Below are positions 1 to 64,000 of a stretch of DNA of 64,000 nucleotides, piece after piece. Both the position numbers and the translations under genes were made by a program. Every line of letters starts with the position of its first letter. Position 1 is the stretch's first letter. The DNA comes from Brachionus manjavacas (taxonomy: Eukaryota > Rotifera > Eurotatoria > Ploima > Brachionidae): NCBI GenBank assembly GCA_019054805.1, contig JAHQIY010000037.1:62001-126000 (forward strand), given 5' to 3'. The notes beneath the pieces are model-generated. The model saw only the letters and a list, made by a program, of their open reading frames with translations. It ran no database searches and had not been told where the DNA came from.

Positions 1-2978
1 TTTTCACAAAACGTCAATAGCTAATATTAATAAATTTTTAAATAAAATTTTGTGCCTTTTTTTACAAAATAGTTTAAATAAATATTATATATGTGTTTTG
101 TTGGGTTTAAATTTTTATTAGCGGTCAATTGTCCCATTTTTAAATCCTGTAAGCTTTTCAGGTATGTAACCAAACTCAAATTTCATATATCGTGTTCCAT
201 TTTAAATAAAAACAAATTTTTTTGCGAGGATTTTAAAATAAAATGTACTTATAATGAAAAATATGAAGAATTGAAAATTAATAAAGTTTTGGGTTTAGTT
301 TGCAGATAAAGATCGCTTTAAATGTTTTTTTTTAATTTATAAACAAAAAATTCTGAAAAAAATAAAATTTATTTAAACATTTAAATGCTTAAATTTTTTC
401 ATAGCAAATTTAATAATACAAAGGCCGATTCTTTATTTTTAGAGCGTAGAAATTAAAATTATATTATTATATTTTTTAATATTTTTTTAAAATTTTTTTT
501 AATATTCTTTCACAAGCACAGCATTAAATAAGTGAAATTTTAAATTAATTTTTTTTGTCGATTATTAAATTATTTATTTTTTCAGTCGAAAAAATCTAAA
601 TTTTTATATCATAAATTACCTTAGAAAGACGATCATTTAAAGTTTTTTATTATCAAAAGATATTTTTGATAATTTCTAACTACTCATTTGAGATTAGTTT
701 TATAGTCAACTAGAAAATATATTCGATTTAATAATCGACAAAAAAAATTAATCGATTTAAAGTTAGTCGATTATTGAACCGATTATTAGTAATCGATTGC
801 CAACACTATGAAATAGTAACCAAAAAAATAACCCGGTGTAAATAAAATTCTATTACAAACATTATTTTTTATTTGTTTTCCTATTTAATAATTTACTCTA
901 TAAAAATAGACTATAATAAAATAGACTATTCTATTTTCAACACTAGACTCATTTTTTGAGTTAAAGGTATCTTACTATAATTAATTAAATAATATTTTTT
1001 TAAACACTATCTTAATTTCGATTGAGATAATTTTTTTTGATTTTTAATCAATTTTTTTTTAAAGGAATTTTTAAATGTGAAACTAATTTAATATTTTGGT
1101 ATTTTTAAATTTCTCAATTTTTTTATTTATTTGCTGTTTTTTATTCACTTATTATTTATTTCTTCAGAATTATTTAAAAAATTTGAATCAATCATTTTTG
1201 GTAAAGAATTTTGATAATTTCTTGATGAAAATTTTGAATATCGATGTTTTTAGAGATATTTTCCTGATCTTAAAGTCCTATCAATTAACAAAAAAATAAT
1301 TGCTAAATTCGAATTTCTTAAATTATTAAATTAATTAAAAAAATTATTGATACAATGTTTTTTTTTCCTTAATTTTCTAATATTTAATTCAAACGAATTT
1401 TTTTAGAAACTTAATTTAATAGATTAAATTAAAAAAAAATAAATAAATTAAATACGATTTTAATTTATACATTTTTTTATGACTCTAGCAGCTTATCTTT
1501 TCAATTTTGTGAAAAATTATTTTTTTTTAAGCTATTATATTAATCTTAGCTCCAAAATCAGGAAAATCAACTCAAGGATATATCTAATGATGAGGATAAA
1601 AGCCTTTGAACACCTTAGCGTGTTTATTGGAAGCAGGAATGTCTAAAGTTTTTAGTGAACGTTATTAAACTCAATACTTTAATTATTTGACTAGTTCTAA
1701 TGCAAATAGTATTTTTTGCTATTTATTTTTATTTATTTCTATTTAAAGTTTAGATATTTTTTCATTCAAACATTTCGCTTCATTTTTCAAGATTTTATAA
1801 AGAAATACATTAAAAAATAGTCTATGATTTTGAATCCTTCTAGTTCAATCTACTTTTAATTTTACATCATGGAGATTTTTTCAACCATCGCAGAATTTAT
1901 TAGACTTTTATAAATTATTTTTTATAAAAATTAAAAAAATTGTGTTTGGTAATTCAAAAAAATTATGAACATATTTTTAAAGTTTTAGTAATTTTAAACA
2001 TTTGAAACTTTTTAATTCACAAAAAATATTAATAATTTTTTAGAAGATTATTTCAATTTACTTTTATTATTTTTTAATACAAAAAGGCCAAGTCGAATTC
2101 AGAATTCTCTCCGAATATCAAGAGTGTGACAAAGCACTAATGAAAATAAAATCTCTTTTTTTCTTTATTTTTGATAATTTCTGAAAAAAACTGTTTATGT
2201 TGACCTTTTTTTTTAATTAAAGTTTTTATATCAAATTGTAAAACAAAATATTACTTTTTAATTCTTAATTCTTTAAAAATTCAACAAAATAATAAAAAAG
2301 TGAATTTCCAATACAAAAATCAATCACTATTGAATCTAATGGTATCTATTTGTTTTCACCCTTAGGATATCTGGACACCACTGCAATCAAAATACAATTC
2401 ATCTTGATTAATATTGAAAATTGTATTCGTTTGGTTTTAGATTTCAATTTATCAGAAGTTTTTGTTATTCTATTTTTATTATCATTGAAATTTAATACAA
2501 TAGTTAAAATATATGATTGATTAAAAAAGAGTTAACAGACAGAAAGATTTTATCTCAAACAATATTTATTCTTTAATATTAATAATAGAAGCCATAAAAC
2601 TTTTTAGCGTCTGGTCATAATCGATCAGTTATTAAATTGATTTGGAAAAAAAGTTTTTATCTGATTCTCTGAGATTCTACTCTTCTATATAATTGGGTCA
2701 ATTCAGCTTTATTCATTTAAAAATAGAGAAAAATCTATGAGTATTTTTCATTATTACTAAAATCATTTGTTTTTTTTGTTTAATTTTTAATAAAAAACCA
2801 AAAGTGCTTTCATTGTAACTTTTAATTTGAAAAAAAAATAAAATTTTTCGGTTCAATTAATCGTCATAGAATTTTAAGCCAAAGTAAATGAATTTCTTTA
2901 AATTCAACATATCAAACCTAAAATTTGAGAGATTTTATTAAATTTTTTTATTTTTCAGTTAAATTTTTAGATAATGAA
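1..2978. other. AT-rich intergenic stretch
   Basis: Nothing could be supported here. The sequence is A/T homopolymer-rich with only short chance ORFs (for example at 91-309 and 1096-1299) that lack recognisable domains. The last few hundred bases before 2979 presumably hold the promoter of the lipocalin-fusion gene, but no clear core element was recognised. Confidence 0.5.
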
Positions 2979-5900
2979 ATGACGCGTCTAAATTTATTGA
3001 AATTTTTTTTTATTAATATTTCACTTGTTAGCCTAAATCCGATAGAAAAAAAAGCCTGTTCGCTTGAAAACAACAATAATTTTGATTACAGTTTAGTATG
3101 TTTTTTTTTTCAATTAGAAATTTAAATTAAATATCTTTTTATTTAGTTAGCAGGTAACTGGTTTGACATCGCTAGAACCAATTTTTATTACAAAACAAAC
3201 ACTTGGAAACATGGTGTTGCAAAAGTAGGAATTGAAAACGACACACTTGAAATAGCGTACACAGCAAAGAACAAGTGACAATATTTTTTTTTGGTCAAAA
3301 ATTTATACTTTTTCTAAAATAAAATTTTAAATTTTAGTTCAAATTATTGTGTTTCGGCACCGAGTTTAAAAGCAAATTTAAATGCTGAAAAGAGCAGTGC
3401 AACATTCACCCAAAGTTCTGGTAATGGATATCTGAAAATTTTGGACATACAAGAAAACTTGGTTGTAGTTTGCTTTTGCTATTCAGCTGATGGGATTCTG
3501 AACTCAAATGCCTGCAATATTGATAAATTAGATATTTTTATCTGGTCCAAATCGAGAATTAACATTACACCAAAATCCAAAAATTTTATATTTGAACTTT
3601 TGCAAAAGTACTGCATCGAAGCTATAGAGGAAATTTTTTTTTCAGATGCGGAAACTGCAAGTTGTTTGGCTGGTCAAGATAAAATGATGACTGCCGATCT
3701 GAATTTAAATATTGAAAAAAGAGAAAATCAAACAGATCAAAATGCTTTTAAACGATTAATACCGGAATATGAAGAAAAAAGAATGAAAAATCAATCAAGT
3801 GAGCTTTATTCATCGGGGATAGATTTGGAAGTCAGTTTTAAATTGATAAATAAATCTTTGGATCAATTGATCATGGGTCGCAATTTTTCTATTAATCACA
3901 TAAATTTCAACCAAAGCGAGCAAGTCGATCGAGAAATAGAAAAAAAAAGCACTTTTAATCAAGAGATTATGTCAATAGAAAACAAAAATGAAAGTTCTCA
4001 TCAACCATTTTCGAATGTAGCAACTTATTTAGATAATGCGGAAAACTTTTCAAATGAAGAAGATTTAGAACATTTCCAAAAAGATGACTCAAAAGAGTAT
4101 GAAGGAAATATAGAAATAAATGAAAATGAAGGGAAAGAAGAAATAAATGGAAATGAAAAAGAAGAAAATAAAGAAAGTGAAGGGAATGAAGAAATAAATG
4201 AAAATGAAAAAAATAAAGAAAATGAAGGGAAAGAAGAAATAAATGGAAATGAAAATGAAGAAAATAAAGAAAGTGAAGGGAATGAAGAAATAAATGAAAA
4301 TGAAAAAGAAGAAAATAAAGAAAGTGAAGGGAAAGAAGAAATAAATGGAAATGAAAATGAAGAAAATAAAGAAAGTGAAGGGAATGAAGAAATAAATGAA
4401 AATGAAAAAGAAGAAAATAAAGAAAGTGAAGGGAAAGAAGAAATAAATGGAAATGAAAAAGAAGAAAATAAAGAAAGTGAAGGGAATGAAGAAATAAATG
4501 AAAATGAAAAAAATAAAGAAAATGAAGAAAGTGAAGGGAATGAAGAAAATAATAAATTGCAGGAAGCAATAATTCCAATTGAGGCTAGGATTTCTAAAGT
4601 TTCAGAAGAGAAAGTCTGTCCGAAGATAAATTGTCCTATCACTCATTGCTCGAATGGACGCAAGAAAGATAAAAAAGGATGTGAAACTTGTGATTGTTTG
4701 AAAGGTCCAGATACTACTTGTAAGATTCCATATTGTCATCCTTGTTTTTATGGATCATTCACTGATGAAGATGGATGTGAGTCATGCGCATGCAAGCCTA
4801 GACCAACGCCCAATAGTATTTATGAGTGTCCAAAGTTAGAGTGTCCGTCATGTAACTATGGGTCAATAAAAGATGAATATGGATGCGAATCATGCATTTG
4901 CATTAGACCAAATTCTCCAGAGCGTTCTTTTAAGTGTCCGCCTGAACCGACATGTCCCTTTGGTGCATGCGAGTATGGCTCAATTTTAAATGAATATGGC
5001 TGCTCGACTTGTGATTGCTTGAAGTCAAACAGCCTCGATCAGCATCAATGCCAAAAATTGCGATGCACCGAAAATTGTCCATTTGGATATTTTACTGATA
5101 AGAATGGATGTGAAACCTGTGTTTGTAAACCAGAATGGATGTCTCCTTGTTATTCGTCAAAAAGTGACTGTGCGGCAGATTGCGAATTCGGAGTATATTT
5201 GGACAGGAATGGATGTGCATCATGTGAATGCCTGCCCGACCCAAATTTAAAAACCTCATGTCTCTTGTTCAAAAATATAAGTGCAAATACCGAATGCAAT
5301 GAAGAAGGTAAATTTTTGCCAAGGCAGTGCAATGAACAAGAGTAAGAATGTGAACATATTTTGACTTAGATTTAAATTAATTTAATTTTAAAGGTGTCGA
5401 TGTGTAACTCAAGATGGAGTTCCGATATCTGATTTTAAAGCAAATGTTTCGGATGCAGAGCAAATGAATTGTGGTAAGAATATAGAACAGAAAAAAAAAT
5501 AAAACAATTCAAAAATTTTAAATTTTTTTCAATTCGAGTCTTAAAGAGAGACATGACTCTTTTATGGAATTGTGAATTTTTATTTATTTTTATACATGTC
5601 CTTTTTTCTTTCACAAAACCAGAGTTGTTTAAAAGTCACAAGTCTCAAGTCAAGTCCAAGTCCGCACTTTTTTCTTTTCAAAAGTCCGAGTCAAAGACTT
5701 TTTTTTTACGATGAATATAATGACTAGAAAAATTTTTTAAGAATTTTAAAATAAAAAATTGTCTTAATCTTGATGACTTGACGTTCCGAGAATCCAAAGT
5801 CAATTTTTTCTCAGGTTTTAAAAATTATTCCTGTTTTTCCATGAAGAGTAATTATTCAGGAACGAAAGATCACGAAAAGTTTGCCTTATTCTCAACTACA

Positions 5901-7609
5901 GTCAAAGCATTTTTTCCTGTCATTTTTTTTGCTTATCATTATCGTGAGATTTTTTTTGCGTTCAATGAATGTGAAGGGACAAAAAATTTCTTCTGTTCCA
6001 GGAAATGATATTTTTACTTTCCCAGGTGGTTATTATGGAAGCCAAGCGAGTGTTGGACTTGTAAAAAAAAAAAAAAAAGTCCGGACTTGGATTTTCTAAA
6101 AAATTAAAATTTATCTATATAATTTTTAGATAGGAATAAATTTAATTTTTAATTTTTTTTAAAGTTTATTTACTAAAGTTCTGGGAAATTAAACCAAAAT
6201 ACTAAAAAAATAAATTCCCATTTTGAAGCGATAATCTTTTTCGTTTGATTATTCTGAAGCACAGAAACTTTTCGAAGGGAATTTTTAGTTGAAATATTTT
6301 TATTTTCTAAACTCTAGTTGATATCCTCATAGTTAATTACTTCTAAGTCTAATTTTGATGGGCTAATAATTTATTTAAGAACTAGAATAATTTCGTACCT
6401 AATTTATGACTGCTATTTTTTCATTGTATCTAAATAATAAGCTATCTAAATATAGTGAATAAATATTTTTTTTTAGTATCTAATTATTTTATCTAAGTAT
6501 CTAAATTTTCTAATTTATTAATAAAAATTCCTAAAAATACACCTAAAATTATTGAAAATAAACCTAAATTAATTTCGAAGTACATTATTAAAAAAAATTA
6601 GATAATTTTGTTTGTTGTTTTTTCTTATGTTATGAGTAGTTGCCCGAGGTTCAACATGTTCACAACAGTTTGTACATTTGATGTCGATTGCGGATTTGAT
6701 GTACCAACTGATTTCTGAATTTCAGCAGGAATATGACAAGGTATTATTTTTTCCAACTTTGGAAAAACATATCGCTATTTGTAAACGCTCTAGCTGCACA
6801 GCCAAAATAATTTTTGGACTAGAACCATGATCAAATAGTTGTTTGGCTAAGTCTTCGATTTTTGTGAAAAAATTATGGTATTATGACATTTCTCAATTAG
6901 AGGTTATTAAAATGCAATTAGAAATTAAATTAGGTAGGTAAAAAATTATTTTAGCTCTCACAAAAATATTAGGCCATTTAGACGATAGCGGTAAAAGAGC
7001 TAACTTTTCAATAAACTAAAAAAATATAATTTAAGTCAAGTCATGAATTTGACTAAATAAAAAAAAAATTGACATTTCCGTAATTTAAGAATGTGCTTTG
7101 GCGCTGTATGAGGCATCACGATTTAAGGCATTTGGCTTCAAACTTTATTGTTCATCAATTGGAAATTATGAGGCTATACAGTGTGTAGGTGCCTCATGTG
7201 CATGTGTAAACGAACACGGGGACCCTTTAGGACCATCCGTACCTATTTATCAAAAACATTTGCTCAGATGTGAAGGGGTTTATCAGCGCGTTTATCATTG
7301 TAAAATTTTTAAAATTAATTATATTAAATTTTTAAGTCTATTTTGACTTTATTTTAAGCAAATTATGCGACAAAAATTGCTCCGATGACCCTGGTGCCTC
7401 CGTTGTGCGTAATTCATAGAGAAAGAGCGTTGGAAATGAAAAGCATAGACAAACATATATCAATACCTGAATGTGATGTCAGAGGTGAATACTTGCCTGT
7501 TCAATGTGACAGACAAAGTAAATATTGTTGGTGTGTGAATACTCATAATGGTATTGAGATATATGGAACTCGACTAATTGGACAAAAACCAAATTGTGAC
7601 CAAATTTAG
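2979..7609 (+). CDS. Secreted lipocalin + antistasin-like x6 + thyroglobulin type-1 x3 fusion protein
   Basis: Six exons join in frame: 2979-3095, 3147-3274, 3338-5341, 5394-5473, 7090-7299, 7359-7609 (929 aa). A hydrophobic N-terminus (MTRLNLLKFFFINISLVSL) looks like a signal peptide. Residues about 39-185 form a lipocalin domain: exon 2 opens with LAGNWFDIAR, the family's G-x-W motif, and a later SRINITPKS segment fits the conserved C-terminal Arg motif. A linker and a Glu/Asn/Lys-rich repeat (about 330-489) follow. Then come six antistasin-like units (about 505-716) with the C-x-x-G...GC-x-x-C-x-C spacing, and three thyroglobulin type-1 repeats (about 717-929) with QC...C-x-CV cores. Antistasin and thyroglobulin-1 domains commonly inhibit serine and cysteine proteases, so an extracellular inhibitor or matrix role is inferred. 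What the lipocalin cup binds is unknown. The start is the only ATG in frame near the signal-like segment. The 7300 and 7359 splice sites are the only pair found that keeps the last repeat in frame. Confidence 0.8.
4090..4560 (+). repeat. In-frame coding tandem repeat (Glu/Asn/Lys-rich, about 51-bp unit)
   Basis: Within the lipocalin-fusion gene, a unit encoding EGNEEINENEKEENKES (17 aa) repeats about eight times. It alternates with a variant reading EGKEEINGNE, giving a higher-order period near 34 aa (102 bp). The encoded segment is strongly acidic and probably disordered, separating the lipocalin from the antistasin block. Long open frames on the opposite strand here are by-products of the repeat. 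Confidence 0.9.
5474..7089 (+). other. Long intron (1.6 kb) of the lipocalin-fusion gene
   Basis: Every other intron in this gene is about 50-65 bp. This one has been enlarged: it contains an AAGTC-rich dispersed element (about 5633-6095) and a further more complex stretch (about 6640-6900) that I could not identify. It separates the two halves of the thyroglobulin type-1 region. Confidence 0.7.
5633..6095 (+). mobile_element. AAGTC-ended dispersed element, copy without a 41-bp array
   Basis: The left end reads AAGTCACAAGTCTCAAGTC, nearly the same as the left end of the element in the last ARS2 intron (43210). The right end (about 6076-6095) has AAGTCCGGACTTGG, a short inverted AAGTC motif. 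A segment near 6020-6045 (AGGTGGTTATTATGG) recurs in inverted orientation at about 63940-63970 at the right edge of the window, which supports a dispersed family. No coding capacity is evident, so the element is probably non-autonomous. Confidence 0.5.
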
Positions 7610-7985
7610 GAGTTTTAAACTTTTGAATTTTAAAATTCGATTTTTCTGCTGTAGATTATTAAATAAATATCTTCGAAATAGAAGATTTTAATAAAAAATT
7701 ATAAACTTTAAAAAAAATTTAAACTTTATAAATTATCTTAAATTATTGCAATTGATTAGGACCAAAAATGAAGAGTTGACATTTTTTTCATCCTATTAAC
7801 TAATACTAACAATAAACAAGATCGTTTGCCAACATAAAACCATATTGACTTGAGATACAGCCAACACAACATTCTTCAATACAAAAAATATCTTCACTCA
7901 ATTTTATTTGTGAATTTTACAGATGCGTTAGTTATAAATATATAAGTTTTTGAAAATTTTTGTTCAATTATTAATTGATTTTAAA
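7610..7985 (+). promoter_or_regulatory. Spacer with likely TATA promoter of the 7986 gene
   Basis: The 376-bp gap between the fusion gene and the next gene contains TATAAATATATAAG at 7933-7946, about 40 bp before the ATG at 7986. In so AT-rich a sequence a TATA match is weak evidence. Its position and its near-unbroken form are compatible with a short 5' UTR. Confidence 0.35.
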
Positions 7986-8983
7986 ATGAAAGTCATTACT
8001 GGAATAATAGCCGTATTTTGCCTAAGTACTGTTTTACTAGGCGCAAGTATCAAACAAAGCCCTGAAGACCTTCTAACAGACCCTGCTGCTCTTGCTTATA
8101 TTGCAGTATTTTTTAATTAATTTTTAATCATTTGAGTGTAAAATTTTGACTAATATTTTTTTAGCAAAAACTTCAAGAAAATCCAGAAGCTTTGCAAGCT
8201 GTTTTATTTTTCCTGGCCTCAAATGGTGTAGATCTACAGGCTCTTCTAGCTGGTGACAGCAATCAACTTAACGATCCTTCACTTATTGATAAATTTAAAG
8301 TAAAAAATAAAATAAAAATCAACTTAAACCAGCTAAAATTATGTAAAAAGGATTTTATTCAACAAAATGAAACTCTAAGAGCTTTTGTACTTGACATATT
8401 GAATCATTTCGGCATTCAAATTCCCAGAATCGATTGGGCTTCTATCGGCTCATCAATTTTAGATGCTATTCCTACTGTTATCGATTATGCTCCAACCATA
8501 ATCTCTGTCATATCTTGGTTCGGAAAAAGAGATATTTCTTTTGGTGTAAATTTATTCAAATTTTTGGAAAATAATTCTTATAAATTTTAATCTAGAACAT
8601 TCACAAAGACTTGTTGCCTAATAGTGTCGTTCTAACATTGATTGCTGCTTTTGAGGTAACTTTCTAGATTAGTGAGTAATTTAAATTTAAAAAAATTAAT
8701 CAAGGGCTTAAAAGTTTCGACTACTGATTTGGCCATTAAAATAAAACAATTTTTGGCTCAAAATGGTGTGAGTGTTGATATTTTACTTGACTCGCTAAAA
8801 AATGGTACATATGGTCAATATTTAACAGCTTCAGTTATTCAAAAAGTTAAAGTATGCTGAAGATTATTTTGAAATTAAAATTTTAAAATGCTCTCAATTT
8901 AGGACTGGCTATCAGTTAATCCAGATGCAGCTAATTACTTTTATGAAAATTTTGGTGACTTCATCTCCCTATTGCCACAATAG
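7986..8983 (+). CDS. Small secreted protein, family unknown (245 aa)
   Basis: Six exons join in frame, all with phase-0 introns: 7986-8105, 8165-8299, 8351-8545, 8596-8655, 8705-8851, 8903-8983. The N-terminus MKVITGIIAVFCLSTVLLGA is a good signal peptide, with cleavage probably after GA. The mature part is Leu/Ile/Asp-rich and probably helical. It contains two similar motifs, FFLASNGVDLQALLAG and FLAQNGVSVDILLDSL, suggesting an internal duplication of an about 30-residue helical unit. No cysteine framework or catalytic motif was seen. The gene at 11297 also has a signal peptide, phase-0 introns and a comparable acidic/hydrophobic composition, so the two may be distant paralogues. Function unknown. 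Confidence 0.75.
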
Positions 8984-9348
8984 ACTCCCAAAAAGCATTC
9001 TAAAATTTAATCTAATAAAAAATTAAGTCAACTAATTTTTTCAATTTAAATAAAATTTCTAAACTTACCAATTTGCCAAATTTTTTCAATCCAGATCAAA
9101 ATATACTTACAGTCTTCGCCATTCTCCCAGCAAATTTAAAAATAAAGAAAATATTTTTTTTCACCTGCTGTGTCATTTTTGACACGACTTGTAAAGCGTA
9201 TCCTTTTAATGCTTTTTAACATATTCTAACAGACTCCCTTTAAAATAAATAAAATTAATAAAAAAATTTAAAAATTTAAAACTGACGATCAATAAATACA
9301 GTTTCGTCAAAAAAACCAAGATTGACACAGGAATAAAATGTCGAATTT

Positions 9349-9417
9349 GTTTATGCAAAGAAGATAAAACTAACTTCACTTGTAGCTTTTGTGAAAAACC
9401 AACTTTTGGGGTTTGTT
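9349..9417 (+). pseudogene. Possible relic of a piggyBac-type C-terminal Cys-rich domain
   Basis: A short frame reads KCRICLCKEDKTNFTCSFC followed by EKPTFGVC and a stop. The spacing of C-x2-C, C-x2-C and a final C resembles the zinc-binding tail of piggyBac-family transposases. No catalytic DDE region was found upstream, so the assignment is weak. Any other zinc-ribbon fragment is possible. Confidence 0.25.
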
Positions 9418-10079
9418 AAGAAGAACAGAAAATGCAAGTCTTATGTAAATTGAGTAAAATTATTGGAAAAAACTTTGAAGATATATTTTAAAATAATTTT
9501 TTTTTCATTGCCTAAATACCAAAAAAAATTTATTCCCTTAAATGAAAACTTATTTTTTCAATTTTAAAATAAAATATTGATGAAAAAGTTTTTTAGTTTT
9601 AATAAATATTGAGTTTTAAAATTGTGACAAAATTAGACAAATATATTTTGCATATAAGTTGTAAGGTCTCAAAATAAAATTTTAAGGCTTTCTATTTAGA
9701 GTAAAATTATCCTCAATTTCAAATATATAAGTCCAAATTTTTAAGTTAAGTCAAATAAATTAAAAAAAAATACATTAATACAAGTCATTTGAGTTAATAT
9801 CAGAAAAAAAAATTTAATGTCGAGTCTAATTACTTACATTGCAGTTAGATGATTTAGAACAATGGCTTTGCAAGTATAAAAATGATGACAAAAAGTTGAA
9901 AAATCTTTTTTAATTGTTAAAAAAAAAAAAAAAAAAAAATATAAAATGAATAATAATTATTGAAATTAAAAAAGGAGAAAAAAAAAAAACAAAATTAACA
10001 TTTAAATTAAATATTTTTTTAGAAAACACTAAAACTTTGTCTTATTTATTACATTTTATTTTCTAAATTTTTATTAACA

Positions 10080-10118
10080 TCGCCTTTAAGGCGTTCATTG
10101 AAATAAATAAATAAATTG
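10080..10118 (+). repeat. Hairpin plus AAAT-repeat tail (non-LTR element 3' end)
   Basis: CGCCTTTAAGGCG forms a perfect small stem and is followed closely by AAATAAATAAATAAATTG. A stem followed by a short tandem tail is typical of the 3' ends of some non-LTR retroelements (CR1/RTE/SINE types). Similar stem-plus-tail segments lie at about 15640-15680, 31930-31970, 37980-38010, 44640-44690 and 54240-54280. Confidence 0.45.
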
Positions 10119-11296
10119 TCTTTTCAAAATGAAAATGAAAATGCTGATACAAACCTTTTAGCACCTTAGCCGAGAATCTTTAAGAAATCATTAATCATTC
10201 TTCATTTTGAAAATGAAAATGAAAATGAATTGATCATTTTAATATTGTTTTTGTTTAAATTAATTAGTAAATTTTTAATTCCAAATCCAAGTAAATACCA
10301 TTTACATGAAAAATATTCTTCTTAAAAACTATTCTGAAGATTTTTTTCAATGTTTCTGTTCTTAGCCCATTCAATAGTTTATTTCCTTTAATATTTACAA
10401 TCTTATAGAGCCAAGCTTGAAAGAAACTATATAATTATTCTCCTAATCACTTTTATTAATTTTTCAGATGAAATAAGACAAAAAATTATCTTTATTTTTG
10501 CATTTAGATAAATTTTAGGATCATAATCTCTAAATTTTTCTAGTACGGAAATGTCTTAGGGAATATATTTCAGAGTATTGAAAAATATCTCTGGACACGT
10601 ATTAAAATTTCCGTTTTACTTTATAATTTAGAATAAATTAGAATCAAAATTTTATGAAATTTTTTTTTAATTTATTAATTTATTACTATTTACAGCAGTA
10701 GAAAATCTGGAAAAAAGGCATTTTTTGTATCGAAAAAATTGCTTCAACAGGAAACATTGAACAAGAATTAGATGACGTCTCACTTGAGTGTTAGAATAAA
10801 AAATGTCTGTCTTTTTTAATAAAGTTGTAAATTTTTAAAATCTAACCAAAATTAATAATTAAGTAATTCTCAATTGTAATCTATATTTTATTATATTTGC
10901 CTATGAGACTTTATATTTAAAAGTTGCATTTCTTTGAAAAAATAGATTTTGATTTTGATAAAAAATTTTCCATGTCTTGATTTTATTCTATTTTTTAAGA
11001 TTTAATAATTCTATAAAAAGATGCATAATTTCGATGTTTATTGATAATTTTTTTAAAGGTGGGCAACTTTGATAGCAGTTGCTAGTTTAAGATCTAGAAA
11101 TTATTTTCTAACACCATTTTTTTATCATTAAACTTGAAATTTCTTAAAATTTTAGAAAATGCTTTATAAAAAACAGAGATTGTACAATTTTCTAGATAAA
11201 CTGGTTTTCGATACCAAATGACAAATGGGCAATTTTTCTCAATATATATTTTATATATATAAAAAATATAAGCCAAAGCATATTCAATAAACGAAA

Positions 11297-12086
11297 ATGA
11301 GATCTTTAACTATCATTGTAACATTGGCGATTGGTATTTGCTTGGGGGCACCAAGACTTCGAAATGAGATATCAAACGAGATAGAAATGAGAAATTTTGA
11401 TCTGATGCTCAATCTTTTACCTTTGTATGGTGGATTTAAGCTCAATCGAATGATCAACCCGACAAGCATCACATTAGCTAAAGTAGATCAAGTAAAAAAA
11501 AAGATAGTGTTTTATAAAAAAATTTCGTTCAAAGGGATTTTTTGAAACAAATATTCATCACTACGAAGCGTTTAGAACAGAACTTGGTGCCGAAGGTGTG
11601 TTATTGCCTGAATTGAGTGAAATTAATTGGAGTGCCATCAAACAAGAAGATTACTCACTCTTGAAGGCTATTGTGGGCGATACAACAATTCAACAAGCAT
11701 TAGAACCAGAATTTTTGCAATATTTGGAGGTATTTTAATCAAGGTAAAGTGATGTTCTGCTTTTTGTTTTTTACCTTAATAAACCTAAATTTAAACAAGT
11801 TAAAAAACATAAATTCACCAGATTTTAGGCAAAATTTCAATAATTTTTAAAAAACAAAAAGCGGCACATCACTCTTTATTTTTTGCATAAATTTAGTTTT
11901 TAGAATTATTTTGTATCAAATCAAAATGTAATTGATTTGTTATACCTACGACTAGATGAAATGAGCATAGTTCTTAATGATACCATAGATACAACAAGCT
12001 TGGGAGACACTTTGGTCAACACGTTTACTCCAATGATTTCAGATTTTTTGCCTACAGCTATCACCATAGCCATTATAGGCAAATAA
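11297..12086 (+). CDS. Small secreted protein, family unknown (190 aa)
   Basis: Three exons join in frame with phase-0 introns: 11297-11491, 11535-11729, 11904-12086. The start MRSLTIIVTLAIGICLGAP is a clear signal peptide. The mature protein is acidic, with few basic residues and many Ile/Leu, and the C-terminal stretch PMISDFLPTAITIAIIGK is hydrophobic. No cysteines arranged for disulfides, catalytic motif or known domain was recognised. Its arrangement resembles that of the 7986 gene about 2.3 kb upstream, with a signal peptide, phase-0 introns and Asp-Leu-rich segments such as LPELSEINWSAIK compared with IPRIDWASIGSS. Common ancestry is suggested but not shown. Function unknown. Confidence 0.7.
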
Positions 12087-13734
12087 ATTTTGCTTAAAAA
12101 TTTACTTAAACATAAAAATTTTATAAATGTTGCAAATTATAATTTTTTTGAATTAATTCCTATTTTTATTTCAAAATTAAATTTAATTTCTGCATTTTTA
12201 TTTATTTTGAATTTATTGATGAAGATACTAAAAAAAATTTAAATATATTCTTTATTGTAAAAAATTGAAAAGATAAATTTCAATTTTTTTTTGAATTTAA
12301 TGGAATTCAAATTTTTCTTAGAGATCTTGTCTCATTATTCAGGTTAATTCAATTTTGAAGTAATAGAATAGAAAGTCGAGAGTTAATGTTGTAAGATTAA
12401 AGAATAAAAACATTAATAGTTTAAAAAAATTGAATTTCTTTTAAGACTCAAAATAAAATGGCCTTTGTTTCTAATAAATTCAAGTTTTGTCCGATGTATT
12501 CAAACATATCTTTAAAATTAGAATGCGAAGTAAAAGCGACCACTTGACAATGATAAAATAAAATTATCTATTTAATTAATAGGTATAAAAAATTTAATAA
12601 AATTTATCGAATTAATTCTCTGACAAGAAATTGATTTGAAAATTAAGAGTCTTGACCCTATTTTGATTTTTAATTTTTTATGTCAATTCTTTTTCTTAAA
12701 TGCTTTTCTATATTTCATTTAAGTCATTTGAAGACTTAAATAAAATGGTCAAAGAATTCAAGGAAGCAAGAATAAAAGAAACTAATTGGAAACTAGATAT
12801 TCTAATTACCGATTCAGCTGTAATTGATTAAGGGTTGACTGGGTAGTGGTATAATTTACTATTTTTGTGGTTACAGTTCACTATGGCCCATTAATTATTA
12901 ACTTTTTAAGAATAAAAGAATAAAGGCTTTTGTCAATTTCTCTTGTTATTTACGTAAATCGTTTAAAGCTTTTAAAGAAAAAAGTCAACTTTTTTTTTCT
13001 GAAAATAAATTCTAATATTTTTTTACTGAATTTTAAATAAATTGAAAATTTCGGATAATTGAAGTTCACGATCAAATTTAAATTTCAAAAAAAAATTTTT
13101 AGTTTTAGATTTAAGAAAAAGTTATTTTTATCAATTTTTTTAATAATAAATGACCTGACTTTAATAAATATGATTTTTTAATCTTTAAAAAGGTAGAAAG
13201 TTATATGAATTTATTATATATGAAGTAAAGATAATATCTTAATCAATATTTTGAGATTTTTCAATACAAAACTTAACTTGGTTTCACTCTAATTATTTTA
13301 TAAATATTAAAATATGTTTGAGACTTTATTTGGAGACCTAAATGTGGATTTTTAATTTATTTTAAAAGTTCTCAAATAAAGATTTTTAGTTTCTAGTAGA
13401 AGTAGTAAAATTAACAACAACCAGCTTCACCAACCACCCATCAATCTTTTCCTTTAAACTGTTAGGACAATTTTTATTTCTTCTAGCAATTTGTTCCATT
13501 CATTCACTATTTTATTGGTAAATAGTCGTATCTTCTCGTATCAGGCATTGTGTTTAACTTTAATTGATCCCGTTTAACTTTTACCATATTGATTGCAATC
13601 TTAAAAATTTAAATCATATCACCTCAAAATCGTCTAATTTTTTATTTTAGTGTAAAATTATATCATTTGAGATCTAATAAGTTCTATTAAATCAGAAAAA
13701 CTATTAAAAAGGATTTAAATATCAATTTATTAGA

Positions 13735-13860
13735 AGTAGTATTACTATAAATGCTTTGAAACTATTGACTGACTTCGCATTAACTGCATTTGATGACAAC
13801 CTGTTCCATGTCTCGACAACTCTGTTCGTTAAGAAATTGTAGCGATACCGTCCTCTTTTT
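13735..13860 (-). pseudogene. LINE (Jockey/CR1-like) reverse transcriptase C-terminal relic
   Basis: The minus strand reads approximately FLTNRVVETWNRLSSNAVN and then AKSVNSFKAFI. This matches the conserved end of Jockey/CR1-like LINE proteins (the F-x-N-R-V...W-N-x-L-P...S-x-N-x-F-K segment), which is also present in the LINE relics at 20.4 kb and 38.8 kb. Upstream domains are missing, as expected of a 5'-truncated copy, and it is mutated. Similar but more decayed sequence may continue to about 13420. Confidence 0.55.
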
Positions 13861-14105
13861 TTATTTCCCTTACCAACTTTTTATCAAATGGACTTCTTAA
13901 ATTTAGAGTCAAACACTTAAATAATCTCAATGTCGTCCATGTTATTGAAATTATTTTAATAAGTATTTTTTTCATTTGATAGATAATCATACAAGAATTA
14001 TAATGATATACAAGGTTTTACCTGTTGCTCCGCTGCCAGAATAATAAAAATAAAAGAAAAAGAAATCAGTATTGATCATTTAATTTATTAATTTATTTTA
14101 TTTTT

Positions 14106-14183
14106 TATATTGAAAAATTCTAATTAAAAATTGATTTTAAAAATTATATTGAAAAATTCTAATTAAAAATTGATTTTAAAAAT
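14106..14183 (+). repeat. 39-bp tandem duplication
   Basis: The segment starting TATATTGAAAAATTCTAATT occurs twice in a row (14106 and 14145) with essentially no divergence, indicating a recent local duplication. Confidence 0.9.
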
Positions 14184-14227
14184 TTTTTTTCATAAGTGTT
14201 GATTAAATGATTTAATGAATATTTCTG

Positions 14228-14408
14228 TACAGTATGTAACAATTATTTTATTTTTACCCATTTTTTCTCTATTTTGTCAGAATTTTAGGTAGTCTAACTT
14301 CAGAGCTATTATTTAAAAAAAAAGGATAGTTAACGATTTTTTTAATTGCAAAAAAACAATATTTTTATTTTTTTTTAACTTGATTCTAACTTTTTGTGAC
14401 ATACTGTA
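14228..14408. mobile_element. Tc1/mariner-type MITE, 181 bp
   Basis: The ends are inverted copies of TACAGTATGTMACAA: the left end begins at 14228 and the right end finishes at 14408. They include a TA at each edge, the target site of Tc1/mariner elements. The interior is AT-rich and non-coding. The first bases (CAGTATGT) match the end of the Tc1-like element at 30557, so that family is the likely source of transposase. Confidence 0.75.
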
Positions 14409-14966
14409 CAAACAAAATTTCTTCTTAGAAAAACTTGAATGAATGAATTTAAATGAATTTGAATGTTTTTTTCTTTTCTTAATTTGTTTAATTAAAATTT
14501 ATTTTTAAGTTGTAAAATAAATTAATACACATTATGTAATCTAAAAAAATGGATTAAGACAATTATAAAAGCACTATATTCAAATATTAAAGTTAGTTAT
14601 CGTAAATTTTTAAAATAAAAATTAAATACTACTAATTAAACGGTCAGTAAATAAATATAAATTTTTAGTATTTTTTTTAATATTTTCTGAAAAAAATTTT
14701 TTTATTTAAATCAGTAAAAATTAAAAAATGATCAGTATTTTAAATATATTGTCAGCACAAAATTCTAAAATAGTCAGTAAAATAATTGCTTTTTGTCGGT
14801 AAAAAAATCAAATCAGTCAATAAATAGATAATTTACTGTCAGTTTATAGTTGTCAGTAAAACTTAAGTCAATAAAAAAAAGAAAAAAAAGGAAAATTAAA
14901 GCAATTTATTTAGCAAGACAATACAAAAGTAAATTAAAGTAAAAAGAATAAAAATAAAAAAAATTC

Positions 14967-15065
14967 AATCGACCAACAAGCCTTTTTGGGCACGCTTGGG
15001 TCTTCCTCTCTTTCTCTTTTCTCCAATTGGAATTTGTTTTGCTTCAGCAGGTAACAAGCGCTTCA
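14967..15065 (-). pseudogene. MULE transposase C-terminal relic
   Basis: The minus strand encodes KRLLPAEAKQIPIG, EKRKRGRPKRAQKGLLVD and a stop. This AT-hook-like GRPKRA tail is typical of the end of animal Mutator-like (MULE) transposases, immediately after the SWIM zinc finger. The SWIM and catalytic parts are not readable upstream (15066-15300). A second MULE relic lies at 37257. Confidence 0.55.
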
Positions 15066-15634
15066 TTTACGGATTCTTTGTTCGATGCCCGATTCCTAGA
15101 ATATATTTCTTTAAAAACAAGAACATGAGCATCTAGCTTCTCTCCATTTATTTTCATTCTTTGGGAATTGAACAATCAAACACTGAGTGCTCTTTTTTAA
15201 ATTGTTCAAATGTATTCCATTTATAATATTTCAAAAATGAAAATGCTTACAATTTTCACTTGAATTATTTTTTATATGAACCTGAAAAAAAATTTGAAAC
15301 TTTGCTTTTTTACAATGTTATTTCAACAATAGATACATTTTTTATTATTGAGGATATTATTTAATGTTGAAAATTAATCACCTTTAACAGTATTTAATCT
15401 ATTATAGATTTTTTTGACATCACCAACATTTGCTTTAATTTTTCAATCAAAATTAATTGTCTAGAATGCGCACAGTTTTCTAGTAATCTCTTATTTTTCT
15501 CTCTTGTATCTAAAGACAAAAACTTTTACAATTTGCTTATAATTATTATTATTTAAATAAACTATTTAATATTTTTTACTTATTTAACATTTATTTTTAT
15601 CTCTAGAAGCTCTTGCTCGATCAGAATTTTTTAC

Positions 15635-15685
15635 AAATTATTATTATTGTTATTATTTATTGATTTTAGCCTCTTAGGCAAATTA
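15635..15685 (-). repeat. Hairpin plus short-repeat tail of a non-LTR element
   Basis: On the minus strand the sequence reads TTGCCTAAGAGGCTAAAATC and then runs of AATA/AAT. The stem GCCTAAGAGGC plus tail matches the layout at 10080-10118. No open frame is attached, so it is presumably a very short 5'-truncated insertion. Confidence 0.4.
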
Positions 15686-15744
15686 AAAAAAGTTACATAT
15701 TGAAAAAAATGAATAAAAATCAAGTTTTCTTCATTCGAAAAACT

Positions 15745-16224
15745 AAAGTTCACGAAATTCAAAACTTTAGTGCTAAAATTCGTAATCTACGCCCTCAAAA
15801 ACCCCAAAAAAAATTTTTTTTTGAAGGGGGAAAAAAAAATTTTTTACACCCAGGGTTCCAAAAATAGCAAACCCTTTAAAAAGTTGTTTTTCTTTAAGAC
15901 TCAAAATCTCAAAGATAAAACTTAAATATACTAAAAAAGTGTATATATTCTGAAAGAGCATAAAATTCTCTACATGCTGATGTAATTTAGAAAAAAAAAA
16001 GGTGTGCCGGTTTTTGTTGGCTAAAAAAAGGAAAAAAATGTGTTTTTTCTGGTTTAAATCGTATCTCCTCCGATGGATCAATTATGACCGGATTTTTTTT
16101 TTTTTACTAAATCTAGACAAAATTCTGAACAATTCTGTGGTTTTACTTTTTTATTTTATTGCTTTATTTGAGTCAAAAATGTGAAATTCAGATAGCACTA
16201 AAGTTTTGAATTTCGTGAACTTTA
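15745..16224. mobile_element. MITE with AAGTTCACGAAATTC terminal inverted repeats, about 480 bp
   Basis: The left end AAAGTTCACGAAATTCAAA (15745) is matched by its reverse complement at 16195-16223, and TA lies at both edges. The inverted repeats are about 28-29 bp and nearly perfect. The interior (15835-16060) recurs without the ends at 29718-29930, so the family has at least two copies here. Short open frames inside are chance frames, so the element is non-autonomous. Confidence 0.75.
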
Positions 16225-16906
16225 AATTCAAAAATAAATAAATTATCCATTTGACTGAATCAATCAACTAACGATCTTTTTGAGCAAAATTGTACTCATA
16301 AAAAAAATGGAATTTTGACTGTAGTATTTTTTAAAAAACATACATTTCAAAATTTTGACTTAACTTGTGATATCTAAACAAATGTGCACAAAACCAAGGT
16401 AAAAGTAAGTTTATTCTGACATATTTATATTATCGTGTACATGCAAGCATGTTTAGTTAATAATCAAATTTTAATAATTTTTTTTACATTTGCAACTCAC
16501 ACGCGCGTGAGATTTCTCAACAAATTTCTCAAGTCTCCATTTTTTTTCCTATTACTAAAACAAAATCGCTTCAAGAAAAAAAAAATTCAAACAAATTTTT
16601 CCATTAGTATATAAATTCAAATTTTTTCTTTTTTCCCAAACAAAAATATCAACATTCACAGGCATCAACTAGAAAACTAAGAACCCAAGAAAAATTTCCC
16701 TTTCAGTGCATACAAAAACGCTGCATACGCACACTAATCTTCTCTCTTTCTGTGTATGCGTGTATGTGTGTGTGTGACACAAAATAATTTAGCCCCTTCA
16801 TTAAGTGTCATTCAACGGACCTAGATAAACGCGTGCACTCACTTTTTTGTTGTTGACAAGTCGTGCGGCTAAATTGAAACAAAAAAAAATTGCCAGTGTG
16901 ACCACA

Positions 16907-18700
16907 ATGGATGAATTGTCTTTGGAGAGGACTATGAGCGGTGCGGAGCGAGAAGGCGAGAAGCGAGCGGACGAAGAGCCGATGCTGGTCGACGAGGCGG
17001 AGAGCGACCCGAGCGGCGACATCCTGCTAGTGACCAACGAGCTGGTGAACGCGGCCGAGCTCAACTCGCTGATGCAGAGCGAGGCGCCGGGCAGCCACGA
17101 CGACTCGCAGACCAACGACCTGGAGGCGAACGCCGAGTCGGACGCGAACATGGAGCAGAACCCGGGCTCGCTGAGCCTCAACGACGCCCAGCTGGACCAG
17201 TGCGACGACTCCAATCTGCAGGAGGACAACGACGCCGACATCAGCTTCAAACAAGACCTGGAGGACACGCTGGCGCTGTCGCCCAGCGGCGCTCTCTCCT
17301 CCGGCTCGTTCATTCTCAACGGCTCCAATGTGTCCACGCACACGTTCCGCAAGACCGAATGGGACGTCAAAAAGCTGGAGAACTATGTGCGCCAGTCGTA
17401 CGGCGACATCACGCCCATGGAAAACATGGAGCCCGCTCAGATGAACACCTACTTGAAGAGCTTTTTCGAGCTGGCCAAAAAGTCCGACGGCATGGAGTAC
17501 GAGCCCGAGAGCTTGATCGGCTTCATGAACTCGTTCGAGCGCTACCTCAAGACCAAAAACTACGCCGAGAGCCTGCTGCGCTCCGAGACGTTCAAGGAGG
17601 CGCGCACCATCCTCAAGAAGAAACGCGACCTGGTCAGGTCGATTGGCAAGCTCATCCGCACCAAGACCAAGGACACATGCTACTTGCTCCAATTTCACCG
17701 CAATCTGCTCAAAGAAAAGGGCCTGCTGAACCGCGACAACCCGGACTGCTTGCTCGCCGAAATCTACCTCAACAACATGATTTACTTTGGCGAGTTTTTG
17801 AAAGAGGACAAAGCGTGGCGCGGCAACCTCAACTTGGTGTGGGGCGACATGCTGCTCGAACGAGACGCTCACAACGGCCTCGAGTACTTGACTTTGGCCA
17901 CCTATGCCAAAAAGACGACGCGCAATCCGCCCACGCTGCCCGGCCAGCCCCGCACCACCCACCGCACCAAGACGGGCACGCAAACGAGCAAGTTGAGGGC
18001 GGCCGCGGCCGCCGCTGCCTCCAGCTCGACCGGCATCGAGCTCAATTGCCCTCGGGTGTACACGCGCCAGCCCGCCCTCTATTGTCCCATCGAGGCGTAC
18101 AAAATTTATCGCTCGCGTCGACCAAACAATTGTCTGGACCGCGATTCGCCTTTTTATCTCGCTCCGTTGTTCAAGTCCAAAAACAACTCCAAAACTTGGT
18201 ACAAAGCGTTGGCCATGTCGTGTCAGCGCCTCGACGCCCTCTTCTACTGTTTGTTTAAGAAGGCGGGCGTTGACTTGACCAGTTTGGCGTCCATGAGTCA
18301 ACAGCAGCAGCAGCAAGCGGTGGCCGCCGCCGCCTCCATTATGGGCAACGAGGGCAATGCCATTTCGCCGGCCGGATGGAAGCCCGGCATCAAGGAGCCC
18401 AATCACATTACCGACGTCAATGAGCTCGTCACCAACGGATATGCCTCGAGCAATTCACTGACGGCTGGTTGCCATGGCAACAGCAGTGCAAATAATTCGC
18501 CTCAGGCGGCCACTGGCGCCCAGTCCGCTCAGTTCTATTCGGCCAATTCAAGTCAGCATACTCAGCATATTGTTACGACTGTGCCCGCTCAGGTTCAGGT
18601 TCAAGTGCAGATACAAGTTCAGATTGTGCCACAGCACCAGCAGCAGCATCATCAGCAGATCAATTCGAATCAAAATTCCGCTCTAACTCTCCTCGCCTAA
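16907..18700 (+). CDS. DUF3504 (Crypton-derived) nuclear protein, QRICH1/KIAA1958 type
   Basis: This is a single exon of 597 aa. The ATG at 16907 is the first in frame, although the frame is open upstream without an ATG. Residues 1-145 are acidic and disordered. About 147-455 match the DUF3504 domain, a tyrosine-recombinase-like fold domesticated from Crypton transposons. Landmarks are EWDVKKLENYVRQSY, LNNMIYFG, GLEYLTLATYAKKTTR, CPIEAYKIYRSRRP, DSPFYLAPL and TWYKALAMS, in the order seen in QRICH1, ZMYM2/3/4 and KIAA1958. No MYM zinc fingers are present, so QRICH1- or KIAA1958-like is the best label. The C-terminus is rich in Gln, Ala, Ser and a QVQVQIQV run. A transcriptional or chromatin role is inferred from relatives. 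The gene is far richer in G+C than its surroundings and its opposite strand has long artefactual frames. The stop overlaps a TAAATAAA polyadenylation-like signal. Confidence 0.8.
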   Translation: MDELSLERTMSGAEREGEKRADEEPMLVDEAESDPSGDILLVTNELVNAAELNSLMQSEAPGSHDDSQTNDLEANAESDANMEQNPGSLSLNDAQLDQCDDSNLQEDNDADISFKQDLEDTLALSPSGALSSGSFILNGSNVSTHTFRKTEWDVKKLENYVRQSYGDITPMENMEPAQMNTYLKSFFELAKKSDGMEYEPESLIGFMNSFERYLKTKNYAESLLRSETFKEARTILKKKRDLVRSIGKLIRTKTKDTCYLLQFHRNLLKEKGLLNRDNPDCLLAEIYLNNMIYFGEFLKEDKAWRGNLNLVWGDMLLERDAHNGLEYLTLATYAKKTTRNPPTLPGQPRTTHRTKTGTQTSKLRAAAAAAASSSTGIELNCPRVYTRQPALYCPIEAYKIYRSRRPNNCLDRDSPFYLAPLFKSKNNSKTWYKALAMSCQRLDALFYCLFKKAGVDLTSLASMSQQQQQQAVAAAASIMGNEGNAISPAGWKPGIKEPNHITDVNELVTNGYASSNSLTAGCHGNSSANNSPQAATGAQSAQFYSANSSQHTQHIVTTVPAQVQVQVQIQVQIVPQHQQQHHQQINSNQNSALTLLA

Positions 18701-20429
18701 ATAAAGATATTATTTTATTGTTGTTGATGTTGTTGTTGCTTTTTCTTGTTATATTCACATTCACATTCAAAGTTTAAATAAAATAATATTTGGTACTTGC
18801 TGTATAAAATTGTCTGTTAAATATATTTTGTTTTTGTTCTAACAAGCTTGAATTAGACATTTGATTTGCTTTGCTTTGCTACTTAATCCTTTTAAATATT
18901 TTACAAATCTATTAATTAAATAAATCGTTTAATTCAATTTAAACTAAAATTGTTTTTATTTTCTATTTAATTTAATTGTTTGTTTTGACTGCCAACAAAA
19001 AAATACTCAATTTAAAATAAAATATGTATGAAGAATTTAAGAATTTAAAATGTTACAGGCGGTCAAATTTGGTTACCTAAAGTGACAAAAATAGAAAAAA
19101 GTTTTCATCTAATAATGATCAAAATTTAAATTTTAGTCTTCAGATTTAACTATTTTTCAAAAATGTTAAGGTTCAAAATGAAGGCAATTAAATTTGATGT
19201 GAATTATGTGGAGAATGTTCTGAAATTCCAGCAAATTGCCAACAAAATCTGGGGAATGGACAAATTCATGTCTGAGTGTTTTTCACGCACATGAGCCGAG
19301 TTGTAAAGCAAAAATGTCAAGACGATTAACAATGCTATATCTCAAACAAGGATATTTAGTAAAAGTACTTGGACTTTTAATTAGTCAGTGCTCATATGTT
19401 ACTCTAGAAACAATTATAAGAGGCGCTTAAAAATATTCTACAACTTAAAAAAGAAACAAATTAATAGAAGAAATTCGCGAATAATAAAACAGACAAAAGA
19501 GGTAGAAACCGTGTAAAAAATCCGATCACATTAGAGCAGATCGCAAAGTTAAATCGTCAAATGGCATGATAATCAAAATTTGATTTTGAGACTAATTGTT
19601 TAATTTTAATTTTCAAGGTTAATAAACAAGTTAGTGTCCTTGCCATGAGAAACCGATTAACTCTTCATTTATTTATTTTTATTAAATAATTATTACAAAT
19701 TAAAAATAAAAAAATAATATAATTGATTCAAAATAAAAACAAAAAAAATATTATTTCTTAATAGAGCAAAAAATTGAAATTCTAGAATTAAATTTTTTGA
19801 ATATTTTTACAAAATCAATTATTAAATATTGAAACCTTGAATGTTGAAAACTTCAAGTTTTGTTTAAAATTTTTAATGTTAAAAAGCAATTAAGTTATAT
19901 TTTTCCTAGAAATATATTGATGTCATTGAAGTAAATAAAAATTCTACAAGTTATTGTCAGATGTTGTCTGTTGGTTTACAACTAATGAGATACTAAAGGC
20001 AAGCTTTGAAAAACTAAGATTTTGATCTATCCTATAACCTAAGAGACTTGTTTCATCTACGACTTGTAAATTATTTTCAAAAATATTTATCTAATCAGGA
20101 AAATTAGATCGTTTATTTGAAAAGATCATACAATATGTTTTGAATCAATTAATATCAATCTTGTTATATGAACACCAATTATTAAGACTTTTAATGGTAG
20201 TTGAAAAATTTATTAACACTTTCAGCACTTTCCAAATTTTTATCTGAGTGAATTGTCGCATCATCAGCGAACATTTTATGTTAAATACCTAAGAGATAAG
20301 GGAAGTCATTTATTATTTGAGGAAAAGTAGTTGACCTAATACTGAACTTTGCAGTAAACCTTACTTATAGTCTTTTAAACATTTTTGCAATTGGAGACAA
20401 AACTGATACAGTAGTAGTAGTAAAAATAA
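18701..20429. other. Intergenic stretch
   Basis: 3' UTR-like sequence with AATAAA matches follows the DUF3504 gene. The rest is AT-rich. A slightly more complex segment at 19200-19430 has a 64-codon frame (MPTKSGEWTNSCLSVFHAHE...) with no recognised domain. It may be transposon debris. Confidence 0.4.
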
Positions 20430-21690
20430 TCTGCAACTTGAACAAGATTCAAGCAAGTTCTTCTGAGCTGTAGCAGATACTTCACGATTTTCAATGAGCC
20501 ACTTGTCAAGTTTCGATTTGAAACAGTTCAAACTTCTTGCTTCGACCACATCCACCGGCAGACTGTTCCAAACGTTCACAACCCTATTAACAAAAAAGTT
20601 AAATCTTGGTAAACAATTTCTTAACTTGCTCTCGATGCATTGATTTTCTGTGCTTTCTTAAATTGTAGCTTGATTCGTAACCGATATCTAGTCCATTTAC
20701 AAAATTCACACTCCTTAAATTGTTTGCCAATTTGTACATTTGAATTAGATCTCCCCTCTTTTAAACATTGCGCATAGTCGAGGTTTTTAAGACCTGAAAT
20801 AAGTTTTGTGGCTCTTCTCTGCACCTTTTCTAGTTCGATAACTTCTTTCTCGAGAAACGGACATCAAGTGCTAATAGCGTAATCTAAGTGCGGTCTCACT
20901 AACCATGTATAAAGAAGCTTGATATTATTTCTTTCTCGGAATTTAAATGCTTTCCTAATCATGACTAATATTTTGTTTGCTTTTGCTGTACAGTTTCGTA
21001 TTTGGATGTTCCATTTAAGTCATGATTTATATATATCCCAAGATCCTTCTCACAAACTGACTTGGTAGATGGTTTTTAGTTGGGCCAAATTGAATATTAT
21101 AGTCAAATTTCTTGTTTAGCCTTCCAAAATGTACAATCTTACACTTATCGGCATTTAAATTTGTAGACCAATCACTAGACCATATTGCCACATTATCCAA
21201 ATCTTTCTGTAATGTTTCAGTTGGCCTTAAGTTTTTTATGACTGAGATCATTTTGGTATCATCAGCGTAGGCTTCACAATGGGAATTGGTCATCTCCAGC
21301 ATGTCATTTATATAAATAATGACTAGTATAGGTCCTAAAACGGATCCTTGTGGTACACCACTTGTTACCTCGGGCCAATCAGATTGATGCTCTCCCAGCA
21401 CCACTCTTTGGGTACGGCCAACTAAAAAATCTCTGATCCATCGTATCAATTTCTCACCAAAACCATAAAATTTAAGCCTATAAAGCAAATTGTGATGAGA
21501 GGCTTTGTCAAACGCCTTAGCGAAGTCAGCATATATAGCATCAACTGGAAAACTACTTGAAAAAGCATTTGTAATGACGTCGATTGTTTCTAGCAGATTT
21601 GTAGTACACGACTTATTAGAGATAAAACCATGTTGAGCAGCGGATATTAAATCATTTTCCAAAAGGTTTTTTAACATGATATACTCCTGT
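20430..21690 (-). pseudogene. Jockey/CR1-like LINE, reverse transcriptase relic
   Basis: This minus-strand element has lost its 5' half. The longest intact piece (21027-21677) carries reverse transcriptase motifs in order: AAQHGFISNKSCTTNLLE, DFAKAFDKASHHNLL, TSGVPQGSVLGPI and the catalytic EAYADDTKM box, then WSTNLNADKCKIVHFGR. Further fragments at 20621-20824 (VQRRATKLISGLKNL) and 20430-20579 (NVWNSLPVDVVEARSLNCFK) are the conserved C-terminal part, now in other frames. At least two frame changes separate them. No endonuclease domain is present, so the copy is 5'-truncated. It cannot move by itself. Confidence 0.85.
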
Positions 21691-24681
21691 AATTATTTAT
21701 ATCTGATATGTCTCCTTTATTTTTAAAAATATTCACTTGAGATAGCATTGTTTAAATGGAATGCACTCTGCAATGTGCATTTTGATATTACAGATTTTAC
21801 ATTTAGATACAAATTCTCAGCGTTAACTCTCAAGTTTATTTTATTTAAAAATATGAGTAAATACAAAATTAAATATTATTCTAAAAGATGCTGGAAATTG
21901 AACTCTTCTTTAAAAAAATTGAATTAAATATCCAAAGTCAACACCTTTTGTATTTTTTGCTCAACGATTTGAAGATTAAACAAGAAGATTTAAACAAATC
22001 GAACCCATTTTTTACAATAAAGGTTCAACATCAACTTCCATTTGATCATGATTTTCCACCTAAATATTTTTCTGGCAAAAGGATATATTTAGATATATTA
22101 AGCATATAAAAATTTTTTTATGAGAATGAGTTTAAAATTTAGTTCAAATATCCGAAAAATTATCAATTTAATTAAAATAGCCAAAATTTAAATGAAATCA
22201 CATGATTTTGAGACTTCAAATATTTAAAATAAAGCTAAAATTCAAAAAGTACAATCATAGATTTGTTCAGAATTTGTTAAGTTTATTGAAAAAAAAATGG
22301 GATCTTAAGTGATTTCTGTGACTACAGACTATTCAAGTGAAAAAAGCGTTTTTTTTGGTTTTTCTTAAAAGTTAAAAATTGGCAAACTCTTTTTCTAAAA
22401 ATAAATACACAAAAGAGAGTAGAATTGTTTTTAGATCCCTGAGTATAAACTTTTATTTTGAGCCTTTCATAAAAAAGAAACTTAGGGTTTCGAGGACGTT
22501 TGAAAAAAATTTGAAATATCAATTTGAAAATCGAAAAAAATGCATTAAGCAAACCTTTTAGAAAGACTTATTTTAACAAATTTTTCCTTTAAAGAATTTA
22601 AAAAATGTGACTAGGTATAACTAAAAAAAAAGAGAAAATATACATTACTCTTTTTATTTTGCTTGGGGATGTCATTAATTGTTAATGCTATTTATTAATT
22701 TCAAAAATTTGCAAAAAAAATAGAAAAGATAAAAATAAATGATTGATAAAGATAATTAATTTAAGAAAATATCAAACACATACAAAAATTTTGAATTTTG
22801 AATATTTTTTTGAAAATTGAGAAAAATTGCATTGAGCAAAATTTTTTCATAAAATAAATCCTGATGTTTTTGTTAACAAAATTTTCCAGTCTAATTAATT
22901 GATTCATTAAATTTACCAGATTTAACTCCTCATGAATTAATCTAGCTCGCATTTTATTGACACAAACACATACTATGCTTCTTTTCAAATTTTAAGGAAC
23001 ACAATATTAGATCATTAATAAATTGTACACAGATAAAAATTTTAAATTGAAAAAAATTTCATTTAATTAAAGTCTTGTTATTTACTTTTATTCAAATTCA
23101 GAAACTAAATTTCGAATTTTTCAGCAACAAAATTGTAGGAAAAGCAAACAATATGGTGACCTTACGAATAACAATCTACAGGGTGATGAAGGCAGAGCTT
23201 GGAAAGGGACTGTGCTCTAAACACAGAACACACTATCATCCTAGCCAACTGGAGCATCGGATCCGAGGTCCCCATTCCTCTCAACATCGAACCAAATTAT
23301 CAAAAGTTAACCAGTTATCCACGACACTCTTTTACCTCTTCAAACATTTTTATCATCTTTTAATTAATTATTTACTGACATAATGAATTTTACTGATTAA
23401 GTGTACATACCACAGTTACTATATAGCTTGCTAGCTTGTTGTAACTTATATTATTATTATTATTTTAATTTAAGAAATGAAATTTTTTCAAAATTGAAAA
23501 ATTAATCATCAGATATCAAGATGTCAAAATTAATTAATTTAAATCGAAAAAAAGTCTAGTTTAGTAGATAATGACTGAAAAGCACAGAGGGTTTTGCTTT
23601 TGACATTGACTGTCCATAAAATCTAAAATGCTTTTGTCGGTCAATGAGTCAAATAAAACTAGGTAATTAATCACATAACAAAACTTAAGCCAGACTTTTT
23701 ATTACATTCTGTCCCTAAAACATGGTCTGATTTTTGGTAAAAATTTAAAAATTGTTTTGAACGAGATTAGAAAAGAAAATTAAAATGAAGCATAATTTTA
23801 TTTTGAAGAGAGGGTCAAGTGCAATATAGCATAAGAAAAAATCGGGTTAATAAAATATTTTTCTTTTTTTTTTTAATTAAAAAATTAAAAAAAAACAATA
23901 GATTAATTTATTTTATGCTTAAACAACTATTTTAAAAGGAAAAAAAATAATTTAAAATCCAAGTGACACTCGGAATATAAAAAATTGATTTTCTAAAAGC
24001 AAATGCATTTATAAAAAATTACCTCAGAAATATTTTTAATCATCAATTAATTAAAATTGTAGATAAAGTTTTTGCTTTAACCTTTAAAAGCAAACTAATA
24101 TAAATTTGTAAGAAAGTCGTTTATTTCTACAACGAATTCATCTTTTTTTCGAAATTTTTTTGTTTTTTCAAAAGAAAATATATTATAATTATTTATTTAG
24201 AAAGTGCGCCATATGGGTCATGTAATTCATATATAATTTTTTTTAAGATTCAGCAAAATCCAAAATTTGGACCTTTTGCTTTAGGATGAACACACGAAAA
24301 TATGCTTCTAAATTTAACCAAACACTACAGCTTTAATTGAGATGTTTGCCTGTTAAAATTTGACGGCTAGATTACTATCATGATAGAAAATGTTGTTTGT
24401 TTAAGTTAATTTTGCATTAATATTTCAAATTCAGAACCTGTTTTAATGCGATTTTGATTATAATGCAAATTTAAATTTTAATTAATTATAAACTAAAATA
24501 TATTTTTGAAATTGGATTTTTTAACATAGAGATTAGAAGAAAATTCTATAAAGGATATTAGACTCTCTCTCTCTTAAATTCTTCTTATTAATATCCAAGA
24601 TACTGAAATTGAAAAATAACTAATTTTTAATTAAAAAAAATTTTCAAGATTTTTAGATTATGACAACATCAATTTAGCAAA
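21691..24681. other. Intergenic stretch
   Basis: The sequence is AT-rich. An ATG-started 73-codon frame at 21888-22109 (MLEIELFFKKIELNIQ...) has no recognised domain and no supported splice partners. A more GC-balanced patch at about 23150-23330 ends in ATT short repeats (23446-23466) and looks like the 3' end of an unidentified retroelement. Nothing else is supported. Confidence 0.4.
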
Positions 24682-25929
24682 ATGGTATCCGCTTTGTTTT
24701 CCCGCTGTCTAATGTAAGTTTTTCTGGTTCAAACTGATTAATCATAGCATGTCTAAACGCTTGCTTCTAGCCTCGTTCTTGGTACACTATTTCCAGCATA
24801 TAGATCCTACAAAGCCATAAAGAACAAAGATGTGCGTGAACACATCAAATGGATGATGTACTGGATAGTTTTTGCATTATTTACCACTCTCGAGACATTT
24901 TCAGATATTTTTTTTTCCTGGTTTCCTTTTTACTACGAGATAAAAATTTTGTTCATTCTCTGGATACTGTCACCAGCAACACGTGGATCAAGTCTGCTTT
25001 ACAAAAAATTAGTTCATCCGCTTCTAAATTCAAGAGAGAAAGAAATTGATGAATTAATAGAGAAAACTAAGCAACAAGGCTACACAACTTTTTTACAATT
25101 GTTTTCTTCTGGTTTTCAGTATGCATCAAATATCTTCGTCAACTCGGCCATCAAGGGTCAGTATTTTTTAGGCAGCCAGCTGAAAAAATCTTTTTCCATG
25201 AATGATGTATATGACGAAAGAGTTTCGGCTGCAAATAGCAACCAAGAAAGCCAGCAAAACGGGTACTTTAGAAAAAAACATGAAACAATAACAGAGGAAG
25301 AGAGTGAAAATTCAGGTGATTATTAACAAAAATTTAATTTTTCCCTAAAATCGGAATTTGACAAAGTGTGACTGGTCAAACTTTTTTTTTATTTTTGTTT
25401 TATCAATCTGAAAATATATTAAACATTAATATTTTTCTCGCGACTATTTTTATTTCCTGTTAGGGGTGACCCTATTAGCTAAACAATTTCGAAAAAAATA
25501 TTGGTAAACTTTTCTTAATAAAACTTTTATTTTATTTACAGTAAAATTTTGGATCAAATTCCGATTTTATTTATTTTGCTAATCTTATTAATTGATTATA
25601 AAATGAAAAAAAATAAGATTTTGAAGATGGTGTTCAAAGACTTCGATCAAAATCGACAAGGGCTAATCTTCCAAACAATGACTGTAAAATATTTTCAAAA
25701 AAAAATCCTATTGTAATTTAATATTATCTACATTAAAGCTCAATATGGAAGTTTAAGGACCAGATCACTGAGAAAAACTAATTCGAACATTCAAGCTAAC
25801 ATTAAAGATTACGAGGTAATAGATACTGAAATAAAAGAGAATAAAAAGCCAGTTAGTCGAAGACGAGCAAGTGCCAAGCATCTTACTGAATCAACTGCTA
25901 ACTATAAATCAACTGAAGTACAAATTTAA
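24682..25929 (+). CDS. Receptor expression-enhancing protein (REEP1-4 family)
   Basis: Three exons join in frame: 24682-24713, 24771-25315, 25739-25929 (255 aa). The protein starts MVSALFSRCLILVLGTLFPA and continues YRSYKAIKNKDVREHIKWMM, SWFPFYYEIKILFILWILSP and GSSLLYKKLVHPLL, in the order of vertebrate REEP1-4. This is the TB2/DP1/HVA22 domain, whose hydrophobic hairpins shape tubular endoplasmic reticulum and bind microtubules. Residues about 1-110 are the membrane part. The rest is a Ser/Lys-rich cytosolic tail ending with QYGSLRTRSLRK. The 423-bp second intron is long for this gene set, and its phase (1) fits both flanking exons. Reading straight on at 25316 would give an early stop, which I take to be intron. 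Confidence 0.88.
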
Positions 25930-28388
25930 CCTCAAAATAAATAAATAAATAAATAAAAAAATAAAATTGATTAAATAAGGCAGCTCATTTCGGAACAATT
26001 ACAAGAAACAAAAGTCAAGCTATAAATAAAGCTATGTCATCAACATCTCTAGAAACTTAGTCATGTTAAAGTTGAGAAAAAAAATTGTTCATCGCTTCAT
26101 TTATTAAAATGGTAAAATGAATTTTTTGTAAATTATTTGTCAATAAATTCACCTAAAAAGCTATTTATCTCTAAATCGAAAATATTCAATAAAAACTCTG
26201 ATAATTATAATGTAACTTATTTAGATTTTCCTTATTTTGTATTTTTATTATTTTCTTATTTTTTTCTTATTTTTTTAATTATTGATCATCTTTAATAAAA
26301 ATCTTTGAAAAAATCTATTCTTAATGTATTATCTATTAAATCTATGAGGTAATGACGACAGTCCTTCAATTCGACATTCTGCCTTTTGTAAATTCAGATT
26401 GCTTAATATGTTAGAAATATATAATACAAATATCGCATATATTAATATCGGTATTCAGATTATTCATTTTGTTAAGTTTTTTTAAAATAAAAATATTTAT
26501 TCAGTAAACACTGCGAGGGTTATCTAAAGAAAAAAATAAATAAAATAAAAAATAAAAGTAAAGTTTTGTCTTTCTAACTTAATATAAAAATTAAAAAGAG
26601 TGTTTTCAAAATTGTGTTAGTCACATGATTTAATTGAATTAAAAGAACTACTAGAAATAATTTTTCAAGTTCGATTTCTAAAAACAAGTCCAATGACAAT
26701 TTGGTAAATAAATATATATTTTTTTTTCTTCCATTTTTGCTTAGAAAGCCTTCGTTAAAAGTTGTATTTTGGATTTTTTTTTGTTTTTCTTTGGTCATTG
26801 ATCCAGAAATACAAAACTTTATTCACTCAGTTATTCCGTTTTTCTTACATTCTCGATTGTTTAAGGAAATTTCTTTGATTCTATCGTTTATTTTATCTTC
26901 AAGATCTTTTGAGGTTTCTATGCTTTAATTTTCACTTCCTTGTATTTCGTTTAACTCAGGATCGATTTCTAGTATTTTTTTTCCGTTTTGAATTAATCCT
27001 TTTAATAGACAATAGAAAAGTTCTTTTTTAAATTTATTGACCATCAGCCTTTTCACAAAATGCAGTTTTCGTGTTAGTTGCATCATTTCAGTTGTTTTCA
27101 TTTCTAGGGCATGCATGAGTTTTGGCTCTCTTTTTGGGACCCATAATTCATTTGATTATGGTTCCTTCAGTTATTTTTAGCTTTCTTTGGTCTATTTGAT
27201 TAATTTTTAGTGCTTTACATCAGTTATCAGTTTTATATTAAATTTTTTTATTAAAGGAAATATTTTCCACTTTTATTTTTTTCGACAACTTATCTTTATA
27301 TTGATTTTTTTATTAAGCTAAAAATCAAACTTCCTTAACCTTCTTACTAAACTGAACAAACTGATTAAAAAATAACGTTAGATTTAAATCTGTTTTAAAA
27401 ATATTAAATACTAAAAAAATTAAAGCTTCAGTTTGTCCCATTGTATTCAGATCGTCAAAAAATTCTTTGAGAAAATCAATGGAACAAAACTACAATAAAA
27501 CTCTCTTAATATTTTTCAAAAAATGCAATTAGATTTCAAATTAACGATTACACTAATTTTCATTTAGACAAAAATCTATGTTTATGAAATCATTAATTTT
27601 CAATATTTAATTTTTTTTGATTTTAAGTAATGTGCATTTATAATACTTTAAGAATATTTATACATTAAATATTATAATATAAGTTTCAGTAAATTAATTA
27701 CTGATACACTAATTTTTGCAGGCAAACTTTATTAAACATGATTTGTCTAATATTATATTATTTTTATCTGAAGTAAAAATTTCTTAATAAATATTTTGAA
27801 TTTTAAAAACAAAATTTAATTTAATTTTGCTCTAAATGATTAAAATGTGATTTTAGCAATAATTTGGAAAACTTAATGTGGATTTTAGATAATTTTTTTT
27901 TGAATTTTTCAATTAGTTTTTGGTGATATTGATTTTAGCTTAATTTTTTTTTGAAATGATTTAAAAAAAATTGAAAATTTGAATCTAATATTTTAATAAA
28001 ATATCTTTAAAAAATTGCTTGCTTCGGAAGTGTGTTTAATATTTTGAAATTAAAAAATAATTAAAATTGCGAATTTAGCAATAGTTAAAAATCTATAAAA
28101 ATTTACTTTTTATTATATTCTAAAGAAGTGAGTTATTTAATTTTATCTAAAAAATTTTTACACTTTTTCATGATGCAAGATTCTTTTTTAATATGAACAC
28201 ATTTGACAAATTAAAAAAATTATTATATTGATATTTTTTCTAACTTTGTAAAAAAATAAAAACTCCAAGCTTATTTGTGAAAATTTGGTATCTAATTAAA
28301 GCAAAATAAATTAAATTATTTATGACAACATATCTTTTTTCAAATAATATAATGTATTTAAATAATTATAAATCGAGACTGTCAGCTT
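25930..28388. other. Intergenic stretch with degenerate minus-strand frames
   Basis: An ATAAATAAAT run follows the REEP stop. At 26574-27180 the minus strand has fragmentary Lys-rich frames (for example GPKREPKLMHALEMKTTEMM at about 27100-27150) that could be a decayed retroelement or gene. I could not name it. The remainder is AT-rich. Confidence 0.35.
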
Positions 28389-28997
28389 TTATTCATCATT
28401 TTCGTCTTCATCAAATTTGATTCCCGTAGGTTTCTTTTTTTTAACTATGCTGTTTGTATTTTTTCGTTTTGAAGTGTGTTTTGAGATGCTAAATTTCTTA
28501 AGACCCGTTGACTCGGAATCATGCGACGATTGATGATGAATTAAACTCGAAGTCTTGTTCGTTTCATTAGGAATGAAGCCATTTTGTTTGATTAGTTTTA
28601 CATTCTCGGTCTCTAATTTTAGATTTTTTTCAAATAATCTAAAAATTAGATTTTTGAGTTCCATTTTTGATGTCTTGGAATATTTAAGAATTATTTTGAT
28701 ATCTTTTTTTAACAATTTGAATTCAAGATCGTCAACTGTGTTGTCATTTGGTAGATTATTAAGTTCGAATTGCTCAGAATTTATCAAAGAATGCAATTCT
28801 TCGTGATCTATGCCATTTATTTTAAAAAATTCTTCTTCCACCGAGTACTTCCATATATCTTCTCCATTAGTTACAATCATGATTAATTCTTTCCTACATT
28901 CTGGCTTGGTTTCATCTGACTCCTTAAAGTATATTAAATAGCGACCATTTTGTTTGATATCGTAAAAGGAATTTATTTTATCAATAAGATGATTCAT
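28389..28997 (-). CDS. PAXX-like non-homologous end-joining factor
   Basis: This is a single exon of 202 aa, starting at the minus-strand ATG at 28997. The N-terminal part (RYLIYFKESDETKPEC...ELIMIVTNGEDIWKY) resembles the XRCC4-like head of PAXX, where the human protein reads RFVCYCEGEE...LYVTDAAELW. A predicted helical/coiled-coil segment (about 105-140, MELKNLIFRLFEKNLKLETE) follows. The basic C-terminus VKKKKPTGIKFDEDE matches the human PAXX Ku-binding tail (KSKKPAGGVDFDE). PAXX stabilises Ku and the ligase complex at DNA breaks. Length is close to the human 204 aa. Identification rests on the head pattern and the tail motif. A structure-based comparison would be more convincing because the family diverges quickly. 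Confidence 0.7.
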   Translation of the reverse strand: MNHLIDKINSFYDIKQNGRYLIYFKESDETKPECRKELIMIVTNGEDIWKYSVEEEFFKINGIDHEELHSLINSEQFELNNLPNDNTVDDLEFKLLKKDIKIILKYSKTSKMELKNLIFRLFEKNLKLETENVKLIKQNGFIPNETNKTSSLIHHQSSHDSESTGLKKFSISKHTSKRKNTNSIVKKKKPTGIKFDEDENDE

Positions 28998-30556
28998 TCT
29001 ATATCATTTGTTTACAAATAATTAATTAAAAAATCAATAATTGGACTTTTTGAATATTTTTTTAACTTACTTTAAATCGAATTTTAAATGATCATATGCA
29101 TTACAGATTTTGTTAATTTAATTTTAGTTTCTCACATGATTTTTTTCTGAATCCTTTCAAATTAGGTCTAACTTAACTTTTTCAGGTGGTCCAAAAAAAG
29201 CGGAATACGGAATTCCGTAATAAAAAAACTTCTTCAATTCCGCAAAAAAGTTCCTTAATTCCATAGAGCACATAATAAAAGGAGGAATATCTGCCTTTTT
29301 TTAGATTTATTGATTCCGTAGATATATAAAAAAAATTTTGTTGTTTTTTTTTTTAAATTTTTTTTAAAAATTATTCAATTTTTTTTTAATAATTGTTTTA
29401 TTGCATTTGAGTTTAAAAAATTAAATTTTAAAATTTCTAGATCTTTATTCTAAAACTACTAACTAATAAAAAGAAACTAAATTATAATATATTTAGAAAG
29501 GAAAAAGAGAGAAAGGGGTCTGGGTACCACTTCGATGATACATATAATACTACTATTCATTTTGTACTCATGGCTAGTTTTTTTTTTCAACTGATTCAAA
29601 TTAAAACAATCACAATTGATTTTAAAAAAATTCTTGAAAAAAATTATTTTAAAATAAAATAAAATCTTTTTATTAATTAAGTGTTTTTAATTAAGGGAAT
29701 TCTAGAAAAAAAATTTTTACACCAAGGGTTCCAAAAATAGCAAACCCTTTAAAAAGTTGTTGTTCTTTAAGACTCAAAATCTCAAAGATAAAACTTAAAT
29801 ATACTAAAAAAGTATATATATTCTGAAATAGCATTAAATTCTCTACATGCTGATGTGATTAAAATAGAATAAAAAGGGTGTGCCGGTTTTTGTTGGCTAA
29901 AAAAAGGAAAAAAATGTGTTTTTTCCGGTTAAAATTTATTTATTTTTAAGTATTTATTTTTTTTAAATTATCAAAATCATTAGATTAATAAAGTTTTAAA
30001 ATTTTAAACTTCAATTTTCCAAAAAATTTAATAAAATCGATTATTTCGTTTTATTTTAAAAAATTTTCTTTTCGTAATTTTATGTAATATTGAAAAATTA
30101 AATAAAAAAAATTGGATGATAGAGCATCAAAAAATTTAAAAAATTTTGATTTTCTGAATTTGGACTGGATGCGGCGCTTCCAATGATACCAAAACTGAAT
30201 TTTCTCATGATCTGTTCTAATTGAAAAGCAAAGTCAAAATCGATACATTTATTAGAAAAATTTATCAATCATTTCACAATCAATAAATTGAAAGAACTTG
30301 ATACTCGGCAAAATATCCTAATAAAAACACGATCGGTATTAGTAAATACTCACAGACAAGACCATTGTATAGTGCTATCAATCTGGAATTTGTTTCTCAG
30401 ATCCATATGAAACATAAATTATTTTTTGAACAATGATTAGAGCAGGAAACTCTTAATAAAGATTAAAAAATGCCTGTAATTACTTCAAGAATTGATACTT
30501 CGTTTGGCAGACAATAGAGAGCATAGGAACAAAAGATTAGTGTTGAATGTCTTGAA
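28998..30556. other. Intergenic stretch
   Basis: The sequence is AT-rich. It includes a partial MITE copy (29718-29930). The rest, including the slightly more complex 30170-30550, shows no supported feature. Confidence 0.4.
29718..29930 (+). mobile_element. Partial copy of the 15745 MITE
   Basis: About 210 bp match 15843-16055 closely, including GGTGTGCCGGTTTTTGTTGG and ACCCTTTAAAAAGTTG. The terminal inverted repeats are absent on both sides, so this is an internal fragment or a heavily truncated insertion. Confidence 0.75.
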
Positions 30557-31590
30557 TACAGTATGTTGCAAAAGTTTAGAAATTGGTTATTTGTTGTATT
30601 TTACGAAAAATTGAGTGAAAAAGAAAAAAAATAAAAGCACTAATTTGTAGAATTTTTTTTTCTCTACAATTTGATCAATGACACTCGGAATAAAAATAGA
30701 ATTAACTTTTAGATATTAATAATGAAAAAACTTCCTCTAAAAAATAAAAAATAAAAGTCGGTGCAAAAGTTTAGAAATTTGGGTAATCCTAAAGTTTTAG
30801 CAACCATTGCTACCTTTTTTCACACCTTTATGATTAATTCTTAAATAGCTTCTAATTTTGATTAAATTGTGCTCTTAAACTGCTTAATATAAATACTCTC
30901 CAGCTACTTAGGTCCTTTCTAAATAACTTAACCAAAAAATCTTAATTTTGCCAAAAAATTACCAAAACATGGGTAAAAAAAACGTCTCTAGCCCACTAAA
31001 ATGGCAGATCGTGGGCCTGCTAAAAAGTGGAGATAAAAAGCAAAATGAGATGGCCAACATGTTAGGTGTATCTCCAAAATGTGTCTCTTCAACTAAAAAA
31101 CGATATGAAGAGACTGGTACTGTGTCTGATCGAAGCCGTTCTGGTAGACCTCGGAAGTTGACTTTTAGGGATGAAAATTACATTTTTAGAGAGATAAGAA
31201 AAGATCCTACATCAAGCTATCAAAAACTCGCCACTGATTTTAATTCTAAGACTCAGGAGGTCAGGATAAGTAAGTCTACTGTAATGAGATTTCTCAACAA
31301 TAAAAAGAAAACCCCTTTTAACTATAAAAGATATACAAAAAAGATATAAGTGGTGTTAACAGAGACTTAATTGGACAGTTAAAAATTGGTCCAGAGTTAT
31401 TTTCAGTGACGAGTCCAATTTTGAGGTCTTCAATCGTAAGTCAAGAGTAATCGTAAAAAGGTTTAAAAATGAAAAGTTTCATCCGAAGTTCTGTATACCA
31501 AGGTTACAAAACGGTGGAGGGTCAGCTGGTATCTGGGGATGCATTTCCTACAAAGGCACTGGTATAAGCAACATGTATAATATTGTATAA
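30557..31590 (+). mobile_element. Tc1/mariner element, 3'-truncated
   Basis: The left end starts TACAGTATGTTGCAAAAG, and GGTGCAAAAGTTTAGAAAT recurs as a direct repeat about 200 bp inward (about 30760). This is the IR/DR arrangement known from some Tc1 elements. The transposase starts at ATG 30969 (MGKKNVSSPLKWQIVGLLKS) and carries a paired-like helix-turn-helix and GRPRKL linker. After a frame change near 31349 the DDE domain begins (WSRVIFSDESNFEVFNRKS, with the first catalytic Asp) and continues to GIWGCISYKGTGISN. The sequence then ends in ATAATATTGT repeats near 31570-31600. The second Asp, last acidic residue and right end are missing, so this copy is dead. Confidence 0.85.
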
Positions 31591-32493
31591 TATTGTATAA
31601 TATAAATGAGCTGTTCGCGTGCCAAAACAGAGGCTTAGTTGACTCAGTTAAGTTTTTTGTTCATAAAATTAGAATTTCATTAGATAGTAATTTAACTTTT
31701 TACTTTTATTTTGACTACTTGAATCTTTTACTTAGGCCTGCAATTTCTTAGTTATTTAGATTTTTTTCACTTTTTACCCGTCTTTTATGTAATCTGACTT
31801 TAAAATTTTTATCAAATTTTTTTTAAATTTTAAATGGATTAATTATTTAAGAAATTTAATGTGATTTAAATCAGATTTTTTTTTCTTTGTAAAATTGTAA
31901 TTTGTATTTTTGTGTTTCCTTTTCAACTTGCCTATGAGGATTAAATTTTTTTATTTTAAATAAATAAATAAACAATCACTTTAATTAGTACATAAACGCT
32001 TACTTGATTTTAGTCCATGAAGCCAAGATGAAAATTGTAAGTTTTTCATGATTGAGCCATTTGTAAATGTTCTGAAGAGAAAAAGATGAAAATTTTGCTT
32101 ATTTTAATCCAAAAAGATTTTTCATGCACAAAAACGAGATGATTTTTGAAGTCATCGATTTTGGCTTGATAATGCGGAAATTGCGCGTTTCCGTTTATCT
32201 TAAGTCTACAAGTAAGCAAATTATTTTGTCAAGTTAATTCTGCAACCGAAGCAGCAAAATCACAAATAAGCACATCAAAAATGTGCATATATTATTTAAA
32301 TTCATTATCACGTAAGAAATTCTATTTTCCCTTTAATTTCTAAAGCTCTCTCTCTAAAAGAAAAAAGCAATTGAAATTTTAGCCAACAAAATTTAGAAGA
32401 AGCCAAAGCAAATTATTCAAAATTCGGATAAATCATATCTTCTATTTGAACAAAGAAAAAAGGATCGATCTAGCAAAGCAGCGGCCGAGCAAA
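31591..32493. other. Spacer before SPOP
   Basis: It holds a hairpin-plus-AAATAAAT tail near 31930-31970 (a probable non-LTR 3' end) and CT-rich sequence at 32345-32360 shortly before SPOP. No core promoter motif was recognised with confidence. Confidence 0.4.
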
Positions 32494-35388
32494 ATGAGTG
32501 AGGTGAATGGTTTCAATGCAAGCTTGATAAACTCGAACAATTTTAGCAATCATCAAGCACTATCGTCATCATCCATGTCGAGCACTTCAAATCTATCCTC
32601 TTCGTCTACTTCATCCACAACCACTAATTGTGCGATCACAAACTCTTTGTCTAGCAGCGTTTTACCCGACTCCAACATGCCCCTTCTGTCCAATCGCTCT
32701 CAAAGCCCTGTCTTTTTACACGAGATCAACATGCCGCAGTCTGTCGTGGCCGAAAACTGGTGCTTCACCCAAGTCAAGGTCACCAAATTCAGCTACGTAT
32801 GGACCATAAACAACTTTTCGTTTTGCCGCGAAGAAGTCGGCGAAACGCTGAAAAGCTCGACTTTTTCGGCCGGCGCCAACGATAAGCTCAAATGGTGCCT
32901 TCGGGTTAACCCCAAGGGTCTTGACGAAGAAAGCAAAGACTATCTTTCTCTGTATCTGCTGCTGGTGTCGTGCTGCAAAAACGAGGTTCGCGCCAAATTC
33001 AAGTTCTCCATTCTGAATGCAAAAGGAGAGGAAACGAAGGCAATGGAGAGCCAGAGGGCGTACAAATTCGTGCAGGGCAAGGACTGGGGCTTCAAAAAGT
33101 TTATTCGCAGAGACTTTTTGCTGGACGAAGCCAATGGCTTGTTGCCCGACGACAAACTCACTCTTTACTCTGAGGTTAGTGTTGTGACCGACTGTGTGAA
33201 CATAAGTGGCCAAACCTCTATCAATCGGTTCAAAATACCCGAGTGTCGCTTGTCCGATGATTTGAGTGGGCTGTTTGAGAACTCGAATTTTTCCGATGTG
33301 GTGCTTGTGTGTGGCAAAAAGGAATTCAAAATGCACAAGGCCATTTTGGCTTGTAAATAAAAAATTTTTTAAATTATTTTTTTTTCTAAATTGATAGAAT
33401 TTTTACAGTTGCTTATTTTCTAGCTCGGAGCGTGGTCTTTGCGGCCATGTTCGAACATCAAATGCTGGAGGGCAAGAGCAACAGAGTGACAATTGAAGAT
33501 GTTGATTCGGACGTGATGACGGAAGTGTTGCGCTTTATTTATACCGACAAGACGAACGGCATCGACAAGATGGCCGATCTGCTCTTGGCTGCCTCGGACA
33601 AAGTAAAAGAAATTCTAAAAATTTCATTAGTTAGATACATTTTTAAAGATAAATTAAGTATGCTCTAGAGAGATTGAAAGCGTTGTGTGAGGAGTCGCTG
33701 AGCAACAATTTGGACACCGAAAATGCGGCGGACACTCTGGTTTTGGCCGACATGCATAGTGCCAACCAATTGAAGGCTCAAGCCATTGACTTTATTAATA
33801 CGTATGGAAATTTTGATTTTTAAACATTGTGAATTTTAGGACACATATTACAAAGATTGCTTCAGTAGATTGTATCACCTGAGTGCAGCTTCTTTTAATA
33901 CTATGCAGAGTAATTTGTTTATTCGATGTGTGTGGAATATTTTTTTTTGTGAATGTATTGCAGAGGCTGGATTTAGGTGGTACATTGAATTTTTTTTTAA
34001 CCAAAGAAACGTTTTCGAAATTGTGGAAAAAATTGATCAAAAATTTTTTTTTGATCAAAAAAATTTTTTTTTGTTAAGACCTACAGCAAACTTGTTTATA
34101 AGTTTAAGGAAAAATTAATATTGCATCTCTTGAAGACGGCATTCTCATGAAATTGCATATTTTGCCGTTCTAAGCAGATATTGTAGCGGCCACATCAATA
34201 TTTTGCCGTTCTAAGCAGATATTGTAGTGGTCACATCAATATTATACCGTTCTAAGTAGATATTGTAGCGGCCACATCAATATTTTGCCGTTCTAAGCAG
34301 ATATTGTGACGACCACATCAATATTTTGCCGTTCTAAGCAGATATTGTAGTGGTCACATCAATATTATACCGTTCTAAGTAGATATTGTAGCGGCCACAT
34401 CAATATTATACCGTTCTAAGTAGCTATTGTAGCGGCCACATCAATATTTTGCCGTTCTAAGCAGATATTGTGGCGGCCACATCAATATTTTGCCGTTCTA
34501 AGCAGATATTGTAGTGGTCACATCAATATTATACCGTTCTAAGTAGCTATTGTAGCGGCCACATCAATATTTTGCCGTTCTAAGCAGATATTGTGGCGGC
34601 CACATCAATATTTTGCCGTTCTAAGCAGATATTGTGACGACCACATCAATATTTTGCCGTTCTAAGCAGATTTTGTGGCGACCACATTAATATTTTGCCG
34701 TTCTAAGCAGATATTGTGACGACCACATCAATATTTTGCCGTTCTAAGCAGATTTTGTGGCGACCACATCAATATTTTGCCGTTCTAAGCAGATATTGTA
34801 GCGGCAACATCAATATTTTGCGTTCCAAGCAGTTATTGTAGTGGCCACATTAATATTTTTCCATTCTAATCAGATATTGTGGCGGCATTTGGAATTTTTG
34901 TCAGGGAGCGAAAAAATTTAGAGTTTTCTTTAAAAAAAATTATTCGACTTTAGACTAGTGACTTAAAAGCAATTCTGCTTTGGAGCAAATTTGCAATTTC
35001 ATCAGTTGATACAAAGTTTGTATCAATCAAAATTTGTCTTTGTAATTTAGTTTTAGTTATCAAAAAAATAAATTTTTCAACTGCTACATTCAGCTAGACA
35101 AAGAAGAGCTTTTAAAATTTAAATTATTTTTTTGTTCCTTGATTCCAAAATTTACATTGCCAATATTCAGTTTTTGTCTTTTTGTACTAAAATTCACAAT
35201 ACAACTTTTGAAAAACTTGTCTAAAGAAAACTAACTCTTTTTAAAGACATGCGTCAGATGTAATTGAGACATATGGCTGGAAAAATATGACCAAATGTTA
35301 TCCTCATTTGGTGGCTGAAACATTCAAAGCCTTGGTTAATCAACAGAGCCCGACGATCGGGCCAGCTAGAAAGAAACTTAAACTTTAA
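32494..35388 (+). CDS. SPOP: Speckle-type POZ protein (MATH-BTB cullin-3 adaptor)
   Basis: Four exons join in frame: 32494-33352, 33424-33602, 33659-33801, 35247-35388 (440 aa). A Ser/Asn-rich N-terminus of about 85 residues precedes the MATH domain ([76 protein letters not shown]), which is nearly identical to human SPOP. The BTB domain begins [20 protein letters not shown]. The BACK region and a C-terminal [14 protein letters not shown]...HLVAE segment with a basic tail (ARKKLKL) complete the family layout. SPOP recruits nuclear substrates through MATH and CUL3 through BTB for ubiquitination. The N-terminal extension is longer than the short human leader. Exon 1 is distinctly GC-richer than its surroundings. 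The last intron (33802-35246) carries a 41-bp tandem array. Confidence 0.95.
34158..34894 (+). repeat. 41-bp tandem array A (about 18 units) in the last SPOP intron
   Basis: Units of 41 bp built on TATTTTGCCGTTCTAAGCAG, ATATTGTAGCGGCC and ACATCAA repeat without spacers. Unit types differ in a correlated way: GCGGCC is usually followed by TTTTGCCG, and GTGGTC by TTATACCG. The left flank (CTCATGAAATTGCATATTTTG) and a right flank with GACTTTAGACTAGTGACTT (34946-34964) are shared with array B at 43302. The array is therefore probably the body of a dispersed element, not a locally born satellite. Confidence 0.95.
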
Positions 35389-36312
35389 AACAAAATGAAG
35401 CTTTGAGCTTTTTCGGGAACGTGATGCAAAGATATCTCAGGTGCTAAATTAGTAAATTTATGTAAATAAGCTCTAATTCAAAAAAGCTCTATTTTTTTCG
35501 GGTTAACAAAAATAATGATGTGTGTTTATTTTATATATTATTTCAAGTTTATTGTAAAAAACATTAATTTCTTGATTGTTCTACTATAATCAGCCTTCCG
35601 TTGTACTTAAACCCTATTATTTCTCGTTTTGATTGTTACTTGGCTCAACTCAATTTTAAAACAAAATTGTAACAAAATACTTTTTTGGAATTTTTAGAAA
35701 ATGTTCGATTGTTATGTGAAATCAATTTTGATATTTTTTGTGCTACTGTTATAAATTTCATTTAGTTATTAGATAAAGTCTAAAAAGAAATTGAATGATG
35801 AGTTCATTAACAATTACAACAAGCATCAGTATATTTATTTATTTTTAAAGTTTTTCTTATAAAAAAAAACAAAAAATTTTAATTTAAAAAAATAAAATGT
35901 TCATCTGATATAAATTTTTGAATTAAAAATCTGTCAAATGTCAAGTAAAATTTATGTTTTTTTTTACAAATTTTAATGTAAGAAGAAATTTGACTTAATA
36001 AAAAATAAAAATTAAAGATTGTTTTGAATATTTTTGTTTTATTAATTAAAAATTGCGCGAGGCATTCTTTTAACCATAACAAGGGATTATAAAGAATTTA
36101 TCAATGATAAATTTATATCTTGTTTCATGTTTATTGAATTAAAAAATTTGGTCTAGAAACCCAAGATTGTTTAAGAACAACTTCAAGTTATTATTAGATG
36201 TAAAAGTTATTTTTTTGGGTCATAATTTTTTACGGATTGTTTGTTTTCTGTTCGAATAAAACTCTTTTATAAAAATTAAAAACTAAAAAGTAAAATAAAT
36301 TAGAAAGAAGAT
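35389..36312. other. Spacer after SPOP
   Basis: The stretch is AT-rich with 3' UTR-like sequence directly after the SPOP stop. No gene or named repeat was recognised. Confidence 0.4.
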
Positions 36313-36880
36313 TTACATGGAAGAGAAGCCTTGTGCTGGTCTGGGTTGGGAAAGCGAGCTACAATCCAGAGGAGGTCTGACCCAATATATGTTATTTAAG
36401 CCGCTTCTTATCTTGAACATTTTGATCATGCGTTCGCTCAGAGGGGGCAATCCCAAGATGGTAAGGCATTCACTGTAACTTAAGTTACGGATTCTCGGAA
36501 CGAGTTTTGTTGCTCGACTTTGTACTTTCTCAAGAATGTTGCTGTCCATGGCGGTGTAGGGGGACCAGACCACTGCTGCATTCTCCAAATGGGGCCTGAC
36601 ATATGAAGGTGATGTTGGTCCAGAATTTGAATGTTCTTCTCAGCTGTCCAAGGATGGAGATATCCTTAGTAGTTTGGGCTTTGATATGGCTGGAGAACAT
36701 GAGATTGTTTGCGAAGGTCTTTTCAGAACTAGTTTGATTAAGTACTGACCTCGTCATAGAGGCCTATGTCCGAGTTCTTGACCTGGCCTGATCTGCTGAA
36801 TTCCATTACTTTACATTTTTCGGTGCTGAACAGCATCTGCCAAGTTGTAGACCACTCAATGAGAGTATTAAGGTCCCGTA
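36313..36880 (-). pseudogene. LINE reverse transcriptase C-terminal relic
   Basis: Minus-strand fragments read LNTLIEWSTTWQMLFSTEKC (just after the YADD region in relatives), then ENAAVVWSPYTAMDSNILEK, VQSRATKLVPRIRNLSYSEC and LPPLSERMIKMFKI. This is the conserved downstream part of Jockey/CR1-like LINE proteins. The catalytic palm is missing, frames change at least once, and the element is 5'-truncated. Confidence 0.75.
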
Positions 36881-37256
36881 AAAAAAAAACAAGTTATCTA
36901 AAACTAGAAGACAATATCAAAGAGGAATTGTGTACTAGAACTATTGAGCTAACATAAACGTGTATGCTTCTCTTTCTGTCAAGTCTAACGGGTGAACCAT
37001 AATTCTTTGCACAAAATTCTGCTTAAAAAATAAAAAAAACATTTCAGAAAATTGAAATTTTGTTGACTTATTTATCAATCAGTCTTAAGCTAATGAACAT
37101 AGTTTGTTAAAATAGATAATTAGTCATTAATGCAAGAGTCAATTTTGAAAAATAAATGTCATTTGAATATTTGTTTTGTCAATTATTTTTTTATTTTTGT
37201 CAATGATATAAGAAAATCAGTTACAGATTTTAAAAAGAGATAGTTTTTCAGAAAAT

Positions 37257-37870
37257 TTATTTTTGTAATACTTTTGACAAATTACGTGGTCGGCCAAATC
37301 TCGCAGCTTGACCAAGTTTTATTGTCCAAGCTTCTTTTGGAAATTCTGTTAATAAACTTTCGAGATTAGCATTTCCTATGTAATGTTTAAACCAAGATGG
37401 ACAAGAACATGTTCTCAAATGCCAGTTGTCGTCATTGAAACGAATAATGGGTAATTTTTGGAAAGTTTCTACGAAATATTGAAAGTGTTCCACTCAAATC
37501 TTAATATAATTCTTGCATCGTTTTTTGTCTATCGGTTTGAATGTATCGTTTTCTACATCTTTAGCAATTTTTTTGAGGCCTTCCTCGCTTTCGATTTTCT
37601 GGTTGTGTTGATATGGATCTGGCTTAATTTAGAGGCGCACTGGACAAACACATTTAGCTGCACTGCTACAATAATAAAATTGTACTATCATGCCATCAGT
37701 CTTGTTTTTAGAAGGTTTTGCTCATGAAAAATCTTGTAAAAAATTTTCATTCAAAGCAACTAAACCAGAAATCATAAATAATTTTTCTACGTCGTTTATC
37801 ATAGGCAGGACTTTTTCTACATCGTTGTCAGTGTCTTTGTCATGATTTCTTATTGGATTTCGGGCATGAG
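37257..37870 (-). pseudogene. MULE transposase relic with broken SWIM finger
   Basis: The minus-strand frame at 37257-37493 reads NWHLRTCSCPSWFKHYIG, then LLTEFPKEAWTIKLGQAARF and GRPRNLSKVLQK. This matches the end of animal MULE transposases: a SWIM finger (C-x-C then C-x-H) followed by a Pro/Lys segment and a GRP motif. The C-x-H half of the finger is absent, probably deleted between HYI and GNA. Traces of the preceding region continue to about 37870 in other frames. The element is inactive. Confidence 0.6.
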
Positions 37871-38789
37871 CTCAACTAGACGATTGAGTTTGATCTAATT
37901 GTTCAGAATTTAGAATATCCATTTTATTTCCTATATTAGCTTTTTTATAATTTGAAAAAAAAAGCCGTTTTATCTATTTGTATTCTGTACCGAATTAGAG
38001 CTCCTTCAGATGAAATTATAAAATAAAAATAAAGTAAAATAAGCTAAAATAAAATGAAAAGAAAATTAAAAAATAAACGTCTTTATTAAAAATAAGTTAT
38101 TTGGTTATTGGTGATTGTTTGGCTTGAACAATAATTTTTTTCCAGAAAAAAAATATCGTGAAATTTTAATTTTTTTATTAATAAAAACCAACATTGTGGT
38201 GTTTATGAAGATTTTTTAATTACCATAGAAAATTTTTTGTTGTACAATACTCAAACTAAACAATTAACAATCGATCCATGTTTTGAAAATAATTTTTTTT
38301 ATTTTCAATATTTTAAAATTTAATGCAAATTATTCTTTTTTAAAAACAATTTACATGCAATCGATGATTTTCTTTATGAATAAAAACAATCCCATCCATT
38401 TCGTTATATCAAAGTTTGACTGTATTTGAATAGTTTGTCATCATGTTAAAAAATAGAATCTTATTTTCTAAATCAAACTAACTTATTTAAAAAAATTTTC
38501 TTTTTCGAATATTATTTTAAGTATTTTTGACTCAAACTGATTAAAAGAATAATCTGTAATAAAAGACTCAATTTATAAATTATTGAAAATTTACAATAAC
38601 TTGCTCGAAAATTTTGAGATTTTGAATTATTTCAAAAGAAAAAAAGCTTAAAAATGTATATTTATATAGAAGTGAAATTGTTTATACAGGTAAAAAAATA
38701 TTGAAAAAAATTGATATGTTTTTAATTAAAAATGATTCTTTTACCAAAAAAAAGTCATCTTAGAATATGTCAGTTTTTTCTTTTAGTGA
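37871..38789. other. Spacer with one non-LTR tail
   Basis: About 37975-38010 (minus) reads CTGAAGGAGCTCTAATTCGG then TACAGAATACAAATAGATAA. The same tail recurs at 54236-54285. This indicates a short 3' end of a non-LTR family. The rest is AT-rich without features. Confidence 0.4.
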
Positions 38790-39270
38790 TAGTAATTGTA
38801 GAAGCAGTTTCATAGAACTTGACTAAAACCATTTTATAATTAGCGGTTGACTTGGATTTCACCACATTTTCTGGCAACCTATTCGAATGCGGAACTACTC
38901 TGATTGAGAAAAATACATGTCTGGCGCTTACTGCGGCTGCAAAATTTTTTCTAATTTGAGCTGGGAAACCTTCTCTCTGGACTCTGATGCTATTTTCACT
39001 TAAAGCTCCGACAGGACCTTAGTTTTCTGATCCATTCACCAGATTCTTGACCAGGTCTACCTTTTCTATTCCATTCACTAATTTGTACATTTCAATCAAG
39101 TCCCCTCTCACTCTTCTTTCACTCAGCTTTGTCAGCCCTAATTTCGTCAGCCTCATTTCATGCAACAAGTTTCTTAGAGACAAAAGTATTTTTGTTGCCC
39201 TCTCTTGTACCTTTACATCCCTTTTCATACTTAGATTCCAAATTTTTCTCGGATTTTTAAATTTCAAAGT
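38790..39270 (-). pseudogene. LINE C-terminal relic
   Basis: The minus-strand frame 39019-39267 reads VKVQERATKILLSLRNLL, LTKLGLTKLSERRVRGDLIE and MYKLVNGIEKVDLVKNLVN. The following bases to about 38790 continue the conserved tail (SENSIRVQREGFPAQIRKN...) with stops. It is the same LINE subfamily as the relic at 45120-45850, since both carry the NG-x-E...RSEN/GSEN-WGP segment. Confidence 0.7.
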
Positions 39271-39814
39271 AAAATTAACTGATTTTTTTAATTTAAAATT
39301 AAAAGTATTTAGTTTTTAACATAGGTCTAGATGACTCTCTTTTTTCGCAAAAGAATCATTTTTAATATAAAACATTTGAATTTTTTCAAACATTTATTTA
39401 CCTGTAAAAATAATCTAATTTTGAAAAGAATTTTGTATCATTTTGTATCATTTTTTTTCTGGATTGGTCGACCTGTAAGTTAATGTACTCTTTTGGTCGG
39501 ATCGAGTTCCTAAGAGTAACTTGATCATCCTAGAAAAAAACCATAAAACAACCATTCATTCAGTTTTCATTTCTAGGTAAAATGAAAAAATAATTTGATA
39601 TTTTGCTTTTAATTTTATCATTTTTTTTTGCTACGAAAATATTTTGTAGCCTAAAAGTTTATTTCAGTTCACATATTTTATTTTCTACCTACATAAAATT
39701 ATTTTTGCTCGATCACTAAATGACATGCTGAAATTGTCTGAATAGAATGAAAATGAAAAAAGTTCATTTTTTTAAATGCTGATTTAATCAACCCCTTTTA
39801 TTGTAGTAGACTTT

Positions 39815-39900
39815 GATCGGACTATTGTGGGCTCTCAAGGGAAAAAGAATGCAGACAGACTTGAGAAAACCTGGAGGAGAACAGTACACACCATATACTT
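39815..39900 (+). pseudogene. Short fragment resembling a LINE C-terminus
   Basis: One frame reads KNADRLEKTWRRTVHTIYL, similar to the RPRETWRRTVE-type end of RTE/L1-like LINE proteins. It is short and isolated, so the call is tentative. Confidence 0.3.
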
Positions 39901-40238
39901 ATAAAATGGATAGACCAAGATTGCTGCGCATAAAAATGCAAAAAAATTCCATGAAATTAAAATTAATTTTATTTGCTCGCACTGAAATAACATTTTGGAG
40001 ACAAAAAAATAGTCACCATAATAAAAACAAGAAATAAACAAGTATATTTAGCGTGTAGTTTTTCAAAATGAACAAGAAATTTGAAAAAAAAAATAATAAA
40101 AGCAAAATTTCACTAAATGATTCGTGATGATCTCATTCTTCTAATTAACTATTGTCTCAGCACTTAAAAGAATAAAAAAACAAAAGCATAATTTTTGCCT
40201 AATTTGTTTAGATAGATTTTACTGAACAAAAAAAAGAA

Positions 40239-43200
40239 ATGGGCGATAGTGACGAAGAGTACTCACACAACAAATCGGCAAATGGATCGTTCAACAACTC
40301 GATGAAAAAAAACCGCGACAAATTTTATCGCGAACGCGACGATCAATCCAACACATTTAACTATCAAGCAAACCGGCGCGAATGGACCGACGAGAGGAAC
40401 CGAGGCGAGTGGAAGTCGGCCTCGAATCGTTCGTCCAGCTTTGCGCCAAACAGTGGCGCATATCCCCGAAAATACCAGTCCGGCCACGACTCCAGCCCGC
40501 CGCCACACAAGCGACGCAAGGACTTCGACTCCGCACACCAGCCTGACTATCAACGACACTTGACCGAGTCCGACCATGCCACACAGCCACCTCTGCTCTC
40601 GTTCAAACAATTTTTGCAGCAACAGGACGACAACATCAGCGACGACGAGGCTATCCGAAAGTACAATGAATACAAGATCGAATTCAAGAAAAATCAAATC
40701 AACAATTTTTTTCTAGAACACAAAGAAGAAGAATGGTATAGAAATTTTTTTCTTCTCTTGACCTCAAAATCAATTTTTTCAAAATTTAGAAAAAATCAAA
40801 AAAAAATTTTTTTTTTTCTCTTGACCTCAAAATCAATTTTATTTAAATTTAGAAGAAATCAAAAAAAAAATTTTTATTTTCAAAATTTAGAAAAAATCAA
40901 AAAAAAAATTTTTTTTTTCTCTTGAACTCAATATCAATTTTATTTAAATTTAGAAGAAATCAAAAAAAAAATTTTTATTTTCAAAATTTAGAAAAAATCA
41001 AAAAAAAAATTTTTTTTTTCTCTTGAACTCAATATCAATTTTTTTTTAAATTAAGAAAAGGAAAAAAAAAATTTTTTTTCTCTGATTCTCAAGATTTAAA
41101 AAATTTTTTTCTTGACCTCAAAATCAATTCTATCAAAAAAAAATTTTTTTAATTCTTAAAATTCATTTCATTAAAATTAAATAAATTAAAAAAAAATTTT
41201 CGTTAATAATCCTAATTAAATTTAGGTTCAAGTTGCGCTACCATCCAGACGAGAGCTACAAGCGCCGCGATGAGCAGAACAACAATGTCATACACCGCTT
41301 GAGAATATTCATGGACCTTTTGGAAAAAGGATGGGTGGACAGCTTGAGCTTGGAGATGGGCAAGTCGAAGGAAATAGTGCGATTTTTGGACGCATGTGTA
41401 ATTAGACTGGAAGGAGGCTGTGACGAGGACGTCTATCGGCTGCTCGACGGAGCCCAGCTGCCAGAGCACTCAAAGGCCACTGAGTCAAACGGCGACACCG
41501 GGTCCAAAGCCGAACCGCAGACAGAACACAAGAGTGAACCAGATGAGGCGAGTGGCAACGGCGTCAAGACAGAGCCGAAGGCCGAGGAGACGGGCAGCGA
41601 GTCGGGCGCCTACACAGACTCGGACTCGGAGAGCGAGAAAAAGTCGCGCAAAAAAAAGTCGCGCAGCTCTAAGCCAAGCGGCAAGCACTCAAGTCAACTG
41701 CACAAAACAGCGTCCATTTTCATGCCCAAGCTGTCGCCATCAGTGTGCAAAGAGGACCTGGAAATGCTGTGCAAGCAGTACGAGGGCTTTAAGCGGGTGG
41801 CGCTGTCCGACCCGGCTCCAGAGCGCGGCTTCTACCGCCGCGGATGGATCACCTTCGAGTCCAATGTGGACGTGAAAAAAATCTGCTGGGACTTGCAGAA
41901 CATTAAGGTGAAAGACTCGAATCCGGGCGCCATTGTCAACAGAGAAATAGCGTCGCGCATTCGTCCAGCTAGTTCGCTGGCAACGTATCAGAAGAGAGTG
42001 GTCAAAAGCGATCTGAAATTGGCCATGAGAATTATTCAAAATATGGACAAAAGGTGGGCGATATGGCAGCAAAAAGAGGAGCCAAAGGAGGTCAAACTGG
42101 TGGACGAGGTAAAGACAGAGAGTAGGCAAGAGGAGGGTGAAAAGGACGATGCGACCAGAGCTCAAGAAGAATATGTCAAGTTGGAAGAATCGGGATTTAG
42201 TGCGTTGCCAGAGCATCAGTCAACTCAGCTCGAGCACAATTTTCACGGGCCCAATCCTCTTCTCGACAACATCACCGACTACCTCGTGGACGAAGCGAAC
42301 GCTGAAGAAAGCGAACTGCTCGGCCACGACCAAGCTCACGCCAAAAACGGCACAGACTTCGAAATAGACCAGAGTTTTCTCAAAGCACTGGACAAACTCA
42401 TCTTGTACTTGAGAGTGGTGCATTCGATTGATTTCTACAATTCGATTGAGTACCAGCAAGAGGATTCGATGCCGAACCGGCTGGGCATTGTGTTTGTGCG
42501 GCCCGCTCTCAACCCCAACTACAAGCCCAAAAGTGACGAAGTCGAAGAGTATGTGAAACAGTTTGAGAGCAAGCTGAAGCCCTATGTTGAGTATAGGGAA
42601 AAAATTGAGTTGGATTTGGCGCGCAGACTCGGCCTCAAGGAGCGCAAGGAAGAGATCGAAAAGTTTGTGCAGACGAACACGCAAGAGCTGGCGCCCGATC
42701 GGTGGCTGTGTCCACTATCAGGCAAACGCTTCAAAGGCCCAGAGTTCATTCGAAAGCATTTGTTCTACAAGCACATGGAGAAAATAGTCGATGTCAAAAA
42801 AGAAGTCGACTACTTCAACAACTACCTCATGGACCCCAAGCGGCCCCAGCTGGCCGAGCATCCTTCGAACAAGTCGACAAGTCAAACGGGCGCCATTCAC
42901 GCCCAAGCCCAAAACCAGTCCTATCCACAGTACCCGGCCAATCAGCCAGTTAACTACACTAGTCCGGGAATCATGAACCAAATGGCTGCCGCCGCCGGAT
43001 ATCAGCAAATGAGGCCCAGTTGGTCAGGCGGCGCCTACAACATGCCCGACATGGCCCAAAACTACAACCAGTCTGGTTTTAATTCACAATTTGGCTATCA
43101 GGGCTATCAGGCTGGCTTCAAAAAAAATCCCTATCAAGCACCGTCTCAGCAAAATTCGTTCCAAAGACGAGGGTAGCTTTTTTAGCCTTTTTAAACAAAA

Positions 43201-43798
43201 TTTGTTTCTAAGTCACAAGTCTTAAGTCAAAGTCATGATTTTTATTTTAAAGGTTAAGTCAAAATTAACATTTCAGTTAAGGGCTTTCTCATGAAGTTGC
43301 ATATTTTGCCGTTCCAAGCACTTATTGTAGTGGCCACATCAATATTTTGCCGTTCTAAGCAGATATTGTGGCGGCCATATCAATATTTTGCCGTTCTAAG
43401 CAGATATTGTGGCGGCCAAATCAATATTTTGCCGTTCTAAGCAGATATTGTGGCGGCCACATGATCTTTTAGCCGTTCTAAGCACTTATTGTAGTGGCCA
43501 CATGATCTTTTAGCCGTTCTAAGCACTTATTGTAGTGGCCACATCAATATTTTGCCGTTCTAAGCAGATATTGTGGCGGCCACATGATCTTTTAGCCGTT
43601 CTAAGCAGATTTTGTGGCGGCCACATGCATTTTTGACTGACTCGAAGGTTTAAAGAATATAGAATTGAAAATTTTCTTGACCTAAGACTTGTGTCTAACA
43701 AAAAACCATGAATTTAAATTTTGACATTTTTCGTTTTTTTTTTAAGTCAAAGAGAAATGATTCAATACAAAGATTTGGACGCTCCAGACGATGTATAA
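40239..43798 (+). CDS. SRRT: Serrate RNA effector molecule (ARS2)
   Basis: Three exons join in frame: 40239-40735, 41226-43172, 43747-43798 (831 aa). The start MGDSDEEYSHNK matches the family's MGDSD-D/E-EY opening. Residues about 125-240 (SFKQFLQQQDDNISDDEA...KEEEWFKLRYHPDE...LRIFMDLLEKGW) are the Ars2 N-terminal domain. An acidic/Lys-rich insert and an RRM-like part (SIFMPKLSPSVCKEDLEML...RGWITFESNVDVKKI) follow, then the zinc-finger region RWLCPLSGKRFKGPEFIRKH and a Gly/Gln/Tyr-rich tail. The last exon encodes QREMIQYKDLDAPDDV, equivalent to human AIVEYRDLDAPDDVDFF, the C-terminal segment that contacts the cap-binding complex. ARS2 links capped RNA to processing or decay. Reading through intron 2 gives a premature stop at 43176 and loses this end. 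The coding sequence is GC-rich relative to the surroundings. Confidence 0.95.
40736..41225 (+). repeat. ARS2 intron 1 with A/T homopolymer tandem repeats
   Basis: The 490-bp intron (GTATAG...TTTAG) contains four to five imperfect copies of a segment built from TCTTGACCTCAAAATCAATT, TTAGAAAAAATCAAAAAAAA and a T-run. A-runs and T-runs alternate, so single strands could fold into many hairpins. The open frame running from exon 1 into this intron (to 40925) is read-through, not coding. Confidence 0.85.
43210..43697 (+). mobile_element. Element with AAGTC inverted ends carrying 41-bp array B
   Basis: The left end AAGTCACAAGTCTTAAGTC (43210) has an inverted partner at 43679-43697 (reverse complement TAGACACAAGTCTTAGGTC). 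Between them lie about eight 41-bp units (43302-43632) of the same family as array A. The element lies wholly inside the last ARS2 intron (43173-43746). It has no coding capacity. Related ends occur at 5633-6095, 34945-34964, about 46840-46915 and about 63890-63990. Confidence 0.7.
43302..43632 (+). repeat. 41-bp tandem array B (about 8 units) in the last ARS2 intron
   Basis: Units match array A (core GCCGTTCTAAGCAG, GGCGGCCACAT), with local variants such as GATCTTTTAGCCG and AGCACTTATTGTAGTGGCC. The orientation relative to the host gene is the same as in array A. Confidence 0.95.
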
Positions 43799-44189
43799 GT
43801 TTAATTTTTGTCTCAAAACTGTTCAAAAAGATGTTTTTCTATTTTGGTTTCATCTCATTTAATACCAAACCTTTTGGTAAATTATGTCTAGATTTGAATA
43901 AAATCTTAAAACAAAATATCAAGTTTTTTTGAGCAAAATGATTTTATGTGTAAATAGAAAAAAAAAACTCATTTTGTCAAACTTATTCAAATAAAAGTCA
44001 TTTATTATTATTATTATTATTATTAAATTCTATTTTAAGTCTATATTAGTATAAAATAAAAAATATTTTGAAAAACTTAAAACTTATTTTTGAAACAAAA
44101 AATCATGTTTAAATTGACTCTTGTAATCAACACCTAAATTTGGTCTCATCGTTATGTTTCAAGCTTATTCTAATGTCTCGAGTTACTGA

Positions 44190-44292
44190 TTAGCATTTCA
44201 TAAACAATGGTGATGTGATCCAAGATTTAATAATCATTTACGATAAAATTCCATTTGAACCTAAAAGTAGAAAAATGTTCAATCCAGAGTCG
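44190..44292 (+). other. Exon-like open segment, unassigned
   Basis: Between an AG (TGATTAG) and a GT (GTATGTTG) the sequence is open and reads HFINNGDVIQDLIIIYDK then IPFEPKSRKMFNPES. It looks more protein-like than neighbouring AT-rich sequence, but no partner exons were found. It could be a stray exon of a relic gene or chance. Confidence 0.25.
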
Positions 44293-45119
44293 GGTATGTT
44301 GTAAATTTGAGAACTTTTATTAAAAATTAATATTTAGACTTTTAATGAATTAAAATCTTTAAACTAATTATTTTCATTTGACAATTTAATTATTGATCTG
44401 ACGGGTTAATATGCATCCTTTAAATAATTCTTTTTTTTAAAATAAGTACTGTTGATACTGAAAATAAAAATATATGTAGAATTATTTTTATCTATTTTTC
44501 GAATCTGCAACTAAATAAATAAAAAAAATTTGAAATTAATTTTTTATAAAAATTTATTATTATATTCAATCAAAAATGATATGATTTGTAATTTTCTTTT
44601 TTTCGATGCATAAAGTGACATTTAACTTAATTATTTATTAATTTATTTATTTTATTTTATTTATAATTAACCTCCTTCAGGAGAAGTAAATTAAAAAAAA
44701 AATTAGAATTTAGATAAGTGTAAAAATTCAATTAAATTCATATGCTCATGAAAGAGCTCATGCTCGATACAGATATACAAATAGATAAAATAAGTAGTAA
44801 AGAAAAAATAGAAATAGAAAGAAAAAAGACTTTACAATTTAAATTTAGTAAAGTTTAGTTGACCAAGAAAGGTGAGTTTCAATTAGGGTCAATAAGTTGG
44901 TTTAATAAAATTCTATAGTTTTTAAATCTTAAGTTGCTCAAACACAGTTCAATAGAGTCGGAGACACCATCACGAAGGTAGAAATGCTGCTTCATCTCCA
45001 TTTTAAGCCCATTCATTAATTATGTTATAACAAAATTTCTTTTAATGGATGAACTACGGGATGAAAAGTGGGATAAAAATGAAGCGTCGGGCTTCGTATA
45101 GGATGAAATCATGCTGATG

Positions 45120-45850
45120 AAGTACATTCACTAATACTGAAAAATTTCTTAAAACAATGTCAGTGTCAGTGCCATTGAAAATAATTTACAGAAATTCACT
45201 CGAGACAGGAAAGATTCCGATGGAATGGAAATGATTAAATAATCACTTATCTACAAAAAGGAAGTAAATTAGAACTGAAAATTATTGACCCTTATCACTC
45301 ACGTCAGTTGCATGCTAAGTTCTTGAAGGAATTGTCAGGGACCAACTAATGCTTTACATTAAAGAGGATCTTTTAATTTTTCGAAAAACTTAACATCATC
45401 ACGAGTGAGTTAGCAAAGGATGATAGTGCTGATGAAATGCTTTTAGACTTTTAGAATTTCAATCTAACTTTTTGAGTAAGAGAACGCAGTGAGTTGGACT
45501 ACTGCTATTTGTAGTCTAAGTACAGATCAAGGGGTGGTAATTTTACCAGATTTAAAGCTGACCCGCCAAATGTAAAAAGCTTCTGCCAAAGCGATTTGGG
45601 TACTTGGAATGTTAAAGCGAGCATTAACAAGGAGAGAGGAGAGATTTTAGGTACAATTTTATTCATCCATGGTTAAAAAAAGAACTTTGTAAAATGGAAC
45701 TGACAAGGATGAGTGAAAAAAATGCGAGGAGATTTGAAATGTAAAATTAAGTGAATGGAAATGGTCAGCGATCTTTTGAATAGATCAGAAAACTGGGGTC
45801 CTTCCGAGGCGCTTAAAGGGAATAGCATCAGAATTTCTAATAAAATTTAA
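45120..45850 (+). pseudogene. Decayed LINE relic (reverse transcriptase to C-terminus)
   Basis: Plus-strand fragments include VPLKIIYRNSLETGKIPMEW and a later ELKIIDPYHSRQL...KFLKELSG, which fit the start of a LINE reverse transcriptase (the P-x-S-x-x-P...K-x-x-E segment). Toward the end, MELTRMSEKNARRFEM and RSENWGPSEALKGNSIRI match the C-terminal relic at 38790-39270. There are many stops and frame changes, and the palm motifs are lost. Confidence 0.6.
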
Positions 45851-46674
45851 TAAATTTTCGAAAGATTTAGTATTTTTTAATTTTTTTCTATTTTTTCTCA
45901 AATTTAACCATTTTTTAAACCTATTTTACCTATATTAAAATTGAATTTTACGTAAATTTACGTAATAAAAATTAAAATTTAAAAATTTTCAATTTTTGAA
46001 TCGTTTCAAAAACAACAACGAAACTAATTGAAAATTTTACTAAAAAATACCGTTTAACCTTTTTGGCATTTTTTGGTTTTAAAAATATCTTCAATATTTA
46101 ACGTAAATTTTGGTAAAATCTATGTAGCAAATCACCACTGTAAAATCAAATAAATTTTTTGAATTCAAAATAAAACTATTAATCAAAAATAAATTAAAAA
46201 CACTTTTTTAATAAAATATATTTTCTACAGACTTTAAATTTAAAAATTAAAATAAAGAGATAGAAAAATTTTTCAAAAATTACATAAAAGTTTAAACCCA
46301 TTTTGTTTTTCAAAAAAAAATTCAGTTTTAGAAAATATCTTAAATGCAATATTTATTTACAACCGAAATCACAACGACTAAAAAATTAAAGATATATTAA
46401 GAAATCCTTACCTTAATTAGGCCAAAATTAAATTTTGTCTCCCTGAAAAAATTATTGAAACTTATTGAAATCAATTTTTCCATGTTTCTGATAATCATAA
46501 ATTTTAAATTATACTTCATTTAAAAGACACATTTTTATAAGTTTACTTTTTAAATACAAAAATAAAGTTTACAAATAGTGCCCCAAATTATAAACTCTAG
46601 TCAGACATATTAATTTCGAGTCTTATAACCTCCATCAAATTCTATCAAAATGATTTTAGTTTAAATTTTTTTTT

Positions 46675-46790
46675 TTTAAGTCAAATCAACTAATTTTCTG
46701 ATTTTTAAACTAAAAAATAAATATGATTTTTTATTTTAATCCAAAAAAGTTTATTTTTAAAATCAGAAAATTAGTTGACTCGACTAAACT
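46675..46790. repeat. AT-rich palindrome
   Basis: GTCAAATCAACTAATTTTC near 46680 is mirrored by GAAAATTAGTTGACTCGAC near 46768-46786, with a partly complementary middle. It could extrude a hairpin with arms of about 50 bp. It may be a small foldback element. Confidence 0.6.
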
Positions 46791-46839
46791 TCACTAAAAA
46801 AATGAAAAAAAAATTTAATAGCTATGACTAAAAAAAAAA

Positions 46840-46915
46840 AAAATTTAAGTCAAGTCATAACTTTGACTTAAATTTTTCTGACTTAGACTTAAAAACAAGT
46901 CTGGTCATTTTTCAT
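46840..46915. mobile_element. Solo AAGTC-element end
   Basis: The sequence TTAAGTCAAGTCATAACTTT and then GACTTAGACTTAAAAACAAG repeats the AAGTC/GACTT motifs of the element family seen at 5633 and 43210. No internal array is present. Confidence 0.4.
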
Positions 46916-47493
46916 TCAAGGTTATTTTAGAGATAATCAATAATTCCTTGCAAATATAGAAGCTTATAGAAGGCTTTCGATCCATTTGATAAAAATTTTT
47001 TATAAATTTTCTGAAAATTTTGTAGAGCAAAAAATGTTATAAATTGGTATCTAAATTTTAGTTAGAAGACACTTTTAATAAATCAATTTTCCCCTTCGAA
47101 TTAAAAGAGAGTACTTTGACGATTAAATATTTGATATTTTGTAAAGTTTTTTTCGTTTTTTTATTTCATTCTATAGTTGATTAATAGTTGAAAATTTAGA
47201 AAATTATTCTTAAAAAAATAATTTAAAGTAATTTAATTATTACTACGAATAATTCAAAGAAAGTTAATTTAAAAAAATTATATTGATTAAATTTCAGTTA
47301 ATAGACAACTTCATTAAAATCTATTGCCTAAAGCTTTGTTGCCCAATACATTTTTTTAATTTTAGCCATTTTACCTTAAGTTCTATTCTAAAATTTGTAT
47401 TTAACACAAGATGATTTTTTTAAATTCCAAAATAAATAAAAGACTGCTGAAATAATCTTGACATTTTGATTTATTCTTATTAGATTTTAAAAA

Positions 47494-50400
47494 ATGGAAG
47501 AAGAAGTCAAAAATTCAATGAAAAACTGGAAGCAATGCTTTAGCCAGTCTAAGCAACGACATTACTATTTTAATCCAAAATCTGGCGAGTCTCTTTGGAC
47601 TTTGGAAGAAGTTGAACATCAGATATTAAAAAAATTGAAAAATAAAAATCAGACATCAACCATGAACGAGGATGTTATCATGACAGATTCAATGGAACAT
47701 GATGACCATGAAACTGATGCAATGGACATCGAAATAGCTGCTGATGTATTTTTTTTTCCATAGTCTTATTTTTTTGGCTATAAAAATTTCTTAAATTAAA
47801 TTGAGTTAAAAAAATAACGCGAAAAAAAAATTTATAAATCATTTTTTTATAAAATTTTTTTTATTTAGATCCAAAACTATAGAAATGATTTAAATTTGAC
47901 ACAAGCAAATTCCAATAATTTGATCCAAATACCTAATGAAGAAGAATTTGATTATAATTTTGAAATCGAACTGATTTTGATCTTAGACACAAACATTTTT
48001 ATTTCTCACTTAGAAAAATTGAAAGACTTAAGCACCGGAGATCCGTCTAAATTTGTTTTCTATGTTCCGTGGGTGGTTGTCCAAGAGTTAGATAATTTAA
48101 AAATTAAAAAATCAATTGAACAGAATAGAGACATAAACCAAAAGGCCAAAGAAGCAATTAGATTCATACACTCACTTCTGGATTCAAAAAAGTCAAATTT
48201 TTGCTTCGAAAATTTAGATAAAGTAAGCTTTAAATTGTATCTTTTAAATTTATTTTGATCTCAATTTAAGTCGAATATTTTAATTGATGGATTCATTCTA
48301 AAGAGCAACGATGACAAAATCCTGAATACTGCACTTAGAATTTCAAAGGAAAGTAAGAAACAAATCAATTAAGTATTCTATCAAGAATATTACTAAATTT
48401 ATTTAGATCCAAAAAAGCGATGTATTTTGGTGTCAAATGATTTAAATTTAATAAACAAGTCAAAAATATGCAATCTAGAGGCATTTAATTTTAAATCTTT
48501 AAAATCAAATGTGACTAATGAAAAATTTGAGAAAAAAAGTCCTCCTTTGATCAAAGAAAATTTTTTTTCTAGACAAAAAGAACTTGAACTTGTTTTTGAT
48601 CCGTTGTTTGAAAAATTCGCAAGTCGTCTTGTAAATTATTCTGTGTAAATTAAGCTATAAATTAAATTTTTTATTTCTAGGTTAATTTAATTGAAGATAG
48701 ATTGATAAGTTCGAACACAAAAGTTTTGAGCATCTTTTTTGAAAATGAAATGAAAAACGCTTATGACGATCTGTGGTAAGTGGATTTTAATGGCACATGC
48801 CTATGTGGTAGTGTACTGTGCTGCTACGAAAGATAATTTATCATAATTTAGGATAATTAACGTAAATTACCGTAAATTTTTGTCAAATAACGGAAATTAA
48901 CATTAAAAAAAAGGAACAAAATTCTTTGAAAAATAAAAATTTTTCAAAATTTTTTTTTTCATAATTTAATGAAATTTTTGATGTATATTTTTACATTTTT
49001 ATTGACTGCAGAATGGTCAATTTTTAATAGCTCAAATTCAAGAGCTCAAAAAGTTCTACACTTTTTACAGGAATCGATTTAAATGAAAAGACAAGAAATT
49101 ATGCACCTTCGAAAAAGTGACAAAAACCCGTTTTTTGACGTTTTTCAGATAGGTTTTTTGCAATGAATTTTTCGAATTTTGGAAAACCAAAGTTACCACT
49201 AGATAAATCTTGAAATTTTCTTGACTTTGGCTTTTACAGATCAAAAAAAGGTCAATGATTCGAAAAGTTATGCACATGGGAAACTTACAAGTGTTTGCCA
49301 AAGACACAGTTATCATGTGACTGCAGAATGGTCGATTTTTTAGCTACCAAGGTGATTAATAGCTCAAAAAGTTCGACATATAACTTTTTACAGGAATCGA
49401 TTCAAATGAAAAGACAAGAAATTAAAATTTTCCAAACTTGAAGATATTCTAAAATTTTATATAATTTAGTAAAAAAATTATTTTTCAAATTTCTGTCAAG
49501 AAATTTTGGCCCTTTTTTTTCTGTAATTTGACAAAATTATCTAACGTAAATAATTACCATTGATTATGGTAAATTTTTGTTAAATTACGAAAAATAATGT
49601 AAATTATTGAAAAATCCTTTTAAACATAGCAGCATTGTATTATTATTCTCAACAAAAAATCTTAAAAATCACCAATATTGGTCTTATTGCTTGAATTTGT
49701 AGTTTACTAGAACTAGAAAAAACTGGATCTTTACTATGCTCTTCAGTGAGTATCTCAGCAATAATGATAAGTATCTCAGAATGGTTTATTAAGATTCTTT
49801 CAAGTTTCTTAATAGTTTTTTTTAAAGCATTTTTGTTTTTAGCTGGTTTTTTTTTTTTTTTGTTTTTTTTAGTTTTTAGCATTTTTGTTTAAAATCAATT
49901 AAATTCACTTGTTATTTCAGTTAAGCCTTTTTCAGTCATGAAAAAAAAAGTTTTGATAATTTTAAAATTATTTCAAATTTTGATGATTAATGCTATTTTC
50001 AATGCAATTTTTTATTGCTTATTTTTTTGCGATTTTTGACGCTTAATTAGTCTGCTATTTTTGTTATTAATTTTAAACCTGCTTTTTTTTTGGTCAATTA
50101 ATTATGCTATCTTTTGCCTTGCTATTTTTATAAAGTGCCGATTTCTTGCTGAAAAGGTCTTGCAATATCCCTATTGTGATCCTACCGTCAGCTTTCAACA
50201 ATTCTGCTGTGACTCCGTCAATACCTGGGGCTTTTATGTTCTTCAGAGCCTTTATCGCAGATTCTATTTCGTTATGGCTAGGCAATTCTGTGTCAATATC
50301 GAAGTCAGTGCTAACTGGTTCAGGGTCTTAAGATTCTTTAGATTCTGGTCTATTTAGAACTTATCCTTATAACTTATTCATTTGAGATTAATAATGGATT

Positions 50401-51815
50401 TACAATTTTTTGTTGTCGTGTTGTAATTAATTTACTTTTGAAACATTAAAAAAAATAAAACTATAAAAAATTTAAAATAAATAATAATCAAGGTTTTGTT
50501 TAAAATAGGTTTCGACAACTAAAGTAAACAAACATAAAAGAACATGAACTCACAAAACAATGCTCTGATAGGCCTTAAAAGATTTAATAAATTAAAATTG
50601 GTGATTTTCAAGAATTTTGTGGAAGGTATTAAATAGATAGATAAAAATTTTAAAAAGAATCAAAAAAATTAATTTTTTTGTTTGAATTTTAAATTTTTCC
50701 TTCAAAAAAAAATTCTTTTTTTAATTTGTTTAAAAAGGCCCGATCTATTACTTCATAAGCCACCATGGACGCTTACTACATTAATAGTGTCATTAAATAA
50801 GTGAAATTTTTTTCCATTTAAATGCAATTTTATTTTTTTAAATTAAATTTTAGAGTCTTCAAAGCCTTGTTTTGTTTTAGAGATTCCTCAAAAAGCTATG
50901 GATACAATCAAACATTTGCAGAACTAAAAGCATCTATTGAAGATTACAATAAAACTGTCATGTCACAACAAAACAATTTTTTGACACATTTCGAACGAAT
51001 GTCGTGTTCTCTAAAAATGTCAGAAAATACACTCACTTTTATAAAGACAGTTGCAAACTATAGGTAATTTTAAAAATGTTGAAAAATAAAATTATTAAAA
51101 AAGTGTTCAGTTCAGATGAAAAATTAAGCTGGCTGGTAACAATTTTGGAAAAATATCAATTTATAGCATACAATATTTGCCAATCTCTCAAATATGCAGA
51201 CATGACATTAGCTCGCTTAGAAAATGAAGAAGAATCAAGTTGTTCGGAAAACTTAAAGTACATCGAAGCAATATGGGATAAATTTGGAAGTTTGAGCTTG
51301 TTAACCATTGATTCGGACTGGAAAAAAAAAATTCAGACCGATGTTTTTCTAAGTATTGAGTATTCTATCAGCCATGAATTAATTAGAGATTTAAATCAAT
51401 TTTATGAAAGTTGTTTGAATGATTGTACGAAAAAAAATTTAAGACGCTTTTCGAAAGCAATTTATATTCTGTACAAAATTCTCCAGCTGAACAAAGATTC
51501 TAATTTCGAGCTGCAAACAAATATTGAGCTAAACGAATGCAAAAAAATTTTATCTACTGTAAAGAGTTTTTTTACTAATTTGGATCTGAGGTTTGATTCT
51601 TTAGCTTAATTTAGGATAATAAACAAATAGAGATTAACCAAATGATTTTGCGTTAATACAATTATTTTAGGAATTTTTTTAGATAAAAATGTGATCACTT
51701 TTGTTTTTCAAGGGAAAAGGCGATTAATGTTTTTTGGCAGTTCAAAGAATTCGAAAATCGTTTCAGTATCATTAGCCATGACGATTTTCTGAGCATTGTA
51801 CAATTTGAAGAATAG
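47494..51815 (+). CDS. SWT1: SWT1-type RNA endoribonuclease with WW and PIN domains
   Basis: Nine exons join in frame: 47494-47745, 47869-48222, 48271-48352, 48407-48630, 48681-48775, 50738-50800, 50854-51063, 51111-51590, 51713-51815 (620 aa). A WW domain (WKQCFSQSKQRHYYFNPKSG, then ESLW) occupies about residues 12-38. The PIN nuclease domain (about 120-270) has the expected acidic positions in LILDTNIFISHLEKL, VVVQELDNLK and ILVSNDLNL. Downstream, EMKNAYDDLWPDLLLHKPPW aligns with the conserved SWT1 segment (human ...YHKPPW...), and the helical C-terminus ends VFWQFKEFENRFSI. Yeast Swt1 cuts defective nuclear mRNPs near the pore, and the animal protein is its orthologue. WW domains are known in plant SWT1. 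The 1.96-kb intron 5 has taken in a LINE fragment and a satellite-like repeat. Confidence 0.85.
49000..49440 (+). repeat. About 325-bp dispersed tandem repeat, copy 1
   Basis: AAATGAAAAGACAAGAAATT occurs at about 49081 and again at about 49406, with ACTGCAGAATGGTCRATTTTTTAG between copies. The same unit occurs at 61130-61640 in the F-box gene intron, in the same orientation, with high similarity (for example TTTTTTGACGTTTTTCAGAT). Confidence 0.85.
50094..50330 (-). pseudogene. LINE reverse transcriptase fragment (fingers region)
   Basis: The minus strand reads LPSHNEIESAIKALKNIKAP and then GIDGVTAELLKADGRITI, the well-known start of many non-LTR reverse transcriptase domains (K-x-x-K-A-x-G-x-D-x-V-x-x-E-x-L-K). 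It is open for about 75 codons, then stops. The YADD region is absent. Confidence 0.8.
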
Positions 51816-52787
51816 AATTTTTGTTAAGTTTCTAAAAAAAATTTTTATATTGCTGTAGTAATAGGTGAGCAAATCCGTTTTGTTTTGTTGCTTCTAAAAT
51901 ATTAAAATAAAAATATTTAAAAATTCTCTTTTAACTTAATTTAAAAAAAAAAGCTTGTCATCACTCGGAGAAAAAGAAGATTACATCACTTAATTTTAAA
52001 GGAAGCTAAACTCTTAAATTGATTGTTTTTTTAAGATTACATAATTTCTAATGCTCCCGAATCTAATCAATTAATTATCTGCTTTTGAACTAAAAATCAG
52101 TTATAAAAAGTTTAATACATAAATCTATCTCTGGTACTTTTTTGTTGCTTATAATTTGAAAAATAAATTATTTTTCTAGAATTTAGTTAAATCAAACATA
52201 TCATTTAAGCTTTAGCCTTAATTTGTTGGAATTCATGTCTAAAGATCAGTGTTTAATTTTTTTACGGCAATTAATAGCTTCTTAAACTAGCGCATTTTAT
52301 TCAATAAACTTTTAAGACTTTGCCTAAAATAATTATATCTAACCACATCAATCATTATTAAACTTAATAAAATCTTAAAAATTTTTTAATCATTTTTCTT
52401 CCAAAATCTAGGCGAAAATTAAAGATTAACAGTTTAAAAAATATTCCGGGATCCATCTGAAAAATTAATTTTGATTATAATTTACTGAACCTGCCAATTA
52501 TTGAAATTTCCCATGAAGAGTAAAGAAGTAAATGCACAATAGTATTTTTTTTTCCTTTTCAAATAATTTTTTAAAAGATTTTTAATTTTTTTGTTACTGC
52601 ACAATCGGAATTAGATTCTAAGTTAAAAATCTAAAATTAATTGCAAAAAAAGTAAAAAAAATCAAGTTCAGAAATACTTTAATTTGGACATCTTTCAATA
52701 TAAATTCTAGACGAAATTTATTTTATTATCTAATTGAGTCAATTTTTAATAATTAAATTATATAGATTTTTCTGATCTCCGCAAGCA
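51816..52787. other. Intergenic spacer
   Basis: AT-rich sequence lies between SWT1 and the next start. Nothing else was recognised. Confidence 0.4.
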
Positions 52788-55700
52788 ATGGCAGATTTTT
52801 CGGGTCTAGCGTTGAATTCCATGATTCAAATGCACAACCAGGATAGCAACACAAACACAAAAGGATCTAAGGCCCGCAAAAAGTCGTTTGACATCCCCGA
52901 TGGCTCCAATCCGAAAATAAGTTCCAAACTTCTTAAAATTCTCAAAGACAATCAGGAAGAGTTGGGCAAGGATGCCAATGATCAGCCCGATTTGACTCAA
53001 ATTGAACCAGTTTCCAACTCTTGCGAAACCAAATATTCAAGTGTAAGTTCACTGTTTTTGTATTATCAGTTTATATCCAAAAATATTCAGAACATAATCA
53101 GTTTGAAGCTCAGCATCATTCAGGCTCCAAATGTGTTCGTTTGCATAATAATTTGGGTTAAGACGAACACGAATTTTTCAAGATCTGATGTAGAATAATC
53201 TCAGAAAAGATACATTAGAATATTTGAACTTTTTCTTAGAACAGGACCGATTATTTCTGTAAGCTTTTGTTGCTTATACGAATTATCATTTTTGAAATTC
53301 GATATAAACAGCCTAATTCGTTTGCAAGTCTAAGGAATCAAAAGCAAATATGCCATCGTTTAACAATCAGTCATCACCTGATAATCTATTATTTAAGAAT
53401 CAGGAACAAGAATTTCCCGATAGCTCTCAAAATTATCCAGATCAAAAAGTAGCGACTTTAGAGCTTAAATCCAAATCCATGGCCTCTGCACTAAATAAAT
53501 TTAGTCGAAGTTCTCAGAATAGTTCGGCTACAAAAATAGTAATTTTTTTTTATTTTACCATTTGGAAAGTCACTCAAGTCAAAATAGATCATTTTGAAGT
53601 GGCTAAAATTTTTTTTTCATTCAAGTTTTTTTGTTAAAAAATACATTAGCCGAGTTTATGAAGATTTTAAAAGCTTTTTAACTTAATTTTTTATGAGAAA
53701 GTAAAAAAGGTTAAATAAAGGAAGCACATTTGATTGAAGCTTAGAAATGGAACTATTTGACGCATTATGTGCGATGGTAAAGTCAGTGGCGTAGCTACAT
53801 GGTGGCGAAGGGGGCGGCCGCCCCTCATTTTCAAAAAAAAAAATTTAATTTAACTGTAAAGTCTCAACTTGGAAGTGACTTTAGGGTGGGAACACTAGGA
53901 TGGAACAAATGTAAAATTAAGTTAATAGTTTATTGGAATCCCCAATTATAACAAAAGAGGTAGTGGTTTATATAGTAGCTAGAATATGTGCTTTAAAAAA
54001 GGAATTGAAAACATGCGTTAACAAAATAAAGAAATAAGGACCAGAGAAATGAGGAGTTTGTAGTGTCAAGCTTTGAGTCTCAACATAACCCCCATTTCTG
54101 AGGTCAAAAGAAAATTTCAACATTTTATTTAATATTATTAATTTTTTTAGCAATTAAACTTTAAATAATTGTTTTATACAAAAAGCTTAATTTGCACAAA
54201 ATTTGTGTGTCAATTTATTAAGAAAAAGTATTATTATTTTATTTATTTGTTTTCTGTACCGAGAAAAAGCTCCTTCAGATTGAAAAATAAAAAAAAATAA
54301 AATGTAATAAAATGGTTTAAAATAGAGGAAAATTATTTTCAAATTTTTTTTATTTAAAGTAAAAGTTGCAACTCTGGTTTCAATTTTAAAAGTCACACAA
54401 TTTTATTTTGATGAGATACCAAAAGAACAAAAGCTGATAAGATTAGTAGAATTTTTTTTGAGACCGAATATAAGTGGCATATTTTCGAATATTTTCGAAT
54501 TTATTTAGCTGTACCGATTTCGAATGCGAATTCAGAGAGAACTTTCTCTGTTGTAAAGCACTTGAAAGATTACTTAAGGAATACAATGACTCGAAGCGAC
54601 TTGGGGACTTATGCTTGATTAATATTGAACCAGAAGAAGATGATAATGTAGATTTGGAAAAAATAATTGATTGTTTTGCTTTAGAAAAAAACAGAAGATT
54701 GAAATTTTTTTAAGTTTTTTATTATGTAAAATTTTGTGCTAAATTAAGTCCGAGTTTAAATAACTGAATAATAAATAATAAAGTTGATTATAATTGAACC
54801 TTAAACTTTTTCAAAAATTTTACCTAGAAAAGGTGGAGGCTTTAGTATCAGAAAAAAGTCAAAAATATTAAACATTTAGTACTGTTTTTATCAATATTCG
54901 ATCTATTCTCTAAATATATAAAAAAAATTATTTTACTGCTTTTGTTTACGTTTAAAAATGTTAAATGGAATTTTTTTGTCAAAAATTGAAATAATCAAAT
55001 TCAAATTGATCCACGATGAGCTTATTTTTAATACTAGAAATTCATTTGTACCTTTTGTGTCCTTTTGGGAATGATCAAGTGGAAAAGAGAGAAGATTTTT
55101 GTATTTGTTTTATTAGCCAGAATCAATGTAAAGGCTTACTAAGAAAAGGACACTTTAAATTATACCAGTTGATTGTCTACAGTGCCGATTTGACAAGTGG
55201 ATTTCTGGTAATTTTACGTAAAAAAAGACTCTTTTGGTTAAATATATTAAAACAAATAGAAACTATTTTTTTTGAAAATTTATTAGAAAATAATAAAAAA
55301 TTCAAAAAATTGAGCTTTTTTTTGGCCTTTTCATTTTTTACGTAAACTTAGGTAAATTTACGTAAAATTACCGGAAATCCACTTGTCAAATCGGCACTGT
55401 ATAGCTCATTTTTCTACAGATTTTGCTTCAAATTTCAACGCCGCCATAATGCACCATTTTAGTTTACGTAATTTTTCATTACTTTAGATGTCCTAAAAAC
55501 ACTATTCTTTAATTTAAATAAAAATAACTCATTTAATAAATAAAATAAATTTTTCTATTAAAAACATATTTTTATATTGGGCAAAAAAAAATTACGGACC
55601 CTATTAAGTTCTGATCATATAACTTGGCGGCCAGAATTTTACCAACTGGACCGGTCATTTGATTTCTAAAACAGTTCGCCAACTTGACAGGTAAGCTCTT

Positions 55701-58700
55701 AGAAGAAAAGTCGAACAATTATCAGTCAAAGTGTAAAAATGAGTATCACAAGACTTTTTACATTCGAGCACCAAAACTTTTCAGGTGTTCACAGGAATCG
55801 AGGATACTAGGTATTTTTAGCTAATGGTAATGGACTTTAATAAAAATTTTAAAATTAAAGGAATTTAGTCCTTAAACTAAAGATTTCAAAAAATTCCGTT
55901 TTTTGGTCAAAAATCATTTTGTATTTAGTAAAGGATTATTTATAATTAGGTATTTAGAAAATATATAATATGGTTATTTATTTATAAAAAATTGAAGTAC
56001 GTGATCAAATGTAAATTTGAAATCAAAATTTTAGCTTCAAATCTAAATCGATATTTTAAAATTTTGCTATAAAATATTTTAATTAATATTAAATATCATT
56101 TAAAGCCATAATTTGGATACCTTAATTCTGGTTTTTAAAAGTTGTCTTTTAAATTTTCAAATAAAGATTTTAGAAGAACCAATTCAAAATAAATTTAAAA
56201 AAAATAATTTTTTTTTAATAAAAATAATTAAAAAATATAAAAAGAGTTTATTTCATTATTTTAATCAAGATTTTAATCTATTTAGTTTTTGATTAAGTGA
56301 TAATGTTTAAATTCAAGATAACTTTAAATTTTTAATCAATATTGTTTTTATTAAAAAAGTTAAATATATTTCACGGAATATAGGTTAATTATCGTAAATT
56401 ATGGTAAAATCCTTTTAACGTACTATAACTGTAATTATTCTTTTAACTTTAAATATATTTTTTTTATTAAATCATGGTAAAATTATGAGAAATTATGTAA
56501 AATTTGGAAAAAAAAAGAACAAAAAATTGATCTAATTTTATTAAAATTTTCTTCAAAAAAATTTTTATGTAAATAAATTTTTTTAATTTTTTAATTTTTT
56601 ATTAAAATAATGTTTATCACAATTTGCGTATGGTCTAGGAATAGTTACACTTAATAAAAAAATGACTAATACTTATTATTTTTCTTCTTCTAATTTTTAT
56701 TTTTTCTCCCCCTGAAGTAGATTAATTAAATTCAAATAAAATAAATAAATCAAAAAAATGGAGTTTGGTCAAACATTTGAATCATTAGTGGTTGCATTCA
56801 AAAAAATAGACATTTTTAAAAATCACATTTTGTTACTTTTAAACCCCTCCACATTATCCAAAAAACAAATAATTTTTGGAATTTTATTTTAAAAACACGT
56901 AAAGCTTGACAAAAGCAGAAAATGATAGGATTACTGTTAGTATAGGACTTAAATTTTGTTATGTAAAAAATAGTAAAATAAAAATTGATTATAAATTTAA
57001 CATTTTTTATTTATTTAATATCTGAATAGGATTTAGGCTTATTTTGGATAAATTTCGACCAAAAAAATTAAAAAAGGTTTTGTGAATTAAAAAAGCTTCT
57101 AAGATTCTTAATTTTTTTAATTTTTGTTCTCAAATCCACAAAGCCCTTTGATTAAATGACTTTTTTGACTTAAAACACAAATGAGCTGTTTTTTTATGAA
57201 AATCCTTTTGTGCGGACACCAATTTCAAAATTCTCACTTAAATTGTTCATTTTCAGAAAGATGTCAATTCGTTGCCGGAAAAACTATTGCTTCATATATT
57301 CTCATTTCTGAATCATCATGAGATAATGAAATGTGCGTTGGTGTGTAAGCACTGGAGGAATCTGAGTCAAAATCCCAAATTATGGCGTGCTTTAAAATTA
57401 CGGCCTGAATACAAGGATTCGATTTGTATTCGAAATATCGATCACTTTTTGTATTTGATCAGTCACCGGTTTAACACTCATCTCGAATACATTGAACTAC
57501 CGATCGATTACATAACTTCAAGTTTTTTTCACGAACTGGCCAACAAGTGTACCAACTTGAAATATCTGACTCTTGATTTCAGTGCTGCTATGCAACTCCA
57601 AGATTTCAATGACTTGAATTCATTTCCGTGTAACTTAAAAATGATGACCATTTGTCTATCCGAGGTTATTTTTTTGGAAGGTTTTATGAGACGAATATAT
57701 TCATTTTTGTCGTCTCTGGAAATTTTACACTTAATTGGTAAGTTATTTTATTCTTTTCTAAAAAAATTAATTCAAGTTTTTAATTTATTAGGATTTTTTT
57801 AGTGTTGGCAAACCTAGTGGGGTGGCATTGGAAGGGTCTTTTCTTTCACTATTTTATCTAATCTAATTTTACATCTCAGAAAAAATAAAAAATTATATTT
57901 TGAAAATAAATTACAAAATTTTACAAATTACAAGTTGACATTATTTTCAATTTTTCTACAAAAATGATTAAAATAATCTAGATTTAAGTCTAACAATAAA
58001 AATTTGATTGAATATGATCATATGATTATTAAACTTGCCTTTTGATGGAATATACCGTATACCCTTGCAAAGAGATGCATGCACCAAAAACCAAAACTCA
58101 AGTTTTAGCCCAAGCATCACGTTACATCTCGCCCATGTTAAACTTTCCCCCCTTTTGATGCGTGCATTAAGATGCAGATTTTTGGTGTTTAACGCCGCGT
58201 TAATTCCTGAAAATCGAATTTAGATGCGGCATCAATATTACATGTTAGTCATTAACTTATTTTTGAAATTCAAATTTAGATGTCGGGTTAAAAATTGAAA
58301 AAAAAAATTAATTCATAAATGATTAAAAATTGTTTTTTTTTTATTAAAAATACATTTTCTAGTTTTAAGTGCGGGGCTAATATTTAAATTTTAATGTAAA
58401 AATTTGAGGAAAAAGAAGAAATGTATATGTTATTATTAGATTTTTCAAACTGAAATGCTTTTAAAATAAATTACAGTTGTATTAAAACTAAAACTCAAAA
58501 GAAATATACACGCTTTCTCTTTATTTTAGCTTAGATTTTAGCTTTCTTTAATTTTAATTTTTTTAATATCCAAATTTTTAATTTAAATTTTTTTCCCAAT
58601 CTTTTCCTTAAATTTTTACTTTAAAATCTAAACATTAGCCCGCACTTAAAACTAGAAAATGTATTTTTAATAAAAAAAAATAATTTTTAATCATTTATGA

Positions 58701-61700
58701 ATTAATTTTTTTTTCAATTTTTAACCCGGCATCTAAATTTGAATTTCAGGAATTAACGCGGCGTTTGCCACTGAGTTTTGGGTTTTAACGCGGCGTTAAA
58801 CACCAAAAATCTGCATTTAATGCACGCATCAAAAGGGGGGAAAGTTTAACATGGGCGAGATGTAACGTGATGCTTGAGCTAAAACTTGAGTTTTGGTTTT
58901 TGGTGCATGCATCTCTTTGCAAGGGTATACGGTAAAACAAACTACTGTTCCTCAGGTAATAGACAAGTCTGCCAATGTCAATTTAAACATTAAATTGTTA
59001 AATTTTTTCAGCTAATCTTTTTTTTTACAACTTAATCTAAATCTAAATTTTATTCTTTTTATAGAAAAAAAAAATTTATTAAATTTAAATTTTATTTTTG
59101 AATAAATAAAATGTTAATCGATCTTTTATGGTCAGGGGCACTAGCCTGTTGATTTATTTTGAATCTTAAATAATTTTCAAGAGCTTTAAAAATGCTTGAA
59201 AAAATAAAATGCATCAAATATTTTTTCTGTAACATTGGCTATCAATTTTTCAAATAAATTATCATTTAGTTGACATTCATTTTTTTTAATTCCAATAATT
59301 TAGAGTTTCTAAGCTCGAATTAAATTTTTATTGTAATTTCATCAGCTTTTTTGTTAATTATAATAGATTTTATTTTTATAACCCAATTTTTCGACCTAAA
59401 AGCAATTCAATTATAATTTTTGTGCAGTTTTTGAATTAAATTTTTCAAACTATTTTTTAACCATCTCATGCAAAACAACTTCAAACCATTTCTTTGCGAT
59501 CGAGATAACATTGATTAATTTAATATTTTTTATTCTAGTTAAGCCCTTTCATAAACAACTTATGCTTTTATTTACTCCAGAAAAACAGTCATCAAAAGTG
59601 AAAAATTTGTCACTTGTTCTCCTGACTAGGTCAATAAAATAAAGTTCTGCGAATCAAAACAATATTGAGAATATTTATTTATTTTTTTACTCTAAAGGAT
59701 TCATAAGACTGTAAATTTTGATTATTTGAAAAACAATTTTCAGTCTAAAACTAGACTTTTTACAAATCAATGTTATCATAATAAACTTTTAAAAAAAGGT
59801 ACACTCGAAACCAGCAATGAACCAGATGAAACATATGAAACGATAAACATTGGAAAAATCAAATCTTATACGCCAAACTTAAAGGTAACTTTTGTTTGTA
59901 ATAAAAATAAGAAAAAGGATTTTATTTTTTATTCAAATTTTACTTTAAAAAAAATTAAAATAAAAAACTATTTTATTAATTTAACCAGGTCATTAATCTA
60001 TATGGGATCACTTTCATTGATGATAATCACATCGAATCGATTGCTTCTGGTTGCATTCATTTAGAGTGCATTGCCTTGAATTTTTGTTCACGCTACAAAG
60101 GATACTCACTCAAAACGCTGCTGGATAGATGCAAAAAACTAAGGTCTCTTTTACTGCAAAATACTGCAGTAGAAAGTGCGGCAATATTACAAGTCGAATG
60201 GAATCATACTAATTTAGATGAGCTGGATCTAAGCTCGACTGACGTCGAAGAACAAGCCCTCAATCTAATGCTGAATGAATGCCCAAGTTTAAGATATCTT
60301 TCGGTCGCTTACTGCGATGGCTTTACTGACCAGGCAAGGCTAAGCTTGTATTCAAACCGAATTAATATTTTCTAAAAAAGGTATTTTTGGCAATGATTAG
60401 AAACAAAAAAGTTACTTCATTAGAAGCCTTGGATATAAGCAACACTGTTAATTTGAGTTCAGAGGAAGTGTTCGATTTTTTAAAAATGTATGGAAACCAA
60501 CTTAAAGGATTTATGTATACTGGAAACGTCAAAATCACTGAACAATTTTGGATTAGTTCGGTCAAACACATGAAAAATATAAGGTAATTTTAGAATATTA
60601 ATTGCTTTATTTTAATTTACTTAATGATTATTTTTTTCCAAAAAAAAGTGTTTATTTATATCTAGTTTTTTAGTAAATTAAAGATCAATGTAGTATAAAT
60701 TCAAATCTGTCAAGTTTTTTTTTTAACTAAATAAAACCATACCAAGATCTTCAGAAAACTTGGTTGTCTTAGAAAAGCTGACAAAATTTTTTTTTTGAAT
60801 GCCTCACTTGGTCATGGCTCTAAATAAAGACCCTTAAATTTTCAATATTTTAAATTAAAACTCATTTTAGTCATAAAAAGAAGAGTTGGGAGCAATTTAT
60901 TTAAAATTGTATGAAAAATTAAAATTTGTTAAATATGATGAAAAAGGGTTATTGAAGAAGTTAATTTTGCAATTTTTGGAAATTGGATGCGGAATTTTTT
61001 TTTTAATTTTTTTGTTTATTTTTTTAAAGTATTCAATATTTAAAAAATATTTGATATGTAAAAAATCTGCCTGAAAAAACTAAATAATATTAGAAACAAT
61101 AGTAATAGTTTATTAATTTGAGTTAAGAGAGGAAGTGAAAAGACAAGAAATTATGCACCTTTGAAAAAGAGCAAAAACCCATTTTTTGACGTTTTTCAGA
61201 TAGGTTTTTTGCAATGAATTTTTCGAATTATGGAAAACCGAAGATACCACTAGATAGATCTTGAAATTTTCTTGCCTTTGGCTTTTACAGATCAACAAAA
61301 GGTCAAAGATTCGAAAAGTTATGCACATGGGAAACTTGCAAGTGATTACCAGTCACTTAGTTTTCAAGTCACTGCAGAATGGTCAATTTTTTAGCTACGA
61401 TAATGATTAATAGCTCAAATTCAAGAGCTTAAACAGTTCTTCATTTTTTACAGGAATCGGTTTAAGTGAAAAGACAAGAAATTATGCACCTTTGAAAAAG
61501 AGCAAAAACCCATTTTTTGACGTTTTTCAGATAGGCTTTTTGGAATGAATTTTTCGAATTATGGAAAATCAAAGATACCACTGAATAGATCTTCAAGTTT
61601 TCTTGACTTTGGCTTTTATAGATCAAATTAAATTTTTTTTTACCGATTTTCATCTTGAAAAATTTATTAATGCTTTTTTCTATCAAAATTGGTTCCAACT

Positions 61701-62980
61701 TCACTTTTCTGTCATGAAGTGTATTTTTTTAACTTTCCGGTTTAAGCTCCCAAAACACGAACTGTGTGTTTAAAAACGCTTGTTCTTAAAGACCAATTTT
61801 TTAACAATTATTCAATGGATTTTAAAAATTTAGAAAATTAAAAAAACTACTTTTTCCATAGTAAATTAAAAAAAAATTCCCACCTATATTACATTTACCT
61901 ATAAATCTCACCTGTCTCCTAAATTTTATCAAGATAAAATATATGGTTGATAGTTTCTTTTAAAGTGAAATATAATAAGATTAAAATGAGTCTTTAAAAT
62001 AAAAATATTAAAAGTTGTTTGAATAATGACTAAAATTTTACTTCTAGGAATGTGTTCATTCAGCTTTTAAATGCTTTCCGTAGAACTATTATGCTGTTTT
62101 GAAGACTTAAGTAAATAGAGGTAGAGTAACCAATTTGCTGTTTTAAAATTTAAATTAAAATTCGAACTATTAAGTGGAATAGCATGCTCAACTGAAATAT
62201 ATAGTTGATTGGAAAAATTATCACTCAACTTATCATCATCTATGAGAATCTTAAAGTTGACAACTCTATCTGAGATTGAAGATGGTATAAAAATCTTGGA
62301 CTTAAAAATATTCCACTTTAGATCTATTATAAGTTGGTTTCTTGTCATTAATTATTGAGAGGTTGAGCTTTGTGAATTTTAAATTAAAATATTGAAAATT
62401 TAGGAGGGATCCATGACCACTTTAGGACAGACACTCAGAAACTCTTTGTGGTTGTCAGCCTTTCTAATGACAGCAAAGAATGAAGATATAAGTATGGTTT
62501 TTTTGAGTTATAAAAAAAAGTTTCGAATTTTTTTATGCTAAATTGGTCTTTACTAAAAATAAAAGAAAAAATCAAACCTGAGAAAAATTCTTCTTCATTT
62601 ACATTTATTCACTAGTAAATTTCTTAGAAAAAATCTGAAAATACAAAAACAATTTTGTGTTAAAAAAATTATTTTCAAGAGTCCATTGAAGAAGTTAGGT
62701 TATAGTAAAATTTGGTGCAAAAAACAAATTAATAATAATTTTACTCCATATTTCAATATACCTTGTAGAAGATGGCATTTAATTAATTGTTTCAATTTAG
62801 AATTGTAGTTATGGGAACACCGCTTGGATGGTTCAAAAAAATAGCCACCCGAATTCACGTTGATCAAATAATCGAATCTTTTGCAATTAATTGTCCCAAT
62901 TTACAACGCTTAGAAATACAATGGGATCCGGAGACAATTCGCTTTAATGAAAACAGTCGAAAATTCATTGACCATATAAG
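52788..62980 (+). CDS. F-box/LRR protein (partial, continues past the window)
   Basis: Proposed exons are 52788-53042, 53335-53538, 57257-57737, 59799-59884, 59989-60333, 60381-60583 and 62801-62980. They join in frame, and the last leaves phase 2, so at least one more exon lies beyond the window. The first two exons encode a Ser/Asn/Lys-rich, probably disordered N-terminus (MADFSGLALNSMIQMHNQDS). Linking them to the rest rests only on matching phase 0. Exon 3 begins KDVNSLPEKLLLHIFSFLNH, an F-box, with CALVCKHWRNLSQNPKLWRA. The following LRR-type segments (FMRRIYSFLSSLEILHLIG, INLYGITFIDDNHIESIA, LRSLLLQNTAV, PNLQRLEIQWDPETIRF) are in the order I recall for a conserved animal F-box/LRR orthologue (possibly the FipoQ type). 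It would serve as an SCF ubiquitin-ligase substrate receptor. Intron 60334-60380 is GC-AG. The long introns are full of transposon sequence. Confidence 0.65.
53784..54715 (+). mobile_element. hAT transposon relic
   Basis: The left terminus reads CAGTGGCGTAGCTAC (53784-53798), followed by GGGGGCGGCCGCCCC, the classic end of animal hAT elements. At 54480-54715 the plus strand encodes the hAT C-terminal dimerisation motif: YLAVPISNANSERTFSVVKH, then LKDYLRNTMTRSDLGTYA, and after one frame change LINIEPEEDDNVDLEK with FALEKNRR. The catalytic part and right terminus were not found, so this is a strongly deleted copy inside the long first intron of the F-box gene. A non-LTR tail (54236-54285, minus) has inserted within it. 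Confidence 0.75.
55178..55401. mobile_element. MITE with TACAGTGCCGATTTGACAAG inverted ends, 224 bp
   Basis: The left end TACAGTGCCGATTTGAC (55178) and its reverse complement ending at 55401 extend for about 40 bp (through AAGTGGATTTCTGGTAATTT) and include a TA at each edge. The interior has ACGTAAATTT-type motifs. The element interrupts an otherwise open stretch (55016-55180) of unknown origin. Confidence 0.85.
56380..56520. repeat. ACGTAA/TTACGG-type MITE fragment
   Basis: Sequences such as TTAATTATCGTAAATTATGG and AAATCCTTTTAACGTACTAT resemble interior and edge parts of the MITE-like sequence at 48805-48900 and 49535-49640. No clean inverted ends were found here. Confidence 0.35.
57738..59798 (+). 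other. F-box gene intron with a foldback element
   Basis: This is a 2.06-kb intron (GTAAGT donor, AAAAAAAG acceptor) that contains the 882-bp foldback element at 58053-58934. An earlier AG at 59743 would throw the frame off. The acceptor at 59798 restores HLIG-TLETSNEPDETYETI, which fits the family. Confidence 0.65.
58053..58934. mobile_element. Foldback element, 882 bp, nearly one long palindrome
   Basis: The ends are TACCGTATACCCTTGCAAAG (58053) and its reverse complement ending at 58934. The arms run about 340-370 bp each (to about 58425 and from about 58595). They share GATGCGTGCATTAAGATGC-like, TAACGCCGCGTTAA and CTAGTTTTAAGTGCGG blocks. The central loop is about 170 bp. TA flanks both ends. 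No open frame suggests a transposase, so it is non-autonomous. A single strand would fold into a hairpin hundreds of base pairs long. Confidence 0.9.
60334..60380 (+). other. GC-AG intron (47 nt)
   Basis: The F-box gene frame GFTDQ|VFLAMIRN is preserved only if the intron begins GCAAGG at 60334 and ends AAAAAAG at 60380. GC-AG introns with a strong CAG|GCAAG context are a known minor class. Reading through would stop at 60373. Confidence 0.7.
60584..62800 (+). other. Long intron of the F-box gene
   Basis: This 2.2-kb intron holds about 1.5 units of the roughly 335-bp repeat (61130-61640). It also holds an unassigned minus-strand frame at 62067-62348 (MTRNQLIIDLKWNIFKSKIF...) that may be a retroelement remnant but could not be classified. 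Confidence 0.5.
61130..61640 (+). repeat. About 335-bp dispersed tandem repeat, copy 2
   Basis: Two partial units start AGTGAAAAGACAAGAAATTA at about 61135 and 61467. They share TGCACCTTTGAAAAAGAGC, TTTTTTGACGTTTTTCAGAT and GATCTTSAARTTTTCTTG with each other and with 49000-49440. Confidence 0.9.
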
Positions 62981-64000
62981 GTAAAAATTTAGTAATTTCA
63001 ATTTTATTCTCTTGAAAAAGCTGTCAAAATAAAAAATATAAATTTAAATAAGAATTTTAAGATCAGAACGATCATTTAAAATTTTAAAACTTAATTAATC
63101 TAATGATTTTGATAAGTAAAAAAAATAAAATTTAATATTTTACTATGACATACGATGGCTAATAATGGTTCATAGTAAACATCAGAATGATTGGTATCTA
63201 ATTTATTTAACAAAAAAAATCATTAAATAATTCAGGTTAAGTTAAATCAGAAATTCAAATTCATTGATTCAAATTTTAAAATAATTTTATTTTTGAGCTT
63301 ATACAAATTTTATTAAAATTATTTAAAAAATTTTAGCATAATAAAGTTCAAAAAAAAATTTTTGAAAATTCTTTATATGAAAATAAGCTTGACATTTTCT
63401 TAAAATTTTTTTTTTCTCTCTATTATTAAAATGAAATATTAAATTTTATATTTTGATCTTTTGATCTTGATCTCAAACATCAAATTGTCCTAAATTTTAT
63501 GTTCCGTGCTTAATTTGTTAATTAACGGGTGATTTTAAATTTTTGGAGATTTTGAAATAAGTCGATACAAAAATTAAGAACAGGATAAACCCATAACTTT
63601 TTTTCTAGATAAAAATAATTTTTTAAGTGAAAAAGCACTTTTACAACTAAAGAAAAAAAATTATTCGTTTCAAATTTGAAGGGTTTTTTCAAGCAATGAC
63701 TCGAAGTGAATTTATGTTTTTGTAATAATTTCTAAAATGAAAATTAAAATATTTACAAAATTAATTTTTTAAATTTTTTTAATTAAATCATTCCTTTTTT
63801 TACCATTTCTTTCCTTCTTTTCTCACCTTAAGTTAAAAACTTATAATATAAATTTTCAGCAAATTCTTAAATGCTTGATTTGGAAAAACCAAGTCAAAGA
63901 CTTCAATTTTTTTTAAAGTTCTGACTTGGAATTTAACTAGGCCACCACAATAACTACCTTGAAGGGCAAAAAATTAATGTGGCCGGACTTTAAAAAAAAT
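62981..64000. other. Right edge of the window
   Basis: AT-rich, presumably intronic, sequence of the F-box gene. From about 63890 to 63990 there is an inverted piece of the AAGTC element (AAGTCAAAGACTTCAA, GGCCACCACAATAACTACC). The expected next F-box gene exon was not found. Confidence 0.45.

What the first reader, a model, noticed from the sequence alone, without database searches (positions are those of the whole stretch)
2979..7609. Lipocalin fused to antistasin-like and thyroglobulin type-1 repeats
One continuous six-exon frame joins a lipocalin cup, an acidic repeat spacer, six antistasin-like units and three thyroglobulin type-1 units. Each family is known, and the inhibitor domains suggest secreted protease control. 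I do not recall this order of domains in any described protein. A ligand-binding cup tied to multi-target inhibitor modules could be a ligand-controlled inhibitor, though that function is speculation.
Basis: partly seen in the sequence, partly recalled or inferred. Interest (0 to 1): 0.8.

Follow-up and report, generated by a model that had tools for sequence, protein, structure and literature searches.

The report
Lipocalin joined to protease-inhibitor-like repeats
An animal gene appears to encode one secreted protein that puts a small-molecule-binding cup, a long acidic spacer and nine protease-inhibitor-type modules on a single chain; each part is familiar, but this combination was not found described.

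Summary
Six exons with GT..AG introns join in frame into 929 residues: a likely signal peptide, a lipocalin (27-195), a glycosylation-rich linker, an acidic 17-residue repeat, six antistasin-like units (509-713) and three thyroglobulin type-1 (Tg1) units (723-926). Exon 3 alone runs open from lipocalin residue 82 through all six antistasin units into Tg1-1, so the core of the fusion does not rest on guessed splicing. Tg1 and antistasin pass Pfam. The lipocalin falls below its Pfam cut-off; a bacterial-lipocalin HMM and two low-confidence structure models support it, and a test of its C-terminal motif failed. The functional claim is weaker: none of six antistasin units has Arg or Lys at the predicted P1 site, four have altered loop lengths, and nothing indicates ligand control. 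Antistasin plus Tg1 proteins are known in arthropods, and vertebrate AMBP joins a lipocalin to Kunitz inhibitors. The layout resembles AMBP, including a cluster of the chain's only three Lys-Arg dipeptides just after the lipocalin, but the inhibitors are unrelated and no furin-type motif was found. Best reading: a new domain combination whose halves act as separate modules, perhaps cleaved apart. No transcript or relative could be examined. Moderate interest.

The parts
2979..3095 (+). Exon 1: start codon, hydrophobic signal-like segment (about residues 1-22), start of the lipocalin (C27...NFD)
3147..3274 (+). Exon 2: lipocalin strand A motif LAGNWFDIAR and the region after it
   Evidence: bacterial lipocalin HMM match over this motif
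3338..5341 (+). Exon 3, one open frame: lipocalin from residue 82 on, linker, acidic repeat, six antistasin-like units, first half of Tg1-1
3057..3677 (+). Lipocalin domain, residues 27-195 (spans exons 1-3)
   Evidence: against: below Pfam cut-off, hhalign 17.6%, C-terminal HMM at chance
3678..4127 (+). Linker, residues 196-345, with 7 of the 13 N-glycosylation sequons of the protein
3717..3782 (+). Cluster of the only three Lys-Arg (KR) dipeptides in the chain, at residues 209, 220 and 229
   Evidence: 8 of 10000 whole-chain shuffles place three KR within 21 residues
4114..4548 (+). 51-bp tandem repeat, 8.6 copies, coding a 17-residue Glu/Asn/Lys-rich unit (residues 346-500 have pI 4.1)
4617..5231 (+). 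Six antistasin-like six-cysteine units (residues 509-535, 543-567, 579-603, 615-642, 653-678, 686-713)
5259..5472 (+). Tg1 unit 1, residues 723-776 (CRCV core), spans exons 3 and 4
5394..5473 (+). Exon 4
7090..7299 (+). Exon 5, holding Tg1 unit 2 (7092-7271, residues 778-837, CACV core)
7359..7609 (+). Exon 6, holding Tg1 unit 3 (7406-7597, residues 863-926, CWCV core) and the stop
7662..7695 (+). Two AATAAA polyadenylation-type signals (starting at 7662 and 7690)

Best explanation
The locus is one animal gene for a secreted mosaic protein: signal peptide, lipocalin, long acidic flexible linker, six antistasin-like units, three Tg1 units. The modules most likely work independently. The lipocalin carries or sequesters a small hydrophobic ligand. 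The C-terminal block is a cysteine-rich inhibitor or binding chain whose best candidate activity is blocking cathepsin-type cysteine proteases through Tg1-3. The antistasin units are either elastase-like at most (Thr and Ala at the P1 position in units 5 and 6) or spacers. The linker may be cut at the Lys-Arg cluster so that the two halves separate, as in AMBP. Shown: gene structure as read from DNA, order of domains, cysteine patterns, absence of basic residues at the predicted P1 positions. Inferred: transcription as one unit, secretion, ligand binding, inhibition, cleavage.
For: Continuous 675-codon frame from lipocalin residue 82 to Tg1-1 and five phase-consistent introns. Pfam hits for antistasin and Tg1. 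Lipocalin: an HMM of 81 bacterial sequences scores it above 5000 of 5000 shuffles. Foldseek on the alignment-free model of exon 2 plus exon 3: lipocalins in 48 of the 50 rows listed (799 matches in all). On the model of exon 3 alone: 27 of the 50 rows listed (589 in all), among them all 17 listed rows with probability 0.5 or more. Which rows are lipocalins is partly my own knowledge. Antistasin P1 residues from an alignment to antistasin 1skz (E=0.0056) and from PMC6265900. KR cluster. No Met between the lipocalin and the antistasin block starts a signal-like segment.
Against: No transcript, no relative from another species, no biochemical data. The lipocalin is below the Pfam gathering score and not listed at all in the full-length scan; hhalign gives 17.6%; its C-terminal part scores at chance with a bacterial model. 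The KR cluster was noticed after the fact and there is no R-X-K/R-R motif.
Confidence: 0.55

Rival explanations
1. Structural or matrix protein: the antistasin and Tg1 units are disulfide-rich building blocks without inhibitory activity, and the acidic, glycosylated linker serves hydration or cation binding, for example in a secreted coat.
For: No Arg/Lys at any of six predicted P1 positions, altered loop lengths in 4 of 6 units, Tg1-1 and Tg1-2 lack the CWCV core, very acidic repeat. PMC12838937 (passages) cites a leech cocoon protein of six antistasin-like plus EGF repeats.
Against: Tg1-3 is canonical and matches the inhibitory p41 fragment at E=3.1e-08. A matrix protein does not obviously need a lipocalin.
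Confidence: 0.25
2. Ligand-controlled inhibitor: ligand binding in the lipocalin switches the inhibitor block. A cousin of this idea is that the lipocalin is itself an inhibitor, as in the lipocalin-derived family I59.
For: Only the physical linkage; for I59, a passage of PMC5673224.
Against: About 310 residues of acidic, repetitive, probably disordered sequence separate the two, which speaks against allosteric coupling; a KR cluster suggests separation instead.
Confidence: 0.05
3. Artefact: two genes joined by misassembly across the 51-bp repeat, or normally expressed as separate isoforms.
For: PMC12964723 (abstract) reports that the majority of helminth-specific domain fusions examined are likely annotation artefacts and have longer interdomain regions, as here. 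A tandem repeat lies between the halves. Intron 4 is far longer than the others, and reading past the exon 4 donor gives a stop at 5500-5502 beside an AATAAA at 5498 (read by eye).
Against: The join is inside one uninterrupted exon frame, not across a predicted intron. No separate signal-like start before the antistasin block. A 14-base probe of the repeat occurs in the window only inside this array. Early termination after exon 4 would keep the lipocalin-antistasin fusion.
Confidence: 0.1

Closest known systems
[quoted passage not shown]
   Same: Precursor with a lipocalin and protease inhibitor modules; the halves are separated by proteolysis (PMC2268946 and PMC11063272, passages seen; that the lipocalin comes first is recalled).
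   Different: AMBP carries two Kunitz domains; here antistasin and Tg1 units follow a long acidic repeat, and no R-X-K/R-R motif was found (the furin site of AMBP is recalled).
WAP-antistasin-Tg1 proteins of arthropods (thyropin subgroup; PxSPI44 of Plutella xylostella)
   Same: Antistasin and Tg1 units in one chain (PMC3407033, PMC5309989, passages seen).
   Different: These have WAP, Kunitz or WR1 modules; no lipocalin is mentioned in the passages seen. Whether the antistasin-Tg1 part here is homologous to theirs was not tested.
Saxiphilin
   Same: A ligand-binding protein carrying Tg1 units (two Tg1 in a transferrin; PMC10889554 passages); Tg1-3 matches it at E=6.8e-21.
   Different: Transferrin scaffold rather than lipocalin, Tg1 embedded rather than appended; no antistasin (recalled).
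Leech antistasin-type inhibitors (antistasin, hirustasin, poecistasin)
   Same: Six-cysteine core; unit 5 aligns with antistasin 1skz.
   Different: No Arg, Lys or Met at the predicted P1 position, 2- or 4-residue loops in four of six units, and no extra cysteines between units for the N-terminal subdomain of the ten-cysteine leech domain.

Membership tests
Lipocalin | Pfam PF00061 gathering score | tested here: not met
   14.7-15.5 bits against 23 for the region alone; not listed for the whole protein
Lipocalin | First conserved motif, NFD...G-x-W before strand A | tested here: met
   NNFDYSLLAGNWFDIAR aligned by a bacterial lipocalin HMM, 11.0 bits, above 5000 of 5000 shuffles; hhalign aligns the same motif at 17.6% probability
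Lipocalin | C-terminal strand and helix motif (third conserved region) | tested here: inconclusive
   HMM of the bacterial C-terminal part scores -0.9 bits, at chance; the AlphaFold2 model of exon 3 has a strand and a long helix there
Lipocalin | Eight-stranded barrel fold | tested here: inconclusive
   Low-confidence models; 48 of 50 and 27 of 50 listed structural matches are lipocalins, TM-scores at most 0.40
Antistasin | Six-cysteine unit, Pfam PF02822 | tested here: met
   6 of 6 units fit the cysteine pattern; whole protein 62.4 bits against 21.2; singly 3 of 6 pass
Antistasin-type serine protease inhibitors | Arg/Lys (or Met) at P1 and the three-residue loop of the leech proteins | tested here: not met
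   P, H, P, P, T, A; loop length 3 in 2 of 6 units
Thyroglobulin type-1 | Six cysteines with QC..C-x-CV core, Pfam PF00086 | tested here: met
   3 of 3 units above cut-off; CWCV in 1 of 3, CRCV and CACV in the others
Thyropin (inhibitory Tg1) | Inhibition of a cathepsin | not testable with these tools
   Only similarity to p41 and saxiphilin
AMBP | Lipocalin followed by Kunitz domains | tested here: not met
   No Kunitz row in Pfam at E up to 10
AMBP | Cleavage site between lipocalin and inhibitor | tested here: inconclusive
   Three Lys-Arg dipeptides at 209-230, no R-X-K/R-R

The most novel reading that the evidence does not exclude
A second, independently evolved lipocalin/protease-inhibitor precursor: an invertebrate counterpart of AMBP, in which a convertase cuts at the Lys-Arg cluster and one gene supplies a ligand carrier together with a chain aimed at cysteine cathepsins and small-residue-cleaving serine proteases. 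It would show that coupling these two functions in one transcript has arisen more than once.
Probability: 0.2. Interest if true: 0.6.

Novelty: new variant of a known kind. Interest (0 to 1): 0.42.

Why it matters
If transcripts confirm it, it is a new combination of a lipocalin with two inhibitor families, and a natural test of whether AMBP's pairing of a lipocalin with protease inhibitors reflects a shared need or chance. It also supplies a set of antistasin units without the usual P1 residues, useful for asking what such repeats do when they are not trypsin-type inhibitors.

Tried and rejected
Whole-genome search was not possible: no genome is held for this window. One viral-contig scan for antistasin relatives matched 5 stretches by pattern, none confirmed. 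Direct sequence search of the PDB with the lipocalin gave 4 rows at E=0.42 to 0.95, none a lipocalin. The C-terminal half of the lipocalin failed against a bacterial HMM. A competing weak Pfam match, PF09294 (E=0.029-0.059), was set aside because the structural matches point to lipocalins. Trypsin-type or factor Xa inhibition was rejected for lack of Arg/Lys at P1. Paralogues: tblastn of the three parts against the window found only the gene itself.

Literature, all by full-text word search of open-licence papers: 0 papers hold lipocalin, antistasin and 'thyroglobulin type-1' together (the spelling 'type I' was not searched with lipocalin); 0 hold rotifer and antistasin. Three hold antistasin and 'thyroglobulin type', of which the brittle star paper PMC11310086 was seen in the listing only. 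Tick salivary papers that hold both thyropin and lipocalin were seen in the listing only. This is weak evidence of absence. PMC2667189 (passages) reports five lipocalin transcripts in the rotifer Brachionus plicatilis, and PMC8878817 (passages) has no thyroglobulin or lipocalin mention. Neither was used in the argument. Animal origin rests on the intron-rich gene content and neighbours such as a PAXX-like frame (that PAXX is an animal gene is recalled); a rotifer origin was not tested.
Full report
Gene structure. Exons at 2979-3095, 3147-3274, 3338-5341, 5394-5473, 7090-7299 and 7359-7609 all have GT..AG introns in compatible phases and give 929 residues and a stop. Four introns are 51-63 nt and 10-17% GC; intron 4 is 1,616 nt and 26% GC. 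By codon scores trained on nine other open frames of the window, the chosen frame is best in 5 of 6 exons; in the 80-nt exon 4 another frame scores slightly higher but holds two stops. Two AATAAA signals follow the stop. Exon 3 lies in a single 675-codon open frame, expected by chance at about 2e-28. It contains the lipocalin from residue 82 on, the linker, the acidic repeat, all six antistasin units and the first half of Tg1-1 (3 of its 6 cysteines). The core of the fusion therefore needs no splicing assumption.

Domains. Pfam finds Tg1 (E=2.3e-22) and antistasin (E=5.4e-17) in the whole protein. Cut apart, 6 of 6 antistasin units and 3 of 3 Tg1 units hit their families; 3 of 6 and 3 of 3 pass the curated cut-off, and the weakest antistasin unit has E=0.11. 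All six antistasin units have the six-cysteine pattern and all three Tg1 units have six cysteines.

The lipocalin needed more work. In the full-length Pfam scan it is not listed even at E up to 10. Given alone it scores E=0.035 (residues 1-221) and 0.02 (residues 26-194), below its cut-off, with an unrelated family close behind. An HMM of E. coli Blc and 80 bacterial relatives scores 11.0 bits at the NFD...GNWFDIAR motif; 5000 shuffles reach at most 7.1 and the reversed sequence -2.2. hhalign aligns the same motif with only 17.6% probability, E=0.0014 for one comparison. The C-terminal part of the bacterial HMM does not recognise the protein (-0.9 bits; shuffles reach 7.7). AlphaFold2 without any alignment gave an antiparallel sheet followed by a long helix (pLDDT 46, pTM 0.50). 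Of the 50 Foldseek rows listed (799 matches in all), 48 are lipocalins; none has E under 0.001 and TM-scores are at most 0.40. Because that model contained 21 intron-derived residues, exon 3 alone was modelled (pLDDT 57, pTM 0.56). Then 27 of 50 listed rows (589 in all) are lipocalins, and so are all 17 listed rows with probability 0.5 or more; the top row by E-value is not, and TM-scores stay at most 0.38. Naming the rows as lipocalins rests partly on my own knowledge of the entries. Taken together a lipocalin is likely (about 0.85), of an unusual, diverged kind with seven cysteines.

What the inhibitor modules can do. PMC6265900 (passages seen) puts the P1 residue of poecistasin at Arg27, which is the residue after the second cysteine of the six-cysteine core. 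[quoted passage not shown] Here the residues are P, H, P, P, T, A, and the loop has poecistasin's length of three only in units 5 and 6. Unit 5 aligns with antistasin 1skz with Thr at the Arg position, in a weak match (E=0.0056). Coagulation-type or trypsin-type inhibition is therefore unlikely. Tg1-3 is canonical, with a CWCV core, and matches thyroglobulin, saxiphilin and p41 (E=1.6e-49, 6.8e-21 and 3.1e-08). [quoted passage not shown] The best-founded activity is thus against cysteine cathepsins, but nothing here measures it.

The linker. Between lipocalin and antistasin lie about 310 residues: 7 of the protein's 13 N-glycosylation sequons at 212-318, then a 51-bp, 17-residue acidic repeat of 8.6 copies. 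All three Lys-Arg dipeptides of the chain fall at 209, 220 and 229 (other basic pairs, KK and RK, occur elsewhere). 8 of 10000 whole-chain shuffles and 0 of 10000 linker shuffles place three KR within 21 residues. This was noticed after the fact, and no R-X-K/R-R motif exists. It suggests, but does not show, that the lipocalin is released, as alpha-1-microglobulin is from AMBP (PMC11063272, passages seen).

Comparison with what is known. [quoted passage not shown] Lipocalin with inhibitors is known in AMBP (PMC2268946, passages). All three together were not found in the paper search, which covers open-licence papers and one spelling only. A caution: the majority of helminth-specific domain fusions examined in one study are likely annotation artefacts and have longer interdomain regions (PMC12964723, abstract). 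This case shares the long interdomain region but differs in being one uninterrupted exon across the join.

Verdict. The architecture is real at the DNA level, subject to assembly, and appears to be a new combination of known parts. The ligand-controlled inhibitor idea has no support beyond linkage, and the long linker argues against it. A modular, possibly cleaved, AMBP-like layout is more likely.

Noticed in passing
34157-34886 and 43301-43626: Two arrays of the same 41-bp unit (17.8 and 8.0 copies), about 8.4 kb apart, in otherwise AT-rich DNA; no Rfam family at gathering score anywhere in the window.
   Followed up: partly
21027-21692 (-) and 30927-31346 (+): Reverse transcriptase fragment (PF00078, E=2.3e-23) and an open frame with transposase-type helix-turn-helix matches (best PF13565, E=2.3e-11), probably remnants of mobile elements.
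   Followed up: partly
7986-9000 and 11291-12090: Small genes with signal-like N termini (by eye) just downstream of the finding; tblastn of the first against the window found only itself.
   Followed up: partly
5474-5503: Reading past the exon 4 donor gives a stop at 5500-5502 beside an AATAAA at 5498 (by eye), so a shorter form ending after Tg1-1 is conceivable.
   Followed up: no
28389-29003 (-): PAXX-like open frame (PF15384, E=2.2e-06), a DNA repair factor; an ARS2 frame lies at 41185-43173.
   Followed up: partly
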